Made by a program: the position numbers and the translations under genes. A model generated the notes under the pieces. It saw only the letters and a program-made list of their open reading frames with translations, made no database searches and was not told where the DNA came from. Shown piece by piece: positions 1-64,000 of a DNA stretch of 64,000 nucleotides. Location of the stretch: positions 359,501 through 423,500 of the forward strand of contig NBNI01000007.1 of assembly GCA_004379135.1 (NCBI GenBank), given 5' to 3'. The stretch's first letter is position 1. Each line of letters opens with the position of its first letter. Source of the stretch: Acidimicrobiales bacterium mtb01. GTDB taxonomy: Bacteria > Actinomycetota > Acidimicrobiia > Acidimicrobiales > Ilumatobacteraceae.

Positions 1-1
1 C

Positions 2-847
2 ATCCGCGACGTGACGTTCGGGCTCATTCGCATCGAAACCAGTCGCTGTCGCGTCGACACCGTTCGTTGCGACGACTTCGACGAACTGATCGAGCAGATG
101 AGCACGGGCGACGACGACGTGCGCTACTCGGTCGCCTGGGTCGATCTCCTGTCGGGCGGCGCGCGCTTCGGGCGGGGTGTGCTGTGGCGCGGAGATCACG
201 CGCGTCGCGACGATCTGCCGGTGGCCGATCGCGCCGACGCACTCGCCTACGGACCGCGTCAATTGGTGTCGGTTCCGCCGGTGGTCCCCGGACCGGGTGT
301 GGTGAACGCATTGTCGAGCGCGGTGTTCAACGAGCTCTGGTTCCGCAAGGAGCCGCGTCGCCGCGAGGGATCCATCAAATCGATTCCGGCCTACTTCCAT
401 CCGCTCGACGCGGTCGGTTCCTGGAATCGTTTGTACGGAGGCCACGGTTTCGTCCAGTACCAGTTCCTGATCCCGTTCGGTCGCGAGACCGAATTGCGTC
501 TGATCGTGGAAGCGATCGTGGCCTCGCGCCTGGCCACGCCGCTGGTCGTCCTCAAGCGGTTCGGCGTCGGCAACGACGCTCCGCTCAGTTTCCCGATGCC
601 GGGCTGGACCCTCACCGTCGACCTGCCGGCCGGTGCGGCGACTCTCGCCTCGCTGACCCACGCGCTCGACGACATCGTTCTCGACGCGGGTGGCCGTCAC
701 TATCTCGCCAAGGACGCTCTGCTCGGACCCGACGCCATTCGGGTCGGCTATCCGCGTCTGGCCGAATGGCAGGCCGTTCGCGATCGTCTCGATCCGCAAC
801 GGAACTTCCGGAGCGATCTCGCTCGTCGCCTCGGTCTCATGGAGTGA
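2..847 (+). CDS. dprE1: DprE1-like FAD-dependent oxidase, C-terminal part (5' truncated)
   Basis: The frame is open from the left edge, so the N-terminal FAD-binding domain lies outside the window and about 281 residues are visible. The retained part matches the C-terminal substrate domain of DprE1 / D-arabinono-lactone-oxidase-type flavoproteins, with a GGRHYLAKD stretch and a terminal DPQRNFRSDLARRLGL segment. In mycobacteria DprE1 oxidises decaprenyl-phospho-ribose to the 2-keto intermediate as the first half of arabinose donor synthesis, at the periplasmic face. The gene stops 2 bases before a DprE2-like SDR, its usual partner, which strongly supports the assignment. A GTG at 11 could be mistaken for a start, but homology clearly continues upstream. 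The alternative is another oxidase of the same fold. Confidence 0.75.
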   Translation: MRDVTFGLIRIETSRCRVDTVRCDDFDELIEQMSTGDDDVRYSVAWVDLLSGGARFGRGVLWRGDHARRDDLPVADRADALAYGPRQLVSVPPVVPGPGVVNALSSAVFNELWFRKEPRRREGSIKSIPAYFHPLDAVGSWNRLYGGHGFVQYQFLIPFGRETELRLIVEAIVASRLATPLVVLKRFGVGNDAPLSFPMPGWTLTVDLPAGAATLASLTHALDDIVLDAGGRHYLAKDALLGPDAIRVGYPRLAEWQAVRDRLDPQRNFRSDLARRLGLME

Positions 848-849
848 AC

Positions 850-1605
850 ATGCTGAACGCCGCCGGAGAACCGCAGAACATCGTCGTGCTGGGAGGGTCG
901 AGCGACATCGGCGTGGCCATCGCTCGGCGCCTGGCCGCGCCGTCCACGAAATCGATCGTTCTTGCCTGCCGTCGTCCCGACGAGGCTCCGGTCGATGGAC
1001 TCCGTCGCCCGGGCCTGGAGGTGCAGGCGGTGTCGTTCGACGCGGTCCGCGTCGAACATCACGCTTCGTTCGTCGATTCGCTCGTTGCGGCACACGGCGA
1101 CATCGACGTGGCGGTGGTCGCCTTCGGGCAGTTGGGGGAGCAGTCGCGCTTCGGCGACGACCCGGTGGCGGCGGCCGATCTCGTGACCGTCAATTTCGCG
1201 GGTGCGGTGTCGGTGCTGCTGGCCCTCGCGCGCGTGATGCGACGTCAGGGGCACGGACGCATCGTGGTGCTGTCGAGCGTGGCCGGTGAGCGGGTGCGTC
1301 CGGCCAACATGGTCTACGGCGCGACCAAGGCCGGACTCGATGGTTTCTCGCTCGCTCTCGGTGACTCGCTCGTGACGTCGGGGGTCGGTGTTCTCGTGGT
1401 TCGCCCCGGATTCGTGCGCAGTGCGATGACCCAGGGAATGGAAGCGGCGCCGTTCGCCACCACTCCCGACGCCGTGGCCGACGCGACGGTGAAGGCTCTT
1501 CGCGCCGGTCGACGAATCGTGTGGGCGCCCGGAATCCTGCGTTACGTCTTCATGGTGCTGAGGCACCTGCCCGCGCCGTTATGGCGGCGGCTTCCGTTGG
1601 GTTGA
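850..1605 (+). CDS. dprE2: DprE2-like short-chain dehydrogenase (decaprenyl-phospho-keto-ribose reductase)
   Basis: This is a 251-residue classical SDR. The nucleotide-binding glycine motif GGSSDIG is at residues 15-21, the catalytic Ser near 142-143, and the YGATK motif has Tyr156 and Lys160. The hydrophobic C-terminal end (LRYVFMVLRHLPAPLWRRLPLG) is typical of DprE2 proteins, which act on a polyprenyl substrate. The ATG is 2 bases past the dprE1 stop, so the pair is translationally coupled. Expected role: NADH reduction of the DprE1 product to decaprenyl-phospho-arabinose, the arabinofuranose donor. The last 56 bases overlap the end of the convergent gene on the minus strand. A generic SDR is the alternative, but context favours DprE2. 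Confidence 0.75.
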   Translation: MLNAAGEPQNIVVLGGSSDIGVAIARRLAAPSTKSIVLACRRPDEAPVDGLRRPGLEVQAVSFDAVRVEHHASFVDSLVAAHGDIDVAVVAFGQLGEQSRFGDDPVAAADLVTVNFAGAVSVLLALARVMRRQGHGRIVVLSSVAGERVRPANMVYGATKAGLDGFSLALGDSLVTSGVGVLVVRPGFVRSAMTQGMEAAPFATTPDAVADATVKALRAGRRIVWAPGILRYVFMVLRHLPAPLWRRLPLG

Positions 1606-4600
1606 AACCTTCGCCCGGCGGTGCCGGACGGCCGTTGCACGTGGGCGTGCACGTTCCGTCGGGTCGGGGCGGAACCGGAACAAACACCTCGACCGCGTAG
1701 TCGACGCGCGGTTGGTACGGAGGGTCGTACGGTCCGATGTCGTCGCCGGTCTCGCACCGTTCGTACAGCCGGATGACATCGGCCTGATACGAGCCGCGCA
1801 AGCAGAACGACGATTCCACCACCTGGTTCGGTTCGTCCGAGCCGAACACGATCGAATCGTTGGGTTCGATCCAGCCACTCCAGAAGCGAGTGAGGATGAG
1901 CCAGTCGGCGCTCGCAACATCGGCGCTCAGTCGCGATCCCTCGGCGTTGGCCAGGCCGGGGTCCATCTCGATGAAGTAGGTGGCCGGATCGAGTTCGGGA
2001 AACAAGTAGTAGAAGAAGACGTCGCTGTACGCGGTCTGCCGAAGGTCGACCGGCCCGACGAAGAGACGTTCACCGGGTCGCGCACGCGCGTCGAGGTCGG
2101 CGATCACCTCGAGACTCGCCTTCCACGGCCGGGTGTCGCCGAGGTGGAAGGTGCGTCCGTTGCGCTCGACCGTGAGGGTCGAGAGATCGCCGGTTGCACC
2201 ACGCACGACCAGATCGCCGTACGTTCGCAACGTGAAGAACGGCGCCACCACGGCCAACGCGACGACGAGTGATCCGCCGGCGATCCAGGTTCGCACGGTC
2301 GGGTGGATGGTGGGTGCACGACGGCGGACGATTTCGACCACGGCGACGACGGCGAGCGGCCACGACACCATGGCGACCCAATTGAAGTGGGCCGAATCCG
2401 GACGTTGCAGCGCTTGGGGCAGGATGCCCACCCCGAAGAGTGCGGGGGCCAACAAGGCGATGCGGCGCGACGAATCGAGTCGGCGCGCCACGATCACGAC
2501 TCCGATGGCGACGACGGGGAGAGCGAAGAACCACAGGAACAACTGCTTCGGCGCTCCGAGGTGGGGGAGCTCCCACCACGGAGCGAACTTCTCGCCGATC
2601 ACCTGCAGGGCTCCGTCGAGACGATCCCAACTCGGCGGCCGGGGCAGTTCGCGTCCACCGCGCAGATCGAAAACGGGTTCGAGCAGCATTCCGCGAACGA
2701 CGTCGGCCGGTCCGGCCTGGACGAGGTGGACCCAGAACGACGCGAGACCGATGGCGAGGCCACCGACGACGGCTCGCCAATGGCGGCGCACCACGGGAGT
2801 GAAGCCGAGTGCCAACGCCAGCGCGAGGACCACGTCGGGGCGGAAGGTGAGAGCGAGTCCGGCGAGTATGCCGCTGATCAGCACGGGCCGTCGAGGACGT
2901 TCGACGTACGAAGCCCGCACGGCGAACACCACCGACCACAAGCCGAGCCCGACGGCACCCGACCAGGCCAGCGCCTGCAAGCCGATCGGTGTGAGCACGA
3001 ACACCACCGAAGACGCGGCGACGACGGCCGCCACCGCCCGGCCCCAGGGGCGAGCCAGGACGAACAGTGCGGAGACGACGAGGAGATGCTGGATCAGCCC
3101 GAAGGTGCGCTCGCTGGCGAGCGAGACGTCGAAGAGTCGGTACCAGAGCGAGAGCCAGTGCAGCGAGCCGGGTCCGTAGAGATGGAGGAAGTCGACGTTG
3201 GCGATGTCGCCTTTCATCACGCGCTCGGGGAAGACGAGCATGAAGCCCTCTTCCATCGTGGAGCCGGTCGCGCGATAGAGCGCCGGAAGTGCGAGGCCCA
3301 CGGCGGCCGCGACCGATCCGACGGCGATCCACGATCGAACGGCGTTGCGATGGAGAGCATCGCGCCACGACGGCGACCCGCCGCGCACGAAAGGCGTCGA
3401 TTCGACCGGTTCGTCGCGCGGAGCCCGCGTGTAGCGACGGGCCAACCACCGCGCGATCGGCACGGCGCCGGCGCCGGCCAGAACGCACAGAATCGGTTCG
3501 GCCGGTATGCGGAACCGCGTGGTGCCGTAGGCGTACGCCGCGGTGAGGGTGACGCTCACGAACTGCACGACGAGCGGCAGGAGGCGAACCTGGCGCCGCC
3601 GGAGCCAGCGAATTCCGACCAATGATGTGGCGGCCAATCCGTAGTACATGACGAGGCCGGCTCGGGCGGCATCCTTGTCGCGCCCTTCGATGGGAGCGAA
3701 GTCGGCGTTCTGCCACGGACGGAAGAGATCCCATTGGCGCAACACACGGGCCGCGAGAACCTTGGGAAGCTGCCCGGCGTTGTCGCGGGCGTAGTCGAGG
3801 CCGATCTCGCGCCAATGGAGCGACTTCTCGGCTTCGTCTCCGACGGCGTCACGGCCCTCGCGGCGGATCTGCTCCTGGCAGTCGAACAGCCAGAACCCGA
3901 GGAACTTGCCCTCGTAGGTCTCGTCGCAGTTGGCGTACACGAACAACTCGTTGCCGTTGGTGGAGAGAGGAACGAATGCCTCGAACGAACGTGCGTTGCG
4001 CATGGCCCAGGGTGCGAGCACGAGGATGCACGCGACCGCCGCCAGTGCGACGTGCTCGATGCGCCGACGCCACGTGAGATCGCGGCGCACCGCGACCCAG
4101 GGAACGATGAGCAGAACCGACAGCAGCAGACCTTCGCCGCGTGCGAGCGTGGCCAGACCGGTGACGGCACCCATGACGATCGTCCACCGCCAGGCCGGGC
4201 GATCCCACCAGCGGTACGCGGCGTACACGACGGTCATGGTGCATAGCGCCATCAGTCCTTCGGGGAACAGCACGCCGTCGACCAACCACAGATTCGGATA
4301 GATCGCGGCCAGGAGGCCGGCGATCACCGCGGCCAGCGGCGAATCGGTGACCCGACGGGCCACGAGAACCACCAGCGCGACGACACCGGTTCCGATGAGG
4401 AGCGAGACGAACTTGTGGTCGAAGTACGTGGTGCCGCCGAGCCGCGAACTGATCGACAGAACGACCGGATACAGCGGTCCGTGCAGAGCCGACGGGATCC
4501 ACCGCTGGTAGGCGATGAAGTTGAGCGGCTCGGGGAAGCCACCGCCCTCGGCGAGGATGTTCGCCGTCGAGTGGTAGAAGAGCGGATCGCCGCCGTCGGT

Positions 4601-5485
4601 GCGAGTGGGCGCGACCGTGAGGAGCGTGGCCAGTCGCACGAGGAAGCCGAGAGCGATCACCGACGACGCCGTGAGCGCGTACGACGTCCGTCGCGCGAGT
4701 GGGCCGGACACGGTGACGACCGACATGACGGCGGTGATCAACACGCCGAGTGCGGCGGCAGTGATGAGAGTCCAGAGAAGAGTGGGCAGGACCGGTCCGT
4801 CGAGACCGATCACGCGTCCGCCGTCGAGTACGACGCGTTCGACGTGCTGCCGTGCGATGAGATCGAACGCCGAGTCACCGAGCAGGACGACACCGGGTGC
4901 GATCCAGAGCAGCGAAGAAAGTCGGCGGGTCGAACCGGAGGACTCGACGCGGTCGCCCCACCAACGTCGAGCCAGCACTCCGAGACCCACGAGATGGAGG
5001 TGTCCGAGCGGCCAGGTGGCCAGCTCCCCTCCGACGTATTGGATCGCGAGGCCGATGGCCACCAGGACGAGTGGGAGGACGACACGTGGCGGGTTGCCCC
5101 ATCGGCGCACCGCGACGAGGGCGAGGACCGTCGTGAGGAAGAGGGGTCCGATTCCGAGGCCGGGCAGAGTGCCGTCGGTCGTGCGGAAGATCAGGAGGCT
5201 GGTCAGAAGATCGCGCGGAGTCGGAGCGGTTGCGGCGTGGCTCGCCACGGCGATGGCGACCACGGCCCACCAGAGCGCGATCCAGGCGAGCAGACGGCGA
5301 CGGTTCCAGCCGACGGTCGGTGCGATGGCGATCGCCGCGATCACCAGCAGCGGTTGGATCCGACCCGACCAGGTGAACGCGCCGCCGACGGCGAGTGCCC
5401 GCTCGACGAGATGGGCGATGCCGAGCCCGAGGATCAGCCACACCGCGCGGGGGAGGGCGGGATCGTCCTGTCGAGGTCCAAGCAT
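1550..5485 (-). CDS. Large integral membrane protein with two fused glycosyltransferase (GT39/ArnT-like) modules
   Basis: This is a 1311-residue polytopic protein. Residues about 1-280 are a run of hydrophobic segments. About 280-690 form a GT-C module whose first loop has the acidic motif DGGDPLFYHSTANIL, followed by PLYPV and further TM helices. A hydrophilic linker (about 690-720) leads to a second module of about 720-1085 with VDFLHLYGPGSLHW, again a first-loop signature of GT-C enzymes. The last 220 residues are a mostly extracytoplasmic domain ending in a proline-rich tail. Such enzymes use polyprenyl-phosphate sugars, so a role in envelope glycan assembly with the neighbouring genes is likely (inference). 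ATG at 5485 is preferred over TTG at 5494. The 3' end overlaps the dprE2-like gene by 56 bases. Substrate is unknown. Confidence 0.8.
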   Translation of the reverse strand: MLGPRQDDPALPRAVWLILGLGIAHLVERALAVGGAFTWSGRIQPLLVIAAIAIAPTVGWNRRRLLAWIALWWAVVAIAVASHAATAPTPRDLLTSLLIFRTTDGTLPGLGIGPLFLTTVLALVAVRRWGNPPRVVLPLVLVAIGLAIQYVGGELATWPLGHLHLVGLGVLARRWWGDRVESSGSTRRLSSLLWIAPGVVLLGDSAFDLIARQHVERVVLDGGRVIGLDGPVLPTLLWTLITAAALGVLITAVMSVVTVSGPLARRTSYALTASSVIALGFLVRLATLLTVAPTRTDGGDPLFYHSTANILAEGGGFPEPLNFIAYQRWIPSALHGPLYPVVLSISSRLGGTTYFDHKFVSLLIGTGVVALVVLVARRVTDSPLAAVIAGLLAAIYPNLWLVDGVLFPEGLMALCTMTVVYAAYRWWDRPAWRWTIVMGAVTGLATLARGEGLLLSVLLIVPWVAVRRDLTWRRRIEHVALAAVACILVLAPWAMRNARSFEAFVPLSTNGNELFVYANCDETYEGKFLGFWLFDCQEQIRREGRDAVGDEAEKSLHWREIGLDYARDNAGQLPKVLAARVLRQWDLFRPWQNADFAPIEGRDKDAARAGLVMYYGLAATSLVGIRWLRRRQVRLLPLVVQFVSVTLTAAYAYGTTRFRIPAEPILCVLAGAGAVPIARWLARRYTRAPRDEPVESTPFVRGGSPSWRDALHRNAVRSWIAVGSVAAAVGLALPALYRATGSTMEEGFMLVFPERVMKGDIANVDFLHLYGPGSLHWLSLWYRLFDVSLASERTFGLIQHLLVVSALFVLARPWGRAVAAVVAASSVVFVLTPIGLQALAWSGAVGLGLWSVVFAVRASYVERPRRPVLISGILAGLALTFRPDVVLALALALGFTPVVRRHWRAVVGGLAIGLASFWVHLVQAGPADVVRGMLLEPVFDLRGGRELPRPPSWDRLDGALQVIGEKFAPWWELPHLGAPKQLFLWFFALPVVAIGVVIVARRLDSSRRIALLAPALFGVGILPQALQRPDSAHFNWVAMVSWPLAVVAVVEIVRRRAPTIHPTVRTWIAGGSLVVALAVVAPFFTLRTYGDLVVRGATGDLSTLTVERNGRTFHLGDTRPWKASLEVIADLDARARPGERLFVGPVDLRQTAYSDVFFYYLFPELDPATYFIEMDPGLANAEGSRLSADVASADWLILTRFWSGWIEPNDSIVFGSDEPNQVVESSFCLRGSYQADVIRLYERCETGDDIGPYDPPYQPRVDYAVEVFVPVPPRPDGTCTPTCNGRPAPPGEGFNPTEAAAITARAGASAP

Positions 5486-5591
5486 CGTCGTCAAACGTCC
5501 CGAAAGGACTGACCGATACTACGACAACGACCAGGTGGTACGGCCCGCTTGGCGGTCGGGCGCGAAGGTGCGGTGGTACCGTCGCCCGTTG

Positions 5592-6182
5592 ATGCGCAAC
5601 CGGTTCGCCCGCCCCGCGATCGCGGGCATCCTCGTCGTCGCGGTGGCCGTCTGGTGGTGGTGGCCCGGTCTCGCCGACCGTTCGACCACGGTGCTCATCG
5701 TCGGGGGCGAGCGACTCGCCGAGGGTCGAGAGCCCGTCGATCGTCGGTTGCGCGAGAACGGCTTCACCACGGAATGGACACCCGTCGCGATGTCGTGGTG
5801 CGACGTTGCCGACCTGTTGACGGACGGTCTCGACGGCGGGTCCTTCCGGGCCGCGGTTCTGGCGCCATCGAGCGACGACACGTGCGTTCCGGACACCGAT
5901 CTCGTCGACGCGGTCCGCGATGCCGGCGATCTTCGACTGGCGGTCGTCGACTGGCCGGATACCTCACCCGTCGAGCGCGAGTTCGTGGTTCGACTGGGTT
6001 CTCGATCCGACGTCGAGGTGGTGGACATCGGTCGGTTGCTCGGGGATACGGGCTCGGAGGTCGACTGTCTGTGGTGGGACGACTGCCCGAACAGCGGCCG
6101 GATCGTCGCGTGGGATGCCGACGGACTCACCGAGTCGGGGAATCAGCGCGTGGCGCGGATGATCGTGGCGGCGGTCCGATGA
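5592..6182 (+). CDS. Membrane-anchored extracytoplasmic protein, possibly degenerate SGNH-hydrolase-like
   Basis: This is a 196-residue protein of unknown function. An N-terminal signal anchor (residues about 8-24, AGILVVAVAVWWWWPGL) is followed by a soluble domain that starts TVLIVGGERLAE and ends with DADGLTESGNQRVARMI. That end resembles the last block of SGNH/GDSL hydrolases (D-x-x-H-L-T-x-x-G), but the histidine is replaced by glycine, so hydrolase activity is doubtful. Cys residues at about 62, 96 and 162-167 may form disulphides outside the cell. A TACCGT hexamer at 5577-5582 sits 6 bases before a TTG at 5589, so a leaderless TTG start one codon upstream is possible. It overlaps the next gene (ATGA). 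Confidence 0.65.
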   Translation: MRNRFARPAIAGILVVAVAVWWWWPGLADRSTTVLIVGGERLAEGREPVDRRLRENGFTTEWTPVAMSWCDVADLLTDGLDGGSFRAAVLAPSSDDTCVPDTDLVDAVRDAGDLRLAVVDWPDTSPVEREFVVRLGSRSDVEVVDIGRLLGDTGSEVDCLWWDDCPNSGRIVAWDADGLTESGNQRVARMIVAAVR

Positions 6183-7978
6183 TCGCCCGGTGGAGAACCC
6201 GGGCGATGGATCATCCGTTGGTGACGCTGATCGCGATGACCATCGTCGTGATGATGCCGGCGATCGTCGCGGTGGCGTCCAATCTGTTCGTCGACTGGCA
6301 TCCCACCGGAGACATGTCGTTGGCCGAACTGATGATGCGCGGTATTCCCGAACACCCGCCGTTGGTCGGTGTGGCGGCCCGCGTCGGCCGCGACATCAAT
6401 GATCAGGGCTACAAGCCCGGACCGTCGATGGCCTACGTCTTGTATCCGGTGTACCTCGCGATGTTCCGATCGAGCATCGGGGTGATCGTGTCGACGCTCG
6501 TCGTTCACATGGCGGGCGTTCTGGCGACGCTCTTCTTCGTGCGCCGTTGGTTCGGCTGGCGGGTCACCGCGATCACCGCGCTCGTTCTGGCGGCGATCGT
6601 GCGTTCGCTCGCTCCGGGTTTCTTTCTCGAACCCTGGAACACCTGGATCCCGGTCTTCGCCTACACGCTCTTCCTCGTTCTGATCGCCGGCGTGTTGCTC
6701 GGACACCATCGCGCGCTACCGCTGGCCGTCGCCGCGGGGTATCACTGCCTGCAAACCCACATCAGTTACGTTCCCTTGGTCGCGGGTGCGCTCGTTCCCT
6801 TGGTGGCCTGGCTCATCTGGACGACGCGGCGCTCCGGAGAATGGCGTCGACCCATCGCTTGGTCGGCCGCGGTGACCTTCGTGATGTGGTTGCCGCCGGT
6901 GATCGAGCAATTGCGACCGGGGCCGGGCAACCTGCGCCGTGTGTGGGAGCACTTCACGAACCCGCCCGACGAGACGGTGGGCGTCCGAGCGGCTTTTCGC
7001 GCCCTGGCTGGCGAGTTCAATCTGGCCGGGCCCTTCGTGACCGGACCGGGCCGCGATCCGACCGACGATCCGCGATGGTGGGGATTCGCCGCGTTCATCG
7101 TCGTGGTGCTCGCCGGACTGGCGGCGTGGCGTCGCCATCACGATCGCGACCTCGGTCGGCTGTATGTCGTTCTCGGCTGGTCCACGCTCATCGGCTTCTA
7201 CGCGACGTCCCGAGTCTTCGGAACCTTCTACGACTACGTGATCCGCTGGTCGTGGTTACTGGCGGCGTTCTGGATGGTCGCTTCCGTGTGGTCGATCTCG
7301 TCGGACGTCGACGTGAGGCGACGAGTCGCGAGAGCGAGCGCGGGCCTGATTCCGGCGATCGGCGGTGCGGCAGTTCTCGGACTGGCGATTACCGGCTCGG
7401 TGGCTTCGGCCGGGGCCGATCTGCCGTATCGAAGCGATTCGCGACTGGTGGCGAACCTGGGCGAACAACTCGAGCCGTCCCTCGATTCGGATGCGGTGTA
7501 CCTGTTGCGGTGGCACGATCCGGCATCGCTGGGCGGAACCGGGTTCGGTTTCGTTCTCGAGATGGAGAAGCGGGGCGACACGTTGAAGGTCGACCCGTGG
7601 GCCAAGGCGACCGTGCGTCCGTATCGATCGATGTCCGACGAGCGCGATGCCGATGCGGTGCTGTGGTTCGTCGTCGGGCCGCAGAACATCGAGCGCTTCT
7701 CGCAGCGTGACGACGCCGAGAAACTCGCCGAGTTCGATCCCCGTTCGGCGGCCGAAGTCGTCGAGTCGGACGAATTGCGGGATCGCATCGAGAAACGGAT
7801 CGAAGAGCTGGGTCATCCCGACTGGATCACGTTGCTCGATTCGCAGTACGGACACACCCAGGTGGTGTACAACGTCGATTCGCCGGTCGACCTCGACGCG
7901 CTCGTGAACCGCTACAACGAGATCCGCCTGCCCGGAGCGGTGTTCCGGGTGCCGGTCGGAGCGCCGCTCTACCCGTGA
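6179..7978 (+). CDS. Polytopic membrane protein, putative GT-C glycosyltransferase
   Basis: This is a 599-residue protein with about 10-12 predicted membrane helices over residues 10-420, then a C-terminal soluble domain of about 180 residues. The first extracytoplasmic loop carries FVDWHPTGDMSLAELMMRG, with an acidic pair placed as in GT39/GT83 enzymes, but overall similarity is not clear enough to name a family member. The ATG overlaps the upstream stop (ATGA) and the end overlaps the next start (GTGA), so it lies in a tightly coupled four-gene unit with the anchored unknown, a GT4 and a GT2. The C-terminal domain mentions no recognisable catalytic motif. Role in surface glycan synthesis is inferred from context only. 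Confidence 0.75.
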   Translation: MIARWRTRAMDHPLVTLIAMTIVVMMPAIVAVASNLFVDWHPTGDMSLAELMMRGIPEHPPLVGVAARVGRDINDQGYKPGPSMAYVLYPVYLAMFRSSIGVIVSTLVVHMAGVLATLFFVRRWFGWRVTAITALVLAAIVRSLAPGFFLEPWNTWIPVFAYTLFLVLIAGVLLGHHRALPLAVAAGYHCLQTHISYVPLVAGALVPLVAWLIWTTRRSGEWRRPIAWSAAVTFVMWLPPVIEQLRPGPGNLRRVWEHFTNPPDETVGVRAAFRALAGEFNLAGPFVTGPGRDPTDDPRWWGFAAFIVVVLAGLAAWRRHHDRDLGRLYVVLGWSTLIGFYATSRVFGTFYDYVIRWSWLLAAFWMVASVWSISSDVDVRRRVARASAGLIPAIGGAAVLGLAITGSVASAGADLPYRSDSRLVANLGEQLEPSLDSDAVYLLRWHDPASLGGTGFGFVLEMEKRGDTLKVDPWAKATVRPYRSMSDERDADAVLWFVVGPQNIERFSQRDDAEKLAEFDPRSAAEVVESDELRDRIEKRIEELGHPDWITLLDSQYGHTQVVYNVDSPVDLDALVNRYNEIRLPGAVFRVPVGAPLYP

Positions 7979-9120
7979 GCGATCTGCAGTCGATGGTCGA
8001 CGACATGGTCGCGCGCGGAGTGCGGCGCGTGCACGTGCTGGCCTGGCGCGATCTCGACGACCGCGAAGCGGGCGGCTCGGAAGTCCATGCCGACGAATTC
8101 ATGAAGCGGTGGGCCTCGGCCGGCCTCGACGTCCTTCATCGGACGTCCCACGCCGAGGGGCTCGCCTCCACCGCGCGGCGCAACGGGTACGACGTCGTGC
8201 GACGCGGTGGACGAATGACGGTCTTTCCGCGGACCGCGGTGTCGGAGGTCGTCGGGCGCATGGGTCACTACGACGCGTTGGTCGAGATCTGGAACGGGGT
8301 GCCGTGGCTCTCGCCGGTCTGGTGCCGCAAGCCGCGGATCCTGATCCTCCATCACATCCACGGTCCGATGTGGAACCAGGTGTTCCCGGGCCCCATCGCG
8401 GCGATCGGCCGCGCGTTGGAGACCAAGTGGGCGCCACCGGTGTATCGGCGAACACCGACCGTCACCACATCCGACGACACGCGCGACGAACTCGTCGAAC
8501 TCGGTTGGCGCCCCGAACTGGTCGCGACCGGGCCGGTGGGCGTCGACGACTTCTTCCGCAGCGATCCAGTGGTCGCCAAGACGAACCACCCGTCCATTCT
8601 CGCGGTCGGACGCCAGGCGCCGGTGAAGCGTTTCGACCGTCTCTTCGAACAAGTGTCGATCGCGCGTCGGTCCGTTCCCGACCTTCGACTGACGCTCATC
8701 GGCGATGGGCCGGAGCGAGCACGACTCGAGCGATGGGTCGACGATCAGGACGCGCGATCGTGGATCGATTTCGCGGGAAGGGTGAGCCGCGACGAGTTGC
8801 GCGATCACTACCGACGCTCGTGGGTCGTGGCCAGTGCGTCGCTCGCGGAGGGCTGGGGTCTGGCTCTCACCGAGGCGGCGGGTTGCGGCACGCCGGCGGT
8901 CGCGACCGACATCAGCGGGCATCGGTGTTCGGTGCTCGACGGAGAGACCGGGCTGCTCGCGCCGATCGACGAACTCCACCGTTCGCTCGTCGCCGCCCTG
9001 ACCGATTCCGAACGACGTTCGCAACTGTCGAGGGCGGCCGAGGCTCGGGCTCGCCGACTCACCTGGGACGCGCTCGCCGAAGGAGTGCTGTCACCTCTTC
9101 ACGCCCAAGTCGTTCGGTAG
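7975..9120 (+). CDS. Glycosyltransferase family 4 (GT-B fold)
   Basis: This is a 381-residue cytosolic glycosyltransferase. The N-terminal half has the AGGSEVHADEFMKRW acceptor-domain motif common in GT4 enzymes. The C-terminal half has the Rossmann domain with ILAVGRQAPVKRFDRL, LTLIGDGPER and the donor-binding E-x7-E region SLAEGWGLALTEAAGCGTPAV. The GTG start overlaps the preceding stop by 4 bases (GTGA). It probably transfers a nucleotide-activated sugar to a lipid-linked or glycan acceptor for the surrounding envelope pathway. The sugar cannot be read from sequence. Family call is firm. Confidence 0.88.
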   Translation: MSDLQSMVDDMVARGVRRVHVLAWRDLDDREAGGSEVHADEFMKRWASAGLDVLHRTSHAEGLASTARRNGYDVVRRGGRMTVFPRTAVSEVVGRMGHYDALVEIWNGVPWLSPVWCRKPRILILHHIHGPMWNQVFPGPIAAIGRALETKWAPPVYRRTPTVTTSDDTRDELVELGWRPELVATGPVGVDDFFRSDPVVAKTNHPSILAVGRQAPVKRFDRLFEQVSIARRSVPDLRLTLIGDGPERARLERWVDDQDARSWIDFAGRVSRDELRDHYRRSWVVASASLAEGWGLALTEAAGCGTPAVATDISGHRCSVLDGETGLLAPIDELHRSLVAALTDSERRSQLSRAAEARARRLTWDALAEGVLSPLHAQVVR

Positions 9121-9131
9121 GGTGGTCGATC

Positions 9132-9878
9132 GTGTCGACTGCCGTGGTGCTCCCCACGTACAACGAGAGCGAGAACATCGAACGCATGCTTCGAAGCCTG
9201 CGCCGCGTCGTTCCCGACGCCACGATCATGGTGATCGACGACAACTCTCCCGACGGAACCGGACGGATCGCCGAGTCGGTGGCGACCGAATTGGGGGGTG
9301 TGCGGGTGGTGCACCGAGCGGGCAAGAACGGGCTCGGCAGCGCGTATCGCCACGGGTTCGGGCTGGCCATCGACGAGGCATTCGACGCCGTGGTGTCGAT
9401 GGACTGCGACTTCTCGCACGATCCCGACGTGATCCCGATCATGCTGAGATCGCTCGACGAGGGGGCCGACGCCGTGGTGGGTTCGCGCTACGTGCGTGGA
9501 GGCGGCACCAAGGACTGGCCACTGCACCGTCGATTGCTGTCGCGTTGGGGCAACTTGTACACCGGCTTCGTGCTCGGCGTGAAGGTGCGCGATTGCACCT
9601 CGGGCTTCCGGGCCTACCGCGGCTCGGCACTGGCGGCGATCGACCCACGCACCACGCGAGCCGAGGGATACGCCTTCCTCACCGAACTGGTGGTTCGGCT
9701 GTCGCGACGCGGGTCGCGGATCGTCGAAGTGCCGATTCTCTTCGTCGACCGGCAATACGGCACGTCGAAGATGTCGGGTCGGATCATCGCCGAATCCATG
9801 ATCCTGGTGACCCGATGGGGAATCGGCGATCGTTGGCGCCGATTGCGCGGGACGGGTCGAACTAGCGCGAATTCTTGA
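9132..9878 (+). CDS. Polyprenol-phosphate mannose synthase-like glycosyltransferase (GT2)
   Basis: This is a 248-residue GT2 protein resembling Ppm1/DPM1. It has [13 protein letters not shown] at the N-terminus, the nucleotide-binding [11 protein letters not shown], the metal-binding [18 protein letters not shown], the SGFRAY motif and the C-terminal QYGTSKMSG characteristic of dolichol/polyprenol-phosphate mannose synthases. It would make polyprenyl-phospho-mannose from GDP-mannose at the inner membrane face, supplying membrane mannosyltransferases such as the PIG-V-like protein at 14.6-15.8 kb. No C-terminal membrane segment is present. The GTG is 11 bases after the upstream stop. The 3' end overlaps the convergent GT2 gene by 17 bases. 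Confidence 0.85.
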
Positions 9879-10605
9879 TGGATTCGACGCGACCGAGCAC
9901 GTTCGAGCCGATCTCGGAGTAGCGCACGATGCAGTACACGGCTCGAACACCGTCGCGCCAGCCGATCTTCTTGCCTTCGGCGTAGGTGCGGCCGGAGTAG
10001 GAGATGCCGACCTCGTAGATGCGGTACTGCCCGCGTGCGAGCTTGGCCGTGATCTCGGGTTCGAAGCCGAAGCGATCTTCTTCGATGGTGATCGACTGGA
10101 TGACCGTGCGTCGGAAGCACTTGTAGCAGGTCTCCATGTCGGTGAGGTTGAGGTCGGTGAACATGTTCGACATCAAAGTGAGGAACTTGTTCCCCATGCT
10201 GTGCCAGAAGTAGAGGACGCGGTGCGGACGGCCCGACAGGAATCGTGATCCGAACACCACGTCGGCGCGATCGTCGAGCAGTGGTTCGAGCAGAACTCCG
10301 TACTCGCCCGGGTCGTACTCGAGGTCGGCATCCTGGACGATCACGAAGTCGGAAGTGGCCCGCGTGAAACCGGTGCGCAGCGCGGCGCCCTTGCCCTGAT
10401 TGCGCTCGTGGAGAACGACGGTCACGCGCGAGTCGGTGATTCCGGCGAGGATGTCACGCGAGCGATCGGAGGATCCGTCGTCGACCACGACGATCTCGGC
10501 CACCCAGGGTGACGCCAGGACCTGGTCGACCAAGGTCTTGATGGTGGCCTCTTCGTTGTAGCAGGGGACCACGACCGAGAGGCAGGGGAACGGTTGCGCG
10601 CTCAC
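9862..10605 (-). CDS. Glycosyltransferase family 2, polyprenyl-phosphate-glycose synthase type
   Basis: This is a 247-residue GT2 protein. Visible motifs are [24 protein letters not shown], the metal-binding [16 protein letters not shown], and a Cys-rich [10 protein letters not shown]. It belongs to the DPM/DPG-synthase-like branch that transfers hexose from a nucleotide sugar to polyprenyl phosphate. There is no membrane segment, so it probably binds the membrane peripherally. Its GTG start overlaps the stop of the upstream AftD-like gene (GTGA), so it is the last gene of a minus-strand operon of PIG-V-like, AftD-like and GT2 genes. Sugar specificity is not evident. Confidence 0.85.
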
Positions 10606-13600
10606 GACCCACGTACTCTACGGCTTGGCGCGTCGACGTTCGACTGTCCCCACCATCCCATGGTCACGAGAACGAGACCGACAAGGGCGGGTCGATGTGC
10701 TCGCCGGAAGACCGAGGGCCAGCCGAAGCCCGGATCGGCGCCGGTTCGGATCTGTTGGGCGATCACGAACAGACCGGCCAGCACGATGAGCGCGACGCCG
10801 ATTCGCCGGGCCCAGACGCCGAAACTCCGGCGAACCAGGATCAGCGGAATCAGTGCCCACGACGGGCCGATCACGATCGCCGTGATCGCGGTGGCGGCCA
10901 ACGCCGACCGCCGAGGGTTCGATTCCCCCGCGACGACGATGTTCGCGGACGTCGCTTCAGCCGGGTCGTTGCGGCGACGCAACGACCAGACGAGGCACGC
11001 GAAGCAGGCCAGCAACGTCAGTAGGGAGATGATGAGGCCGATCCAGAGCGTGCGTTGCGGCGACCAGGAGGCGTCGACGGTTCTCGCTCCATCGGAGGGT
11101 TCGAGCCACCACGTGGTGCGACCGCCGCCCGATGCGATGGGTGCACCGATGGACGAACCATCGATCGAGGCCGACCAGCCGGTGTTCCAGCCGTCGCGCG
11201 TCTCGAGCCAGCACCCGTCGGGACAGGGCGGAATGGTGAAAGTGCGCGAGGCGCGACTGGCCTCGGTCTCGACGTTCGTCGTCGAAGCTGTCGGTGTCGT
11301 CGGAGTCGTCGCGACGACTGGGAAACGAGCCTCGGTCGATCGCAGCACGAGTCGGTCGATGTGCCAACCGGTTTCGTCGCCGGGACGAACCTCGAGTCGA
11401 TGATCGCCGGTCGCGAGAGGAATCGACTCGTCACAGGGCCGAGCCGCGAGCGGTCGACCGGCGAGGACGTCGCCCAGGGATCCTTCCAGGCCGAGTGAGA
11501 CCGTCCGACCATCGAGTCGGATCAAGTCGTCGCGGCAGTCGACGGTGAACGACATGTCGGGATCGATCGTGGCCGACCCGTCGATCTCGACGATGCCGAC
11601 CGGTGGGGTCATGACGTTTCCGGTTCGAGCATCGCGACGAGGTGCGATCGCGGTTGCCTTCGGCGTGAGGGTGATGCTCGTCGCGCCGGCCGGAATCACG
11701 ATCCGGAACTCTCCACCAGTGAGATCCTCGGCCGAGACCTCGGCCCCGTCGACTCGGGCGCGCAACGCGGCACCGTCGCTCGCGGTGAGTCGAACCATCA
11801 GATCGCCGTCCACGACCGGAACGGTGAGCGAGGGATCCGGGTCGTCCACCGACGGATACCAGGCCGTGCGCGAATCGCCGTCGATCGCGTGCCAGGGGAG
11901 GACCGCGCGCGACAGCACGCTGCTCGCCTCGAGATCGGGGAGCAACTCCGACGCAACGGCGTCGACGCGCACCGTGGCCTCGATCGAGATCGATTCGTCG
12001 CGGGGAGAATCGAACGCTCGTCGGATGGCCGTTTCCGGATCGCGGCGCCACGGGTCGACGGAATCGGCGGTGAGGCGCGTGAAGATCCAACTGGTGGGAG
12101 CGGTGTACCGCGGCAACGAGGTCGTACGAGGAACCCGGACGAATTCGGCGCGACTCCGGTCGGGAGGAACCATCTCGGCCCAGCCGACCGCGTCGTCGCC
12201 ATCGGTCGTCACGTCTTCGATGCGCACGTCGACACGACGTCCGGGCGGGTCGAGTTCGATCCGTGGCGTTCCGCTCAGGTCGTGGGAGAGCCATCGTCCG
12301 CCATCCACCCGCACCGACACGCGGGTGATGCGCCGATCGGATTCGGCCGGCACGAGTTCGAGCGCATCGAGCGGATCGCGAGCATCGAGTGTGATGATCT
12401 GACCGCGCGGGTCGCGTCGTTCACCCACCGTCCACGCGGTGCCGCGGTCGCCGTCGATCGCCATGGACGGACGGACCTCGGGTCGATACGTCAGATCCCA
12501 GCCGTAGGCGGTGGCACGGGCGGTGAGATCGGATGGCTCGATGATCGACTGGTCGTCGCTCGTCTGGTCGGGGAAGACCGGCAGTCGTTGGTCGAAGACG
12601 TCGATCGACGAGTTCACACCGGTGAGCGGTTCGGTCGCTCCCCACACCTCCTGCGAACTGCGCCAGTGGTGCGCCCGACGACGGTTCGAGTCGGTGACCA
12701 CGACGTCGGGGGCCGATGCGAGTGCTCGTTCGAGTGATCGGTCGTCGAGGGCGGCCACGGCGAGCACCGGCTCGTCCACGAGCGCCGCGATGTCGACGAG
12801 ACCCGTTCCGTCGGCCAGCACGACAGTCGGGTTCTCGATCGTGCGGTCGGCCGCGTTCGCGCCGTCCACCGCGTAGAGGCTGATCTCGGGCAGCGGTGTC
12901 GGAGGGAAGAGCGCGTCCTCGGCCGACCAGAACGGACTGGTGTTCGTCGCGGGTGATCCGAAGTCGGCGAGGTGCGAGAGTCCGGCTGCTCGGTCGAGTG
13001 CGAACGATGCGTTGCGCGCCGGCGAGACCGTTCCGAACCGCTCGTACTGATGCGAGTTCACGACCATCACCGTGTCGGCGCCGAGCAAACGGGCGACTGG
13101 TGCGATCGCGGCCGGATCGATGTCACCGTTCTGGAACGCGTCGTCGAGCGCGTAGAGAAGATCCATGTGCGGGGCACTGCCGAGGGGCAGCCAGTCGCGG
13201 CTGAGGAATCGCTTGTTGGTGAGACCGGGAAGGATCGGGTCGACGGTGTAGCCCCAGCGGTACGCGGCCGACTCGATCCCCGGAACCAACAGCACCGACC
13301 CGGTGTATCCGGCGTCGAGGCGCGCATCGAGATAGTCGGCGGCTTCCTGCCAGGCCGTCGGAACGTCGTTCGGCCGCTCCATCACCGGGTCGACGAGTCG
13401 GCCGCCCACGAGGGCGGGAAGATTGACGACGGCGATCACGAGGGCGAACGCCGGCGCCACGAGGTGTGGTCGAGAGCGACGACGCGCCAGCCGTTCGATC
13501 GAGAGTCCGGCCCCGATCGCGAGGGCGAGGACCACGAGCGGCACGGCTCGGGTGGATGAACGCAGCGCCAGACTGAGCGCACTGGTGGGGTTGTCGGCGG

Positions 13601-14624
13601 CGAGGCTCCACAGCGGCGATGGGTCGTCGAACGGATGCGCGCCGATCGCGAGCACGGCGCCGACCAGGAGCATGGCGACGAGGGGGCGACGCACTTCGGT
13701 TCGAAGCCAGCGCAGACCGCGCAATCCGAGGGCGACGACGGCGAACCCGGCGACGATCACCGCCAGGTTGCCCATGTACGGCGTGGCGGCAGAAGTGAGC
13801 GCGACCACGTGAGTGCGGTCGTAGAAGAGCCAGTAACCGAGTCCGCGCAGCACCTCGATCGAGCTGGATGTGGCCGCGGTGGAAACGAGCGTCTCGCTGT
13901 ACGAGAGAACCGCGGCACCGTGAGCGCCCTGCACGCGCAGTCCGGCCATCCACCACGCACTCGCGCCGAGCCCGACGGCCCCCAGGATCGTCAGCGTGGA
14001 CGCGATTCGCCGCCACGACTGGCCGCGTGACGCCGCCACGAACCAGATGATCGGAGCCGGTGCGATCATCAGAAGAGCGGTGGCGTTCAGCCCGCCCGTC
14101 GACGCGATCAGCACGCCGAACAAGCCGATGAAGCGAGGGTCGCGCCGCTCGGCGATGCGGATGGTGACTCCGATCAGCCAACCGAGGAGTGCCCACGGGA
14201 GCAGGAGTGCCGACGTTCGGGAGATGTAGGGGAGCACGTAGGGAGAGAGTTGGTACAGGATCGCGGCGCACAGACCGGCGGTGGCTGACAGGCGCAGGAT
14301 TCGCGCCAGCCACAGAACCCCCAGCCCGGCGAGCAGCAGAAGCGAACCGGTCCAGAGGCGATGGGCGATCCAGTCGGGAACGCCGAGCCGATCGAACAAC
14401 GCGTAGAAAGGGCCGGACGGCCAGAGGTAGCCCACGTTCTGATGCGGAACCCACCCGCCGAGTTGGCGACCGTCCCACGACCAGATCGAGTCGGAGATCA
14501 AGCGGCCGGGATCGAGGTAGAGATACAACTTGGTGTCGCCGGGTACGCGACCCGGCGCGCTCGCCAGCAACGGGATGTAGGCGAGGGCGGCCAGAAGAGA
14601 GATCCGGCGCACTCGTTCGCTCAA
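10602..14624 (-). CDS. aftD: AftD-like alpha-(1->3)-arabinofuranosyltransferase
   Basis: This is a 1340-residue membrane enzyme. The N-terminus after the first helix reads [20 protein letters not shown] then [16 protein letters not shown], the signature of the mycobacterial AftD/DUF3367 family, followed by about ten membrane helices to residue about 430. A large extracytoplasmic part contains two discoidin/CBM-like repeats centred on [10 protein letters not shown] and [10 protein letters not shown]. The C-terminus has about four more helices ([17 protein letters not shown] and after). AftD adds branching alpha-1,3-arabinofuranose from decaprenyl-phospho-arabinose, the product of the DprE pair found 9 kb upstream. 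TTG at 14624 is chosen because it overlaps the upstream stop (TTGA). GTG at 14612 is the alternative start. Confidence 0.82.
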
Positions 14625-15844
14625 GGGATCGCTCCGTACACGCCGTACAACGCAGTCAGCGCCACCAGCCCGGCGCCCGACGTGGCCATCACGTACGGCC
14701 ACCAGTGTTTGCGCTTGTCGCTCTCGAGCCAGAGGGCGGCGACGATCACGAGCGGAAACGCGGTGAACAAGAAACGCGGACGTGCGGTCACGGTCGCGGG
14801 AAGGAGCATGAGCGCCACGATCACGGCGCTGTATGCGGCGGCAATGGGCGGCAGACCTCGTTTCCAGGCGACCCAGACGAGGAGGAAGGTGCACAGGAAC
14901 GACACCGCCGTGATGAGGTCGGTCGGCGACGTGAGCGGTTTCGTGAAGGCCTCGAGCGTGTTGCGAATGGCGGTGAGGCCGAACGACGCTCCCTCCTTCC
15001 AGGCTTCGCCCTGCACGCGGAACCAGACGCGGGACTCGCCGGTGTGGCGATCGATCCACCACTGGAAGAAGAGGAAGCCGGTGGGAGCGAGCAGCGGCGC
15101 GATCAGCGACGACCACTGGCGTTTGGTTCTGATCGCGATGACCGAAGCGATCGCACAGGCCGCGACCACCGCGATGCCATTGGGTCTGGTCGTGGTCGCC
15201 AACGCGGCCAAGACTCCGGCCAGTAGCCATCGCTCGCGGGTGAGTGCCAACAGGCAAGCGGCGGCCAGGACGAGCAGGAGAGCCTCGCTGTACGCGAACG
15301 ACAGGACGAAACTGCCGGGGAAGATGGCGGTGAGCACCATGGCCATGCGCGCGTGCTCGGCGCCGAACCAGGCCCGGGTGAGCAGACCGACCAGGACGAT
15401 GAACACCGCACCGAGAACGAGATTGAGGAACAGAGCGGCGAAGGTGTCGCCGCCGGGCAGGACGCGGTCGACGGCGCGCACCAGACCGGGGTAGGCCGGG
15501 AAGAAGGCGACCCGGGCTTCGGGGTCGTCGTAGGTGATGCCGTCGGGGACGAACGACGGGTATCCGCGGCGGACGATCCGCATGTACCAGATGCCATCCC
15601 ACGACGTGAGCACGTCGAGGATCATCGACCCGGCCGAACGGGGCAGCACCGCTTCGCGGGCGTGCGGATCGGGTTTGGCGAAGTAGCCCCAGATCAGTCG
15701 CTCGCGGATCTTGTTGTCGTCGGCTCGGAGTTCGGCCCCGACGATGGCGGCACCGGCGATCACGCAGATGCGCGAGACGACGTAGGCGATGGCGGCGTGC
15801 CGGAGGGCCAGTCGCCAGACGAGAGAGTCGCGCGAATCGTTCAT
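14621..15844 (-). CDS. PIG-V-like membrane mannosyltransferase
   Basis: This is a 407-residue polytopic membrane protein. The first luminal/periplasmic loop has LTSWDGIWYMRIVRRGYPS, and further on VAFFPAYPGLVRAVDRVLP, the two hallmark motifs of the PIG-V/GPI mannosyltransferase II family. About eight hydrophobic helices follow. These enzymes take mannose from polyprenyl-phospho-mannose, which the nearby Ppm-like GT2 could make. The ATG at 15844 starts a three-gene minus-strand operon with the AftD-like and GT2 genes, linked by TTGA and GTGA overlaps. The acceptor is unknown. A lipoglycan or glycoprotein is plausible. Confidence 0.85.
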   Translation of the reverse strand: MNDSRDSLVWRLALRHAAIAYVVSRICVIAGAAIVGAELRADDNKIRERLIWGYFAKPDPHAREAVLPRSAGSMILDVLTSWDGIWYMRIVRRGYPSFVPDGITYDDPEARVAFFPAYPGLVRAVDRVLPGGDTFAALFLNLVLGAVFIVLVGLLTRAWFGAEHARMAMVLTAIFPGSFVLSFAYSEALLLVLAAACLLALTRERWLLAGVLAALATTTRPNGIAVVAACAIASVIAIRTKRQWSSLIAPLLAPTGFLFFQWWIDRHTGESRVWFRVQGEAWKEGASFGLTAIRNTLEAFTKPLTSPTDLITAVSFLCTFLLVWVAWKRGLPPIAAAYSAVIVALMLLPATVTARPRFLFTAFPLVIVAALWLESDKRKHWWPYVMATSGAGLVALTALYGVYGAIP

Positions 15845-15909
15845 GGGTCGGCCGGCCGAAGCGAGCAAGGAGACGCTAACACGATGCGTTGGGAGGGCTC
15901 GGGGAAGGC

Positions 15910-15915
15910 CAAACT
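15910..15915 (+). promoter_or_regulatory. Possible -10 hexamer (CAAACT), leaderless start for the enoyl-CoA hydratase gene
   Basis: A weak hexamer exactly 6 bases before the ATG at 15922. It agrees with the position of stronger -10 elements elsewhere in the window, but its first base is C rather than T. Confidence 0.3.
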
Positions 15916-15921
15916 GCGGAG

Positions 15922-16728
15922 ATGAGCTCTGTGATCGCGGTGGAAAAGCCCCAGCCCGGCGTCGAAGTCCTGCGTCTGAACCGGCCCGACCGGCTGAACG
16001 CCCTGACATCCGAACTCGTGAGCGACTTGCACGCGCACCTCGATCGCATCGCGATCGATCCCGATTGTCGCGTGGTGATCCTCACCGGTGCGGGGCGCGG
16101 CTTTTGCGCGGGTCTCGATCTCACCGGGTACGGCGACCCGCCGCACTCGGCGCACCTCGGCCCCACGCAGCGCGGGCTGGCCACGCAGAAACACATCGCG
16201 AGTCTCGTCACGCACATGCGGGCGTTGCCGCAACCCATCATCGCGGCGGTGAACGGCGCCGCCGCCGGCGGTGGATTGGCCCTGGTGCTCGCGAGCGACA
16301 TCCGTCTGGGCGGTCAGTCGTCGAAGTTCAATGTCGCATTCGTGCGTATCGGCTTCTCGGCCTGTGACATCGGTACGTCCTGGTTGCTCCCGCGCATCGT
16401 GGGCGCGTCCCGAGCGCAAGAACTCATGCTGACCGGGCGCATCTTCGACTCGGCCGAAGCGCTTCGCATCGGCCTGCTGGTCGACGTGGTGGCCGACGAT
16501 CAGTTGATGTCGGCGGCTCTGGCCAAGGCCGACCAGGTCATCGCCAACACGCCGTTCGGAGTGTCGCTCACGAAAGAGGCGATGTGGTCGGCCCTGGAGA
16601 TCCCGGGTATGCAGGCGGCGATCGACCTGGAGAACCGTCAGCAGATCATGTCGTCGCACACCGACGACGCCCGCGAAGCCATGCGCGCCTTCATGGAGAA
16701 GCGCGCGCCCGATTTCAAGTACCGGTAG
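15922..16728 (+). CDS. Enoyl-CoA hydratase/isomerase family protein
   Basis: This is a 268-residue crotonase-fold enzyme. The oxyanion-hole segments are AGRGFCAGLDL (near residue 65) and AAVNGAAAGGGLALVLASDIRL (near residue 115), as in enoyl-CoA hydratases. Residues needed for hydratase activity are only partly conserved across the family, so the exact reaction (hydration, isomerisation or hydrolysis) is open. It stands alone between the divergent PIG-V-like operon and the convergent opp operon, whose last gene overlaps it by 14 bases. ATG at 15922 is chosen because homology starts there. Confidence 0.85.
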   Translation: MSSVIAVEKPQPGVEVLRLNRPDRLNALTSELVSDLHAHLDRIAIDPDCRVVILTGAGRGFCAGLDLTGYGDPPHSAHLGPTQRGLATQKHIASLVTHMRALPQPIIAAVNGAAAGGGLALVLASDIRLGGQSSKFNVAFVRIGFSACDIGTSWLLPRIVGASRAQELMLTGRIFDSAEALRIGLLVDVVADDQLMSAALAKADQVIANTPFGVSLTKEAMWSALEIPGMQAAIDLENRQQIMSSHTDDAREAMRAFMEKRAPDFKYR

Positions 16729-17740
16729 TGCGAACCGTCACCGGGGCTTCGCCGCCGTGGATCGGATGATGGCAGGCCACGAAGTGGTTGGGTGCGATCT
16801 CGCGGATCTGCGGCTCCTCGGTGCGGCAGCGATCGGTCGCGGCCGGACAACGCGGATTGAAGCGACAACCCGGTGGCGGCAATACCGGCGAGGGCGGTTC
16901 GCCCTCCACGCGGTGCGACGCGACGGTGACGGTCGGATCGGCCACGGGGATGCTCGACAGGAGCACGTTGGTGTAGTGGTGAGCCGGCGCGCGGTAGAGG
17001 TCGTCGCTCGGAGCGATCTCGCACATCTTGCCGAGATACATCACGGCCACGCGATCGCTGATGTTCTTCACCACGGCCAGGTCGTGGGCGATGAACATGA
17101 GGGTGAGGCTGTAGTCGCGTTTGAGGTCCTCCAGCAGGTTGAGCACCTGCGCCTGGACGCTCACGTCGAGAGCCGACACGGGTTCGTCGCAGATGATCAT
17201 CTTCGGCTCGAGAACGAGAGCGCGGGCGATGCTGATTCGTTGGCACTGGCCGCCGCTGAACTGGTAGGGGCGGCGGTCGGCGGCCACGGCGGGATCGATG
17301 CCGACATCCTCGAGCACCTTGTTCACTCGAGCGAGGCGCTCCTCCTTGGTGCCGACCTTCCAGATGTTGAGCGGTTCGAGGACGATGTCGCGCACGCTGC
17401 GGCGCGGATTGAGCGACGAAATTGGGTCCTGGAAGATCATCTGAATGTTGGTGCGTAGGCGACGAATCGTCTCGGCGTCGGCCTGCATCAGGTTCTGGCC
17501 GTCGAAGGTCACGTCGCCGCTCTTGGGGCGCGGAATCTGCATGATGGCGCGTCCGGTGGTGCTCTTGCCGCAACCGGATTCGCCCACGATGCCGAGGGTC
17601 TCGCCCTTCTGCGCATCGAACGAGATCCCCGACACGGCGTTGACCTTGAGTCCGGTGCGACCGACGGGGAACTCGACGACGAGATCACGCACCGAGAGGA
17701 GCGCATCGGGGCGCAGGTGTGCTTGCCCGGTTCCGGCCAT
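16715..17740 (-). CDS. Dipeptide/oligopeptide ABC transporter ATP-binding protein (OppF/DppF type)
   Basis: This is a 341-residue ATPase. Walker A GESGCGKST, signature SGGQCQRISIARAL and Walker B MIICDEPVSALD are all present. The C-terminal oligopeptide-transporter domain carries the cysteine-rich PPPGCRFNPRCP and TDRC, which may bind an Fe-S cluster as in DppD/DppF. It is the last gene of the minus-strand operon (SBP, two permeases, two ATPases). Its ATG shares one base with the stop of the partner ATPase. Together the two ATPases power import of peptides or a similar substrate. The start at MAGTGQAH is preferred over in-frame upstream codons lying inside the neighbour. Confidence 0.9.
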   Translation of the reverse strand: MAGTGQAHLRPDALLSVRDLVVEFPVGRTGLKVNAVSGISFDAQKGETLGIVGESGCGKSTTGRAIMQIPRPKSGDVTFDGQNLMQADAETIRRLRTNIQMIFQDPISSLNPRRSVRDIVLEPLNIWKVGTKEERLARVNKVLEDVGIDPAVAADRRPYQFSGGQCQRISIARALVLEPKMIICDEPVSALDVSVQAQVLNLLEDLKRDYSLTLMFIAHDLAVVKNISDRVAVMYLGKMCEIAPSDDLYRAPAHHYTNVLLSSIPVADPTVTVASHRVEGEPPSPVLPPPGCRFNPRCPAATDRCRTEEPQIREIAPNHFVACHHPIHGGEAPVTVRTTGT

Positions 17741-18795
17741 CAGCGTCCTCCCGTGCGACGACCGAGCGACACTTGGACCTCGTTCCAACGGTCGGATCCG
17801 ACCGGGTGGTGACAGGCGAAGTAATGGCCGGGTTCGGCTTGCTGCAGTTCGGGTTCGATCGACGTGCACTTGTCGGTGGTGTACGGACAGCGCGGGCTGA
17901 AGCGGCACCCCGTCGGCGGCGAGATCAGATTCGGCGGCCGGCCGCCGATCGTCACCAGTCGGGTATGGCTCGGTTCGTCGAGTTTCGGAATACTCTGGAA
18001 GAGGGCCTCGGTGTAGGGCATCTTCATCTTCGAGAACAAGGTGGCGGTGGGGGCGATCTCGACGATCTTGCCGGCGTACATCACGATGATCTGGTCGGTG
18101 TGGCCGGCTACCACGCCCAAGTCGTGCGTGACGAGGATGAGGGCCATGTTGCGTTCACGGCATTGCTCCTCGATGAGATCGAGGATCTGCGCCTGCACCG
18201 TGACGTCGAGAGCAGTGGTCGGTTCGTCGGCGAACAGGACCGACGGCCCGCAGGCCAAGGCCATGGCGATCATGATTCGCTGGCGCATTCCACCCGACAA
18301 CTCGTGGGCGTACTGCTCGAGGCGTTTTTCGGGTTCGGGGATACCGACGTCCTGGAGCAACTTGAGAACGATCTCTTGGGCGTTCTCACGCGTCGAACCG
18401 AGGTGGATCCGCAATGGCTCGGCTAATTGCTTGCCGATCTTCATGACCGGATTGAGCGAGGTCATCGGATCCTGGAAGATCATCGCCATCTCGGCGCCCC
18501 AGATCTTCTGGCGGTCCTTGAGGCTCATGGTGGTGAGTTCGGTTCCCTCGAACAACACCGACCCGTTTCGAATCACGTTGCGGCGCGGAAGCAGACCCAT
18601 GATCGATCGAGACAGAATCGTCTTGCCGCAGCCCGATTCGCCCACGATGCCGAGTCGCTGGCCATGTTCGAGGCTGAACGACACGCCATCGACCGCGCGG
18701 ACCACACCGCCGGCGGTGACGAAGTGGGTCGCGAGATCCTCGATCTCGAGCAATGTTCCGGTTTCGCGGCGAACCGCCGTCTGCAGCGAGCTCAT
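17740..18795 (-). CDS. Dipeptide/oligopeptide ABC transporter ATP-binding protein (OppD/DppD type)
   Basis: This is a 351-residue ATPase with Walker A GESGCGKT, signature LSGGMRQRIMIAMAL and Walker B VLFADEPTTALD. It has a C-terminal extension with PPTGCRFSPRCPYTTDKC, the Cys-rich oligopeptide-transporter motif. It overlaps the upstream permease gene by 4 bases and the downstream ATPase by 1 base. It would form the heterodimeric motor with the OppF-type protein. Confidence 0.92.
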   Translation of the reverse strand: MSSLQTAVRRETGTLLEIEDLATHFVTAGGVVRAVDGVSFSLEHGQRLGIVGESGCGKTILSRSIMGLLPRRNVIRNGSVLFEGTELTTMSLKDRQKIWGAEMAMIFQDPMTSLNPVMKIGKQLAEPLRIHLGSTRENAQEIVLKLLQDVGIPEPEKRLEQYAHELSGGMRQRIMIAMALACGPSVLFADEPTTALDVTVQAQILDLIEEQCRERNMALILVTHDLGVVAGHTDQIIVMYAGKIVEIAPTATLFSKMKMPYTEALFQSIPKLDEPSHTRLVTIGGRPPNLISPPTGCRFSPRCPYTTDKCTSIEPELQQAEPGHYFACHHPVGSDRWNEVQVSLGRRTGGR

Positions 18796-19811
18796 CCGAT
18801 GGCCTCGCGGATCCGGAACTTCTCGCTGAGTGCATCACCGAGGAGGTTGATGGCGAGAACGGTGAGGAACAGGACGATGGACGGCATGATCGAGATCCAC
18901 CAGGCGGTCTCCAATTTCGCCTGTCCGCCGAAGATCATCGCGCCCCAGGTGGGGGTCGGCGCACTGACCGACAATCCGAGGTATGCCAATGCTCCTTCGG
19001 CCACGATGAGCACGGCCATGCCCGTGATCGCGAAGGTGACCATGGCTGGCATCACGTTGGGGAGGATCTCGCGAAGGATGATGCGACCATTCTTGGCACC
19101 AAGGCTGCGGGCGGCCAACACGAATTCACGTTGTGAGTACACGATCGTGTTGGCACGTACGAGGCGAGCCAAGGGAGGAATCGACAGGATCACCAACGCG
19201 ATGATGATCGGAACGATCGAGCGCGACTTGGCCTCGCTGGTGGTGCCGCTGTCGAAGAACCCGACGATGAAGATGGCGAGGAGCAGGGCCGGGAACGCCA
19301 GGAAGATGTTCATGATCGTGTCGATCACCTTGTCGACCTTCTTTCCGACGTAGCCGGCTATCAGACCGAGGGCTCCACCGATGAGGATGCCGAAGATGAT
19401 CGACATGGCTCCGATGAGGAGCGAGTTGCGCGCGCCGAACATGGTGCGGCTGAAGATGTCGAATCCGTTGGTGTCGGTTCCGAAGACTCCGAAACGCTCA
19501 GGCGCGCCGCCGACCACTGGTCGAGTGGTGTCGGAGAAGAAGGCCCAACTGGGGGGACGCTCCGACAGGAGCGGGTTGGTGTCGAGGTGAGTGGTGCACA
19601 ACTTCTCGTTCGAGAACTGCGAGCACGAGTGGTTCACGTAGGGGAGCCAGGAGGCGCCGATCGCCGTGAAGACGATGAAGACAAGCCAGGCAGCCGAGAT
19701 CCACTTGGTGATGCGCCCGCGTCGACGGAATTTCCTGGGTGCCGACGGTTCGTCGTGGGGAAGGGCCACAGCGGTCGAATCGGTCGTGGTATTGGTTGCG
19801 ATGTCGGTCAC
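18792..19811 (-). CDS. Dipeptide/oligopeptide ABC transporter permease (DppC/OppC type)
   Basis: This is a 339-residue inner-membrane permease. An N-terminal cytosolic tail is followed by helix 1 (WISAAWLVFIVFTAIGASWL), a periplasmic loop, then five helices. The EAA-like cytoplasmic coupling loop is visible around AARSLGAKNGRIILREILPNVMP. It pairs with the DppB-type permease 4 bases upstream. The GTG start at 19811 gives MTDIATNTT. It forms the translocation pore of the peptide importer. Confidence 0.9.
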   Translation of the reverse strand: MTDIATNTTTDSTAVALPHDEPSAPRKFRRRGRITKWISAAWLVFIVFTAIGASWLPYVNHSCSQFSNEKLCTTHLDTNPLLSERPPSWAFFSDTTRPVVGGAPERFGVFGTDTNGFDIFSRTMFGARNSLLIGAMSIIFGILIGGALGLIAGYVGKKVDKVIDTIMNIFLAFPALLLAIFIVGFFDSGTTSEAKSRSIVPIIIALVILSIPPLARLVRANTIVYSQREFVLAARSLGAKNGRIILREILPNVMPAMVTFAITGMAVLIVAEGALAYLGLSVSAPTPTWGAMIFGGQAKLETAWWISIMPSIVLFLTVLAINLLGDALSEKFRIREAIG

Positions 19812-19815
19812 GGGC

Positions 19816-20778
19816 TCAGCCCAACCTTCCGGCGCGGACGCGCGGATCGAGGAAGCCGTACAGGATGTCGACGATGAAGTTGATCGTCACGTACACGAGG
19901 GCGAGAATCACCACGGTCACCTGAACCAGTCGGAACTCGGAGGCGAAGATGCCGAGCACGGTGCGGCGGCCGAGACCGTTGAGATTGAACGCCGTCTCGA
20001 CCACCACGGATCCGCCGACGAGTGCGCCCACGTTCACGGCCGCTGCGGTCACGAGCGAGAAGAGCGACGGACGAAGAGCGTGTCCGAAGAGGATGCGACC
20101 CGTGCCCACTCCTTTGGCTCGTGCGGTGGTGATGAAGTCGGACTGCAGGGTGTTGATCAGGTCGGCTCGCAAGAGGCGCATGTAGGTGGCAGCGAGCGGC
20201 AGTGCCAGCACGATGGTGGGAAGGAAGAAGTTCTTGAAGTGCTCCCACGGACTGGCGAAGAAGCCGATGTCCTCGGAGATGGCGGGGAACCATTGCCATC
20301 GAACCGTGAACAAGAGGCCGAGCACGGTGGCGAGAACGTAGTTGGGCATGGAGATGAAGCCGAACGACACCGTGGTGGACGCTCGGTCGAAGATGCCGCC
20401 ATTTCGGTAAGCGGCCATCAGCGCGATCGGAATCGCGAGGAGCAGAGCGATGAGCTGGCCGTAGATCATGAGTCGGATCGAGATTTTCAGCCCGTCCGAG
20501 ATGGACGTGCTGATCGGCTGGTTTCCGTTGAACGTGGTTCCCCAGTCGAGGGTCACCAGATCCTGTACGAAGTGGCCGTATTGCACGAGTGTTGGATCGC
20601 GCAGATTGAGCGAGTCGAGGAGTTTGTTCTTCTCGACTTCGTTGATGGCGCCACTGCCCTTGGCGGCCAGGATGCGCTCCTCGGCGTTGGGAATGGCGCC
20701 CAGTGCCAGCGACACCGTGAAGGTCACGGCGAACACGACGATCAGCAACTGCAGCAGTCTCTGCAAGAAGTATCTCAT
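19816..20778 (-). CDS. Dipeptide/oligopeptide ABC transporter permease (DppB/OppB type)
   Basis: This is a 320-residue permease with six membrane helices. The N-terminal MRYFLQRLLQLLIVVFAVTF is typical of DppB/OppB. The coupling loop appears as RLLRADLINTLQSDFITTARAKGVG. It lies between the substrate-binding lipoprotein gene (40 bases upstream) and the DppC-type gene in the same operon. Confidence 0.92.
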   Translation of the reverse strand: MRYFLQRLLQLLIVVFAVTFTVSLALGAIPNAEERILAAKGSGAINEVEKNKLLDSLNLRDPTLVQYGHFVQDLVTLDWGTTFNGNQPISTSISDGLKISIRLMIYGQLIALLLAIPIALMAAYRNGGIFDRASTTVSFGFISMPNYVLATVLGLLFTVRWQWFPAISEDIGFFASPWEHFKNFFLPTIVLALPLAATYMRLLRADLINTLQSDFITTARAKGVGTGRILFGHALRPSLFSLVTAAAVNVGALVGGSVVVETAFNLNGLGRRTVLGIFASEFRLVQVTVVILALVYVTINFIVDILYGFLDPRVRAGRLG

Positions 20779-20817
20779 CGGTTCGTCGTCTCCACGGTGT
20801 CGCTGGTCAACGGGTGA

Positions 20818-22545
20818 TTACTGCTGGAGCCAGAGGGTGTGCGGGTAGAAGGTTCCGGCGATACCGGCTCCTTCGAGTGCGCGCGCCCCCTCGGGCGTGG
20901 TCAGGTTGGCCGCATCGGTGCCCATGAGGTTCGCCTTGTGGGCGAGCATCCACACCTGATACGAGCCCCACAGGTTGTAGCACTCGGTCGCGAAGAGGCG
21001 GTTGATGTCCTCGGCGATCTGCTTCTTCTCGGCCGGATCGATGGACGCGCGGTTGGCATCGAGCAATTCGTCGAGCTTGGCGTCCTTGATGCGACCGAAG
21101 TTGAGTGCCAATGAACCGACGTCGAGCGACGACGAGCTGTGCCACCAGAAGTACTGCTGGTCGACGTCGACGCCACCGTGGTTGCGCCACTGGAAGACCT
21201 GGAAGTTGCCGAGGAGCGCGGTCACGATGTACTGCGCCTGGTCGATCTGGTCGATGGTGACCTCGTCGACACCGGCTTCCTCGTACCAGTCCTTCTGATA
21301 GTTGGCGATCACCAGGTTGGTGGCGTCGTTGGTGGTGGCCAGCGAAATCTTCAGCTCGCCCGGGTTCTCGGCCTTGTACTCGGCGATGAGTGCCTGGGCC
21401 TTGGCCATGTCCTGCACGAGCGGGTAGCCCGAGTCCTCGAGGTAGCCGACCTGGTCGGGAGAGAACGGACCATTGGCCAACTGGTTCACGCCGAAGCTCA
21501 CGACTTCGTTGGTGGTGGCGGCATCGGATGCGTACGCCAGCGCGCAACGCACGCGGCGGTCCGTCAACGGCGAGCCTTCCTGCGTGACGTGCAACAAGGT
21601 GTAGGCGGTTTCGCCATTCTTGGTGATCTCCTCGGACGTGAAGCCGTCGACCCCGGCGCGGAACTCGGTGATTACCTCACCATTTCCGGTGTGGATGATG
21701 TCGACGTCGCCGGCCTTGAGGGCGTCACGGCGCTTCAGGCCGTCCTGGATCGGGATGAACTCGATCGCGTCGAGGTACGGGAACGGAGCGTTCCAGTAGT
21801 TGGGGTTCTTCTCGGCCTTGAAGAATTCCTGCGGCTTGTAGTCGACGAACACGAACGGACCGGTGCCGACGGGCTTGGCGCGCAGAGCCTCATCGGCGTC
21901 GGAGGCGGCCAACCAGGTGGGCGAGGCCATGTAACCGACCTGACCCGTGAGGTACCACGGGAACGTGGCCCAGGGCTTTTCGACCGTGATGACCGCGGTC
22001 ATCGGGTCGGCCGGGTCGAGCGAGATGTCAGTGACCTGCTTGATGGCGGTGCCAGTGAGCAGTGCCGTCTTGTGACGGCTGATGTTGTCGACGATGGCTG
22101 CGCCGTCGAAGTCGGTGCCGTCGTGGAACTTCACGCCCGAGCGCGCGGTGACGCGCCAAACGGTGTAGTCCTCGTTGTGTTCGACGGCCGAGGCCAGGTA
22201 CGGCACCGGCACGTTGTCGCTGCCGGGAATCATCAAGGTGTCGTAGATCGAGCGAATGACCTGGTGGCACGAAATGGCACACACCATTTCCGCCGGGCGC
22301 CAGGGCGACGAGGTGTCGGCTTCGATGCCCATCACGAGCGTTCCGCCGGGCGTCACCGCGGTCATCGGGTCGATGACGTCGGTGGTCTCGGTGGGTGCGG
22401 TGGTTTCGGCGGCCGCGGTGGTATCGGCGGATCCTCCGCCGCCTCCGTCGTCGCCGCCACAGGCCGCCGCCACGAGACCGATGGTCACGGCGACGGCGCC
22501 GAAGAGAACTCCAGGACGCTTCCTGGAGCGAATCGTTGATGTCAC
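20818..22545 (-). CDS. ABC transporter substrate-binding lipoprotein, SBP family 5 (DppA/OppA type)
   Basis: This is a 575-residue lipoprotein. The signal peptide ends with the lipobox VAAAC (lipidated Cys29) and a Gly/Asp-rich linker. The mature protein is of the peptide/nickel-binding SBP_bac_5 type, with GTGPFVFVDYKPQEFFKAEKN and LTDRRVRCALAYASD as recognisable stretches. It captures the substrate outside the membrane for the permeases and ATPases encoded downstream. GTG at 22545 is chosen because a strong GGGGGAAA Shine-Dalgarno precedes it and the signal peptide starts there. It is the first gene of a five-gene operon read from the promoter at 22642-22669. Confidence 0.92.
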   Translation of the reverse strand: MTSTIRSRKRPGVLFGAVAVTIGLVAAACGGDDGGGGGSADTTAAAETTAPTETTDVIDPMTAVTPGGTLVMGIEADTSSPWRPAEMVCAISCHQVIRSIYDTLMIPGSDNVPVPYLASAVEHNEDYTVWRVTARSGVKFHDGTDFDGAAIVDNISRHKTALLTGTAIKQVTDISLDPADPMTAVITVEKPWATFPWYLTGQVGYMASPTWLAASDADEALRAKPVGTGPFVFVDYKPQEFFKAEKNPNYWNAPFPYLDAIEFIPIQDGLKRRDALKAGDVDIIHTGNGEVITEFRAGVDGFTSEEITKNGETAYTLLHVTQEGSPLTDRRVRCALAYASDAATTNEVVSFGVNQLANGPFSPDQVGYLEDSGYPLVQDMAKAQALIAEYKAENPGELKISLATTNDATNLVIANYQKDWYEEAGVDEVTIDQIDQAQYIVTALLGNFQVFQWRNHGGVDVDQQYFWWHSSSSLDVGSLALNFGRIKDAKLDELLDANRASIDPAEKKQIAEDINRLFATECYNLWGSYQVWMLAHKANLMGTDAANLTTPEGARALEGAGIAGTFYPHTLWLQQ

Positions 22546-22641
22546 GTTTCCCCCTTGTGTCGGCGAACCGACGATGTGTTGTGAATCACCGCACGGCAGG
22601 GGAAGGCGCATCGACGAGCCCCCCAGTCGAACGATGCGCAA

Positions 22642-22669
22642 AATCTAGTCGCTGGACGAACGAGGTCAA
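22642..22669 (-). promoter_or_regulatory. Sigma70-type promoter for the peptide ABC transporter operon
   Basis: Read on the minus strand, a -35 TTGACC (22664-22669) and a -10 TAGATT (22642-22647) are separated by 16 bases. The -35 matches the consensus at 5 of 6 positions and the -10 at 4 of 6. The implied 5' leader of about 90 bases contains the Shine-Dalgarno, unlike most genes in this window. Confidence 0.55.
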
Positions 22670-22720
22670 GGGACGCCGTCCGGTGGGTGGAGGAATCGCC
22701 GATCGTGCGACCATTCACGA

Positions 22721-22954
22721 GTGGCTCGCCGTCTCGTCCTCCGCGCCGATGGACTGACCGCACCGAAAATGGGCCGACTGCCACCCGGATCGGCCGATGC
22801 GATCATGGAAGCGCACGACGCAGCGGTGGCCGCCGGCCGCCAGTCGTATTTCGACCCGTCGACCCGGCTCACGGTGTTCACCGCTCGCTTCCTTGCCGAT
22901 CGCAACTATTGCTGCGGGAGCGGCTGTCGCCACTGCCCCTACGTCGATCCGTGA
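22721..22954 (+). CDS. Small DUF5522-type protein with CCxxxCxxCPY motif
   Basis: This is a 77-residue protein ending in FLADRNYCCGSGCRHCPYVDP, the hallmark of the small DUF5522 family found in many bacteria. The four clustered cysteines suggest a metal or Fe-S site. No activity is established. An in-frame ATG at 22769 would give a shorter form closer to the usual family length. GTG at 22721 is used because a GACCAT hexamer lies 6 bases before it, a position repeated at other starts here, though the evidence is weak. It sits between the peptide transporter promoter and ppk2. Confidence 0.65.
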   Translation: MARRLVLRADGLTAPKMGRLPPGSADAIMEAHDAAVAAGRQSYFDPSTRLTVFTARFLADRNYCCGSGCRHCPYVDP

Positions 22955-22983
22955 GTTACCCGCGTCGCCCCAGGTCGGCCAAC

Positions 22984-22989
22984 TAGGTT
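22984..22989 (+). promoter_or_regulatory. -10 hexamer (TAGGTT) for leaderless ppk2
   Basis: TAGGTT lies 6 bases before the GTG at 22996, which places the expected transcription start on the start codon itself. No Shine-Dalgarno is visible. Confidence 0.55.
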
Positions 22990-22995
22990 GCGCCC

Positions 22996-23808
22996 GTGGT
23001 CGAGAGATTGGTGCGCCGCCTACAGGTGCCGAGCAACAAGGCGCCCATCCTCGAACTGCGTCCCACCGACGACACCTTGGGCTGGGAGAAGGATTCCGCC
23101 AAGGGTGAACTGTCCAAGGTGCTCGGCCAGATGGCCGTGCTCCAGCACCGGTTGCTCGCCGAAGCCGCGCAGAGCCTTCTGATCGTTCTCCAGGGTCGCG
23201 ACGCGTCGGGCAAGGACGGCCTCGTGCGGCACGTCATGACCGGCATGAACCCCTCGGGCGTGAAGGTGACCAACTTCAAGGTGCCGGCCGGTGTCGAGAA
23301 GATGCACGACTACCTGTGGCGGTGCCACGCCGCCTGCCCGGCCCGAGGCGAGATCGGGGTCTGGAACCGCAGCCATTACGAGGACATCCTCGTGCCACGG
23401 GTGAAGAATCTCGTTCCGGAGTCCGTGTGGCGTCAGCGCTACCGCCATGTGCGCGACTTCGAGCAGATGTTGGTGGACGAGGGGACGCGCGTGCTGAAGT
23501 TCTACCTCCATGTGTCGCACGACGTTCAGCGTCAGCGCCTCCAGAAGCGCATCGACAATCCGGAGAGCGGATGGAAGCACGATCCGAGCGATCTCACCGA
23601 CCGCGAACTGTGGCCGAAGTACGGCCAGGCCTACGAAGAACTCCTGAAGGAGACGTCGCGGGCAGATGCCCCGTGGTTCGTGATTCCGGCCGACAACAAG
23701 TGGGTACGCGATCTGGCCGTGGCCAAGATCGTGCTGGCCGAATTGCAGGACATGGATCCGCAGTTCCCGAAGCCGCCGCCGGGTCTCAAGGGCCTGAAGA
23801 TCGTTTGA
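22996..23808 (+). CDS. ppk2: Polyphosphate kinase 2 family protein
   Basis: This is a 270-residue PPK2. The Walker A-like loop GRDASGKDG is at residues 67-75. The GEIGVWNRSHYEDILVPRV stretch carries the Walker B/lid residues of the family, and the C-terminal AWFVIPADNKWVRD-type segment is typical (here APWFVIPADNKWVRD). It transfers phosphate between polyphosphate and nucleotides. Subclass (ADP or AMP phosphorylation) is not decided from motifs alone. The N-terminal extension of about 45 residues matches the single-domain class. The GTG start is supported by a -10 hexamer 6 bases upstream. Confidence 0.9.
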   Translation: MVERLVRRLQVPSNKAPILELRPTDDTLGWEKDSAKGELSKVLGQMAVLQHRLLAEAAQSLLIVLQGRDASGKDGLVRHVMTGMNPSGVKVTNFKVPAGVEKMHDYLWRCHAACPARGEIGVWNRSHYEDILVPRVKNLVPESVWRQRYRHVRDFEQMLVDEGTRVLKFYLHVSHDVQRQRLQKRIDNPESGWKHDPSDLTDRELWPKYGQAYEELLKETSRADAPWFVIPADNKWVRDLAVAKIVLAELQDMDPQFPKPPPGLKGLKIV

Positions 23809-23848
23809 CTTCTCGTCCACGGCGTTGGTCGCGTCGCGGCCGGCCGTC

Positions 23849-23854
23849 TACATT
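23849..23854 (+). promoter_or_regulatory. -10 hexamer (TACATT) for a leaderless phosphoribosyltransferase transcript
   Basis: TACATT is 6 bases before the ATG at 23861, with no ribosome-binding site between. Confidence 0.5.
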
Positions 23855-23860
23855 CGGTTC

Positions 23861-24361
23861 ATGGCGAGCGACCAGCGCGAGATCATGACGTGGGAACTGT
23901 TCGGCGAGGCCTCGCGCGACCTGGCCCAGATGGTCGCCGACGACGGCTACGAGCCCGACATGATCCTGTCGATCGCCCGCGGCGGTCTGCTCATCGGCGG
24001 TGCCCTGGGCTATGCGTTGTCGGTCAAGAACGTCTACACCATGAACGTCGAGTTCTACACGGGTGTCGACACGCGTCTCGAAGTGCCGCGCATCATGCCG
24101 CCGGCCCCCGATTTCGTCGATCTGGCCCACGCGCGCATCCTCATCGCCGACGACGTCGCCGACACCGGCCACACATTGCGCAGTGTCGAGCAGTTCTGCG
24201 CCGGCAAGGTTGCCGAGGTGCGCACGGCGGTTCTGTACGACAAGCCGCATTCGGTGGTGCGCCCGAATTACACGTGGCGGTCCACCACGCTCTGGATCAA
24301 CTTTCCCTGGAGCGACAAGGATCCCGTCATGGCCCGTGAGGGCGCGGTGCGCGACGCCTAG
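23861..24361 (+). CDS. Phosphoribosyltransferase (purine-type)
   Basis: This is a 166-residue protein. The PRPP-binding loop ILIADDVADTGHT spans residues 93-105, and DMILSIARGGLLIGGAL (33-49) supplies the pyrophosphate loop. The pattern resembles hypoxanthine/xanthine-type or archaeal-type purine phosphoribosyltransferases more than pyrimidine enzymes, but the base specificity is not clear. It would make a nucleotide from a free base and PRPP in the cytosol, consistent with salvage alongside the deaminase further on (inference). ATG at 23861 is preferred over upstream GTG because of the -10 hexamer. It ends with a 4-base overlap with the convergent flavoprotein gene. Confidence 0.82.
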   Translation: MASDQREIMTWELFGEASRDLAQMVADDGYEPDMILSIARGGLLIGGALGYALSVKNVYTMNVEFYTGVDTRLEVPRIMPPAPDFVDLAHARILIADDVADTGHTLRSVEQFCAGKVAEVRTAVLYDKPHSVVRPNYTWRSTTLWINFPWSDKDPVMAREGAVRDA

Positions 24362-25911
24362 AAGTCGCGCAGGACTTCGGTCGCGCAGTGGCGACCGCTC
24401 GCACCCCAGATGCCGGCCCCCGGAAACGTGGCGGCGCCGCACAGGAACAAACCCGGAATGGACGTTCGATAGCGCGTGAGTTCGGGCGGATCGGCCCGCA
24501 ATGCAGCGAGTGGGCCACCGGCAAAGCTCGTCGCGTGCCCCTGAGGGAGGAAGAACTCCGATTCGTAGCGGTCGGGAGTCATGGCGCGCCATTCGCCGAG
24601 CGAGTCGAGGAATCCGGGTTCGACGAAATCGGCGAAACGCTCGAGCCAGCGGCGCGGTTCGGGCGACGACGGCCAGCCGCCCGGGTGTGCGTACGGTGTG
24701 AAGAGTGCTTCGAGGCTGAACACGTGCCGGCCCGATGGCGCCATGGACGGATCGAGAGCGGTGGGCACGTTGGCGAAGAACACCGGACGCTCGGCCACCG
24801 CGCCACGTGACATGGCGAGAAACGCCTCGTGCATCTCGCGCACGGTCGGAACGATCATGGTCGACGGGACGAGGGGGTCGAATCGGTCGGCCAGACGGGT
24901 GTCGATGCGTCGATAGCGAGGCGGAGCGGAGATGACGGCGTCGATCTTGCTCTCGTAGCCGGCCTGGTGTTCGGCGTTGCGCCAACGCTCAATGAGTCGC
25001 CCGGCCGATGACGGCGGATTCTGGATCCAGTCGAGCAACGTGCGGCCGGGATCGGCGGCCGACACGACCGCTCGGGCACGAATGGTGCGTTCGCCGTCGA
25101 TGGTCACTCCGACGGCGCGGCCTCCGTCGATCACGATGGATCGGGCGGGTGTGCTGGTGGCGATCGCACCACCCCGCGACGACAGCGCACCGGCCAGGCT
25201 GGCCGACAGCATGCCGCTTCCACCCACCGGCCGACCGACCTGGGCGGCGTGGCGGAAGGCGAACGTGAGTGCGCCGAGACCGGTACCGGGAGATTCGGGG
25301 GACAGGCCCCACACCACCGGACCGGTGGCCAGAGCCGGTGTGTACACGCGCTCGTCGCGGAAGAACGACCGCATGACGTCGGCCGCGCTCATCCGACTCC
25401 ACTTCAAGAGGTTGGCGACACCGCGGCCACCTTTGGCGAGCACCGACGAAACGAGTGCGCGTCGGCGTGGACCAGCCGCCGCGGCGGAGAGGACGAGCCG
25501 CGCCACCGGCAGCGCGGCCTGCGCGTAGCGGCGGTAGTTGTCGGCCTCGTGCGGATAGGTGAAAGCCAACGCATCCACCGTGTCGTCGACCGAGTGGAAG
25601 ATGGGCCAGGCCGGGCCGTCGTCCCATGGAATGTTGAGCTGCGACGGCTCGACGTCGAGGTACCGCAAGCCATGTTCGCCCAATCCGAGTTCGTCGACGA
25701 CACCCGTCGTTCGGAACGTGATGTGGTCGCAGTTGCAGATGTTGACGCTGGCTCCGCCGAACGTCTCGGTGGATGAACACCCTCCGACCGAGTCGCGAGC
25801 CTCGAGGACGACCACCGACAGGCCGCCGCGAGCCAGATAGTTGGCGGCGATGAGGCCGTTGTGGCCGGCTCCGATGACGATGACGTCGCACGACGACGGG
25901 AGAGTGCTCAT
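24358..25911 (-). CDS. Phytoene dehydrogenase-like FAD-dependent oxidoreductase
   Basis: This is a 517-residue flavoprotein. The N-terminal dinucleotide-binding motif is VIVIGAGHNGLIAANYLA, followed by VVVLEARDSVGG. The C-terminal FAD segment is PGLFLCGAATFPGAGIWGASGR. This is the CrtI/amine-oxidase-like architecture and length. No carotenoid biosynthesis genes are nearby, so desaturation of carotenoids is not shown. Many actinobacterial homologues are of unknown substrate. It is monocistronic, facing the phosphoribosyltransferase gene. Confidence 0.85.
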   Translation of the reverse strand: MSTLPSSCDVIVIGAGHNGLIAANYLARGGLSVVVLEARDSVGGCSSTETFGGASVNICNCDHITFRTTGVVDELGLGEHGLRYLDVEPSQLNIPWDDGPAWPIFHSVDDTVDALAFTYPHEADNYRRYAQAALPVARLVLSAAAAGPRRRALVSSVLAKGGRGVANLLKWSRMSAADVMRSFFRDERVYTPALATGPVVWGLSPESPGTGLGALTFAFRHAAQVGRPVGGSGMLSASLAGALSSRGGAIATSTPARSIVIDGGRAVGVTIDGERTIRARAVVSAADPGRTLLDWIQNPPSSAGRLIERWRNAEHQAGYESKIDAVISAPPRYRRIDTRLADRFDPLVPSTMIVPTVREMHEAFLAMSRGAVAERPVFFANVPTALDPSMAPSGRHVFSLEALFTPYAHPGGWPSSPEPRRWLERFADFVEPGFLDSLGEWRAMTPDRYESEFFLPQGHATSFAGGPLAALRADPPELTRYRTSIPGLFLCGAATFPGAGIWGASGRHCATEVLRDF

Positions 25912-25949
25912 GCGCTCTCGATTCTCTCATGCCGACGAGCCGCGCGAAG

Positions 25950-25955
25950 TAGTGT
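25950..25955 (+). promoter_or_regulatory. -10 hexamer (TAGTGT) for the creatininase-family gene
   Basis: TAGTGT sits 6 bases before the GTG at 25962, as expected for a leaderless transcript. Confidence 0.5.
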
Positions 25956-25961
25956 CGAGGC

Positions 25962-26735
25962 GTGTCCCGTCACATCGCGCATCTGCGCGGCCCGGAAGTC
26001 GCCACCGTGCTGACCGAGAAGTCGGTCATCGTGCAACCGCTCGGCGCCATCGAACAGCACGGCCCTCATCTGCCACTGATCACCGATCTGGCCATCGCGT
26101 CGGCGGTGGCCGAAGCGGCGGTGCCGCGTGCCGTCGAGGAGGGTGTCGACGCCTGGCTGCTGCCGCCCCTGGCCTACACCAAGAGCAACGAACACGCATG
26201 GAACGCCGGAACCATCTGGATGTCGGCGCGGACGATGCTGTCGGTCCTCGAGGACATCGGCCGCTGCATCGCCGCCACTCGAGCGCGCAAGTTGGTCTTC
26301 CTGAACGGCCACGGCGGCAACAGCGCACTGGTGGCCATGGCCAACCGGGAGTTGCGGTTGCAGTTCGGACTCGAGACGTTCCTGGCCCATCCCTCGCAGC
26401 CAGCCGATCAGGGCGGGGCATCGCCGCCGTCCGAACTCGGCATGGGAGTCCATGGCGGCACCGATGAGACGTCGATGATGCTTCACCTCCATCCCGAGTT
26501 GGTCGACATGACCAAGGCGGTTCGCGACATCCCCGAACACCTCGCCGCCAATCGGCACGTTCGTTTCGGAGGGTCGGTGGCGTTCGGATGGCTCAGCAAC
26601 GACTTCGGCGATCACGGCCACATCGGAGATCCGACGCAGGCCAGCGCCGATTTGGGTCGTCGGCTCGTGGAAGGCTCGATCGCGACGTTCGTGGAGGTTC
26701 TCCACGAGGTCTCGGCCTTCCGTCATCGCGTCTGA
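25962..26735 (+). CDS. Creatininase-family amidohydrolase
   Basis: This is a 257-residue protein. Metal-binding residues are visible in PLGAIEQHGPHLPLITD (Glu31, His33, His36, Asp42) and in VFLNGHGGNS, plus the DETSMMLHLHPELVD region with the later Glu. The family includes creatinine amidohydrolase, formamide hydrolases of F420/riboflavin-type biosynthesis (ArfB) and mycofactocin MftE, so the substrate is not determined. No mycofactocin genes are nearby. Its neighbours are an NMT1-type ABC transporter and, 5 kb on, a CodA-like deaminase, which would fit breakdown of a cyclic nitrogen compound (inference). Confidence 0.82.
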   Translation: MSRHIAHLRGPEVATVLTEKSVIVQPLGAIEQHGPHLPLITDLAIASAVAEAAVPRAVEEGVDAWLLPPLAYTKSNEHAWNAGTIWMSARTMLSVLEDIGRCIAATRARKLVFLNGHGGNSALVAMANRELRLQFGLETFLAHPSQPADQGGASPPSELGMGVHGGTDETSMMLHLHPELVDMTKAVRDIPEHLAANRHVRFGGSVAFGWLSNDFGDHGHIGDPTQASADLGRRLVEGSIATFVEVLHEVSAFRHRV

Positions 26736-26789
26736 CCGGAGTCGTGCGATGTCACGTCGATGGGGCCGGTTACCCGGACGAAATGACAA

Positions 26790-26813
26790 TGGGGGCCGGT
26801 TGCCCGGCCCCCA
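26790..26813. terminator. Hairpin between convergent genes, likely transcription terminator
   Basis: A perfect 10-base stem (TGGGGGCCGG with CCGGCCCCCA) with a 4-base TTGC loop lies between the ends of the creatininase and substrate-binding-protein genes. Read on the minus strand it is followed by a moderately T-rich TTGTCATTT, so it best serves the binding-protein transcript, and may act on both. Confidence 0.6.
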
Positions 26814-26837
26814 CGTCACACGCTCGGATTCGGTTGG

Positions 26838-27980
26838 TCAGAGACCGATGTCCGGATTGATGAACTCGTTGGTGTAGATGTCCTCGGCCTTCAGATCGGC
26901 CGCAACGTCGAGTCCCGCATCCTTCATCTGCTGCAGCACCTTGTTGGCGCGGTCGAAGTCGAAGTTGCCCAAGGTCTTGTCGGGGCCGTTGCCCACCAGA
27001 CCGAGCTTCTTCTGCGTCTCGACCGAGTAGGCCGCGACACCCTCGCCGTACACCCAGAAGTCGGCGTACTTCTCGACGGCGTCGATGATGATCTTGTTCG
27101 TGCGAGCCGGATCATTGATGAAATCGATGGCGGCCTGCTGAACGATCGGGACGAACAACTTCAAGCAATCGGAGAGCTCGTCCTTGTCGGCCTGACGGAT
27201 CGCCAGCGCAGCGGCGTAGATCTCGAAGCCAGCATCGTGAATCAGTTCGAAGGCGACGTCCTTGCCCCACTCGGCGAACTCGTTCTTGTACTGCCACGGC
27301 TCGGCCGAGGCGAATCCCTGCTGGGCGATCTTTCCGCCCTCGGAGATGAAGCGGGTCGGCGAACCGTCGTACGACGGATCGATCTGGTCCTCGCTGACGA
27401 CACCCTCGGCCTTGAAGACCTCGAGGTAGGTGCCGCCGGCGAACACGTTCATCGTGACGCCTTCCTTGCCCAGATCGGCGATGGACTTCACGTTGGGATA
27501 CGTCTCGGGGTCCCACATGATGATCTGCGGGTTGATCTCGAGCGGCGCGACCACCGAGAGCAACGGGATCTCGTCGTTGCTGAACGCCTGGTCGTCGGTC
27601 GCCGCATAGCCCATCACGATCGAGTCATCGGCCGCCATGGTGGCCGACACGGGCTGGAAGCCGATCGCCGGCCCGCCGGTGCGGACTTCGATGGTCACGC
27701 CGGTGTCCTTGCCCTCCGAGTCGATCAGTGTTCCCGACACGATCTTCTTCTCGGTGTCGACGGTGTAGTCGTCACCGACCATCTCGTACAGCGCACCGTG
27801 TTCCGACTCCGGGAACCAGTCGGTCTGGATGGAGATGGTCTCCGGGCAGACACCCGACAGCACTCCCTCTCCACCCGACGCACCACTCGAACCACCGTCG
27901 TCATCGCCGCCGCATGCGCTCAGCGCGCCCACGGCCACGAGCGGCAGTGCGAGCAGAAGACCCTTGCTCCGTTTGCTCAT
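26838..27980 (-). CDS. ABC transporter substrate-binding lipoprotein (NMT1/SsuA/ThiY type)
   Basis: This is a 380-residue lipoprotein. The signal peptide MSKRSKGLLLALPLVAVGALSAC gives lipidated Cys23. The mature part starts ISIQTDWFPESEHGALYEMVGD, resembling the NMT1 class that binds nitrate, sulfonates, thiamine precursors or pyrimidines. It has its own Shine-Dalgarno (GGGGAGGAA) and is transcribed divergently from the ATPase and permease genes that complete the importer. Substrate is not readable. The deaminase and creatininase nearby hint at a nitrogenous small molecule. Confidence 0.85.
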   Translation of the reverse strand: MSKRSKGLLLALPLVAVGALSACGGDDDGGSSGASGGEGVLSGVCPETISIQTDWFPESEHGALYEMVGDDYTVDTEKKIVSGTLIDSEGKDTGVTIEVRTGGPAIGFQPVSATMAADDSIVMGYAATDDQAFSNDEIPLLSVVAPLEINPQIIMWDPETYPNVKSIADLGKEGVTMNVFAGGTYLEVFKAEGVVSEDQIDPSYDGSPTRFISEGGKIAQQGFASAEPWQYKNEFAEWGKDVAFELIHDAGFEIYAAALAIRQADKDELSDCLKLFVPIVQQAAIDFINDPARTNKIIIDAVEKYADFWVYGEGVAAYSVETQKKLGLVGNGPDKTLGNFDFDRANKVLQQMKDAGLDVAADLKAEDIYTNEFINPDIGL

Positions 27981-27997
27981 GTTTCCTCCCCTAAGGA

Positions 27998-28015
27998 CGC
28001 CGACTCCTGTCGGCG
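27998..28015 (-). promoter_or_regulatory. Inverted repeat in the leader of the binding-protein gene
   Basis: CGCCGAC and GTCGGCG are perfect 7-base arms separated by 4 bases, 18 bases before the ATG and just ahead of the Shine-Dalgarno. It could be an operator or an mRNA hairpin. The 200-base divergent interval around it holds promoters for both transporter transcripts. Confidence 0.35.
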
Positions 28016-28138
28016 AATGCGGTGAACCTTAGTGCGCGGCGGGGGCGCGCTTCGTCCGGAGCCTCGGCCTTGAACGAAAACTTCACACGCTCGAAACCGA
28101 GCCGGAATCGTCCATCGGGCGGATCGCGTCGGGCGGAT

Positions 28139-28144
28139 TATGCT
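28139..28144 (+). promoter_or_regulatory. Possible -10 hexamer (TATGCT) for the NMT1-type ATPase-permease operon
   Basis: TATGCT lies about 40 bases before the ATG at 28184, so this transcript would be leadered. A GGGGC/GCCCC hairpin (28154-28169) and a GGAG Shine-Dalgarno follow. No clear -35 was found. Confidence 0.3.
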
Positions 28145-28183
28145 CGGACGTCGGGGGCATCCGAGCCCCGGTCTGGAGTTCGA

Positions 28184-28921
28184 ATGTCTCAACCGGCCTT
28201 GTCGTTCAGGAATGTCTCGATGACGTTCCCCGACGGCACCCGTGCTCTGTCCGATGTCTCGTTCGACGTCGACCGTGGCGAGTTCGTGACGATCGTCGGT
28301 CCGTCGGGTTGCGGCAAGTCGACCCTTCTCAAGATCGCATCCGGACTCTTGAACGCCACGGCGGGGGAGATCGCGGTCGACCGCGACCGCATCGGCTATG
28401 TCTTCCAGGACGCCACGCTCCTGCCCTGGCGAACGGTTCGGCGCAACGTCGAGTTGCTGGCCGAACTCCATGGCATCGACAAGGCCGAGCGGGCGACGTT
28501 GGCGCAGACCGCCATCGACCTGGTGGGCCTGCAGGGCTTCGAGAACCACTTTCCGAGGTCGTTGTCGGGCGGCATGAAGATGCGCGCGTCGCTGGCGCGC
28601 ACGCTCACCTTGAAGCCGCCCGTCTTCCTCTTCGACGAGCCGTTCGGCGCGGTCGACGAGATCACGCGCGAGCGGCTCAACGAGGAGACGTTGCGGTTGT
28701 TCGAACAAGAGAAGTTCGCCGGTCTCTTCATCACGCACTCCATCAGCGAGGCGGTGTTCCTCTCGACGAAGGTGTACGTGATGTCGGCCCGCCCGGGCCG
28801 CCTGGTCGCCTCGTTCGACGTTCCCTTCGATTATCCGCGTCGACCCGACATCCGCTTCGACGCCCGTTTCGCCGAACTATGCGGCCAGGTCAGCCTGGCC
28901 CTGCGAGGAGCGCACTCATGA
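28184..28921 (+). CDS. ABC transporter ATP-binding protein (SsuB/TauB type)
   Basis: This is a 245-residue ATPase. Walker A is GPSGCGKST, the Q-loop is VFQDATLLPWRTV, the signature LSGGMKMRASLARTL and Walker B VFLFDEPFGAVD. The Q-loop LLPW pattern is characteristic of nitrate/sulfonate/taurine-type importers. It overlaps the permease by ATGA and is divergent from the binding-protein gene. It powers the NMT1-type importer. Confidence 0.9.
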   Translation: MSQPALSFRNVSMTFPDGTRALSDVSFDVDRGEFVTIVGPSGCGKSTLLKIASGLLNATAGEIAVDRDRIGYVFQDATLLPWRTVRRNVELLAELHGIDKAERATLAQTAIDLVGLQGFENHFPRSLSGGMKMRASLARTLTLKPPVFLFDEPFGAVDEITRERLNEETLRLFEQEKFAGLFITHSISEAVFLSTKVYVMSARPGRLVASFDVPFDYPRRPDIRFDARFAELCGQVSLALRGAHS

Positions 28922-29787
28922 GCGACCCCACCGCCTTCGATCCCGTCGAGGCGATCATCGCCGACGCCGGTCAGATGCCCGAGGCCAAGCGCTCGCGCGG
29001 GTCCACGTTCGCCGCGGTCGTCCTCCCGCCGCTCGCGGTCGGTGCCGCCATCGTCGGTCTCTGGTACTTCATCAGCTTGGTCGTTCTCGATCCGAAGCGT
29101 CGTTTCCTCCTCCAGCCCCCGCACGAGGTCTGGAGCGTGGGTTTCGCCGACTGGGACAACTTCTCCACGATGCTCGAGGGCATGTGGTCGAGCTCGAAGG
29201 TCGCGTTCTGGGGACTCCTCATCGCGATCCTGCTCGGCTTCCTGCTGGCGGTCATCATGAGTCAGGCCAAGGTCGTCGAACGCGCGATCTTCCCCTACGC
29301 GGTGGTTCTGCAGGCCATCCCGATCCTGGCGATCGTTCCTCTGATCGGTTTCTGGTTCGGCTACGGCTTCTCCTCGCGCGTGCTGGTGTGCGTGATCATC
29401 GCGCTCTTCCCGATCGTCGTGAACACGTTGTTCGGACTCCTCTCGGCCGAGCAGGGAATGCACGACCTCTTCACGCTGCACAAGGCCTCCCGACTCACTC
29501 GCCTGCGCCGCCTGATGTTCCCGGCCGCGCTTCCGGCGGTGTTCGCCGGCCTGCGCATCTCGGCCGGCTTGTCGGTGATCGGTGCGATCGTGGGCGACTT
29601 CTTCTTCGGTCAGGGCGCGGTCGGAATCGGCCAGTTGCTCAAGCGCTACGCCAATCGTCTCGAAGGCGAGCAGTTGTTCGCGTCGGTGATCCTGTCGAGC
29701 GCCCTCGGTGTGTCGGTCTTCTTGTTCTTCGGCTGGCTCTCGGGTCGGCTCATCGGCAAGTGGGCCGGCGAGTCACGCGGAAACTGA
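28918..29787 (+). CDS. ABC transporter permease (SsuC/TauC type)
   Basis: This is a 289-residue permease with a cytosolic N-terminus and about six helices (first FAAVVLPPLAVGAAIVGLWY). The coupling loop is visible around LTRLRRLMFPAALPAVFAGLRISAG, the EAA motif of this class. It is translationally coupled to the ATPase and its end overlaps the convergent desaturase gene by 15 bases. Confidence 0.9.
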   Translation: MSDPTAFDPVEAIIADAGQMPEAKRSRGSTFAAVVLPPLAVGAAIVGLWYFISLVVLDPKRRFLLQPPHEVWSVGFADWDNFSTMLEGMWSSSKVAFWGLLIAILLGFLLAVIMSQAKVVERAIFPYAVVLQAIPILAIVPLIGFWFGYGFSSRVLVCVIIALFPIVVNTLFGLLSAEQGMHDLFTLHKASRLTRLRRLMFPAALPAVFAGLRISAGLSVIGAIVGDFFFGQGAVGIGQLLKRYANRLEGEQLFASVILSSALGVSVFLFFGWLSGRLIGKWAGESRGN

Positions 29788-30801
29788 CGGCAACTCCGGT
29801 CGCATCTCATGGCCGAGGTCGGTGCGCTGGCGCCATAGCGCCGGGACGATGTCGCGGTACGCGTGAACGATGCCGCGGTACGGAGCAGGCAGATCGTGCC
29901 CGATCAGACGATGCAGTCGCGGCAGGTTGTGGTACGGCACCGAGGGATACATGTGGTGCTCGAGGTGGTAGTTCATGTTGAGGTACAGGAACCGCAACAC
30001 CGGATTCATGTACACCGTGCGGGTGTTGAGCCGGTGGTCGAGGACGTCTTCGGCCAAGCCCGCGTGCTGAGTGGTGCCGAACACGACCAGGAGCCAACGG
30101 CCGTACAACGACGGTAGGCCCACGAGCATCAGCGGAAGCAGGCTGGTGGAGGCGATGGAGGTCGCGATGGTGGCGACCCAGACCGCGGCGTGCACACGAC
30201 CCCAGAAGATGGCCCGAGAAGCCTCGCGCGGCGGAACGTAATCGGCCTCCGACGCGGTGAGGCGACCAGCAACGTTCGTCGCGTACTTCTTGAACTCGGC
30301 CCAGGTGCTGAGGATCCCGAACATGTCGGCCACGATCTTCCAGAAGCGAACCGGTCGCTGATAGGCGATCTCGGGATCGCGGCCCACGATGATCGTGTCG
30401 GCGTGATGGCGGTGGTGGCTCCAGCGCCACGACACCGGTTCGCGAACGTCCATGAACGCGGCGAGCTGGTACACGACGTCGTTGGCCCAGCGGGTTCGAA
30501 ACGCCGTGCGGTGACCGCACTCGTGCCAACGGGCATCTGAAGCCGAGCCATACAGGGTTCCGTAGACGAAAGCGGCCGGCAGAGTCCACCACGACAGCCA
30601 CGTCACGACGAGCCACCAACCGGCGGCCACGGTGAGAACGAGCCACAGGATCGTGTGCCCGGCGGCTGGGTTGTTGCGCCTCGTCATGATCGCCAGGAGT
30701 TCGTCGCGGGCGACGGGCGACTTGTACCAATCGGCGCCGGCCAGGCCGCTGTGCGTCGCGCGACCGTTCTCGGGTCCGGTCAACGAGTAGTCACGAGCCA
30801 T
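29773..30801 (-). CDS. Membrane fatty acid desaturase
   Basis: This is a 342-residue protein with the three histidine boxes of membrane di-iron desaturases: HECGH, HHRHH and HLEHH. Pairs of membrane helices flank them. It would introduce a double bond into a lipid acyl chain, receiving electrons from a ferredoxin or flavoprotein. Position specificity is unknown. A TACAAT hexamer ends 6 bases before the ATG and lies inside the 3' end of the upstream gene, supporting the MARDYSLTG start and a separate promoter. Confidence 0.88.
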   Translation of the reverse strand: MARDYSLTGPENGRATHSGLAGADWYKSPVARDELLAIMTRRNNPAAGHTILWLVLTVAAGWWLVVTWLSWWTLPAAFVYGTLYGSASDARWHECGHRTAFRTRWANDVVYQLAAFMDVREPVSWRWSHHRHHADTIIVGRDPEIAYQRPVRFWKIVADMFGILSTWAEFKKYATNVAGRLTASEADYVPPREASRAIFWGRVHAAVWVATIATSIASTSLLPLMLVGLPSLYGRWLLVVFGTTQHAGLAEDVLDHRLNTRTVYMNPVLRFLYLNMNYHLEHHMYPSVPYHNLPRLHRLIGHDLPAPYRGIVHAYRDIVPALWRQRTDLGHEMRPELPSVSA

Positions 30802-31585
30802 GGGCGGATTGTAAACGCAGACGGTCGATCGTCTCGATCGCATCGTCGGTCATCGCCGACAAGTCACCGCCGTCTACCAGAGCGAGCCCCAGACTGTGCG
30901 GCTTGAACTCGGATGCGAGCGACGCGAGTCGTTCGGCCAGTTTCCCAGGAGACCCGGCGATCGACCAGCGATCCTCCGGAGTGATGAAACGCACCGACTG
31001 GTAGAGCGCGATCGAGATCGGTCGACTCGACTGGGCGAATGCGATCACGTGCGCCAGATCATGGTGCTCGAAACCCGACAAGAACACTCCGTCGGCTTCG
31101 CGGGAGGCCAAGCGGTTCAGTTGCTCGCCGCGGGCACCCACGTATTGGGGGATCGAACGCGCGGGCGCGGCATGAGGGGGAGGCGAATACTCCGGAATCG
31201 ACTGGCCGCGCATGACGGCGCCAGCGAGACGGAGTGCATCGCGGACGACTCCGACCGGCCGTTCGGTCGAGAGTCCGAACGGCCCGAGCGATTCGTGGCC
31301 GCCGACGCCCCAGCCCAACGTCACGCGCCCGTCGCTCAGTTCGTCGATGGACATCGCGGTGGACGCCACCGCACCGGGATGGCGCAGCAGAGGCGTCGTG
31401 ATGCCGACGCCGAAACGGATGGTCGACGTGAGTGGTGCGGCGGCGGCGAACAACGCGAGCGGATCGCGGGCCACTCCCTCGTCGGCGATCCAGACCTCGT
31501 CGACGCCGGCGTCATCGAGACGGCGAATGGATTCGAGGATCGTCTTCGCCGGAGCGACCGGATAGATCCACACGCCGAGCCTCAC
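30791..31585 (-). CDS. Luciferase-like (LLM class) oxidoreductase
   Basis: This is a 264-residue TIM-barrel protein of the F420/FMN-dependent luciferase-like superfamily. It starts VRLGVWIYPVAPAKTILESIRRLDDAGVDEVWIADEG. Further segments are GITTPLLRHPGAVAS and ISIALYQSVRFITP. The GTG start at 31585 sits 6 bases after an AAGACT hexamer. The coenzyme (F420 or FMN) cannot be told from motifs seen. It overlaps the desaturase start by 11 bases and is divergent from the deaminase gene. Confidence 0.75.
   Translation of the reverse strand: MRLGVWIYPVAPAKTILESIRRLDDAGVDEVWIADEGVARDPLALFAAAAPLTSTIRFGVGITTPLLRHPGAVASTAMSIDELSDGRVTLGWGVGGHESLGPFGLSTERPVGVVRDALRLAGAVMRGQSIPEYSPPPHAAPARSIPQYVGARGEQLNRLASREADGVFLSGFEHHDLAHVIAFAQSSRPISIALYQSVRFITPEDRWSIAGSPGKLAERLASLASEFKPHSLGLALVDGGDLSAMTDDAIETIDRLRLQSAHGS
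30808..30813 (-). promoter_or_regulatory. -10 hexamer (TACAAT) for the leaderless desaturase gene
   Basis: On the minus strand TACAAT ends 6 bases before the ATG at 30801. It is inside the coding end of the neighbouring luciferase-like gene. Confidence 0.5.
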
Positions 31586-31591
31586 CGGCGC

Positions 31592-31597
31592 AGTCTT
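31592..31597 (-). promoter_or_regulatory. Possible -10 hexamer (AAGACT) for the luciferase-like gene
   Basis: On the minus strand AAGACT ends 6 bases before the GTG at 31585. The first base departs from the TANNNT pattern. Confidence 0.3.
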
Positions 31598-31630
31598 CCA
31601 CGCGGCGTCGAGCGATGAGGGGGCTCGTGT

Positions 31631-31636
31631 CAGAAT
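31631..31636 (+). promoter_or_regulatory. Possible -10 hexamer (CAGAAT) for the deaminase gene
   Basis: CAGAAT ends 6 bases before the GTG at 31643, consistent with a leaderless start. Its first base is C. Confidence 0.4.
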
Positions 31637-31642
31637 GACCAC

Positions 31643-32884
31643 GTGGCCGATCAACTCATCCGCAATGTCGTCGACCCGAAGGGGCGAACCGTCGACGTGC
31701 ACATGGCATCCGACCGCATCGCGGCGGTCGGCGCGGATCTGGCGATCGACGTGTCGGCGGACGTCGATGTGTTCGATGGTGACGGGTGGATCGTCCTGCC
31801 TGCGCTGGCCGAACCGCACGCGCACCTCGACAAGGCCCTGACGGCACACAAGGTCCCCAATCCGAAGGGTGACCTCATGGGCGCGATCGAGGCCTGGATC
31901 GGTGCCGCCGAACGGGGCGTGTTCGGTCTCGAGGAGATGACGGCACGGGCCGAGGCGGCGCTCACCAAGTTGGTGGCGTCAGGAGTCACCCTGGTGCGCA
32001 CGCACGTCAACGTGGGGGAGTCCGACCCCGAGCTCATGCACCTGCGTGCGATCCACGCGGCGCGGCGAAGCCTGGCCCACCTGGTCGACGTGCAGATCGT
32101 CGCACTCATGCACTCTCCGATGAGTGGGGCCGAGGGTGCCGGCAACCGCCGGACCCTGGCGGCGGCACTCGAGTACGGCGTCGACCTCGTTGGTGGTTGT
32201 CCGCATCTCGAGGCCGATGGTCCGGGCATGATCGACGTGGCGCTCACCGCGGCCGCCGAAGCCGGTGTCGGAGTCGATCTCCATGTCGACGAGACACTCG
32301 ACGCGAACATGCTGACACTGCGCGATCTGGCCGTCGCTGTGATCGACCGCGGTTTTTCGGCTCCGGTGGCGGCCAGTCATTGCGTGAGCCTGTCGATGCA
32401 ACCCATCGGGGTGCAGCGCGAAGTGGCGAAGCGCGTTGCCGAGGCCGGGATCGCGGTCGTCCCCCTTCCCCAGACGAATCTCTTCCTGCAGGGCTGGGAT
32501 CATCACACGGCGATGCCGCGCGGCATCACGCCCGTCGACGTGCTGCGCGAGGCCGGGGTCGTGGTTGCCGCCGGCGGGGACAACGTCCAGGATCCGTTCA
32601 ACCCGGTGGGTCGATCCGATCCTCTCGAGACGGCAGCGCTTCTCGTGATGGCCGCACATCAGAAGCCGGAAGTCGCCTATGACATGGTGAGCAACGACGT
32701 GCGCCGCGTGCTCGGTCGGCCGACCGTCGACATCGCTGCTGGCTCGCCGGCCGACTTGGTCCTGGTTCGGTCACGCTCCGTTCGAGAAGCGATCGCCGAC
32801 GCGCCGGCCGATCGTCGGGTGTATCGAGAAGGGCGACTGGTGTCGGTGACCACGTCCACTCGGTGGATCGACCAACGGCCCTAG
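31643..32884 (+). CDS. Cytosine deaminase (CodA)-type amidohydrolase
   Basis: This is a 413-residue metal-dependent amidohydrolase. The family metal and catalytic residues are in place: His59 and His61 (PHAHLDKA), His214 with proton-shuttle Glu217 (DLHVDETLD), His246 (ASHCVSL) and Asp313 (GGDNVQDPF). Positions 214, 217, 246 and 313 coincide with those of E. coli CodA. Residue 314, which tunes base recognition in CodA, is Asn rather than Asp. LPQTNLFLQGWDHH is also CodA-like. The enzyme would deaminate cytosine, isocytosine, creatinine or a related ring. Which one is not determined. With the NMT1 transporter and creatininase homologue it suggests a scavenging set. Confidence 0.82.
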   Translation: MADQLIRNVVDPKGRTVDVHMASDRIAAVGADLAIDVSADVDVFDGDGWIVLPALAEPHAHLDKALTAHKVPNPKGDLMGAIEAWIGAAERGVFGLEEMTARAEAALTKLVASGVTLVRTHVNVGESDPELMHLRAIHAARRSLAHLVDVQIVALMHSPMSGAEGAGNRRTLAAALEYGVDLVGGCPHLEADGPGMIDVALTAAAEAGVGVDLHVDETLDANMLTLRDLAVAVIDRGFSAPVAASHCVSLSMQPIGVQREVAKRVAEAGIAVVPLPQTNLFLQGWDHHTAMPRGITPVDVLREAGVVVAAGGDNVQDPFNPVGRSDPLETAALLVMAAHQKPEVAYDMVSNDVRRVLGRPTVDIAAGSPADLVLVRSRSVREAIADAPADRRVYREGRLVSVTTSTRWIDQRP

Positions 32885-32929
32885 GCGGTTGGAGCACGGC
32901 TGGTACTCTCGGGTCGGCAGGGAGGTTTC

Positions 32930-34093
32930 GTGAAGGTCGGTGCTTTCTTCTTCGGTGGAGTCGAGATGGACGATGCGGGCGGCGGTCCGCCCCATCCGAT
33001 GGATCGCCGTTTCACCAACGAACAGATGTGGAAGGCCACGGTCGACTACGTCAATTCGGCCATCGAAGCCGATCGTCTCGGATTCGATTCGTTCTGGACC
33101 ACCGAGCACCACTTCCAGTACGAGGGTTACGAAGTCATCCCCAACGGACTGCTCATCTCGGCCTGGATCGCGGCCCAGACCAAGCGCATCAAGTTGGGCG
33201 CGATGTTCAACGTGGTTCCGCAGTGGAATCCGCTGCGCCTGGCCGAGGACTTCGCCACCCTTCACAACCTGTCGGGTGGTCGCGGCGTCCTCGGAGTGGG
33301 TCGCGGCACGGTCCCCCGTGAAGTCCTGCACCTCAACGACAAGGGGGTGTCGATCGGGTCGCACGACAACCCGGAGAAATCGGCCGACGACGAACTGAAC
33401 CGCGAGGTATTCGAGGAGTCGATGGAGATCGTCCGACGGGCGCTCACCCAGGAAACCTTCAACTTCTCCGGCAAGCACTTCCAGATCCCGCTGCCGGGCA
33501 TTCCCGACCGCGGCAGCACCGTCCAAGACCTCACGTTGGTTCCACGGCCGCTGTACCCGTTCGAGATCTGGCAGGCGGTCACCAGTCCTCCCACGCTCGA
33601 CTACGTGGCCAAGGTCGGCCACTCGGCCGTCTTCTGGAACCAGCACTACTCGTTCATCAAGCGGTTCTGGGACGTCTACGCCGAGAAGTACTCGGCTGCG
33701 CACGACGGCGCGACGCTGGCGCCGAGCGCCAATCGCATGCTCGTCATCTCGGTCCGCATCGAGGATTCGTACGAGAAAGCGTGGCAGAGTGCCACGCCTG
33801 GCCACGACGAGTTCTGGAAGTTCCTCGGTCCGTACGGCTGGAGTCGCGGATACATGGGCGAGGACGGCAAGCCGGCCAAGCCCGGTCTGATTCCGACGTT
33901 GCAGGAATCGGTCGACAACAAGACCATCCTCCTCGGAACTCCCGAGCAGGTCGCCGAAGGCGTGCAGTTCTACAAGGACCTGATCGGCGTCGAGTACATG
34001 ACGATCTTCCCGCACATGCTCGGCGACTCTTACAAGAAGGCCGACGAGCAGATGGCGCGCTTCATGCACGAGGTCATGCCCTTGGTCAAGTGA
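32930..34093 (+). CDS. Luciferase-like (LLM class) flavin-dependent oxidoreductase/monooxygenase
   Basis: This is a 387-residue bacterial-luciferase-type protein. It starts MKVGAFFFGGVEMDD. Typical segments are LGFDSFWTTEHHF, LGAMFNVVPQWNPLRLAEDFATL and GRGVLGVGRGTVPRE, and the C-terminal TEQVAEGVQFYKD-like stretch (here TPEQVAEGVQFYKDL) is common to such monooxygenases. Unlike many genes here it has a strong Shine-Dalgarno (AGGGAGG, 5 bases before the GTG at 32930), so it is leadered. A P450 gene follows 19 bases on. Together they could oxidise a hydrophobic substrate. Confidence 0.85.
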   Translation: MKVGAFFFGGVEMDDAGGGPPHPMDRRFTNEQMWKATVDYVNSAIEADRLGFDSFWTTEHHFQYEGYEVIPNGLLISAWIAAQTKRIKLGAMFNVVPQWNPLRLAEDFATLHNLSGGRGVLGVGRGTVPREVLHLNDKGVSIGSHDNPEKSADDELNREVFEESMEIVRRALTQETFNFSGKHFQIPLPGIPDRGSTVQDLTLVPRPLYPFEIWQAVTSPPTLDYVAKVGHSAVFWNQHYSFIKRFWDVYAEKYSAAHDGATLAPSANRMLVISVRIEDSYEKAWQSATPGHDEFWKFLGPYGWSRGYMGEDGKPAKPGLIPTLQESVDNKTILLGTPEQVAEGVQFYKDLIGVEYMTIFPHMLGDSYKKADEQMARFMHEVMPLVK

Positions 34094-34112
34094 CCGGGCC
34101 GAGACACGTCTC

Positions 34113-35336
34113 ATGACCATTGCGGACCTCGTCGAGCGGTTCCGCCCATCCGACCCCGAATTCATCGCCGACCCGTACACGACGTTGTCGGCCATACGCG
34201 AGGCGACGCCGATCTTCCGCAACCCGGTCACCGGCCAGTGGACCCTGACCCGCTTCGCCGACGTGCACGAGACGTTGCGCGACAAGCGGCTCGGTCGGAG
34301 TTACACGCATCTCCATTCGCACGCCGACGTGGGTCGGGCCGAGCCCGATTCGCGCTGGGCTTCCTTCCATCAACACGAGCGCTGGTCGCTCTTGTGCCTC
34401 GAACCGCCCGATCACACCCGCATCCGCCGCTTGGTGGCCAAGGTGTTCACGCCCCGCGCGGTCGCGGCGTTGCGTCCGGCCATCGAGGAGTTGTCGGCCG
34501 ACATCTTCGAACGCTGCGTGAAGACGGCGGACTTCGACTTGATCGCGGACTACGCCCAGCCGTACTCGGTGGCCGTCATCGGCTCGATGCTCGGAGTTCC
34601 CCGCGACGACACGCGGGCCTTGCTCGACTGGTCGCACGCCATCGTCAAGATGTATGAACTCTCCACGCCCGACGATGTGTGCGCCCGGGCCGATCGTGCG
34701 GCCGCCGAGTACATCGAGTACACCCGAGCACTCATCGCCGAGAAGAGGAAGAAGCCCGACGGCCTGCTCGTGTCCGAGTTGGTCCGGGTGGAGGACGACG
34801 GCGACGTGCTGACCGAGGACGAGATCGTGTCGACCACGATGGTGCTGCTCGAGGCCGGGCACGAGGCCACGGTCAACACACTGGGCAACGGTGTGCGCGC
34901 CCTCATGCACCATCGCGACCAATGGGAGCGGCTGGTGTCGGGCGAAGTCGACACGCGCATCGCCGTCGAAGAGTTGCTTCGCTTCGACGCCCCGCTCCAG
35001 TTGTTCGAACGTTGGGTCCTGGAGGATGGTGTGGAGATCTGCGGGCAACCCATGCGCGTCGGCGACGAGGTCGCGATGCTCTTCGGTTCGGCCGAACGCG
35101 ATCCGCGTCGATTCGACCAGCCCGACCGATTCGACGTCGGACGAGGCGATACCGCGCACATCGGATTCGGCGGCGGGATCCACTTCTGCGTGGGGGCGCC
35201 GCTCGCCCGCCAGGAGATCGACGTGTCGGTGCGGGGTCTGGTGGATCGCTTCCCGAATCTCGAACTCGTGCGCGAACCCGAGTACCACCCGAATTTCGTG
35301 ATTCGCGGACTGAAGGAGTTGCGCGTCAGGGGTTAG
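34113..35336 (+). CDS. Cytochrome P450
   Basis: This is a 407-residue soluble P450. The I-helix is LLEAGHEATVNTLG and the heme-binding loop FGGGIHFCVGAPLARQE supplies the thiolate ligand Cys359. The N-terminal DLVERFRPSDPEFIADPYTTLSAIRE is typical of actinobacterial CYPs. It needs an external reductant. A small 3Fe-4S-type ferredoxin is encoded at 53.4 kb. The gene follows the luciferase-like gene in the same direction. The substrate is unknown. The end overlaps the GDPD gene by 11 bases. Confidence 0.92.
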   Translation: MTIADLVERFRPSDPEFIADPYTTLSAIREATPIFRNPVTGQWTLTRFADVHETLRDKRLGRSYTHLHSHADVGRAEPDSRWASFHQHERWSLLCLEPPDHTRIRRLVAKVFTPRAVAALRPAIEELSADIFERCVKTADFDLIADYAQPYSVAVIGSMLGVPRDDTRALLDWSHAIVKMYELSTPDDVCARADRAAAEYIEYTRALIAEKRKKPDGLLVSELVRVEDDGDVLTEDEIVSTTMVLLEAGHEATVNTLGNGVRALMHHRDQWERLVSGEVDTRIAVEELLRFDAPLQLFERWVLEDGVEICGQPMRVGDEVAMLFGSAERDPRRFDQPDRFDVGRGDTAHIGFGGGIHFCVGAPLARQEIDVSVRGLVDRFPNLELVREPEYHPNFVIRGLKELRVRG

Positions 35337-36075
35337 GCCACAGGCCGTTGGCCCGCGCGATGCGCTCGAGGGTCGTCGCATCGTCGGTCATGATCCCGTC
35401 CACGCCCAGATCGATCAGGCGCTGCATCTCGCGCGGGTCGTCGATGGTCCAGACGTGCACCGGTTTGCCGGCACGTTGTGCGCGAGCAACCGAACGCGCC
35501 GTCACCACGGTGATCGGACCTTGCGACACCGGCACCTGGAAGCAGTCCGGGCCCGAAGGCACCGAGCCAGCCAACCATCGCGCCACTTCGCGCGGGCTCG
35601 CGCTCGTGCAGACGCGGCTGCGGCGACGTATCGCGGCCAGACGGCGGTGGCTGAACGATCCGATGCAGACGCGATCGAGGCAGTCGAGGCGATTCAACAG
35701 GGCGAGGAGAGGTTCGACCGCACCATCGCTCTTGGCGTCGATGTTGAAGCATGCGTCGGGGAACTCCTCGAGGAGGTCGGACATGAGTGGGATCGCATGG
35801 TCTCCGTCGACCCGTGCTCGGGCGACTTCGCTCCAGGTGAGTTCGCCGATCAGTCCGGGGCGTCCACAGGTGCGGCTCAAGTCGTGATCGTGGAAGGCGG
35901 TCAAGGCGCCGTCGGAGGTGGCGTGGACGTCGGTTTCGAGATGTCGGTAGCCGAGTTCGTAGGCGTGACGGAACGCGGCCATGGTGTTCTCGGGGGCGAA
36001 TCCGGTTCCACCGCGGTGCGCGAACGGGATGAAGCCGCCGTCGTGGTTGATCGAGAGGTAGCGATGCGTCGGCAC
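35326..36075 (-). CDS. Glycerophosphodiester phosphodiesterase family protein
   Basis: This is a 249-residue TIM-barrel protein with the GDPD signature: FAHRGGTGFAPENTMAAF (catalytic His, Arg, Glu, Asn), the metal-binding ETDVHATSDG and the HDHDLSRT motif with the second catalytic His. It would hydrolyse glycerophosphodiesters to glycerol-3-phosphate. No signal peptide is seen, so the action is cytosolic. GTG at 36075 is chosen because GATACT lies 6 bases upstream. A second, distinct GDPD is found at 60.8 kb. Confidence 0.88.
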   Translation of the reverse strand: MPTHRYLSINHDGGFIPFAHRGGTGFAPENTMAAFRHAYELGYRHLETDVHATSDGALTAFHDHDLSRTCGRPGLIGELTWSEVARARVDGDHAIPLMSDLLEEFPDACFNIDAKSDGAVEPLLALLNRLDCLDRVCIGSFSHRRLAAIRRRSRVCTSASPREVARWLAGSVPSGPDCFQVPVSQGPITVVTARSVARAQRAGKPVHVWTIDDPREMQRLIDLGVDGIMTDDATTLERIARANGLWPNP

Positions 36076-36081
36076 GCCCTC

Positions 36082-36087
36082 AGTATC
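36082..36087 (-). promoter_or_regulatory. Possible -10 hexamer (GATACT) for the GDPD gene
   Basis: On the minus strand GATACT ends 6 bases before the GTG at 36075. It overlaps the plus-strand TATCGT hexamer of the divergent aldehyde dehydrogenase gene. Confidence 0.4.
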
Positions 36088-36089
36088 GT
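36084..36089 (+). promoter_or_regulatory. -10 hexamer (TATCGT) for the aldehyde dehydrogenase gene
   Basis: TATCGT ends 7 bases before the ATG at 36097, and shares four bases with the opposite-strand hexamer for the GDPD gene. Confidence 0.45.
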
Positions 36090-36096
36090 CTGAAAC

Positions 36097-37530
36097 ATGT
36101 CGACTCAGCCATCCCATCGTCTGCGCCTGGCCGGTGAGACCTTCGCCGGATCGGGAGACGTCATCGAAGTGCGCAACCCCTTCGACGGTTCCACGATCGG
36201 AACCGTGCCGGCCTGCACTCCGAACGACGTCGATCGAGCCGTCGCCAGCGCACGCGGCGCGCTGGCGGTCGGGATGCCTCTTCATCAGCGAGCAGCCGTC
36301 CTCGACAAGGCCGCCTCGGCCCTGGCCGCCCATCGCGACGAATTCGCGCGCATCGTGGCCGCTGAAGCGGCCAAACCATTGCGAACGGCTCGTGTCGAAG
36401 TCGACCGAGCGGTCGGAACGTTCCAGTTCTCGGCGGCGGAGGCGCGCAAGCTGTCCGGCGACGTGATTCCGCTCGATGCCATTCCGGCCGGCGAAGGCAA
36501 GATTGGCTTCACGATGCGGGTGCCGATCGGCGTCGTCGGAGCCATCGCACCGTTCAACTTCCCGCTCAATCTCGTGGTGCACAAGGTGGGACCGGCCATC
36601 GCAGCGGGCTGTCCGGTGGTGCTCAAGCCCGCTTCGCAGACGCCGTTCTCGTCGATCCGTCTCGTGGAGATGCTGATCGACGAATGCGGCCTGCCGGCCG
36701 ACTTCATCCACGTCGTGACCGGCGGTGGCGGAACGGTCGGCAACGCGATCGTCGACCATCCCGACATCGCCCTCATCACGTTCACCGGCTCGCCCGACGT
36801 GGGCTGGGGGATTCGTTCGCGCGCTCCGCGGAAGCGCGTGGGTCTCGAACTCGGCAATAACGCTCCGGTCATCATCGAACCCTCCGGTGACTGGAAGGGC
36901 GCGGCGGCCAAGATCCGACTGGCTGGGTTCAGCCACGCCGGACAGTCGTGCATCTCGACGCAGCGGATCTTCGTGCACGACTCCATCGCCGACCGGTTCG
37001 TCGACGAACTGGTCGGCCAGGTGTCCACCCTCGTCGTGGGCGATCCCCTCGACGAGGCGACGGAAGTGTCGGCGCTGATCTCCACGAGCGAACGCGATCG
37101 TGTCGCGGCATGGATCGACGAGGCCGTGGCCTCCGGCGCTCGCGTGGCCTGTGGCGGCTCGATCGACGACAAGGGGGTTCTGCGACCGACCGTGTTGGTG
37201 GACGTGGAACCGGACATGAAGGTGTGCGCCCGCGAAGTGTTCGGACCGGTGGTGGCGATCGCCCGCTACACCGACGTCGACGAGGCCCTTCGGCTTGCGA
37301 ACGAGTCCGACTTCGGACTGCAGGCCGCGATCTTCACAAGTGATCTGTCGGTCGCGTTGAAGGCGGTCCACTCACTCGACTTCGGCGGAGTGCTCGTGAA
37401 CGAGGTGCCCACCTGGCGCGCCGATCAACAACCGTACGGCGGTCTGCGCGACAGCGGCAACACCCGTGAAGGTCCGGCCTACACGGTCCGCGAGATGACC
37501 GAGATCAGAATGGTGGTGCTGAGCGCCTAG
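36097..37530 (+). CDS. NAD(P)-dependent aldehyde dehydrogenase
   Basis: This is a 477-residue ALDH-superfamily enzyme. The NAD-binding FTGSPDVG, the general-base glutamate in LELGNNAP and the nucleophilic cysteine in GQSCISTQR are visible, as is the C-terminal REVFGPVVAI motif. It oxidises an aldehyde to the acid. With the acyl-CoA synthetase encoded on the opposite strand it would fit fatty-aldehyde or aromatic-aldehyde degradation (inference). The ends of the two genes overlap by 4 bases. Confidence 0.92.
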   Translation: MSTQPSHRLRLAGETFAGSGDVIEVRNPFDGSTIGTVPACTPNDVDRAVASARGALAVGMPLHQRAAVLDKAASALAAHRDEFARIVAAEAAKPLRTARVEVDRAVGTFQFSAAEARKLSGDVIPLDAIPAGEGKIGFTMRVPIGVVGAIAPFNFPLNLVVHKVGPAIAAGCPVVLKPASQTPFSSIRLVEMLIDECGLPADFIHVVTGGGGTVGNAIVDHPDIALITFTGSPDVGWGIRSRAPRKRVGLELGNNAPVIIEPSGDWKGAAAKIRLAGFSHAGQSCISTQRIFVHDSIADRFVDELVGQVSTLVVGDPLDEATEVSALISTSERDRVAAWIDEAVASGARVACGGSIDDKGVLRPTVLVDVEPDMKVCAREVFGPVVAIARYTDVDEALRLANESDFGLQAAIFTSDLSVALKAVHSLDFGGVLVNEVPTWRADQQPYGGLRDSGNTREGPAYTVREMTEIRMVVLSA

Positions 37531-39077
37531 ATCGAGCGCCCGGCGTTCTTCCAGTACTCGTCCTTGAGCAGGCGCTTGTAGAGCTTGCCAGTGGGGTGGC
37601 GCGGCAGTTCGGGTCGGAAGTCGATCGAACGCGGGCACTTCACGTCGGCCAGGTTGGCGCGGCAGAAGGCGATGAGTTCGCGCTCGAGTTCCTTGGCCGC
37701 CTCGGCCGACGCCGGCATGTCCTTGGGTTGCACGACGGCCTTGACCTCTTCGCCGAACTCGTCGTTGGGGACGCCGAAGACGGCGACGTCGACGACCTTG
37801 GGGTGCGTGACGAGGAGGTTCTCCGACTCCTGCGGGTAGATGTTCACGCCACCCGAGATGATCATGTACGCCTTGCGATCGGTGAGGTACAGGAATCCGT
37901 CGTTGTCGACGTAGCCGACGTCGCCGAGCGTGCTCCAGCCCTTGGGGTGCCGCGAGCTCTTCGTCTTCTCGGGGTCGTTGTGGTACTCGAACGTCGCGCC
38001 GCCCTCGAAGAAGATGGTGCCGCTCTCGTAGGCCGGCAGTTCCTCGCCCTCGTCGTTGCAGATGTGGAGGGTGCAGCCGACCGGCATGCCGACCGTGCCT
38101 TCGTGACCGAGCCACATGTCGCTGTTGCAGTAGACGAAGCCGTTGCCTTCGGTACCGGCGTAGTACTCGTGGATCACGCGTCCGAACCATTCGATCATCT
38201 GCTTCTTCACCGGGATCGGGCACGGTGCGGCGGCGTGGATGACGCACTGGATGGACGAGACGTCGTACTTGGTGCGAACGTTCTCGTCGAGCTTGAGCAT
38301 GCGCACAAACATCGTGGGGACGACCTGACTGTGGGTCACCCGGTGGGCCTCGACCGCCTTCAGGTACTCCTCGGCGTCGAAGTGCTCCATGACGACGGCG
38401 GTCGCACCGGTGGCCTGCGCCGCCATGGTGAAGCGCAGGGGCGCGGCGTGGTACATCGGCGCCGGCGAGAGATAGATGCTGTCGGCGGAGAAACCGAAGA
38501 GCATGCCGAGCATGCCGGACACCGAACCGGGCGAGGTTTCGAGCGGCGTGCCGTCGAACGGCTTGGCCACGCCCTTGGGAAGACCGGTGGTGCCCGAGGA
38601 GTACAGCATGTCGTTGCCGGCCAGACGATTGGGGAGTGGCTCGGCCGGGAAACGGGTCACGGCATCCTCGTACGACTCGTAGCCCGCAATCGTCCCGTCG
38701 AGCATGAGGCGAAGCGACACGTTCGGCGTGGGGGCGACGATCTCGGCGGCCTGGTCGGCCTTGTACTTCGAGGTGATGAACACCTTGGCCGCGCAGTCGT
38801 TGATGATGTACGACAACTCGTTGCTCGTGAGTCGCGATGAGGCGGCGGTGTAGACGAGGCCCGCGTAGTGGCAGCCCCAGAGGACCTCGAGGAACCGGTC
38901 GTGGTTCTCCATGCAGATGGCCACGTGATCGCCCGGCTGAAGTCCGGCCGAACGCAACAACTGCGAGAGTCGATTCGCGGCGGCGTCGAGTTGGGCGAAC
39001 GTCTGGGTGTATCCGGATCCCGCCATGATGAGCGCCGGCTTGTCGGGGGTGGTCGCGACATGTGTTCCGAGGTACAT
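37527..39077 (-). CDS. AMP-forming acyl-CoA synthetase (FadD-type)
   Basis: This is a 516-residue ANL-superfamily ligase. The P-loop is YSSGTTGLPKGVAKP, the adenylate motif YYAGTEGNGF, the hinge D-x-R region GYVDNDGFLYLTDRKAYMI and the C-terminal lysine in PRHPTGKLYKR. It activates a carboxylate as acyl-AMP then thioester. Chain length or aromatic preference cannot be told. The 7-base gap from TACTCT to the ATG indicates a leaderless transcript divergent from the SirB1-like gene. Confidence 0.9.
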   Translation of the reverse strand: MYLGTHVATTPDKPALIMAGSGYTQTFAQLDAAANRLSQLLRSAGLQPGDHVAICMENHDRFLEVLWGCHYAGLVYTAASSRLTSNELSYIINDCAAKVFITSKYKADQAAEIVAPTPNVSLRLMLDGTIAGYESYEDAVTRFPAEPLPNRLAGNDMLYSSGTTGLPKGVAKPFDGTPLETSPGSVSGMLGMLFGFSADSIYLSPAPMYHAAPLRFTMAAQATGATAVVMEHFDAEEYLKAVEAHRVTHSQVVPTMFVRMLKLDENVRTKYDVSSIQCVIHAAAPCPIPVKKQMIEWFGRVIHEYYAGTEGNGFVYCNSDMWLGHEGTVGMPVGCTLHICNDEGEELPAYESGTIFFEGGATFEYHNDPEKTKSSRHPKGWSTLGDVGYVDNDGFLYLTDRKAYMIISGGVNIYPQESENLLVTHPKVVDVAVFGVPNDEFGEEVKAVVQPKDMPASAEAAKELERELIAFCRANLADVKCPRSIDFRPELPRHPTGKLYKRLLKDEYWKNAGRSI

Positions 39078-39084
39078 GCGTCGC

Positions 39085-39090
39085 AGAGTA
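39085..39090 (-). promoter_or_regulatory. -10 hexamer (TACTCT) for the acyl-CoA synthetase gene
   Basis: On the minus strand TACTCT ends 7 bases before the ATG at 39077. It faces the plus-strand hexamer at 39097-39102, only 6 bases apart. Confidence 0.5.
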
Positions 39091-39096
39091 GTGGCC

Positions 39097-39102
39097 TACC
39101 CT
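39097..39102 (+). promoter_or_regulatory. -10 hexamer (TACCCT) for the SirB1-like gene
   Basis: TACCCT ends 7 bases before the GTG at 39110. Confidence 0.45.
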
Positions 39103-39109
39103 CCAGCGT

Positions 39110-39823
39110 GTGGAGTCGCGCGCAGTCGAGGATTTCGCCCGGATCGTGGGTGCGCCGTCGTTCTCGGTTGGCGAAGCAGCCCTGGCGATGTCGTGGGCCG
39201 TCCAGGAGGCGGTGGGTGCGATCGACTTCGACGTGATCGATCATCTGGCCGTGCTCGACGATCTGGCCGGAGCGGTTCCCACACCGACCGCATCGGGAAT
39301 CGCCGATTTCCTCTTCGGCGGAGGGGGACGCCTCCGCGGCAACACCGATGACTATTACGACCCGGCCAATTCGTTCCTCGATTCGGTTCTCCGCTCGGGT
39401 CGTGGCATTCCGATCACGCTGTCGATCGTGATGATCGAGGTGGGTGCGCGACTCGGTGTTCCGCTGGCCGGAATCGGTTTGCCGGCCCATCTGGTGGTCG
39501 GCGAGTTCCAGGGCGGCCGCATCGACCGCTTCTTCGATCCGTTCGACGGTGGAAGAACTCTCGATCGAGCCGGCTGCCGCGCGCTCGTGTCGCGACTGGC
39601 CAGGCGCACCGTCGTGATCCCCGAGGCCGCGTTCGCGCCGATGTCGAACCTGGCGCTCGTCGAACGGATGCTCAACAACCTGAAGGCGATCCATGCGGCG
39701 CGCACGGGCGACCTGGCGTCGGTTCGCGCGTTGGCCCGTGTGATGACACTGCGTTCGTTCCTTCCCGGTGTGGGAGACAGCGAGGCGGCCGAACGTCTCC
39801 GCCTGGCCGCTCCTTTGAACTGA
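39110..39823 (+). CDS. SirB1-like transglutaminase-core domain protein
   Basis: This is a 237-residue protein. The central stretch FLDSVLRSGRGIPITLSIVMIEVGARLGVPL is the hallmark of the SirB1/Transglut_core2 family. It is followed by GIGLPAHLVVG and a FFDPFDGGR motif, where transglutaminase-type catalytic residues would sit. There is no clear cysteine nucleophile in the region read, and no biochemical function is established for the family. It is leaderless by its promoter position and is followed by a flavin reductase gene. Its C-terminal half is helical. Confidence 0.75.
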   Translation: MESRAVEDFARIVGAPSFSVGEAALAMSWAVQEAVGAIDFDVIDHLAVLDDLAGAVPTPTASGIADFLFGGGGRLRGNTDDYYDPANSFLDSVLRSGRGIPITLSIVMIEVGARLGVPLAGIGLPAHLVVGEFQGGRIDRFFDPFDGGRTLDRAGCRALVSRLARRTVVIPEAAFAPMSNLALVERMLNNLKAIHAARTGDLASVRALARVMTLRSFLPGVGDSEAAERLRLAAPLN

Positions 39824-39840
39824 GATGCCACACTGATCAC

Positions 39841-40431
39841 ATGATCGATCAGACCATCAAGCGGTGCCTCGGCCAGATGATGCACGGAGTCCAGGTGGTG
39901 GGCGCGGCGGCCGGGGGAGTGCAGCGGGCGTACTGCAGCCATTGGGTGTCGCAGGTGAGTTTCGCCGAGCCGGTGGTCATGGCATCCGTCTCGCCGCGGC
40001 ACGACACGTATCCGCTCATCCGCGACTCGGGGCGTTTCGCGGTGTCCATTCTCGCCGGCGATCAGGTGGCCGTCGGCCAGTACTTCTCGTATCCGGGTCG
40101 CAAGTTCCATCACATCGCGACCGAGTTCCTGGAGACGTGGCACGACCTCCCGGTCGTCTCGAACGCGATCGCCTGGCTCGACTGCTCGGTGTTCGAGACC
40201 AAGACGATGTTCGACCACGAATTGTTCTTCGCCCGCGTCGAGTCGGTTCAGGGCCATCGTCTCCGGGAGGCCCCGCTCACGTACTCGAGCCGCCTGGGTT
40301 GGCGCGTGGCCGGCGACAAGGCCCGTGAACCGGGGGTGTCGGTACGCGACGAATTGCTGGCGCGCCTGGCCGCGGCCGGGTTCGCGGTCGACGCGGCCAC
40401 AGACGGCGCCACAGACGGCGCCGACGACTGA
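39841..40431 (+). CDS. Flavin reductase-like (FMN-binding) protein
   Basis: This is a 196-residue protein of the flavin reductase (split-barrel) family. It has GAAAGGVQRAYCSHWVSQVSFAEPVVMASVSP, the typical flavin-binding fold start, and GRFAVSILAGDQVAVGQYFS. It probably supplies reduced flavin to a monooxygenase such as the luciferase-like enzymes here (inference). The C-terminus has a short in-frame duplication encoding ATDGATDG. A CACACT hexamer lies 6 bases before the ATG. Confidence 0.78.
   Translation: MIDQTIKRCLGQMMHGVQVVGAAAGGVQRAYCSHWVSQVSFAEPVVMASVSPRHDTYPLIRDSGRFAVSILAGDQVAVGQYFSYPGRKFHHIATEFLETWHDLPVVSNAIAWLDCSVFETKTMFDHELFFARVESVQGHRLREAPLTYSSRLGWRVAGDKAREPGVSVRDELLARLAAAGFAVDAATDGATDGADD
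40396..40419 (+). repeat. Two tandem 12-base units
   Basis: GCCACAGACGGC is present twice in direct succession at the 3' end of the flavin reductase gene, duplicating four codons (ATDG). It looks like a recent slippage duplication in a dispensable tail. Confidence 0.8.
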
Positions 40432-40485
40432 TCCGGCCGACGAGTGCCACATCCGCCCGGTTGATGCCGATCGGTCGGGTATCGC

Positions 40486-40491
40486 TAGTTT
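40486..40491 (+). promoter_or_regulatory. -10 hexamer (TAGTTT) for the acyl-CoA dehydrogenase gene
   Basis: TAGTTT ends 7 bases before the ATG at 40499. There is no Shine-Dalgarno. Confidence 0.5.
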
Positions 40492-40498
40492 CTCGCTC

Positions 40499-41695
40499 AT
40501 GAGCACCTCCGTACAGACCGCCGAAGAAGTCCGCGTCGACACGCTGATCGACGAACTCCTCGCCGAGTTCCCGCCCACCAAGACCGACCCGGTCACGTTC
40601 CTCGGAGCGCAGTTCGACAAGGGTCTCGCGTGGGTGCACTTCGCCGAGGGACACGGTGGCCTGGGCCTCAACCCCAAACTGCAGCGCACCATCAACGAGC
40701 GGTTGTTCGCCGCCGGTGCTCCCAACCCGGTGGGTCGAAACCCGATCGGCCACGGCATGTGCGGCCCGACCGTCGCGGTGTGGGGGAGCGACGACCAGAA
40801 GAACCGCTATCTGCGTCCGTTGTTCACCGGTGAAGAGGTGTGGTGCCAGTTGTTCTCCGAGCCCGGCTCGGGTTCCGACTTCGCCGGACTGTCGTCGAAG
40901 GGTGTTCGCGACGGCGGCGAGTGGATCGTCAACGGCCAGAAGGTCTGGACCACGCTGGCCCACTTGTCGCGTTGGGGTCTCCTCATCGTTCGCACCGACC
41001 CGGAGGCCGTGAAGCACGCCGGCCTCACCGCGTTCGTGGTCGACATGCAGGCGCCGGGCGTGGAGGTGCGTCCGCTGTACCAGATCACCGGCGAAGCCGA
41101 GTTCAACGAGGTCTACTTCACCGACGTCCGCATCTCGCACGACGAGATGCTCGGCAACGTGGGCGACGGCTGGCGCGTGTCGCTCACCACTCTCATGAAC
41201 GAACGCGTGTCGATCGGAGGCGCGATCCCGGCCAAGGGTTCGGGGCCGATCCGCGACGCAGTCAAGGCCTTCAAGAACTCCGGTCCGCACAACCCGGCCA
41301 CCCGGGACGAGCTGGTGTCGCTCTGGACCCGCGCCGAACTGCTGCGTCTCACGAACATCCGCGCGTCGCAAATGCGCAAGATGGGAGATCCGGGTCCGGA
41401 GGGTTCCATCGCCAAGTTGGCCATGGCCGAACTGCACAAGGACATCTATTCGTTCACGGTGTCGCTGCTCGGTGCCGAGGGAATGTTGTTCCCCGGCGGC
41501 TTCGAGAAGACCCGCCCCGAGCACGCGATGGGCAACGAGACGCCGCAAAAGGCGTTCCTCCGCAGTCGCGCCAACTCGATCGAGGGCGGCACGAGCGAAG
41601 TGATGCGCAACATCCTCGGCGAGCGCGTCCTGGGTCTGCCCGGTGATGTGCGCGTCGATCGCGACGTCGCGTGGAGCAAGGTTCCTCGTAACTGA
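40499..41695 (+). CDS. Acyl-CoA dehydrogenase family protein
   Basis: This is a 398-residue FAD enzyme. Motifs seen are LFSEPGSGSDFAGL (FAD/substrate loop), VNGQKVWTTLAHLSRWGLLIVRT and the C-terminal SIEGGTSEVMRNILGERVLGLP (FAD-binding), with the usual ACAD length. It introduces an alpha,beta double bond in an acyl-CoA, passing electrons to ETF. It fits with the acyl-CoA synthetase and enoyl-CoA hydratase elsewhere in the window. Start at MSTSVQTAEE is supported by the upstream hexamer. Confidence 0.9.
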   Translation: MSTSVQTAEEVRVDTLIDELLAEFPPTKTDPVTFLGAQFDKGLAWVHFAEGHGGLGLNPKLQRTINERLFAAGAPNPVGRNPIGHGMCGPTVAVWGSDDQKNRYLRPLFTGEEVWCQLFSEPGSGSDFAGLSSKGVRDGGEWIVNGQKVWTTLAHLSRWGLLIVRTDPEAVKHAGLTAFVVDMQAPGVEVRPLYQITGEAEFNEVYFTDVRISHDEMLGNVGDGWRVSLTTLMNERVSIGGAIPAKGSGPIRDAVKAFKNSGPHNPATRDELVSLWTRAELLRLTNIRASQMRKMGDPGPEGSIAKLAMAELHKDIYSFTVSLLGAEGMLFPGGFEKTRPEHAMGNETPQKAFLRSRANSIEGGTSEVMRNILGERVLGLPGDVRVDRDVAWSKVPRN

Positions 41696-41698
41696 GCG

Positions 41699-42109
41699 TC
41701 ACGAACCGGATTGCATGAGCAGTCCGGTGAACAACGCGGCCAGGGCCGTCACGAGTCCGAGTGCACCACCGAGAGCGAGGGCCAGTTTGCTGCGGCCGAG
41801 CGAGTGAACTGCGGCGCTCACGCCGGTGAGGGCCGACAGCACCACGTGCACGAAGACCGTCACCTGGTAGTCGGTGCTGGTGTCGCTGACGCCGATGTCG
41901 ACGATGTTCCAGATGCCGGTGACCACCACGATCGCGAATGCCGGCCAGGCGATGCGGCCGAAAGCCTGCGCGGCCACCTTGGTGCTCTCCGGAAACGCCG
42001 CACGCAGTCGGGGGACGAGACCCCCGAGGACGATCTGGCCTCCGACCCAGACCGAGGCGGCCAGGACGTGGAGGAACAAGCGGATGGTGTCGGCGGTGGG
42101 CGAGAGCAT
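41699..42109 (-). CDS. CopD-like small integral membrane protein
   Basis: This is a 136-residue protein with four hydrophobic helices. The first reads LFLHVLAASVWVGGQIVLGGLV, with a His and the WVGG motif seen in the CopD/copper-resistance and related heme-membrane families. The final segment is LGLVTALAALFTGLLM. A metal or heme role is suggested only by that motif. A CAATCT hexamer at 42116-42121 precedes the ATG by 6 bases. It faces the acyl-CoA dehydrogenase gene end-to-end. Confidence 0.65.
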   Translation of the reverse strand: MLSPTADTIRLFLHVLAASVWVGGQIVLGGLVPRLRAAFPESTKVAAQAFGRIAWPAFAIVVVTGIWNIVDIGVSDTSTDYQVTVFVHVVLSALTGVSAAVHSLGRSKLALALGGALGLVTALAALFTGLLMQSGS

Positions 42110-42115
42110 GTCGAC

Positions 42116-42121
42116 AGATTG
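42116..42121 (-). promoter_or_regulatory. Possible -10 hexamer (CAATCT) for the CopD-like gene
   Basis: On the minus strand CAATCT ends 6 bases before the ATG at 42109. Confidence 0.35.
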
Positions 42122-42147
42122 TCAGATGGCTCGACGCGAGTGCTCGT

Positions 42148-43182
42148 TCACACCGCGAGGAACGCGAGGACGTCGCTGGCCGCGAGCGACCGATCGTCGA
42201 CGCGTGGACGATGGGCGAGTGAACCGCCCGACATCGCGGTGATGGCGGCATCGACCGCCGACTGGAGATCGCGCAGGTTCCGGGGTGGCGGAAAGTACTC
42301 GTCCTCGTCGGTGATGCGCACTTCTTCTACGCCGTGAGAGGGCGAGAGGCGGGCGATGACGGCATCGACGAGTTCCTCGGGAGCCGAGGCGCCCGCCGTG
42401 ACGCCGACGACTCCGGAGAGATCGCCGGGAAGTTCGTCGGCGCCGTTGATGCGGAACACGCGGGAGCAGCCGGCTTCGCGGGCCAGTCGCTCGAGGGCGC
42501 GGGTATTGGACGAGTTGGCCGATCCGATGACGACGATCGCGTCGCAGCGCGGAGCCATCGACATCAGCGCCGATTGCCGATTGGTGGTGGCGAAGCAGAG
42601 ATCGCTGCGACCCGGTGTCCACACGTCGGGGAACCGCTCGCGTACGCGAACGGCGACACCCTCCCAGTCGCGGTGCGAGAGCGTGGTCTGGGCCAGCAGG
42701 GCAACCGGCTCGGCGAAGACCGGAAGGGCATCCACTTCGTCGACGGTTTCGACGCGAGAAATCGAATCGGGGGCCACGGCCATGGTGCCGACGGCTTCCT
42801 CGTGACCCTCGTGTCCGACATACACGATGCGAAAGCCCTTGCCGGCGCGCACCTTCACCTCGTGATGGACCTTCGTGACGAGTGGACACACCGAATCGAC
42901 GACCACCGAGCCGCGCTCGCGAGCGGCCGCCACCACCTCGGGTGCCGAGCCGTGGGCCGACAGCATGATGGGTCGACCGGGAGGAACTTCGGTGATGTCG
43001 TCGACGAAGACGACTCCCAGTTTCTGGAAGCGTTCGACGACCAACTTGTTGTGAACGATCTCGTGGTAGCAGTACACCGGAGCGGGGAAGCTGCGAACCA
43101 TCCACGCCAAGGCCTTGATCGCCATCTCCACACCGGCGCAGAAACCACGCGGTGCCGCGAGCAGCACGCGATCGACCGACAT
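42148..43182 (-). CDS. ispH: 4-hydroxy-3-methylbut-2-enyl diphosphate reductase
   Basis: This is a 344-residue IspH (LytB). The three Fe-S cluster cysteines are Cys15 (PRGFCAGV), Cys99 (DSVCPLVTKVH) and Cys196 (DLCFATTNRQSAL). Substrate-binding histidines appear in EIVHN and GHEGHEEA. It performs the last step of the MEP isoprenoid pathway, which supplies polyprenyl phosphate used by the envelope enzymes here. TATCCT lies 6 bases before the ATG, indicating a leaderless transcript divergent from the DUF512 gene. Confidence 0.94.
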   Translation of the reverse strand: MSVDRVLLAAPRGFCAGVEMAIKALAWMVRSFPAPVYCYHEIVHNKLVVERFQKLGVVFVDDITEVPPGRPIMLSAHGSAPEVVAAARERGSVVVDSVCPLVTKVHHEVKVRAGKGFRIVYVGHEGHEEAVGTMAVAPDSISRVETVDEVDALPVFAEPVALLAQTTLSHRDWEGVAVRVRERFPDVWTPGRSDLCFATTNRQSALMSMAPRCDAIVVIGSANSSNTRALERLAREAGCSRVFRINGADELPGDLSGVVGVTAGASAPEELVDAVIARLSPSHGVEEVRITDEDEYFPPPRNLRDLQSAVDAAITAMSGGSLAHRPRVDDRSLAASDVLAFLAV

Positions 43183-43188
43183 GCGGTG

Positions 43189-43194
43189 AGGATA
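43189..43194 (-). promoter_or_regulatory. -10 hexamer (TATCCT) for leaderless ispH
   Basis: On the minus strand TATCCT ends 6 bases before the ATG at 43182. Confidence 0.5.
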
Positions 43195-43218
43195 ACCCGG
43201 CCTTTCGAAGGCCGTCGG

Positions 43219-43224
43219 TAGCCT
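43219..43224 (+). promoter_or_regulatory. -10 hexamer (TAGCCT) for the DUF512 gene
   Basis: TAGCCT ends 7 bases before the ATG at 43232. It starts the DUF512-der transcript. Confidence 0.5.
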
Positions 43225-43231
43225 GACCGCC

Positions 43232-44644
43232 ATGTCCGCGCGGCGATCGTCTCCGATTGTGGTCGCGGTCACATCCGGCTCGCCCGCCGAGACCGCGGGT
43301 CTGCGCGTGGGCGACGAAGTTCTGTCGCTCAACGGAACGATTCCGCGCGACGTGATCGAGTGGCGCCTGCTCGCCGATTCGGCCGAGGTCGACATCGATC
43401 TGGCTCGCCAGGGAGTCGAACTCACGGTGCGGATCGAGAAGTCCGAGGGTCAGCCGCTCGGAGCCGAAGTGTCGAGCGCGGTGTTCGATCGGGTTCGGAC
43501 CTGCGACAACCACTGTCCGTTCTGCTTCATCTACCAACTGCCCTCCGGAATGCGCAAGAGCCTCTATCTCAAGGACGACGACTATCGCCTGAGCTTCCTC
43601 TACGGGAACTTCACAACGCTCACTCGTTTCACCGAATCGGATCTCGAGCGAGTCGTGACCGAAGGTCTGTCGCCGCTCAACGTGAGCATCCACGCGACCG
43701 ATCCCGAACTTCGTTCCGAACTGCTGCGCAATAGCCGCGGCGGTATGAGCCTGCGCTGGCTGCGGGCCCTGCTCGATGCGGGCATCGTCGTGAACGGTCA
43801 GATCGTCGTGTGCCCCGGCGTGAACGACGGCCTCGTCCTCGACGAGACGCTCACCGGGATCCTCGACCGGTTCCCCGAGTTGAACCACGTGGCCGTCGTT
43901 CCCCTCGGAATCAGCCGCTTCAATCCCGAGCCGACGATGCGCGAACACACGGTCGACGAGGCCCGAGCGGTGGTGGAGATCGTGCACGCGTGGCAGCGTC
44001 GATTCGTCGATCTCTTCGGTCGACGTGTGGTGTTCGCCGCCGACGAGTACTACTTGATGGCAGGTCTGCCCTTTCCCGAAGGCGAGTCGTACGAGGGGTT
44101 CGGCATGTACGAGGACGGCATCGGCATGGCGCGTACCTTCGAATGGGAGTTCACCGGTCGGGTCGACGAGCCGACCGGACCGCAGAGCGGATTCTTCGCC
44201 TGGGTCGACGGGGCGCCGGCCGAGGGATATCGCGCGCCGCGCAACCCGGCCGGGGACACCGGTCTGCGCGGATGCGGTGATCCGACCTCGATCACGATTC
44301 GGCGCCGTGTCGATCGCCATGCACCGGTCGCCATCCTCACCGGCGAGTACGGTGCTCGGGTGCTCGGTCCACTCGTCGATTCGCTCGAGCGAGACGACGT
44401 CCGCGTGGTTCCGGTGAGCAACGAGTACTTCGGCGGCAACACCGCGGTGACGGGTCTCATGACGGGCCACGACCTGACGCGTGTTCTGAGCGAACAGCCG
44501 GCCGGACATCGTTATCTGTTGCCCGACGTGTGCCTGTCGGAGGGTCGCTTCCTCGACGGTCGGCGGGTCGAGGACCTTCCGCGTCCGGTGGAAGTGATTC
44601 CGACCGACGGCATGTCGCTGCGCCGAGCCCTGGAGATGGCATGA
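43232..44644 (+). CDS. DUF512 radical-SAM protein with N-terminal PDZ domain
   Basis: This is a 470-residue protein. Residues about 8-65 form a PDZ-like domain (SGSPAETAGLRVGDEVLSLNG). A radical-SAM-like cluster motif with Cys91, Cys95 and Cys98 (CDNHCPFCF) follows, then an iron-sulfur TIM-barrel and the C-terminal DUF512 region. Members are often beside der in actinobacteria and firmicutes, as here (ATGA overlap with der). No reaction is known. The context suggests a role tied to ribosome or GTPase function, but this is only association. Confidence 0.88.
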   Translation: MSARRSSPIVVAVTSGSPAETAGLRVGDEVLSLNGTIPRDVIEWRLLADSAEVDIDLARQGVELTVRIEKSEGQPLGAEVSSAVFDRVRTCDNHCPFCFIYQLPSGMRKSLYLKDDDYRLSFLYGNFTTLTRFTESDLERVVTEGLSPLNVSIHATDPELRSELLRNSRGGMSLRWLRALLDAGIVVNGQIVVCPGVNDGLVLDETLTGILDRFPELNHVAVVPLGISRFNPEPTMREHTVDEARAVVEIVHAWQRRFVDLFGRRVVFAADEYYLMAGLPFPEGESYEGFGMYEDGIGMARTFEWEFTGRVDEPTGPQSGFFAWVDGAPAEGYRAPRNPAGDTGLRGCGDPTSITIRRRVDRHAPVAILTGEYGARVLGPLVDSLERDDVRVVPVSNEYFGGNTAVTGLMTGHDLTRVLSEQPAGHRYLLPDVCLSEGRFLDGRRVEDLPRPVEVIPTDGMSLRRALEMA

Positions 44645-45978
44645 CCGAGGTCGACGTCGAACTCCCGCAGGTGGTCATCGTCGGCCGTCCGAACGTGGGC
44701 AAGAGCACATTGTTCAATCGCATCGTGGGCGAGCAGATGGCGATCGTCGAGGATCGTCCCGGTGTCACGCGTGATCGCAAGGAACAGCCGGCCGAGTGGC
44801 TCGGTCACCGGTTCCTCCTCGTCGACACCGGCGGGTGGTTGCCCCAGGGCAGCGAGCTCGACGCCAAAGTGAGCCGCCAGGTCGAAGCGGCGGTCAGGTC
44901 GGCCGATCTCGTCCTCTTCGTCGTCGACGGATCGGTGGGCATCACCGACGACGACGAATCGGTGGCGAACTGGTTGCGGCGCGTCGACGTCCCCATCCTT
45001 CTCGTGGTGAACAAGGCCGACAACGACCGGCGCGAGACCGATCGTTGGGAGTTCCTGTCGCTCGGCGTGGGCGAGCCGCTGCCGGTCAGCGCTCTGCACG
45101 GTCGTCGGGCCGGCGACCTGCTCGACGAGGTGATCGCACGCATTCCCGAGGTGATGGTCGCCGAATTGCCCTGGCTCGACGAGACGCCGAAGGCCGACGG
45201 TGAACGCCCTCCGCGCGTCGCACTCGTCGGTCGTCCGAACGTGGGCAAGAGCACCCTGTTCAATCGTCTCGTCGGCGAGGATCGCTCGGTCGTGCACGAC
45301 ATGCCGGGAACCACGCGCGACTCGATCGACACTCTCGTCGAGACCGAGGACGGCCCCATCGTGTTCGTGGACACGGCCGGGATGCGCCGCCGTTCGCGCA
45401 TCGACGACTCGGCCGAGTACTACTCGCTCGTGCGCGCCCTGCGCGCGGTCGACGACGCCGACATCGCGTTCCTCGTGATCGACGCGACCGAAGGAGTGAC
45501 CGCGCAGGACCAGCGCCTCGCCGAGCGCATCGACGCCGCCGGCTGCCCTATCGTGATCGTGCTGAACAAGTGGGAGATGGTCGACACCGGCGAGGACCGT
45601 GAGAACGTCGAAACCGAGGTGAAGCGCAAACTCCACTTCGTCGACGAAGCGCCGATCATGAAGATCTCCGCACTGACGGGCAAGGGGGTCCACAAGCTCC
45701 GTCCCGTACTGCAGGACGCGATCGAGCAGTATCACCGTCGTGTTCCGACGCGCGACGTCAACCGGGTCATCTCCGATGCCCAGCAGCGCCAGCCGGCGGG
45801 CGGGGGAGCCAAGGTCATGTACGCGGTGCAAGGCGCGACCGACCCGCCCACGTTCACGCTGTTCGTCAACCGCGAACTGCCGCAGTCGTATCTTCGCTAC
45901 CTCGAGCGCTCGATTCGCGAGGCGTTCGAATTCGGGCCGACTCCGATCAAGTTGCGTGTTCGCCGCCGGAGCGAGTGA
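44641..45978 (+). CDS. der: Ribosome biogenesis GTPase Der (EngA)
   Basis: This is a 445-residue protein with two tandem G domains. P-loops GRPNVGKS are at residues 15-22 and 197-204, each followed by DTGG or DTAG and NKAD or NKWE motifs. A KH-like C-terminal domain ends in PIKLRVRRRSE. It acts in 50S ribosomal subunit maturation. The ATG overlaps the stop of the DUF512 gene and der overlaps the zinc-ribbon gene. Confidence 0.96.
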   Translation: MTEVDVELPQVVIVGRPNVGKSTLFNRIVGEQMAIVEDRPGVTRDRKEQPAEWLGHRFLLVDTGGWLPQGSELDAKVSRQVEAAVRSADLVLFVVDGSVGITDDDESVANWLRRVDVPILLVVNKADNDRRETDRWEFLSLGVGEPLPVSALHGRRAGDLLDEVIARIPEVMVAELPWLDETPKADGERPPRVALVGRPNVGKSTLFNRLVGEDRSVVHDMPGTTRDSIDTLVETEDGPIVFVDTAGMRRRSRIDDSAEYYSLVRALRAVDDADIAFLVIDATEGVTAQDQRLAERIDAAGCPIVIVLNKWEMVDTGEDRENVETEVKRKLHFVDEAPIMKISALTGKGVHKLRPVLQDAIEQYHRRVPTRDVNRVISDAQQRQPAGGGAKVMYAVQGATDPPTFTLFVNRELPQSYLRYLERSIREAFEFGPTPIKLRVRRRSE

Positions 45979-46199
45979 TGCCGTTCTGCGAAGAATGCGC
46001 CCGCTATTTCGCGCCGAGCGCCATGCGCGACGACGGTTCGTGTCCGCAATGCGGCCGGGTTCTCGATGCGCCGAAGATCACGGCCAAGAACCTCGATCTG
46101 CGCGAATTGGCCGATGCCAAGGCCCCGTGGCACTTCAAGCTCCTGGTGGTCGCGTTGTGCCTCTACCTGGGCTGGCGGGTCGTCGACCTCTTCATCTAG
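45978..46199 (+). CDS. Small zinc-ribbon membrane protein
   Basis: This is a 73-residue protein with two CxxC pairs (Cys4/Cys7 and Cys22/Cys25, MPFCEEC and SCPQCG) that can bind zinc. One C-terminal membrane helix (WHFKLLVVALCLYLGWRVVDLF) follows. ATG at 45978 shares its first base with the der stop. Function is unknown. Being coupled to der, it is probably expressed with it. Confidence 0.75.
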   Translation: MPFCEECARYFAPSAMRDDGSCPQCGRVLDAPKITAKNLDLRELADAKAPWHFKLLVVALCLYLGWRVVDLFI

Positions 46200-46243
46200 T
46201 CGATTCGGCCACGTCTCATCGTCGGCGTCGCGACGTGTCCCGC

Positions 46244-46249
46244 TAGGCT
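46244..46249 (+). promoter_or_regulatory. -10 hexamer (TAGGCT) for tRNA-Pro
   Basis: TAGGCT lies 14 bases before the first tRNA base, leaving room for a short leader removed by RNase P. No convincing -35 was seen. Confidence 0.45.
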
Positions 46250-46263
46250 CGTCGTTCACGCCA

Positions 46264-46337
46264 CGGGCTGTGGCGCAGCTTGGTAGCGCGCTTGACTGGG
46301 GGTCAAGAGGTCGCAGGTTCAAGTCCTGTCAGCCCGA
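46264..46337 (+). tRNA. tRNA-Pro (anticodon GGG)
   Basis: The 74-base gene folds as a complete cloverleaf. The acceptor arms are CGGGCTG/CAGCCCG with discriminator A. The D-arm is GCGCAGCTTGGTAGCGC. The anticodon stem CTTGA/TCAAG encloses the 7-base loop CTGGGGG with anticodon GGG, and the T-arm GCAGG...CCTGT contains TTCAAGT. It reads CCC codons. No CCA is encoded. A strong terminator follows directly. Confidence 0.95.
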
Positions 46338-46342
46338 CGTTG

Positions 46343-46375
46343 CGACCGCCGGCCCTGGCCGGCGGTCGTTGTTTT
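46343..46375 (+). terminator. Rho-independent terminator after tRNA-Pro
   Basis: A perfect 12-base stem, CGACCGCCGGCC with GGCCGGCGGTCG, is separated by 2 bases. It is followed by TTGTTTT, a good U-tract, immediately downstream of the tRNA. Confidence 0.85.
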
Positions 46376-46400
46376 CCGGGGGTCGCCGAGACCCGACGAC

Positions 46401-46406
46401 TACCGT
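46401..46406 (+). promoter_or_regulatory. -10 hexamer (TACCGT) for the acyl-CoA synthetase (ADP-forming) gene
   Basis: TACCGT ends 6 bases before the ATG at 46413 and lies just after the tRNA terminator. Confidence 0.5.
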
Positions 46407-46412
46407 GGACAC

Positions 46413-48563
46413 ATGTCGTCACGCACCCTCTCCGAGTCGGCGTCCAAGTCCCTCCTCGCCGAGTTCGGAGTGCCCATGGCGCCCGAGAGGCTGGTGACCG
46501 ACCCCGAGGCCGCGGTGGCGGCCGCGCGAGCGCTCGGACTGCCGGTCGTCGCGAAGTTGTGCGGTGACGCCATCGCCCACAAGACCGAGCGCGGTCTGGT
46601 TCGGCTCCGACTCGGCGACGATGCGGCGGTCGCGGCGGCGGCCGCCGAGTTGCTCGGAGCCGCCCGCCCCGAGGACGGCGCGGTGTCGGTTCTCATCGCC
46701 CCGATGGTGCGTGGCAACCGCGAACTGATCGCCGGAGTCGTGCGCGATCCGCAGTTCGGAGCCAGCGTCATGCTCGGTGTCGGAGGCGTGCTGGCCGAGG
46801 CGGTGGCCGATGTGGTGTTCAGGCCGGCTCCGCTCGATCGCGTCACCGCCCACGAGATGATCGCCGACTTGGCGACGCAGAAGCTCCTCGGTGATTTCCG
46901 CGGCGAGAAAGCGGTCGACCGCGAAGTGATCGTCGACGTCCTGGTCGGCCTCGGACGTCTGGCCGCCGAGCGCTCCGATGTTGCGAGCGTCGACGTGAAT
47001 CCGTTGATCATCGGAGCCGACGGTGTACCGGTGGCCGTCGACGCGTTGGTGGAGATCGGCCCGGCTTCGCCGCCGCCATCCGTGGCTCGCCCGCGCCCGA
47101 CCGACGAGCAGTTCCGTGCGCTCTTCGACCCGCGCGGAGTGTTGGTGACCGGAGCATCGACGCATCCGGGGAAGTTCGGCTTCGTCTCGCTCCACAACAT
47201 CCTCGCCGCCGGATACCACGGAGCCGTCCACGGCACGAATCTGCAAGGCGAAGAAGTTCTCGGCATCCGGACCGTCGCCGACATCGCATCGCTCCCCGAC
47301 GACGCGATCGACCTCGTGTTCGTGTGCACGCCGGCCTCGGCCAATCCCGACTTGCTGCGCGCCTGCGCGGCCAAGGGTGTGAAGGCGGCGTTCCTGACGT
47401 CGGCCGGTTACGGCGAAGCCGGCGATGAGGGCCGAAAGGCCGAGGCCGAATTGGTGGCCTTGGCCGACGAACTCGGCATCCTGCTCGCCGGTCCGAACGG
47501 GCAAGGTGTCGTGAGCACACCGGCCAACCTCTGCGCGCAGATCGTGGCTCCGTATCCGCCGGCGGGTCGCATCGGCGTGGCGAGCCAGAGCGGCAACTTC
47601 GTCTCCAGTTTCATGAACTACGCGCGGGCGACCGGAGTCGGAATCAGCCGCGCGGTTTCGGCCGGCAACGCGGCGGCGGTGTCGGTCGCCGACTATCTCG
47701 ACTTCTACGCCGACGATCCGGCCACCGCGGTCGGCCTCGCGTACGTCGAGGGAATCACCGATGGACGCGCGCTCATGGGGCGACTCGCTTCGGCTGCTCG
47801 CCGAAAGCCGCTCGTGCTCGTGAAGGGTGGCGCCACTGAGGGCGGTGCGCGTGCCGCGGCGTCGCACACCGGAGCACTGGCCGCCAACGACAAGGTGTTC
47901 GACGGCTTCTGTCGAGCCGCCGGAATCACCCGGGCCGCCACCGTCGAAGAAGCGTTCGAAGCGGCGGCCACGTTCGCGACTCAACCGTTGCCGGCCGGAC
48001 CAAACGTCGTGGTGCTGACGACGGCCGGCGGTTGGGGAGTCGTCACGTCCGACGCGCTCACGCGCGACGGTTCGCTCGTTCTCCTGCCGTTGCCCGACGA
48101 TCTGAAGTCGGCCATCGACGAGAAGTTGCCGCCGCGCTGGAGTCGCGGCAATCCGGTCGACTGCGCCGGTGGCGAGACCCGCGACACGATTCCCGAAGTG
48201 CTCGATCTGATCGCCAGTCACCCCGACGTCCACTCGGTCATCTATCTCGGCATCGGGATCCAGGCCAACCAGGCGCGTCTCATGCGCGAGGGCGGCTTCT
48301 ATCCCGAGCACGGTCTCGAGCGCATCGTCGCGTATCACGAACGACAGGATCAGCGCTTCGCCGAAGCAGCCGACGAACTGTCGCGTCGCACGGGCAAACC
48401 GATCCTGGTGGCCACCGAATTGGCGGTCGCCGATCCCGACAATCCCGGACCGGCGACCGTACGGGCCACCGGCCGCCTCTGCTACTCGTCGGGCAACCGC
48501 GCCGTCACGGCGCTCGGTCACTTGTACCGCGCGGCCGAGTTCCGACGCCGTCGAGGATTCTGA
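46413..48563 (+). CDS. Acetate--CoA ligase family protein (ADP-forming), ATP-grasp plus CoA-binding domains
   Basis: This is a 716-residue single-chain NDP-forming acyl-CoA synthetase. An ATP-grasp domain comes first (residues about 1-230, with His56 in the AHKTERG motif). A CoA-binding domain follows (about 240-370, VTGASTHPGKFG), and then ligase-like domains with His485 in ASHTGALAAND, the expected phosphohistidine. The beta-before-alpha order is one of two seen in fused members. It couples acyl-CoA and ADP+Pi to acid and ATP, or the reverse. The acyl group is unknown. The next gene begins at its stop. Confidence 0.88.
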   Translation: MSSRTLSESASKSLLAEFGVPMAPERLVTDPEAAVAAARALGLPVVAKLCGDAIAHKTERGLVRLRLGDDAAVAAAAAELLGAARPEDGAVSVLIAPMVRGNRELIAGVVRDPQFGASVMLGVGGVLAEAVADVVFRPAPLDRVTAHEMIADLATQKLLGDFRGEKAVDREVIVDVLVGLGRLAAERSDVASVDVNPLIIGADGVPVAVDALVEIGPASPPPSVARPRPTDEQFRALFDPRGVLVTGASTHPGKFGFVSLHNILAAGYHGAVHGTNLQGEEVLGIRTVADIASLPDDAIDLVFVCTPASANPDLLRACAAKGVKAAFLTSAGYGEAGDEGRKAEAELVALADELGILLAGPNGQGVVSTPANLCAQIVAPYPPAGRIGVASQSGNFVSSFMNYARATGVGISRAVSAGNAAAVSVADYLDFYADDPATAVGLAYVEGITDGRALMGRLASAARRKPLVLVKGGATEGGARAAASHTGALAANDKVFDGFCRAAGITRAATVEEAFEAAATFATQPLPAGPNVVVLTTAGGWGVVTSDALTRDGSLVLLPLPDDLKSAIDEKLPPRWSRGNPVDCAGGETRDTIPEVLDLIASHPDVHSVIYLGIGIQANQARLMREGGFYPEHGLERIVAYHERQDQRFAEAADELSRRTGKPILVATELAVADPDNPGPATVRATGRLCYSSGNRAVTALGHLYRAAEFRRRRGF

Positions 48564-50014
48564 TGGCCGACCGGCGGACGCGACCGGCGGCCAATCCGAT
48601 CGCCACGCTGTTGTTCATCGCGGCCTTCCCGGCCGTCGTGCTCTTCGGCGTGTGGAGGTACGCGTTGTCGCAGGACGACAGCGCACCGCCCGAACCCGAT
48701 CGCATCGCCGAGTTCCCGGTCACCACGCCGCTGACCCCCGTGCTGTCCGCGCGACGCACTCCCGAAGTGCTCGCTCGTGAGACCTCGTCCACGGCCTTCG
48801 AAGGCGCCCTGCGACCGCTCGGCGGAGCGGTGCTACCCGGATCGTGTGCGGCGGTATCGGTCGATGGCGCTCTCGCGTTGTCCGATGGGATCGACACGCC
48901 GGTGACTCCGGCCAGCACCTTGAAAGTCGCGGTGGCGGCGGTGGCCCTCGACGTCCTCGGTCCCGACTTCGTCTACACCACATCGGTGCACGCCGAGATC
49001 GTCAACGGCGCGGTCGGGTCGATCTACCTCGTGGGTGGCGGCGACCCCTTGCTCGCCTCGTCGTGGTATCCCGACGACGGTTCGTACAACCGATATCCGC
49101 AGCAGCCGGCAACGTCGTTCGAGGCCTTGGCCGACGCCGTGGTTCAAGCCGGTGTGGTGCAGATCGCCGGAAACGTCATCGGTGATGCGTCCCGCTACGA
49201 CGCCGAGTTGTATCCATCCGAATGGCCCATCACGTTCCGCGCGGTGGAAGGCGGACCCGTCTCGGCCCTGCTCGTCAACGACGGAATCACTCGCGGTCAG
49301 CCGGGTCGGGCGGCCGATCCGGCGCAGTCGGCGGCCCAGGAGTTCGCTCGTTTGCTCCAGGAGCGCGGAGTCTCGATCGCGGGCCAACCCACATCGGGTG
49401 TGATGCCGACCGGCCTCCCGGCCGTTGCTTCGGTGTCCTCGGCGCCCTTGTCGCAGGTAGTCGGCGAGATGTTGCGCAACAGCGACAACAACACCGCCGA
49501 GTTGATGGTGAAGGAGATCGGCCGCGCCGCCAAGGGCGGTGGTTCGCGGAGTGCGGGCACGGCCACGATTCGGGAGCGACTCGAGTCGTGGGGCGTTCCG
49601 ATGACTGGTGTCGTCATCGTCGATGGCTCCGGTCTCGCGCGGGAGAACAAGATGACCTGCGCCGCGATGATGTCCTTGCTCGATCGGTATCGCATCGATT
49701 CGCCGTTGGTCGCCGGTCTGGCGGTGGCGGGTCGTACCGGCACCTTGGCCGACGATTTCGTCGGCGATCCGCTGGAGGCACGTCTCATCGGAAAGACGGG
49801 CAGCCTCACCGGTGTGAAGGCTCTCGTCGGTTACGTGCCGGTCGAGGGTGTCGGCACCATTCGCTTCGCCGTGATGCTCGAAGGGAACGGAGTCGACGAG
49901 GAGGGGACGTTCAGGCCCATCTGGGAGACGTACCTCTCGGACGCGCTGAGTTCGTATCCATCCGGTCCGACGGCCGATCGACTCGTCCCGCTCGACCCGG
50001 TGCCCACCCCGTGA
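48563..50014 (+). CDS. D-alanyl-D-alanine carboxypeptidase/endopeptidase (PBP4, DacB type)
   Basis: This is a 483-residue penicillin-binding protein. A signal-anchor helix at about 12-32 (IATLLFIAAFPAVVLFGVW) precedes the periplasmic peptidase. The catalytic motifs are SxxK at Ser118-Lys121 (PASTLK), SxN in LRNSDNNTAE and KTG in GKTGSLTGVK. This is the class C low-molecular-mass PBP4 layout, with a large insertion between the first two motifs. It trims or opens peptidoglycan cross-links. The ATG shares one base with the upstream stop and the gene overlaps the Lon-N gene by 4 bases. Confidence 0.9.
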   Translation: MADRRTRPAANPIATLLFIAAFPAVVLFGVWRYALSQDDSAPPEPDRIAEFPVTTPLTPVLSARRTPEVLARETSSTAFEGALRPLGGAVLPGSCAAVSVDGALALSDGIDTPVTPASTLKVAVAAVALDVLGPDFVYTTSVHAEIVNGAVGSIYLVGGGDPLLASSWYPDDGSYNRYPQQPATSFEALADAVVQAGVVQIAGNVIGDASRYDAELYPSEWPITFRAVEGGPVSALLVNDGITRGQPGRAADPAQSAAQEFARLLQERGVSIAGQPTSGVMPTGLPAVASVSSAPLSQVVGEMLRNSDNNTAELMVKEIGRAAKGGGSRSAGTATIRERLESWGVPMTGVVIVDGSGLARENKMTCAAMMSLLDRYRIDSPLVAGLAVAGRTGTLADDFVGDPLEARLIGKTGSLTGVKALVGYVPVEGVGTIRFAVMLEGNGVDEEGTFRPIWETYLSDALSSYPSGPTADRLVPLDPVPTP

Positions 50015-50637
50015 GTTACCGGTTGCCCATGTTCCCGCTCGGCACTCCGCTGCTGCCCGGAGCGGCGCTGCCCTTGAACGTGTTCGAGCTCCGCTATCAG
50101 ATGATGATGGACGATTGTCGTGCGGCGCCCACGCCCGAGTTCGGTGTCGCGCTCATCGCGCGCGGAAGCGAGGTCGGCGGCGGCGACGAGCGAACCGACG
50201 TGGGCTGCGTCGCGCGGATCGTGCGCATGCTCGAGCACGACGATGGCCGACGCTCCGTTCTCGCGGTCGGAGATCGTCGCATCCGGATCGACCGCTGGCT
50301 CGACGACGACCCGTATCCGGTGGCCATGGTCGACGACTGGCCCGATGAGGACGACGTCGTCGACGAATTCGTGGCCGCCGATCTCGCACAACGACTCGCG
50401 GTGTTCATCGGCCTCGTCGCCCGCGCGACCGATCGCCCCGGAATCGTGGTGGCGCCCGAACCCGACGAGACGCCCTCCGACTTCGTGTGCCGGGTGGCGT
50501 CGATCCTGCCGTTCGGCCCGAGCGACCGGCAGGCGATTCTGTCGGCTCCCGATGTGGCCGAACGTTACGAGAGGGTCGCGGTCGCCTTGGACGACCTCAT
50601 CGCGGTCACGCGGTTCCGTCTCGCCGACGACACGTGA
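50011..50637 (+). CDS. Lon N-terminal (substrate-binding) domain protein
   Basis: This is a 208-residue protein carrying only the LON-NTD. It starts YRLPMFPLGTPLLPGAALPLNVFELRYQMMMDD, the classic first strands and helix of the domain, and continues with GVALIARGSE and VGCVARI. There is no AAA or peptidase domain. Stand-alone versions are common in actinobacteria and are of uncertain function, possibly substrate or protein binding. It overlaps the PBP4 gene (GTGA), with which it is cotranscribed. Confidence 0.85.
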   Translation: MSYRLPMFPLGTPLLPGAALPLNVFELRYQMMMDDCRAAPTPEFGVALIARGSEVGGGDERTDVGCVARIVRMLEHDDGRRSVLAVGDRRIRIDRWLDDDPYPVAMVDDWPDEDDVVDEFVAADLAQRLAVFIGLVARATDRPGIVVAPEPDETPSDFVCRVASILPFGPSDRQAILSAPDVAERYERVAVALDDLIAVTRFRLADDT

Positions 50638-50666
50638 CGCCGGGTGGCGTTTTCGGCCCTGGCTGC

Positions 50667-50672
50667 TAGAAA
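50667..50672 (+). promoter_or_regulatory. -10 hexamer (TAGAAA) for the small-membrane-protein/ttuBA operon
   Basis: TAGAAA ends 6 bases before the GTG at 50679. It would drive a leaderless transcript running through ttuB, ttuA and trmI. Confidence 0.4.
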
Positions 50673-50678
50673 AAGGGG

Positions 50679-51020
50679 GTGCCCGACACGAGTCCCAGCC
50701 GTCACGAGTCGGCCAGTATCGGCGAGGTCGTCGATCTCGTCCGCGACTACGCCAAACAGGAGACCCTGGGCCCGCTGAAGGGAGCCGGCCGCTGGCTGGC
50801 CCTCGGTACGGCCGGAGCCGTCCTCATCGGATTGGGCAGCGTGTTCGTTCTGGTCGGGATTCTCCGCCTGCTCCAGACCGAGACCTCGGCCTTCGATGGT
50901 GCCTGGAGCTGGGTTCCGTATCTCATCGTTCTCGTCGCGGCGGCGATCGTCGCGGCCATCGCGTTGTCGCGCGTGAAGAAGGCGACGCTCGGAAAGGAGC
51001 CCGGCCATGGCTCGCGCTGA
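50679..51020 (+). CDS. Small phage-holin-like (actinobacterial holin-X) membrane protein
   Basis: This is a 113-residue protein. A short cytosolic start (IGEVVDLVRDYAKQETLGPLKG) leads into two membrane helices (about 41-62 and 76-97), the layout of putative actinobacterial holin-X / phage-holin III-like proteins. It is unlikely to be phage-derived here, since it sits in a housekeeping operon. A 14-base overlap joins it to the next gene. Function is unknown. Confidence 0.7.
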   Translation: MPDTSPSRHESASIGEVVDLVRDYAKQETLGPLKGAGRWLALGTAGAVLIGLGSVFVLVGILRLLQTETSAFDGAWSWVPYLIVLVAAAIVAAIALSRVKKATLGKEPGHGSR

Positions 51021-51216
51021 TCAGATCTCACGCGACGACATCGAACGAAAGTTGCGCGGCCTTCAAGGCGACGTGCAGGAGAAGGTCGAGGATCGCAAGA
51101 GCGCCATCGTCGGACTGGCCGTCGGTGTCGGCGTCGTGCTGGTCGTGGCCTTCTATGTGCTCGGGCGTCGTTCCGGCAAGCGGCGTTCGGCCGTCGTCGA
51201 GATCCGGCGCGTCTGA
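51007..51216 (+). CDS. Small single-pass membrane protein of unknown function
   Basis: This is a 69-residue protein. The N-terminal half is charged and helical (RDDIERKLRGLQGDVQEKVEDRK). A single membrane helix (AIVGLAVGVGVVLVVAFYVLG) and a basic tail follow. It overlaps the holin-X-like gene and is followed 2 bases later by another small gene. I do not recognise the family. The DUF3618-like spacing is only a resemblance. Confidence 0.6.
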   Translation: MARADQISRDDIERKLRGLQGDVQEKVEDRKSAIVGLAVGVGVVLVVAFYVLGRRSGKRRSAVVEIRRV

Positions 51217-51218
51217 TC

Positions 51219-51410
51219 ATGTTCGCCTTCCTGCGCGCGCGAAGCCTGCGCGAGGGGTTCCTGCGTGGACGGCGAGCCTGGACCGTGGTCGGTGTGGTCG
51301 TGTGGGGCGCGCGTCTCGTTCGCCGTCTGGCGGCCCGTCGTCCGCAGATGATCGGCTCCGAGCGGCTCGAGCCGGGCCAGTCGATCACCATCACGGCGTC
51401 CGACCGTTGA
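51219..51410 (+). CDS. Small basic membrane-associated protein of unknown function
   Basis: This is a 63-residue protein with an Arg-rich N-terminus (FLRARSLREGFLRGRRAW), a short hydrophobic stretch (TVVGVVVWGARLV) and a polar tail. It lies 2 bases after the previous gene, and its stop shares a base with the ATG of ttuB. The packing between two coupled genes supports translation. No homologous family recognised. Confidence 0.55.
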   Translation: MFAFLRARSLREGFLRGRRAWTVVGVVVWGARLVRRLAARRPQMIGSERLEPGQSITITASDR

Positions 51411-51604
51411 TGCGCGTCCTCCTGCGCAACCCTCGCCGCGAGATCACGATCGACGGCCGCCGTCGTGTGCACGCTCTGCTCACCGAACTCGGGCTGTCGC
51501 GCGAGGCGCATCTGGTGATCCGCAACGGCGAACTCGTCCCCGGTGACGGCGAATTGAGCGACGACGACGAGATCGAGATCCGTCCCGTCATCTCCGGAGG
51601 CTGA
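51410..51604 (+). CDS. ttuB: ThiS/MoaD-like sulfur carrier (TtuB type)
   Basis: This is a 64-residue beta-grasp protein beginning MRVLLRNPRREITIDG and ending VISGG, with the C-terminal Gly-Gly that is adenylated and thiocarboxylated in sulfur carriers. Length and its place before ttuA match TtuB of tRNA 2-thiolation. It would carry sulfur as a thiocarboxylate to TtuA, and in Thermus TtuB is also attached to proteins. No E1-like partner (TtuC) is in the window. The Gly-Gly codons contain GGAGG, the Shine-Dalgarno of ttuA. Confidence 0.82.
   Translation: MRVLLRNPRREITIDGRRRVHALLTELGLSREAHLVIRNGELVPGDGELSDDDEIEIRPVISGG
51596..51600 (+). promoter_or_regulatory. Shine-Dalgarno for ttuA inside the ttuB stop region
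   Basis: GGAGG, 6 bases before the ttuA ATG, is made from the codons of the terminal Gly-Gly of ttuB. Sulfur-carrier function and translation of the partner are thus fixed by the same bases. Confidence 0.7.
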
Positions 51605-51606
51605 CC

Positions 51607-52602
51607 ATGAAGTGCCGCACTTGCCGGAAGCCGGCCATCATCGATCTCCCGCGGCACAACGCCAACTTCTGTGCCGAGCATCTGCAGCAACTTTGCCGTC
51701 GCCAGGTCGAGAAGGCGATCCACGACCATCGGATGTTCGTGCCGTCCGATCACTTGCTGGTCGCCGTGTCGGGCGGCAAGGACTCGCTGGCGGTGTGGGA
51801 CATCCTCCACGAACTGGGATATCGGACCACCGGCCTGTACATCGCGCTCGGAATCGGGGAGTACAGCCACGAGTCGCAGACGTTCGCCCAGGACTTCGCG
51901 ACGCGTCGAGGATTGCCCTTGGTGATCGAGTCGCTGCGCGACGATCACGGGTTCGACGTGCCCACGGCGGCGCGGGCCACCGGCCGGGTGCCTTGTTCGG
52001 CGTGCGGAATGAGCAAGCGGCACATCTTCGATCGGGTGGCTCGCGACGGCGGATACGGCGCGGTCGTGACCGGTCACAACCTCGACGACGAAGCGGCGGT
52101 GTTGTTCGGGAATGCTCTGCGCTGGGACGTCGAGTACCTGGCGCGCCAACTGCCTGTGCTGCCGGCCCGCGGAGGCTTTCCGCGCAAGGCCAAGCCGTTG
52201 GTGCGGCTCACCGAGCGCGAGACCGCGGCGTGGTGCATCGTGCGCGGCATCGATTACATCGTCGACGAGTGTCCGATGGCCGCCGGCAACAAGCACCTCG
52301 CGTACAAGGGGGCTCTCAACCTGATCGAGGAGGAGTCGCCGGGGGCGAAGGCCTCGTACTACCTCGGATTCCTCGAGCGCATGGCGCCGCTGTTGAGCGG
52401 ATTGTCGGCGCAGCAGGCCGACGAATTGCACACGTGCTCGCGGTGCGGTTCGCCGACTGGAGCCGAGTCGGCGGACGACGGCTCGGCGGTGTGCGCGTTC
52501 TGTCGCCTTTCGGAGAAGGCGCGCGGGCACGAACCGGTGCCCGTCGAGATGTTGATGCGCCGGTCGGCCCGCCGCGCGGCGGCGAAGGAGAATCGGACAT
52601 GA
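51607..52602 (+). CDS. ttuA: tRNA 2-thiouridine synthetase TtuA
   Basis: This is a 331-residue protein of the TtuA/Ncs6 family. An N-terminal zinc finger (CRTC at 3-6, FCAEH around 21-25) precedes the PP-loop VSGGKDS (54-60). The Fe-S cysteines Cys130, Cys133 (PCSACGM) and Cys222 (DECPM) have the same numbering as Thermus TtuA. A C-terminal zinc ribbon (CSRCG...CAFC) follows. It uses ATP and a sulfur carrier to thiolate tRNA, in Thermus T54. With ttuB before and trmI after (ATGA overlap) the operon is a T-loop modification unit. Confidence 0.88.
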   Translation: MKCRTCRKPAIIDLPRHNANFCAEHLQQLCRRQVEKAIHDHRMFVPSDHLLVAVSGGKDSLAVWDILHELGYRTTGLYIALGIGEYSHESQTFAQDFATRRGLPLVIESLRDDHGFDVPTAARATGRVPCSACGMSKRHIFDRVARDGGYGAVVTGHNLDDEAAVLFGNALRWDVEYLARQLPVLPARGGFPRKAKPLVRLTERETAAWCIVRGIDYIVDECPMAAGNKHLAYKGALNLIEEESPGAKASYYLGFLERMAPLLSGLSAQQADELHTCSRCGSPTGAESADDGSAVCAFCRLSEKARGHEPVPVEMLMRRSARRAAAKENRT

Positions 52603-53372
52603 ACGTTTTCGCGTACGGCGAGAAGGCGCTCCTGATCGACGGCAAGCAGCGTCGCTATCTCGTGACCCTGGCCGAAGGGGCCGAGTTCCACAGTCACGCC
52701 GGGTTCGTCCCGCACGCCGAGATCGTGGGACGGCCGGAAGGGTTCCGCGTCGAGTCGACCCGCGGCGCGCGCTACATCGTGCTGCGTCCGACGCTCGAGG
52801 ACTTCGTGATCGAGATGCCGCGTGGCGCCCAGGTGATCTATCCGAAGGATCTGGCGCCCATCGCCATGCTCGCCGACATCGCACCGGGGGTGCGGGTTCT
52901 GGAGAGCGGAGTCGGCTCGGGTGCTCTGTCGATGACCATGCTGCGCACCGGCGCGACGATCTTCGGCTACGAGATTCGCGAGGACTTCGCCCAGCGGGCC
53001 AAGGCCAACGTCGCGTCGTTCCTCGGTGCCGAGGCGCTCGAGCGGTATCACGTGGAGATCCGCGACTGCTACGCCGGAATCGATCCGGAGTTGCACGTCG
53101 ACCGGGTGGTCCTCGACCTGCCCGAGCCTTGGCATGTGGTGCCGCACGCCGAGGCGGCCATGCGACCCGGCGGAATCCTGGTGGCCTACACGCCGTCGAT
53201 CACGCAGGCGGCCGAAACCCGCCATGCCATGGCGTCGCACCGCTGGACCGGAACTCGGACGCTGGAGGTGCTCCATCGCGGCTGGTACATAGAAGGCAAT
53301 GCGGTGCGTCCCGACCACCGCATGGTCGCGCACACCGGATTCTTGACGGTGGGACGATTGCTCGGAGCCTGA
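52599..53372 (+). CDS. trmI: tRNA (adenine-58-N1)-methyltransferase
   Basis: This is a 257-residue SAM-dependent methyltransferase. An N-terminal beta-rich domain (LLIDGKQRRYLVTL, IYPKDLAPIAMLADIAPG) precedes motif I VLESGVGSGALS and the catalytic LDLPEPWHV. It resembles bacterial TrmI, which makes m1A58. In Thermus m1A58 promotes T54 thiolation by TtuA, and here the genes overlap. It is the last gene of the operon. Confidence 0.9.
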   Translation: MNVFAYGEKALLIDGKQRRYLVTLAEGAEFHSHAGFVPHAEIVGRPEGFRVESTRGARYIVLRPTLEDFVIEMPRGAQVIYPKDLAPIAMLADIAPGVRVLESGVGSGALSMTMLRTGATIFGYEIREDFAQRAKANVASFLGAEALERYHVEIRDCYAGIDPELHVDRVVLDLPEPWHVVPHAEAAMRPGGILVAYTPSITQAAETRHAMASHRWTGTRTLEVLHRGWYIEGNAVRPDHRMVAHTGFLTVGRLLGA

Positions 53373-53402
53373 CGGCCGTTCCGAGTGTCGATCAGACGAC
53401 GA

Positions 53403-53648
53403 TCAGGGTTCGATGAAGATGCACTCGCCGGGGCACTCCTCGGCGGATTCGATCACGCCGTCGAGTTGCCCGTCGGGGATCTCGGCCAGACCGTCGGCAC
53501 CTTGCGGGTTGCCCTTGGCCGTGGCGTAGATCTTGCTGCCTTCCTTCACGTAGGCCAAGCCGTCGTCGAGAAGGGTGAACACGTCGGGTGCGATCTCTTC
53601 GCAGAGGCCGTCTCCGGTGCAGAGATCCTGGTCGATCCAGACCTTCAT
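53403..53648 (-). CDS. Ferredoxin (3Fe-4S-type, P450-associated class)
   Basis: This is an 81-residue ferredoxin. The cysteine pattern is Cys10-x5-Cys16 and Cys72-Pro, the arrangement of [3Fe-4S] ferredoxins that serve actinobacterial P450s. The middle CxxC position is Asp13. An extra Cys76 (ECPGEC) is present. It starts MKVWIDQDLC. It may donate electrons to the P450 at 34.1 kb or the desaturase, though neither is adjacent. The gene stands alone between trmI and mpa on the opposite strand. Confidence 0.88.
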   Translation of the reverse strand: MKVWIDQDLCTGDGLCEEIAPDVFTLLDDGLAYVKEGSKIYATAKGNPQGADGLAEIPDGQLDGVIESAEECPGECIFIEP

Positions 53649-53767
53649 GATTCCTGGGTTGCTCCTCGTGAGGTGGGGGACTGAATGGCAGCACGGCCAC
53701 GTCGGACCGTGCCGAAAGCCTACACGGGGGACCCGGCTCACGGCGGGTCGTCCGATGTGACGCCGTG

Positions 53768-53773
53768 TAGGTT
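53768..53773 (+). promoter_or_regulatory. -10 hexamer (TAGGTT) for the proteasome operon (mpa)
   Basis: TAGGTT ends 7 bases before the GTG of mpa at 53781, with no Shine-Dalgarno. Confidence 0.5.
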
Positions 53774-53780
53774 CCGAGTC

Positions 53781-55523
53781 GTGGCAACTGACGAGACACC
53801 CGATGTCGAGGCCCTGCGGTCCACCGTCGCGGCCCTCGACAAGGAGATCGATGCCCTGCGCCGGCGTTTGGCCGATGCCCCGTTGCGCATGCGTCAACTC
53901 GAGGAGCGTCTGCTCGAGACCAAGGGCCTCTTGGCCCAGGAGTCGGCCAAGAACGAGAAGTTGAGTTTCACGCTGCGCGAGGCCCGCGAGCACATCGCCA
54001 ACCTGCGCGACGAGGTCGACAAGTTGTCGCAGCCACCGTCGGCGTACGGCGTGGTCGTCGGGCGCAACGACGACGACACGGTCGACGTACTGGCCAATGG
54101 ACGCAAGATGAAGGTGAACGTGCATCCCGACGTCGATCTCGACGTGCTCGAGTTGGGCGCCGAAGTCGTTCTCAACGAGAGCTTCAACGTGGTCAGTTCG
54201 CGCCGTCCCGAGGGCCACGGCGATGTCGTGACCATCAAGGAGATCCTCGACGACGGCATCCGCGCGATCGTGGTGGGCCGAGCCGACGAAGAGATCGTCT
54301 GCGAACTGGCCGACGCCCTCCGCGGAGTCCACCTGCGCAGTGGCGACACCGTTCGTCGCGACCCTCGCTCGAACATGCTGCTCGAAAAGCTGCCGCGTCC
54401 CGAGGTGGAAGACCTCCTGCTCGAAGAGGTTCCCGACATCGCATACACCGATATCGGCGGACTCGATCAGCAGATCGAGCAGATCGCCGACGCGGTGGAA
54501 CTGCCATTCCTGTACCAGGACCTCTTCGCCGAGCATCATCTGCCCGCGCCCAAGGGCATCTTGCTGTACGGCCCGCCGGGTTGCGGCAAGACGCTCATCG
54601 CCAAGGCGGTGGCCAACAGCCTCGCCAAGAAGGTCGCCGCCCGAACCGGTGACGAGAAGGGGCGCAGCTACTTCATCAACATCAAGGGACCCGAACTGCT
54701 CAACAAGTACGTGGGTGAAACCGAGCGGCAGATCCGGCTGGTGTTCCAGCGAGCCCGCGAGAAGAGCGAAGAAGGCTGGCCGGTCATCGTGTTCTTCGAC
54801 GAGATGGATTCGATGTTCCGAACTCGTGGCTCGGGGATTTCGTCCGACATGGAGTCGACCATCGTTCCGCAGCTGCTCGCCGAGATCGACGGTGTGGAGG
54901 GCCTGCGCAACGTCATCGTGATCGGTGCCACGAATCGCGAGGATCTCATCGATCCGGCCATTCTCCGCCCGGGTCGCCTCGACGTGAAGATCAAGATCGA
55001 GCGCCCCGACGCGGGTGCGGCGCGGCAGATCTTCTCGCGCTACCTCACGTCCGAGGTTCCGATCGCGGCGTCCGAGGTCGGTCCGGCCGGATCGATCGAG
55101 TCGGCTCTCACCGCCATGATCGACCGGACGGTCGCCGAGATGTATCGCGACGACGAGGACAACCGCTTCCTCGAAGTCACCTACGCCAACGGCGACAAGG
55201 AAGTGCTCTTCTACCGCGACTTCGCTTCGGGTGCCATGATCGAGAACGTCGTGCGACGCGCCAAGAAGCTGGCCATCAAGCGCGTGATCGCCGGCGGCGA
55301 GCGCGGAGTCACCACGACCGACCTCGTCGATTCGATTCGCCAGGAGTTCCGCGAGCACGAGGATCTGCCGAACACCACCAACCCCGACGACTGGGCGCGC
55401 ATCTCGGGCAAGAAGGGTGAACGCATCGTGTTCATCCGCACTCTGGTGAACGAGGGCAAGGCCTCGGCCGGCAAGGCCGGCGGTCGGGCGATCGAACGCA
55501 CCGCCACCGGCCAGTACCTCTGA
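53781..55523 (+). CDS. mpa: Proteasome-activating AAA ATPase (Mpa/ARC)
   Basis: This is a 580-residue ATPase. An N-terminal coiled coil (about 10-85) that binds Pup is followed by two OB-fold domains. The AAA domain has Walker A GPPGCGKT at 264-271 and Walker [11 protein letters not shown]. The C-terminus ends GQYL, the tail that docks into the 20S alpha-ring. It unfolds pupylated proteins and feeds them to PrcAB. GTG at 53781 is chosen from the -10 position. Dop begins 3 bases after its stop. Confidence 0.95.
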
Positions 55524-55526
55524 TCC

Positions 55527-57011
55527 ATGGCCATCCCGAAGGTCGTCGGAATCGAGACCGAGTACGGGATCCTCGTCAAGGGTGGCGAGTCGAATCCGGT
55601 ACTGGCGTCCTCGGTCCTCATCAACGCCTACGTCGCGGCCACGTCGCCCCGCATCGGTTGGGATTTCGACGACGAGCGCCCCGGCTCCGATGCCCGCGGT
55701 TTCACGCTCGACGGCGGACCCGACGTGGAGATGCACCTCGTGAATTCGGTGCTCACCAACGGTGCTCGCTACTACGTCGATCACGCCCATCCCGAGATCT
55801 CCACGCCCGAGTGCCGCGGAATACGGGAGGCGGTCGTGTACGACCGGGCGGCCGAGGAGATCGTCCGCCGGTCGATGGAGTACTCGCGGTCTCTGCTCGC
55901 CGACGACGTCGAACTCCTGCTCTACAAGAACAACAGCGATGGCAAGGGCAACAGCTACGGCTGTCACGAGAACTACCTCATCGACCGCGCGGTTCCGTTC
56001 GGTCGGCTGGTGGCCGACATCACGCCGCACTTCGTGACGCGACAGGTCTTCACCGGAGCCGGCAAGGTCGGTTCGGAGGAGCCGGGCACGTCCATCGGAG
56101 ACGTTCCGTTCCAGATCAGCCAGCGGGCCGACTTCTTCGAGGAGGAAGTCGGCCTCGAAACCACGTTGAAGAGACCGATCGTCAACACTCGCGACGAGCC
56201 GCACTGCGATCCGACGAAATACCGCCGACTGCACGTGATCGTCGGCGATGCGAACATGTCGGAGGTCGCGACCTACTTGAAGTTGGGCACGACCGCCATC
56301 GTTCTCGCGATGATCGAGGACGAGACCTTCCCCGGTGATCTCGCCCTGGCGAATCCGGTGCCGGCCATTCGGATCGTGAGCCATGATCCATCGCTGACAC
56401 GAACCATCGGTTTGCGCGACGGCCGTCGCATGACGGCACTCGAGGTGCAGTGGTCGCTTCTCGAAGCGGCCCGTCGTCATCAGAAGTCACGCGGGTTCGC
56501 GGCGGTGGAGGATGCCGACGACGTCCTCGATCGGTGGGAAGTGGTACTGGCCGGGTTGGCGTCCGACCGCGCGAAGGTGGCCGACGTCGTCGACTGGGTG
56601 GCCAAGGAACGTGTGGTTCGCGCGTACGCCGATCGTCATTCGATCGATGGCTACGACGTCCGTCTCAAGGCGCTCGACCTCCAGTACCACGACATGCGTC
56701 CCGAAAAGTGCATCGCCTCCCGACTCGGCCTGCGCACGATCACCGACGCCGACGAGGTTCGAGCGGCCATGACCGAACCCCCCGGCACGACCCGGGCCTA
56801 TTTCCGCGGTCGTCTCCTGGCCAAGTGGCCCGAGAGCGTGGTGGCGGCCAACTGGGACAGCGTGGTGCTCGATGTGGGCCGCGACCCGTTGCGCCGGGTA
56901 CCGATGATGGAACCTCTGCGGGGTACACGCGAGCTCGTCGGCTCGCTCATCGACGCGAGCGAGAGCATCGTCGAACTCGTCACGCGCCTGGGGGCCGCTC
57001 CCGAGATGTGA
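55527..57011 (+). CDS. dop: Pup deamidase/depupylase Dop
   Basis: This is a 494-residue glutamine-synthetase-like enzyme. It has the metal-binding GIETEYGIL (Glu10), the catalytic YYVDHAHPEISTPEC (Asp85) and the Dop-specific loop around residues 40-65 that distinguishes it from PafA. Here Pup already ends in Glu, so the deamidase function would be unneeded and removal of Pup from targets is the likely role. It sits between mpa and pup in the standard actinobacterial order. Confidence 0.94.
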   Translation: MAIPKVVGIETEYGILVKGGESNPVLASSVLINAYVAATSPRIGWDFDDERPGSDARGFTLDGGPDVEMHLVNSVLTNGARYYVDHAHPEISTPECRGIREAVVYDRAAEEIVRRSMEYSRSLLADDVELLLYKNNSDGKGNSYGCHENYLIDRAVPFGRLVADITPHFVTRQVFTGAGKVGSEEPGTSIGDVPFQISQRADFFEEEVGLETTLKRPIVNTRDEPHCDPTKYRRLHVIVGDANMSEVATYLKLGTTAIVLAMIEDETFPGDLALANPVPAIRIVSHDPSLTRTIGLRDGRRMTALEVQWSLLEAARRHQKSRGFAAVEDADDVLDRWEVVLAGLASDRAKVADVVDWVAKERVVRAYADRHSIDGYDVRLKALDLQYHDMRPEKCIASRLGLRTITDADEVRAAMTEPPGTTRAYFRGRLLAKWPESVVAANWDSVVLDVGRDPLRRVPMMEPLRGTRELVGSLIDASESIVELVTRLGAAPEM

Positions 57012-57050
57012 CCCGCCCGTTCGGGTGGCAGGATGGGGGAGAGGAGAGTC

Positions 57051-57251
57051 ATGGCCGAACGAGTTCACAAGCAGACCCCGGCGTCGGAGCGCCGTTCCGA
57101 CGCCGAAGCACCCACCGTGACCGAGCCGGTCACCGAGACCGGTGAGAAGTTGAAGGCCGAACTCGACGAACTGCTCGACGAGATCGACGAGGTGCTCGAG
57201 ACCAACGCCGAGGATTTCGTGAAGTCGTACATCCAGAAGGGTGGTGAGTGA
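57051..57251 (+). CDS. pup: Prokaryotic ubiquitin-like protein Pup
   Basis: This is a 66-residue, Glu/Asp-rich, largely disordered protein ending FVKSYIQKGGE. The helical Mpa-binding segment (LKAELDELLDEIDEVL, about 34-49) is visible. The C-terminal Glu rather than Gln means it can be ligated by PafA directly. ATG at 57051 is preferred over 57033 because GGAG precedes it and MAERVHKQ is the Pup-like start. prcB follows 3 bases after the stop. Confidence 0.95.
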   Translation: MAERVHKQTPASERRSDAEAPTVTEPVTETGEKLKAELDELLDEIDEVLETNAEDFVKSYIQKGGE

Positions 57252-57254
57252 CGG

Positions 57255-58052
57255 TTGAAGGTCCCGTTGTTCACCTCGGGCGACGACCCGGGCAGCGACT
57301 TCTCGGCCCTGCTCCGCCGGGTCGGCTTCGATCCGTTCCGGGCGCCGGCCGGCCCGGCCGCCAATCTCGCTCCGCACGCCACGACGGTGCTGGCCGTGCG
57401 CTTCGCCGATGGCGTGGTCATGGCCGGCGACCGTCGTGCCACGATGGGCAACCGCATCTCCAATCGCGAGATGGAGAAGGTCGTTCCGGCCGATCGCCAC
57501 AGCGGTGTCGCCATCTCGGGCACCGCGGGCGTCGCGATGGACATGATCAAGTTGTTCCAATTGCAACTCGAGCATTACGAGAAACTCGACGGCCGCCCCA
57601 TCAGTCTTGAAGGCAAGGCCAATCAGTTGTCGCAGATGGTGCGATCGAACCTCGGTGCCGCGATGCAGGGATTGGTCGTCGTTCCGATCTTCGCGGGTTA
57701 CGACTCGCTGCGCGGCACCGGGCGCCTCTGGGATTTCGACATCACCGGTGGCCGGTACGAAGAGCGCGAGTTCGTCGCCACCGGTTCGGGCGGAGGTCCG
57801 GCGAGCACGGTGTTGAAAGTGGGCTACCGACCCGGACTCGAGTCGTCGGACGCCGTCGAGTTGGCGTGCCGCGCCCTGTGGGAGGCGGCCGAGGTCGACA
57901 GTGCGACCGGTGGACCCGATGCGCTGCGCGGCATCTATCCGGTGGTGGCCACCATCACGGCCGACGGCTGGCAGCGAGTCGGTGACGACGTGCTGGCCGG
58001 TGTGTTCGCCGCCATCGCCGACGGTCAACGAGCACGAGGTTCCGTGTCATGA
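57255..58052 (+). CDS. prcB: Proteasome beta subunit PrcB
   Basis: This is a 265-residue precursor. A 42-residue propeptide precedes the mature N-terminal nucleophile Thr43 (PHA|TTVLAVRF). Asp (AGDRRAT) and Lys (MEKVV) of the active site follow, and GRYEER and SATGGPDALRGIYP are typical PrcB blocks. The residue before the cleavage is Ala where Gly is usual. The TTG start at 57255 is the furthest in-frame one. It forms the inner rings of the 20S core with PrcA. Confidence 0.94.
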   Translation: MKVPLFTSGDDPGSDFSALLRRVGFDPFRAPAGPAANLAPHATTVLAVRFADGVVMAGDRRATMGNRISNREMEKVVPADRHSGVAISGTAGVAMDMIKLFQLQLEHYEKLDGRPISLEGKANQLSQMVRSNLGAAMQGLVVVPIFAGYDSLRGTGRLWDFDITGGRYEEREFVATGSGGGPASTVLKVGYRPGLESSDAVELACRALWEAAEVDSATGGPDALRGIYPVVATITADGWQRVGDDVLAGVFAAIADGQRARGSVS

Positions 58053-58747
58053 ACATGCCGTTCTACGTCGCTCCCGAGCAGATGATGAAGGATCGTGCCG
58101 ATTACGCGCGGAAAGGCATCGCGCGCGGCCGCGCGCTGGTGGCGGTCCAGTACGCCGACGGCATCCTGCTGGTGGCCGAGAACACATCAAACACCCTGCG
58201 CAAGATCAGTGAGATCTACGACCGCATCGCGTTCGCCGGCGTGGGCAAGTACAACGAGTTCGACCAGCTCCGCCGTTTCGGCGTCCGCAATGCCGATGTG
58301 AAGGGATACGCCTACTCGCGCGACGACGTGGAGGCTCGCGGTTTGGCGAACGACTATGCGCAGATCCTCGGTCAGACGTTCACGCACGAGTTGAAGCCGC
58401 TCGAAGTCGAGATCCTCGTGGCCGAGGTCGGAGCAACCCAGGCCGACGATCAGCTTTTCCACATCCTCTACGACGGGACCCTCGTCGACGAGAAGGGTAC
58501 GAGCGCGCTCGGCGGCGATGCCGACTCGATCGCCGGCCGTCTCACCGCCTCGTGGTCGGCCGCCGACGATCTGGCTTCGGCCCTTCCCAAAGCGGTGGCC
58601 GCACTGGCCGGGCCCGACAGAACGTTGAGCGCCGACGACCTCGAAGTTGCCGTTCTGTCCCGTTCGAACGGACGCCGTTGCTTCCAGCGCCTGGATGATT
58701 CGCTCGTCGCCGCGATCGTTGTCGGGTCCAACATCCCACCGAAGTAG
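58049..58747 (+). CDS. prcA: Proteasome alpha subunit PrcA
   Basis: This is a 232-residue alpha subunit. The N-terminal MPFYVAPEQMMKDRADYARKGIARGR is the gating and first-helix region of actinobacterial PrcA. It lacks the Thr nucleophile. The ATG overlaps prcB by 4 bases, ensuring stoichiometric rings. It forms the outer rings that dock Mpa. Confidence 0.94.
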   Translation: MNMPFYVAPEQMMKDRADYARKGIARGRALVAVQYADGILLVAENTSNTLRKISEIYDRIAFAGVGKYNEFDQLRRFGVRNADVKGYAYSRDDVEARGLANDYAQILGQTFTHELKPLEVEILVAEVGATQADDQLFHILYDGTLVDEKGTSALGGDADSIAGRLTASWSAADDLASALPKAVAALAGPDRTLSADDLEVAVLSRSNGRRCFQRLDDSLVAAIVVGSNIPPK

Positions 58748-58795
58748 TCGGCGGTCGTTCGGTCCTCGCTCGTCCACATCCGAGGCTTCGAGAAG

Positions 58796-58801
58796 TATGG
58801 T
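58796..58801 (+). promoter_or_regulatory. -10 hexamer (TATGGT) for leaderless pafA
   Basis: TATGGT ends 6 bases before the GTG at 58808, so pafA can be transcribed apart from prcBA. Confidence 0.5.
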
Positions 58802-58807
58802 GCCGGT

Positions 58808-60166
58808 GTGGATCGGCGCATCTTCGGACTCGAGAACGAGTACGGGGTCACCTGCACTCTGCGCGGTCAGCGACGCCTGAGTCCGGACGAAGTCGCTCGC
58901 TACCTCTTCCGCAAAGTGGTGTCGTGGGGTCGGTCGTCGAACGTGTTCCTGGAGAACGGCGCGCGCCTGTACCTCGACGTCGGGTCGCACCCCGAATACG
59001 CCACTCCCGAGTGCGACTCGATCTACGACGCGGTGGTTCACGACAAGGCGGGGGAGCGGATTCTCGAGCGTTTGGCCGCCTCGGCCGAGGAGCGCTTGCG
59101 CGAGGAAGGCATTCGCGGAACCGTCTATCTCTTCAAGAACAACACCGACTCGGCGGGCAACAGCTACGGATGCCACGAGAACTACCTCACGCGACGAGGA
59201 GACGACACCGCGCGTCACGCGGAAGTCCTGATCCCGTTCCTCGTCTCGCGACAGATCTTCACCGGGGCGGGCAAGATCGTGCAGACCGCGCGCGGTCCGA
59301 TCTTCTCGATCACCCAGAGGGCCGATCACATCTGGGAGACCATGTCGTCGGCCACCACCAGAAGTCGGCCGATCATCAACACCCGTGACGAGCCCCACGC
59401 CGACGCCGAGCGTTACCGCCGTCTGCACGTCATCGTGGGCGACTCGAACATGAGCGAGTACACCACGTTCCTGAAGATTGGTTCGACCGCTTGCATGCTT
59501 CGCATGCTGGAGGACCCGCGGGTGGTCCTGCGCGACATGACCCTCGAGAATCCGATTCGGGCGATCCGCGACATCAGTCACGACGTCACCTGCCGCCGAA
59601 CGGTGGTTCTGGCCAACGGACGCGAAGTGAGTGCGCTCGATATCCAGCGCGAGTATCTCGATCGGGCCCTTCGCTACGCCGAGACCAAGGGCTTCCCACC
59701 TCTCGAGCAGAAGGCCCTGGAGATGTGGGAGCACTGCGTGAGCGCGATCGAGAACGACCCCATGAAACTCGATCGCGAAGTCGACTGGGTCATCAAGCAT
59801 TCGCTGATCGAGCAGTACTCGGCTCGACACGGACTCGATCTGGGCGACGCCCGCAATCAACTCGTCGATCTGCAGTATCACGACATCGATCGGAACCGCG
59901 GGCTCTTCTACAAACTGCAGTCGAAGGGACTCGTCGAGCGTCTCTGCTCCGACGTCGACATCGACACGGCTCTCACCGAACCGCCGCAGAACACCCGGGC
60001 CCGTCTACGTGGCGAGTTCATCCGGGCCGCCAAGGAGAAGCGACGCGACTACACGGTCGATTGGGTCCACCTCAAACTCAACGATCAGGCGCAGCGAACG
60101 GTGTTGTGCAAGGACCCGTTCCGGAGCCGCGACGAACGCGTGGAAAAGCTCATCGCGTCGCTGTGA
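58808..60166 (+). CDS. pafA: Pup--protein ligase PafA
   Basis: This is a 452-residue glutamine-synthetase-fold ligase. Metal-binding [11 protein letters not shown] (Glu9) and the catalytic [15 protein letters not shown] (Asp57) match Paf[18 protein letters not shown] and [10 protein letters not shown] are ATP/Pup-binding blocks. It phosphorylates Pup's C-terminal Glu and joins it to target lysines. No pafB/pafC genes follow. The next gene is a signal peptidase. Confidence 0.95.
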
Positions 60167-60190
60167 CGCGGGCGGGCCGGGCCGGCCCGA

Positions 60191-60196
60191 TACGGT
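60191..60196 (+). promoter_or_regulatory. -10 hexamer (TACGGT) for leaderless lepB
   Basis: TACGGT ends 6 bases before the GTG at 60203. Confidence 0.5.
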
Positions 60197-60202
60197 GAGA
60201 CC

Positions 60203-60838
60203 GTGGAGATCAGCCAACCGCCGGTCGACGATCCGACCCCGGTGGGCGGTCCCGACATCGAAGCCGAGTCGCGGTCGTCGCGTTCGTCGCGCGCCGGTCG
60301 CGTCGTCTGGGAATGGGCCATCGTCGTCCTGGTGGCGGTCGGTGCGGCGCTCATCATCAGGCTCTTCCTGTTCCAGCAGTACTACATCGACGGACCGAGC
60401 ATGGAGAGCACGCTCCAGCCCCGCGATCGCGTGCTGGTCAACAAGTTGTCGTATCGACTGCACGACGTCAACCGCGGCGACGTCGTGGTGTTCGACCGTG
60501 TCACGGCAGCCGAACAGCATGACGATCTCATCAAACGCGTGATCGCGCTGCCGGGTGAGACCATCGAAGTCCGCTCGTGCACGATCTTCATCGACGGAAC
60601 CCGTCTCGAAGAGCCGTATCTCGACGAGGAGATGGTGGGTCAGGCCGATCCGCTGGCTCGTTGCGGTTCGCACACCGACGTCCCCGCCCAGGTGATCCCC
60701 GACGACATGGTGTTCGTCATGGGCGACAACCGCGTGCAGAGTTTCGACAGTCGCGACTTCGGCCCGGTCGAGGTCGACAAGATTCGAGGTCGCGCGTTCA
60801 TCGTGATCTGGCCGGCCTCGGCATGGGCCTTCTTGTAG
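60203..60838 (+). CDS. lepB: Signal peptidase I
   Basis: This is a 211-residue type I signal peptidase. An N-terminal anchor (about 36-57) precedes the catalytic Ser66 (DGPSMESTL) and Lys111 (LIKRVIALPGE). The VMGDNR box is seen near 180. It cleaves signal peptides of exported proteins, including Tat substrates made through the neighbouring tat genes. GTG at 60203 is supported by the -10 hexamer. Confidence 0.93.
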   Translation: MEISQPPVDDPTPVGGPDIEAESRSSRSSRAGRVVWEWAIVVLVAVGAALIIRLFLFQQYYIDGPSMESTLQPRDRVLVNKLSYRLHDVNRGDVVVFDRVTAAEQHDDLIKRVIALPGETIEVRSCTIFIDGTRLEEPYLDEEMVGQADPLARCGSHTDVPAQVIPDDMVFVMGDNRVQSFDSRDFGPVEVDKIRGRAFIVIWPASAWAFL

Positions 60839-60841
60839 CAA

Positions 60842-61558
60842 TCAGCCGTACTGGCGTTGCAGGGCCTCGACCATCCGATCGACCCAGTCGCTGAACACTC
60901 CGTCCACGCCCATGCGGAGGATCTGATCGAGGAAGTGGTCGTGCTGCACGTCCCAGGCCAGGGCGAATCGATCGAAGCGGTGGAACAGGGTCACGAGTCC
61001 GCCACTCCAGTCGGTGTGGTGCATGTTGATGGCTTCGATCCCGGCGTCGCGCAACTGGGTGGCCCGACGCTCGGGCCCTTCCTTGATGCGCGCCAATCGC
61101 GTCGAGTCGACGAGTTTGGCGTGGGTGAGCGGCCGCCAGGTCGCGACCAGGGTCCAGTCGGGGTGGCAGATCCAGGTTCGCTCCTCGAGATCGGGTGACG
61201 TCTCGCGAATCGCGGAGATGAACGGCCCGATGGCCTGCGGGTCCTTGATGTCGACGCTGAAGTGATGATCGCCGGGGCAGGCCTCGATCATCTCGGCAAC
61301 CGTCGGGATGTGGATGGGAAGCGCGCTCCGACGAACCGAGGCGATCGGCACCTTGCGTCCGCGTCGCCGCACGAGCCCGTCGTGATCGAGGACGGCGACC
61401 CCGTCGGACGTGACCCAGACGTCGGACTCGAGTCCGGTCGCACCGAGCCGCAGGGCCAGTTGGAACGCCTCGATCGTGTTCTCGTCGGCGTGGGCCCGGG
61501 CCCCCCGGTGCGCGAACCCGATCGGGGGATCGAGGCGTGACGGGAGGCGTTGTTGCAC
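60842..61558 (-). CDS. Glycerophosphodiester phosphodiesterase family protein (second copy)
   Basis: This is a 238-residue GDPD. FAHRGARAHADENTIEAFQLAL contains the catalytic His/Arg and Glu-Asn; ESDVWVTSDG and LDHDGLVRR carry metal and second His positions. It shares only family motifs with the 35.3-kb copy, so it is not a recent duplicate. GTG at 61558 is preferred over GTG at 61585 because homology begins there. It lies between lepB and tatB, on the opposite strand. Confidence 0.85.
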   Translation of the reverse strand: MQQRLPSRLDPPIGFAHRGARAHADENTIEAFQLALRLGATGLESDVWVTSDGVAVLDHDGLVRRRGRKVPIASVRRSALPIHIPTVAEMIEACPGDHHFSVDIKDPQAIGPFISAIRETSPDLEERTWICHPDWTLVATWRPLTHAKLVDSTRLARIKEGPERRATQLRDAGIEAINMHHTDWSGGLVTLFHRFDRFALAWDVQHDHFLDQILRMGVDGVFSDWVDRMVEALQRQYG

Positions 61559-61596
61559 GTGGCCATGTTGGCAGACCCGCCCCACCGACCCCCTCG

Positions 61597-61602
61597 TAGA
61601 CT
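61597..61602 (+). promoter_or_regulatory. -10 hexamer (TAGACT) for the tatB-tatC transcript
   Basis: TAGACT ends 6 bases before the GTG at 61609. Confidence 0.5.
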
Positions 61603-61608
61603 CGCGGT

Positions 61609-61995
61609 GTGTTCAACCTCTCCGGGAGCGAGATCGTCGTCATCTTGCTCCTGGCTCTCATCGTGCTCGGTCCCGAGAAGTTGCCCGAGGCGATTCGGCG
61701 TTTCGGCCGGGTCTACGGCGAACTGCGCCGGATGAGTCGAGGCTTCCAATCCGAATTCAAGAATGCGTTCGACGAACCGGCCCGCGAGTTGCGCGAGACG
61801 GCCGAGATGACCCGGCAGGCCGTGCGTCAGGTCGTCGATCCAGCCGTTCCCGATTTTCGGACCAAGGCCGCCAAGGCCACCTCGGAATCGACGCCGGAAT
61901 CGACGCCGGACTCGACGCCGGAATCGACACCGGAGTCGTCGCCCGGATCGACATCCGAACCGCCCCCAGCCGCCGGTGACGAGTCGGCCTCATGA
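61609..61995 (+). CDS. tatB: Sec-independent translocase subunit TatB (TatA/B family)
   Basis: This is a 128-residue protein. One N-terminal helix (SGSEIVVILLLALIVLGPEKLPE) bears the GPEKLP hinge typical of TatB, then an amphipathic helix and a long polar tail rich in Glu-Ser-Thr-Pro repeats. It assembles with TatC to recognise folded, twin-arginine substrates. TatA versus TatB cannot be settled from sequence alone, though the hinge favours TatB. It overlaps tatC (ATGA). Confidence 0.85.
   Translation: MFNLSGSEIVVILLLALIVLGPEKLPEAIRRFGRVYGELRRMSRGFQSEFKNAFDEPARELRETAEMTRQAVRQVVDPAVPDFRTKAAKATSESTPESTPDSTPESTPESSPGSTSEPPPAAGDESAS
61885..61956 (+). repeat. Six imperfect 12-base tandem repeats
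   Basis: Units based on GAATCGACGCCG run six times in succession in the tatB tail. They encode the ESTP-type low-complexity stretch. The first two units are identical and divergence grows towards the 3' end. Confidence 0.85.
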
Positions 61996-62774
61996 GACTT
62001 CCCTGGCGCCGAACAGCGCGGTCTTCGGTGTCCGGACCCGACGACCAGATGACGCTCACCGAGCATCTGGCCGAACTGCGCTCACGGGTGATTCGCTCGG
62101 CTCTCGCGGTGGCCCTCGGGGTCATCGTGATCCTGGCCTTCTACGATCCGGTTCTCCGGTTCCTGCGCCAGCCCTACGACAACTTGTGTCAGCGCCGTCC
62201 CGACCTGGTGACCAACTGCGATCTGTTCTCGCTCGGACCGCTCGACGGTTTCAACGCGCGTCTGCGCATCGCCCTGTACGGAGGACTCATCCTCGCCCTG
62301 CCGGTGATCCTCTGGCAGGTGTGGCGCTTCATCGTCCCGGCCCTCCACTCGCGCGAGAAGAAGTACGCGATTCCGTTCATCGCGTCCTCGGTCGTCCTGT
62401 TCGCGGCCGGAGGATGGCTGGCCTACATCACGCTCGACAAGGGGCTCGAGTTCCTCGTGAGTTGGTCGGGGAGCGACGTGCAGCAAGCGTTCCAGATCAC
62501 GAAGTACGTGAGCCTGGTGGCTCTGATGATCGCCGCGTTCGGCGTCGGCTTCGAGTTCCCGGTGCTGCTCGTATTCCTCCAGTTGGCCGGCGTGGTCCGA
62601 CCGCGACAACTCGTGGAGGGGTGGCGCATCGCGATCGTCTCGATCGTGGTGCTGGCGGCGGTCATCACTCCGTCGGGCGACCCCATCACGTTGATCGCGC
62701 TCACGGTTCCGCTCGTGCTGCTCTATTTCGTGGCGATCGGCGTCGGCCACCTGATCGTGCGCCGTCGCACCTGA
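61992..62774 (+). CDS. tatC: Sec-independent protein translocase TatC
   Basis: This is a 260-residue membrane protein with six helices. The cytosolic N-terminus has the family motif LTEHLAELRSRVIRS, and later FGVGFEFPVLLVFLQLAGVV and VVLAAVITPSGDPI are conserved TatC segments. It binds the twin-arginine signal. A start overlap with tatB shows coupling. Confidence 0.94.
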   Translation: MRLPWRRTARSSVSGPDDQMTLTEHLAELRSRVIRSALAVALGVIVILAFYDPVLRFLRQPYDNLCQRRPDLVTNCDLFSLGPLDGFNARLRIALYGGLILALPVILWQVWRFIVPALHSREKKYAIPFIASSVVLFAAGGWLAYITLDKGLEFLVSWSGSDVQQAFQITKYVSLVALMIAAFGVGFEFPVLLVFLQLAGVVRPRQLVEGWRIAIVSIVVLAAVITPSGDPITLIALTVPLVLLYFVAIGVGHLIVRRRT

Positions 62775-62776
62775 CG

Positions 62777-64000
62777 ATGAGTCGCCCCGACCGCGCCGAG
62801 CTCATCGCGCGCTACGCGTTTCCTCTCGACCAGTTCCAGCTGTCGTCGATGGACGTCGTCGACCGCGGCGAGTCGGTGATCGTGGCGGCCCCGACGGGTA
62901 GCGGCAAGACCGTGGTGGCGGAGTACGGGATCGCAGCCGCCCTCGCCGATGGTGCACGGGCGTTCTACACCGCCCCCATCAAGGCGCTGTCCAACCAGAA
63001 GTACGCCGATCTCGTGCAGATGTACGGGCGCGAACGTGTCGGTCTGCTGACCGGAGACAACGCCATCAACGGCGACGCCTCCGTCGTGGTCATGACCACC
63101 GAGGTGCTGCGCAACATGATCTACGCGCAGTCGACCGCGCTCGACGACCTCAAGGTGGTCGTCCTCGACGAGGTCCACTTCATCCAGGACGCGTACCGCG
63201 GCCCGGTCTGGGAGGAAGTGATCATCCACCTGCCCAAGCACGTGCAACTCGTGTGTCTGTCGGCGACGGTCTCGAACGCCGCCGAGGTGGCCGACTGGAT
63301 GAGCACCGTGCGTGGTCCCACCCAGGCCATCGTGGAAGAGAAGCGCCCCGTCGAACTCGAATGCCTGTTCATGATGGGAGACAAGTCGACCGAGAGGGAG
63401 CACCTACTGCCGGTTCTCGTGAACGGCCGACCGAATCAGGAAGCCGGACGCATCGCCGATCAGGGTCACCGTCTGGCCCGGCGGACGCGCAACCAACGTC
63501 GTCGGATCCTCTACACCCCCTCGCGCATCGACGTGGTCGAACGATTGCGTCACGAGGATCTGCTCCCGGCGATCTGCTTCATCTTCAGCCGCAACCAGTG
63601 CGACGAGGCCGCGGCGGCCTGCCTGCGCCACGGCATCCGTCTCACCTCGGCCGACGAGCGACGTCGCATCGCCACGATCGTGTCGGAACGGTTGGACGCT
63701 CTCGACGAGGACGATCTCGACGTGCTGGGGTACGCACAGTTCGTCGCGCAACTCGAGGCGGGCATCGCGAGTCACCACGCCGGGATGGTCCCTCCGTTCA
63801 AGGAGACGGTCGAGGCGTGCTTCGTGGAAGGTCTCGTGAAGGTCGTCTTCGCCACCGAAACCCTCGCCGTCGGCATCAACATGCCGGCCCGTTCGGTCGT
63901 GATCGAGAAGCTCACGAAGTTCACCGGTGAGCATCACCAGTTCCTCACTCCGGGCGAGTTCACCCAACTCACCGGACGAGCCGGCCGCCGCGGCCTCGAT
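62777..64000 (+). CDS. DEAD/DEAH RNA helicase (HelY/Ski2-like), N-terminal part (3' truncated)
   Basis: The frame is open from the ATG at 62777 to the right edge, giving 408 visible residues. Helicase motifs are I APTGSGKT, II DEVHF, III LSATVSN, V ATETLAVGINMPA and VI QLTGRAGRRGLD. This is the Ski2/Mtr4-like family, and the actinobacterial member HelY is encoded beside tatC, as here. It probably unwinds structured RNA. The C-terminal part lies outside the window. It starts 2 bases after the tatC stop. Confidence 0.9.
   Translation, partial: MSRPDRAELIARYAFPLDQFQLSSMDVVDRGESVIVAAPTGSGKTVVAEYGIAAALADGARAFYTAPIKALSNQKYADLVQMYGRERVGLLTGDNAINGDASVVVMTTEVLRNMIYAQSTALDDLKVVVLDEVHFIQDAYRGPVWEEVIIHLPKHVQLVCLSATVSNAAEVADWMSTVRGPTQAIVEEKRPVELECLFMMGDKSTEREHLLPVLVNGRPNQEAGRIADQGHRLARRTRNQRRRILYTPSRIDVVERLRHEDLLPAICFIFSRNQCDEAAAACLRHGIRLTSADERRRIATIVSERLDALDEDDLDVLGYAQFVAQLEAGIASHHAGMVPPFKETVEACFVEGLVKVVFATETLAVGINMPARSVVIEKLTKFTGEHHQFLTPGEFTQLTGRAGRRGLD

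What the first reader, a model, noticed from the sequence alone, without database searches (positions are those of the whole stretch)
850..15844. Arabinan-type envelope pathway outside the mycobacterial lineage
A DprE1/DprE2-like pair, an AftD-like arabinofuranosyltransferase with two discoidin-like repeats, Ppm-like and PIG-V-like mannosylation genes and several glycosyltransferases cluster in 15 kb. This set is the core of donor formation and branching for arabinogalactan/lipoarabinomannan in Mycobacteriales. If the organism is an Acidimicrobiia member, it may make an unrecognised arabinofuranose-containing polymer.
Basis: partly seen in the sequence, partly recalled or inferred. Interest (0 to 1): 0.6.

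Follow-up and report, generated by a model that had tools for sequence, protein, structure and literature searches.

The report
Arabinose-donor glycosylation cluster in Ilumatobacteraceae
A bacterium of the family Ilumatobacteraceae, far from the tuberculosis lineage, carries what looks like the full gene set for making the activated D-arabinofuranose of mycobacterial cell walls, next to genes for attaching sugars outside the cell, but lacks key genes for mycobacterial arabinogalactan, so it probably decorates some other, unidentified surface glycan with this sugar.

Summary
Just upstream of the window lie a HAD phosphatase and a DPPR synthase (UbiA), followed by DprE1 and DprE2; UbiA, DprE1 and DprE2 each pass a curated equivalog cut-off, so the lipid donor of D-arabinofuranose can probably be made. 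AftD-like, PIG-V-like, two GT2, one GT4 and further GT-C enzymes follow. The organism is in Ilumatobacteraceae (Acidimicrobiia). The arabinogalactan analogy is only partly right: the genome (97.7% complete) has no match to EmbABC, AftA, GT87, GtrA or UDP-galactopyranose mutase. Nor is the donor module rare outside mycobacteria: strong DprE1 occurs in 79 of 198 class genomes, 76 of them with UbiA; in 396 phylum genomes DprE1 passes its cut-off in 55 and Emb in 15. DprE1 lies within 27 kb of AftD in 10 of the 12 family genomes with both; no such case was seen outside, though most of those assemblies are fragmented. Best reading: an Emb-independent D-arabinofuranosylation locus acting on a non-galactan envelope glycan, with the AftD-like enzyme and an unclassified GT-C beside DprE2 as candidate transferases. 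Acceptor and product are unknown. New variant of a known kind, testable in cultured Ilumatobacter.

The parts
1..847 (+). DprE1 (FAD oxidase of polyprenyl-P-ribose), C-terminal 281 codons; starts upstream of the window at L004:17981 (contig position about 358980)
   Evidence: NF053785 535.7 bits over cut-off 500; PDB 4aut/21gq 347-355 bits; tree
850..1605 (+). DprE2 (NAD(P)H reductase of the 2-keto intermediate)
   Evidence: NF053786 298.8 bits over cut-off 250; YxxxK (YGATK) present
1550..5494 (-). Two GT-C modules in one 1314-aa frame: N half PMT_2, C half (window 1553-3424) an unclassified GT-C conserved beside DprE2
   Evidence: Pfam; AlphaFold model pLDDT 66 with GT-C enzymes as best matches; orthologues of the C half near DprE2
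6179..7978 (+). GT-C membrane glycosyltransferase, no Pfam family over cut-off
   Evidence: AlphaFold model pLDDT 69; ArnT, ALG12, AftA, Pmt and OST neighbours
7975..9120 (+). GT4 glycosyltransferase
   Evidence: PF00534 100.8 bits; orthologues in all 10 family regions, one cut by a contig end
9117..9866 (+). GT2 glycosyltransferase
   Evidence: PF00535 116 bits
9862..10605 (-). GT2, polyprenyl-phosphate-sugar synthase-like (Ppm/ArnC/AglJ type)
   Evidence: PF00535 122.6 bits; AglJ model 117 bits, below its cut-off 325; PDB relatives
10602..14651 (-). AftD-like GT-C arabinofuranosyltransferase with discoidin-like modules (start codon approximate)
   Evidence: PF11847 291 bits; 6w98 E 1.8e-38; conserved D40, K42, Q72, W234, W235, E254, R270
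14621..15844 (-). PIG-V/PMT_2-like GT-C mannosyltransferase
   Evidence: PMT_2 35.5 bits over cut-off, PIG-V below cut-off; orthologues in 8 of 10 family regions

Best explanation
The locus makes polyprenyl-phosphoryl-beta-D-arabinofuranose and uses it, outside the membrane, to add D-arabinofuranose to an envelope glycan that is not arabinogalactan. [quoted passage not shown] (2) the overlapping HAD phosphatase removes the 5'-phosphate; (3) DprE1 oxidises C2 and DprE2 reduces it, giving the arabino form; (4) an unidentified flippase turns the donor outward; (5) the AftD-like enzyme and probably the unclassified GT-C beside DprE2 transfer D-Araf. The GT2/GT4 and PIG-V/PMT-like enzymes probably build or decorate the acceptor, likely mannose-containing. 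Supported by family and motif evidence: the enzymes of steps 1 and 3 and the AftD-like catalytic core. Inferred: HAD as the phosphatase, the flippase, transferase specificity, acceptor.
For: DPPR synthase 331 bits over cut-off 207, E 3.8e-59 to solved 8j8j, NDxxDxxxD kept. DprE1 and DprE2 over equivalog cut-offs. The HAD frame overlaps UbiA by 4 bases and keeps FDVDKTLT; HAD is the phosphatase in the Citrobacter pentofuranose systems (PMC11127046, passages and part 1 of 2 of the Discussion). Of 198 class genomes strong DprE1 and UbiA co-occur in 76 (3 and 2 alone), DprE1 and AftD in 63 (18 AftD-only, 16 DprE1-only) (related genomes are not independent). In the family, 12 of 14 sampled genomes have both DprE1 and AftD and 2 have neither; the two lie within 27 kb in 10 of 12, in the other 2 on different contigs. 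AftD core residues kept, including in 6w98. No Emb, AftA, GT87, GtrA or GLF match in the genome.
Against: 18 of 81 AftD-bearing genomes have no strong DprE1 (16 of these no UbiA over cut-off either), so a PF11847 enzyme need not use this donor; 16 of 79 DprE1 genomes lack AftD. The AftD-like protein scores 294 bits where three class matches score 600-665, so it is in a divergent group. UbiA is below the cut-offs of two sibling DPPR-synthase models (254 of 474, 171 of 234). Outside the family DprE1 and AftD were never seen close together (0 of 51, but 46 of these have them on different contigs). No flippase was recognised in the cluster and GtrA is absent. No D-arabinanase (DUF4185) match in the genome. 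The only Acidimicrobiia sugar analysis I saw (a relative of Iamiaceae) lists rhamnose, ribose, mannose and galactose, no arabinose (PMC12263773, passages); whether that strain has DprE1 was not tested. No biochemical evidence.
Confidence: 0.65

Rival explanations
1. The D-Araf donor modifies a protein or pilus glycan, as in Pseudomonas aeruginosa pilin glycosylation, rather than a polysaccharide.
For: D-Araf outside mycobacteria is established on P. aeruginosa pili (cited in PMC11127046 and PMC10115798, passages). PMT_2-type GT-C enzymes in the cluster are protein-O-mannosyltransferase-like, and Pmt structures head the VIA lists of both GT-C models.
Against: AftD and its discoidin-like modules belong to a glycan-acting family. 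None of the cluster genes identified is a pilin. Many GT-C families are tied in the fold searches.
Confidence: 0.15
2. The AftD-like and other GT-C enzymes use polyprenyl-P-mannose or other hexose donors made by the two GT2 enzymes; UbiA-DprE1-DprE2 serves another, distant acceptor and is only a neighbour.
For: 18 of 81 AftD genomes lack strong DprE1; outside the family no close linkage was seen (0 of 51; 5 on one contig 83-646 kb apart, 46 on different contigs); UbiA-DprE1-DprE2 is on the opposite strand from AftD.
Against: Within the family, presence and absence match in 14 of 14 sampled genomes, with linkage in 10 of 12; AftD catalytic core conserved.
Confidence: 0.15
3. It makes a lipoarabinomannan-like lipoglycan: mannan backbone from the Ppm-like GT2 and PIG-V/PMT-like enzymes, capped or branched with D-Araf. 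(A specific form of the best explanation.)
For: Ppm-like GT2, AftD-like and PIG-V-like genes lie in one minus-strand run; the GT2 is 73-77% identical to orthologues in 3 other family regions.
Against: No EmbC and no GT87 match in the genome. PIG-V match is below cut-off. PimA, MptA and MptB were not searched.
Confidence: 0.3

Closest known systems
Mycobacterial/corynebacterial DPA pathway (Rv3806c UbiA, DprE1, DprE2)
   Same: Same three enzymes, each above a curated equivalog cut-off; UbiA motif and DprE1/DprE2 family signatures kept
   Different: HAD phosphatase beside UbiA, where M. tuberculosis uses Rv3807c, stated to be unrelated to HAD-family enzymes (PMC11127046); no GtrA-type (Rv3789-like) match; Thr where solved mycobacterial DprE1 has the Cys of 'GWNICVD'
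AftD (6w98)
   Same: GT-C core with D, K, Q, WW, E, R kept; discoidin-like modules on the C side
   Different: 291-294 bits to PF11847 against 600-665 for three class matches; His71 where 6w98 and L006-L008 have Asn; linked to DprE1 here
Three-component pentofuranose addition systems (Citrobacter; PMC11127046)
   Same: PPPRS of UbiA type plus HAD phosphatase, DprE1/E2 homologues in candidate Araf systems, extracytoplasmic GT-C
   Different: HAD and UbiA are separate genes here; no MATE flippase among the cluster genes identified; AftD-like and unclassified GT-C rather than a shown GT136; an actinobacterium
Pseudomonas aeruginosa pilin D-Araf glycosylation
   Same: D-Araf donor enzymes outside mycobacteria
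   Different: No pilin gene among the cluster genes identified; several envelope glycosyltransferases instead

Membership tests
DPA donor pathway | DPPR synthase (UbiA) of the equivalog with catalytic NDxxDxxxD | tested here: met
   NF008978 331.2 bits, cut-off 207 (below cut-off for sibling models NF008976 and NF008977); NDLLDVEAD; 8j8j E 3.8e-59
DPA donor pathway | DprE1, not another aldonolactone/xylitol-type oxidase | tested here: met
   535.7 bits, cut-off 500; up to 355 bits to DprE1, 65 to xylitol oxidase
DPA donor pathway | DprE2 reductase | tested here: met
   298.8 bits, cut-off 250
DPA donor pathway | Rv3807c-type phosphatase | not tested
   A HAD-IB gene stands in its place; Rv3807c-type was not searched
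DPA donor pathway | Product polyprenyl-P-D-Araf | not testable with these tools
   Needs biochemistry
Mycobacterial arabinogalactan | Galactofuranose supply (GLF) | tested here: not met
   PF03275: no match in the genome; rings in 4 of 14 controls including C. glutamicum; genome 97.66% complete
Mycobacterial arabinogalactan | EmbABC arabinosyltransferases | tested here: not met
   PF04602: none in own; 3 of 198 class genomes
Mycobacterial arabinogalactan | AftA priming transferase | tested here: not met
   PF12250: none in own; 6 of 198 class genomes
Mycobacterial arabinogalactan | AftC-type GT87 | tested here: not met
   PF09594: none in own
Mycobacterial arabinogalactan | Rv3789-type GtrA exporter | tested here: not met
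   PF04138: none in own
Mycobacterial arabinogalactan | AftB | not tested
   Not searched genome-wide
AftD | GT-C_AftD domain over curated cut-off | tested here: met
   291 bits, cut-off 26
AftD | Conserved catalytic-core residues (Asp and Glu roles recalled from GT-C enzymes) | tested here: met
   D40 in 34 of 36 rows (Glu in L006 and L098); K42, Q72, E254, R270 in 36 of 36 including 6w98
AftD | Carbohydrate-binding (F5/8-type) modules | tested here: inconclusive
   One stretch below cut-offs; two DGDxxTAW motifs
AftD | alpha-1,3-arabinofuranosyl transfer | not testable with these tools
   No assay
Three-component pentofuranose system (PMC11127046) | PPPRS with HAD-type phosphatase | tested here: met
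   Overlapping HAD (TIGR01490 142.7 bits, cut-off 98.3) and UbiA genes; phosphatase function inferred
Three-component pentofuranose system (PMC11127046) | MATE-family flippase | tested here: inconclusive
   None among the cluster genes identified; not searched genome-wide
Three-component pentofuranose system (PMC11127046) | GT136 transferase | not tested
   No GT136 model used
Lipoarabinomannan | PI-mannoside anchor and mannan backbone enzymes (PimA, MptA/B) | not tested

The most novel reading that the evidence does not exclude
Acidimicrobiia (and other Actinomycetota that carry UbiA-DprE1-DprE2 without Emb) make an Emb-independent D-arabinofuranan or D-Araf-decorated glycan built by divergent AftD-like enzymes and a new GT-C family beside DprE2; mycobacterial arabinogalactan would be a late elaboration, with Emb, AftA and galactofuran added to an older, phylum-wide D-Araf system.
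Probability: 0.3. Interest if true: 0.7.

Novelty: new variant of a known kind. Interest (0 to 1): 0.5.

Why it matters
D-arabinofuranose is usually treated as a hallmark of the mycobacterial envelope and its donor enzymes as tuberculosis drug targets. Here the donor module is apparently complete, clustered with extracytoplasmic transferases, and uncoupled from Emb, AftA and galactofuranose supply. In a phylum sample (drawn with extra weight on the window's own relatives) DprE1 is over cut-off in 55 of 396 genomes: 26 of the own class, 14 of family f70, 15 elsewhere. Emb is over cut-off in 15, all 14 of f70 and one other. So 41 of these 55 DprE1 carriers show no Emb and must use the sugar in some other way, if they make it. 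The cluster is present in a cultured type strain (Ilumatobacter coccineum YM16-304, now coccineus by recall), which makes the question testable.

Tried and rejected
Arabinogalactan or a mycobacterial-type wall: rejected for lack of GLF, Emb, AftA, GT87 and GtrA matches. Recent transfer from mycobacteria: not indicated by the DprE1 tree (quick method, SH-aLRT only, midpoint root, 45 of 109 inner branches open, 40 starred; 15 of 129 extracted rows were left out as copies of other loci or from short contigs). Aldonolactone or xylitol-type oxidase: rejected. D-arabinanase as a sign of own turnover: none in own; 11 of 198 class genomes over cut-off, 20 at E<=0.001.

Structure prediction of the two unclassified GT-C modules gave moderate models (pLDDT 66 and 69); fold searches show the GT-C fold but do not single out arabinosyltransferases (the weaker Foldseek rows are transporters and other membrane proteins). 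For the DprE2-neighbour module the top VIA row is Pmt4 Z 15.1, rmsd 4.1, 309 aligned; AftB Z 12.1, 4.7, 364; AftA Z 10.2, 5.2, 386. For the second GT-C: Pmt1-Pmt2 Z 18.4, 4.3, 363; AftA Z 17.3, 5.2, 436. Profile searches of both against PDB sequences found nothing at E<=1. Literature searches for arabinose in Acidimicrobiia walls gave nothing direct (listings; passages seen); searches on DprE1 or AftD outside mycobacteria (listings) led to PMC11127046, PMC10115798 and PMC9993113 (passages). The AftD structure paper is not held.
Full report
WHAT IS THERE. The window is contig C1:359501-423500 of a 2.56-Mb genome in 7 contigs, 97.66% complete. DprE1 ends at 847 and begins upstream of the window. 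In order on the plus strand: prephenate dehydrogenase, AroA, HAD-IB phosphatase, UbiA, DprE1, DprE2. UbiA scores 331 bits to the decaprenyl-phosphate phosphoribosyltransferase equivalog NF008978 (cut-off 207; it is below the cut-offs of sibling models NF008976 and NF008977), DprE1 536 (cut-off 500) and DprE2 299 (cut-off 250). UbiA keeps NDLLDVEAD; the HAD keeps FDVDKTLT; DprE2 keeps YGATK. The solved DPPR synthase 8j8j matches at 3.8e-59, and nine solved DprE1 sequences at 326-355 bits, whereas xylitol oxidase scores 65.

Then follow: minus-strand GT-C double module 1550-5494; plus-strand GT-C 6179-7978, GT4 7975-9120, GT2 9117-9866; minus-strand GT2 9862-10605, AftD-like 10602-~14651 and PIG-V/PMT_2-like 14621-15844. 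The open frame listed for AftD (1666 aa) overstates it: its first ~316 residues overlap the PIG-V-like gene in another frame, and the family match begins after them.

WHOSE IT IS. Four contigs of genomes in the window's GTDB family (f1) have the same lengths as contigs of the named MAGs L055, L062, L064 and L065 and share a 300-base test stretch with them; two of these are titled Ilumatobacteraceae and one acIV. G027, also in f1, has a single contig of 4,830,181 bp, the published chromosome length of Ilumatobacter coccineum YM16-304 (PMC3910706, passages). Its habitat is unknown to me.

WHAT IS MISSING. In the genome there is no match to EmbABC (PF04602), AftA (PF12250), GT87 (PF09594), GtrA (PF04138), UDP-galactopyranose mutase (PF03275) or DUF4185 D-arabinanase (PF13810). 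Corynebacterium glutamicum rings in the first five searches as a control; no control genome rings in the last. Mycobacterial arabinogalactan is therefore excluded as far as a 97.7% complete genome allows. AftB, PimA, MptA/B and flippases other than GtrA were not searched genome-wide.

HOW WIDESPREAD. In 198 genomes of the class: AftD domain 81; DprE1 over cut-off 74 and strong (a match of 300 bits or more) 79 (counted); UbiA over cut-off 78; AftA 6; Emb 3. Strong DprE1 and UbiA go together in 76 genomes (3 and 2 alone). AftD and DprE1 go together in 63, with 18 AftD-only and 16 DprE1-only. The Fisher values treat related genomes as independent, so they overstate significance, and some absences may come from incomplete MAGs. 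In 396 genomes of the phylum, a sample with extra weight on the window's relatives, DprE1 is over cut-off in 55: 26 of the own class, 14 of family f70, 15 elsewhere. Emb is over cut-off in 15, the same 14 of f70 plus one class genome. Named loci with UbiA, DprE1 and DprE2 close together include Planotetraspora, Streptosporangium, Blastococcus and Microbispora. So a donor module outside Mycobacteriales is common, not unique to this window.

WHAT IS SPECIAL. DprE1 and AftD lie on one contig within 27 kb in 10 of the 12 f1 genomes that have both; in the other 2 they are on different contigs. Outside the family, of 51 genomes with both, 5 have them on one contig, 83-646 kb apart, and 46 on different contigs; many of these assemblies are fragmented, so close linkage outside the family was not seen but is not excluded. 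In f1, 12 of 14 sampled genomes have both and 2 have neither. I fetched nine further f1 regions, chosen because they hold DprE1 and AftD, and looked for the other genes there (10 regions with own): GT4 10 of 10; DprE2 10 of 10; HAD and UbiA 9 of 10 each (G118's contig lacks them); plus-strand GT2 at 43% identity or more 9 of 10; PIG-V-like 8 of 10; C half of the GT-C double module 6 of 10; second GT-C over its length 5 of 10; minus-strand GT2 at over 70% identity 4 of 10. Absence from a fetched stretch is not absence from the genome. The C half is the next match after DprE2 in all six regions that have it, with up to about 2 kb between, and lies within about 2.6 kb of DprE2 in eight named loci and, cut by the contig end, a ninth. 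By position it is the best candidate for a dedicated transferase besides AftD.

RELATIONSHIPS. In the DprE1 tree of 114 rows (quick IQ-TREE) the ten family rows fall in a set of 27 with SH-aLRT 99, apart from f70, which groups with Pseudonocardiaceae. The AftD-like protein is 30-39% identical to AftD of other f1 regions. Aligned in 36 rows (own, 20 class loci, 9 f1 stretches, 5 named loci of which one is Spongiactinospora, and the solved 6w98), it keeps Asp40 (34 of 36 rows), Lys42, Gln72, Trp234, Trp235, Glu254 and Arg270 (36 of 36). That Asp and Glu are catalytic is recalled from GT-C enzymology, not from a call. Three class loci (L006-L008, 600-665 bits) share Asn71 with 6w98 and L098; own and the other rows have His71.

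FOLD OF THE UNCLASSIFIED MODULES. Many GT-C families are tied, so no donor can be read from the fold.

MECHANISM. PRPP plus polyprenyl phosphate gives polyprenyl-P-ribose-5-P (UbiA); HAD dephosphorylates; DprE1/DprE2 epimerise at C2; a flippase not found here exposes the donor; GT-C enzymes transfer D-Araf. This combines the mycobacterial route with the HAD phosphatase known from Citrobacter systems; the same paper found DprE1/E2 homologues in the candidate systems of Araf-containing glycans (PMC11127046). The acceptor is unknown; a mannose-containing glycan is suggested by the Ppm-like and PIG-V/PMT-like genes.

KNOWN OR NEW. Donor enzymes and AftD are known families; D-Araf outside mycobacteria is known in Pseudomonas aeruginosa pili. 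In the held open-access library, searches joining Acidimicrobi* with arabinofuranos* (10 papers), with arabinogalactan (7 papers), and with cell-wall sugars/arabinose/Ilumatobacter (2 papers holding three of four terms) listed nothing whose title or abstract start concerns D-Araf in this class; subscription papers are not held. I therefore file it as a new variant of a known kind.

Noticed in passing
window 58049-61992 (+): Proteasome subunit, PafA-type Pup ligase (546 bits), signal peptidase S26-like and TatA-like genes stand together: a Pup-proteasome locus, another trait shared with mycobacteria.
   Followed up: partly
window 1550-5494 (-): Two GT-C modules share one frame here (and in L058 and L056) but are separate genes in G019.
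   Followed up: partly
DprE1, window 1-847: The residue aligned with the Cys of mycobacterial 'GWNICVD' is Thr in own DprE1; of 15 class relatives aligned 13 have Ala, one Thr and one Cys. From recall, that Cys is the benzothiazinone target, so such inhibitors would not be expected to bind covalently.
   Followed up: no
L058, L122 and L111: Records titled 'Bifidobacterium breve' (L058, L122) and 'Bacillus sp. AZ43' (L111, unverified) carry DprE1 that sits in the window's clade, a Microthrix clade and a Geodermatophilaceae clade: probably mislabelled or mixed records.
   Followed up: no
G145:C1: This same-order genome has an AftD match of 659 bits, a strong DUF4185 match (242 bits) and DprE1 split over two overlapping frames: a possible second, more mycobacteria-like arabinan system; Emb and AftA were not matched there.
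   Followed up: no
class genomes of family f29 (six handles): AftA-like proteins were found only in this family among the 198 sampled class genomes.
   Followed up: no
class family f4 (genera g14, g15 and g22): All twelve sampled genomes (1.5-2.2 Mb) have DprE1 and UbiA, but seven lack AftD, so another transferase must use the donor there.
   Followed up: no
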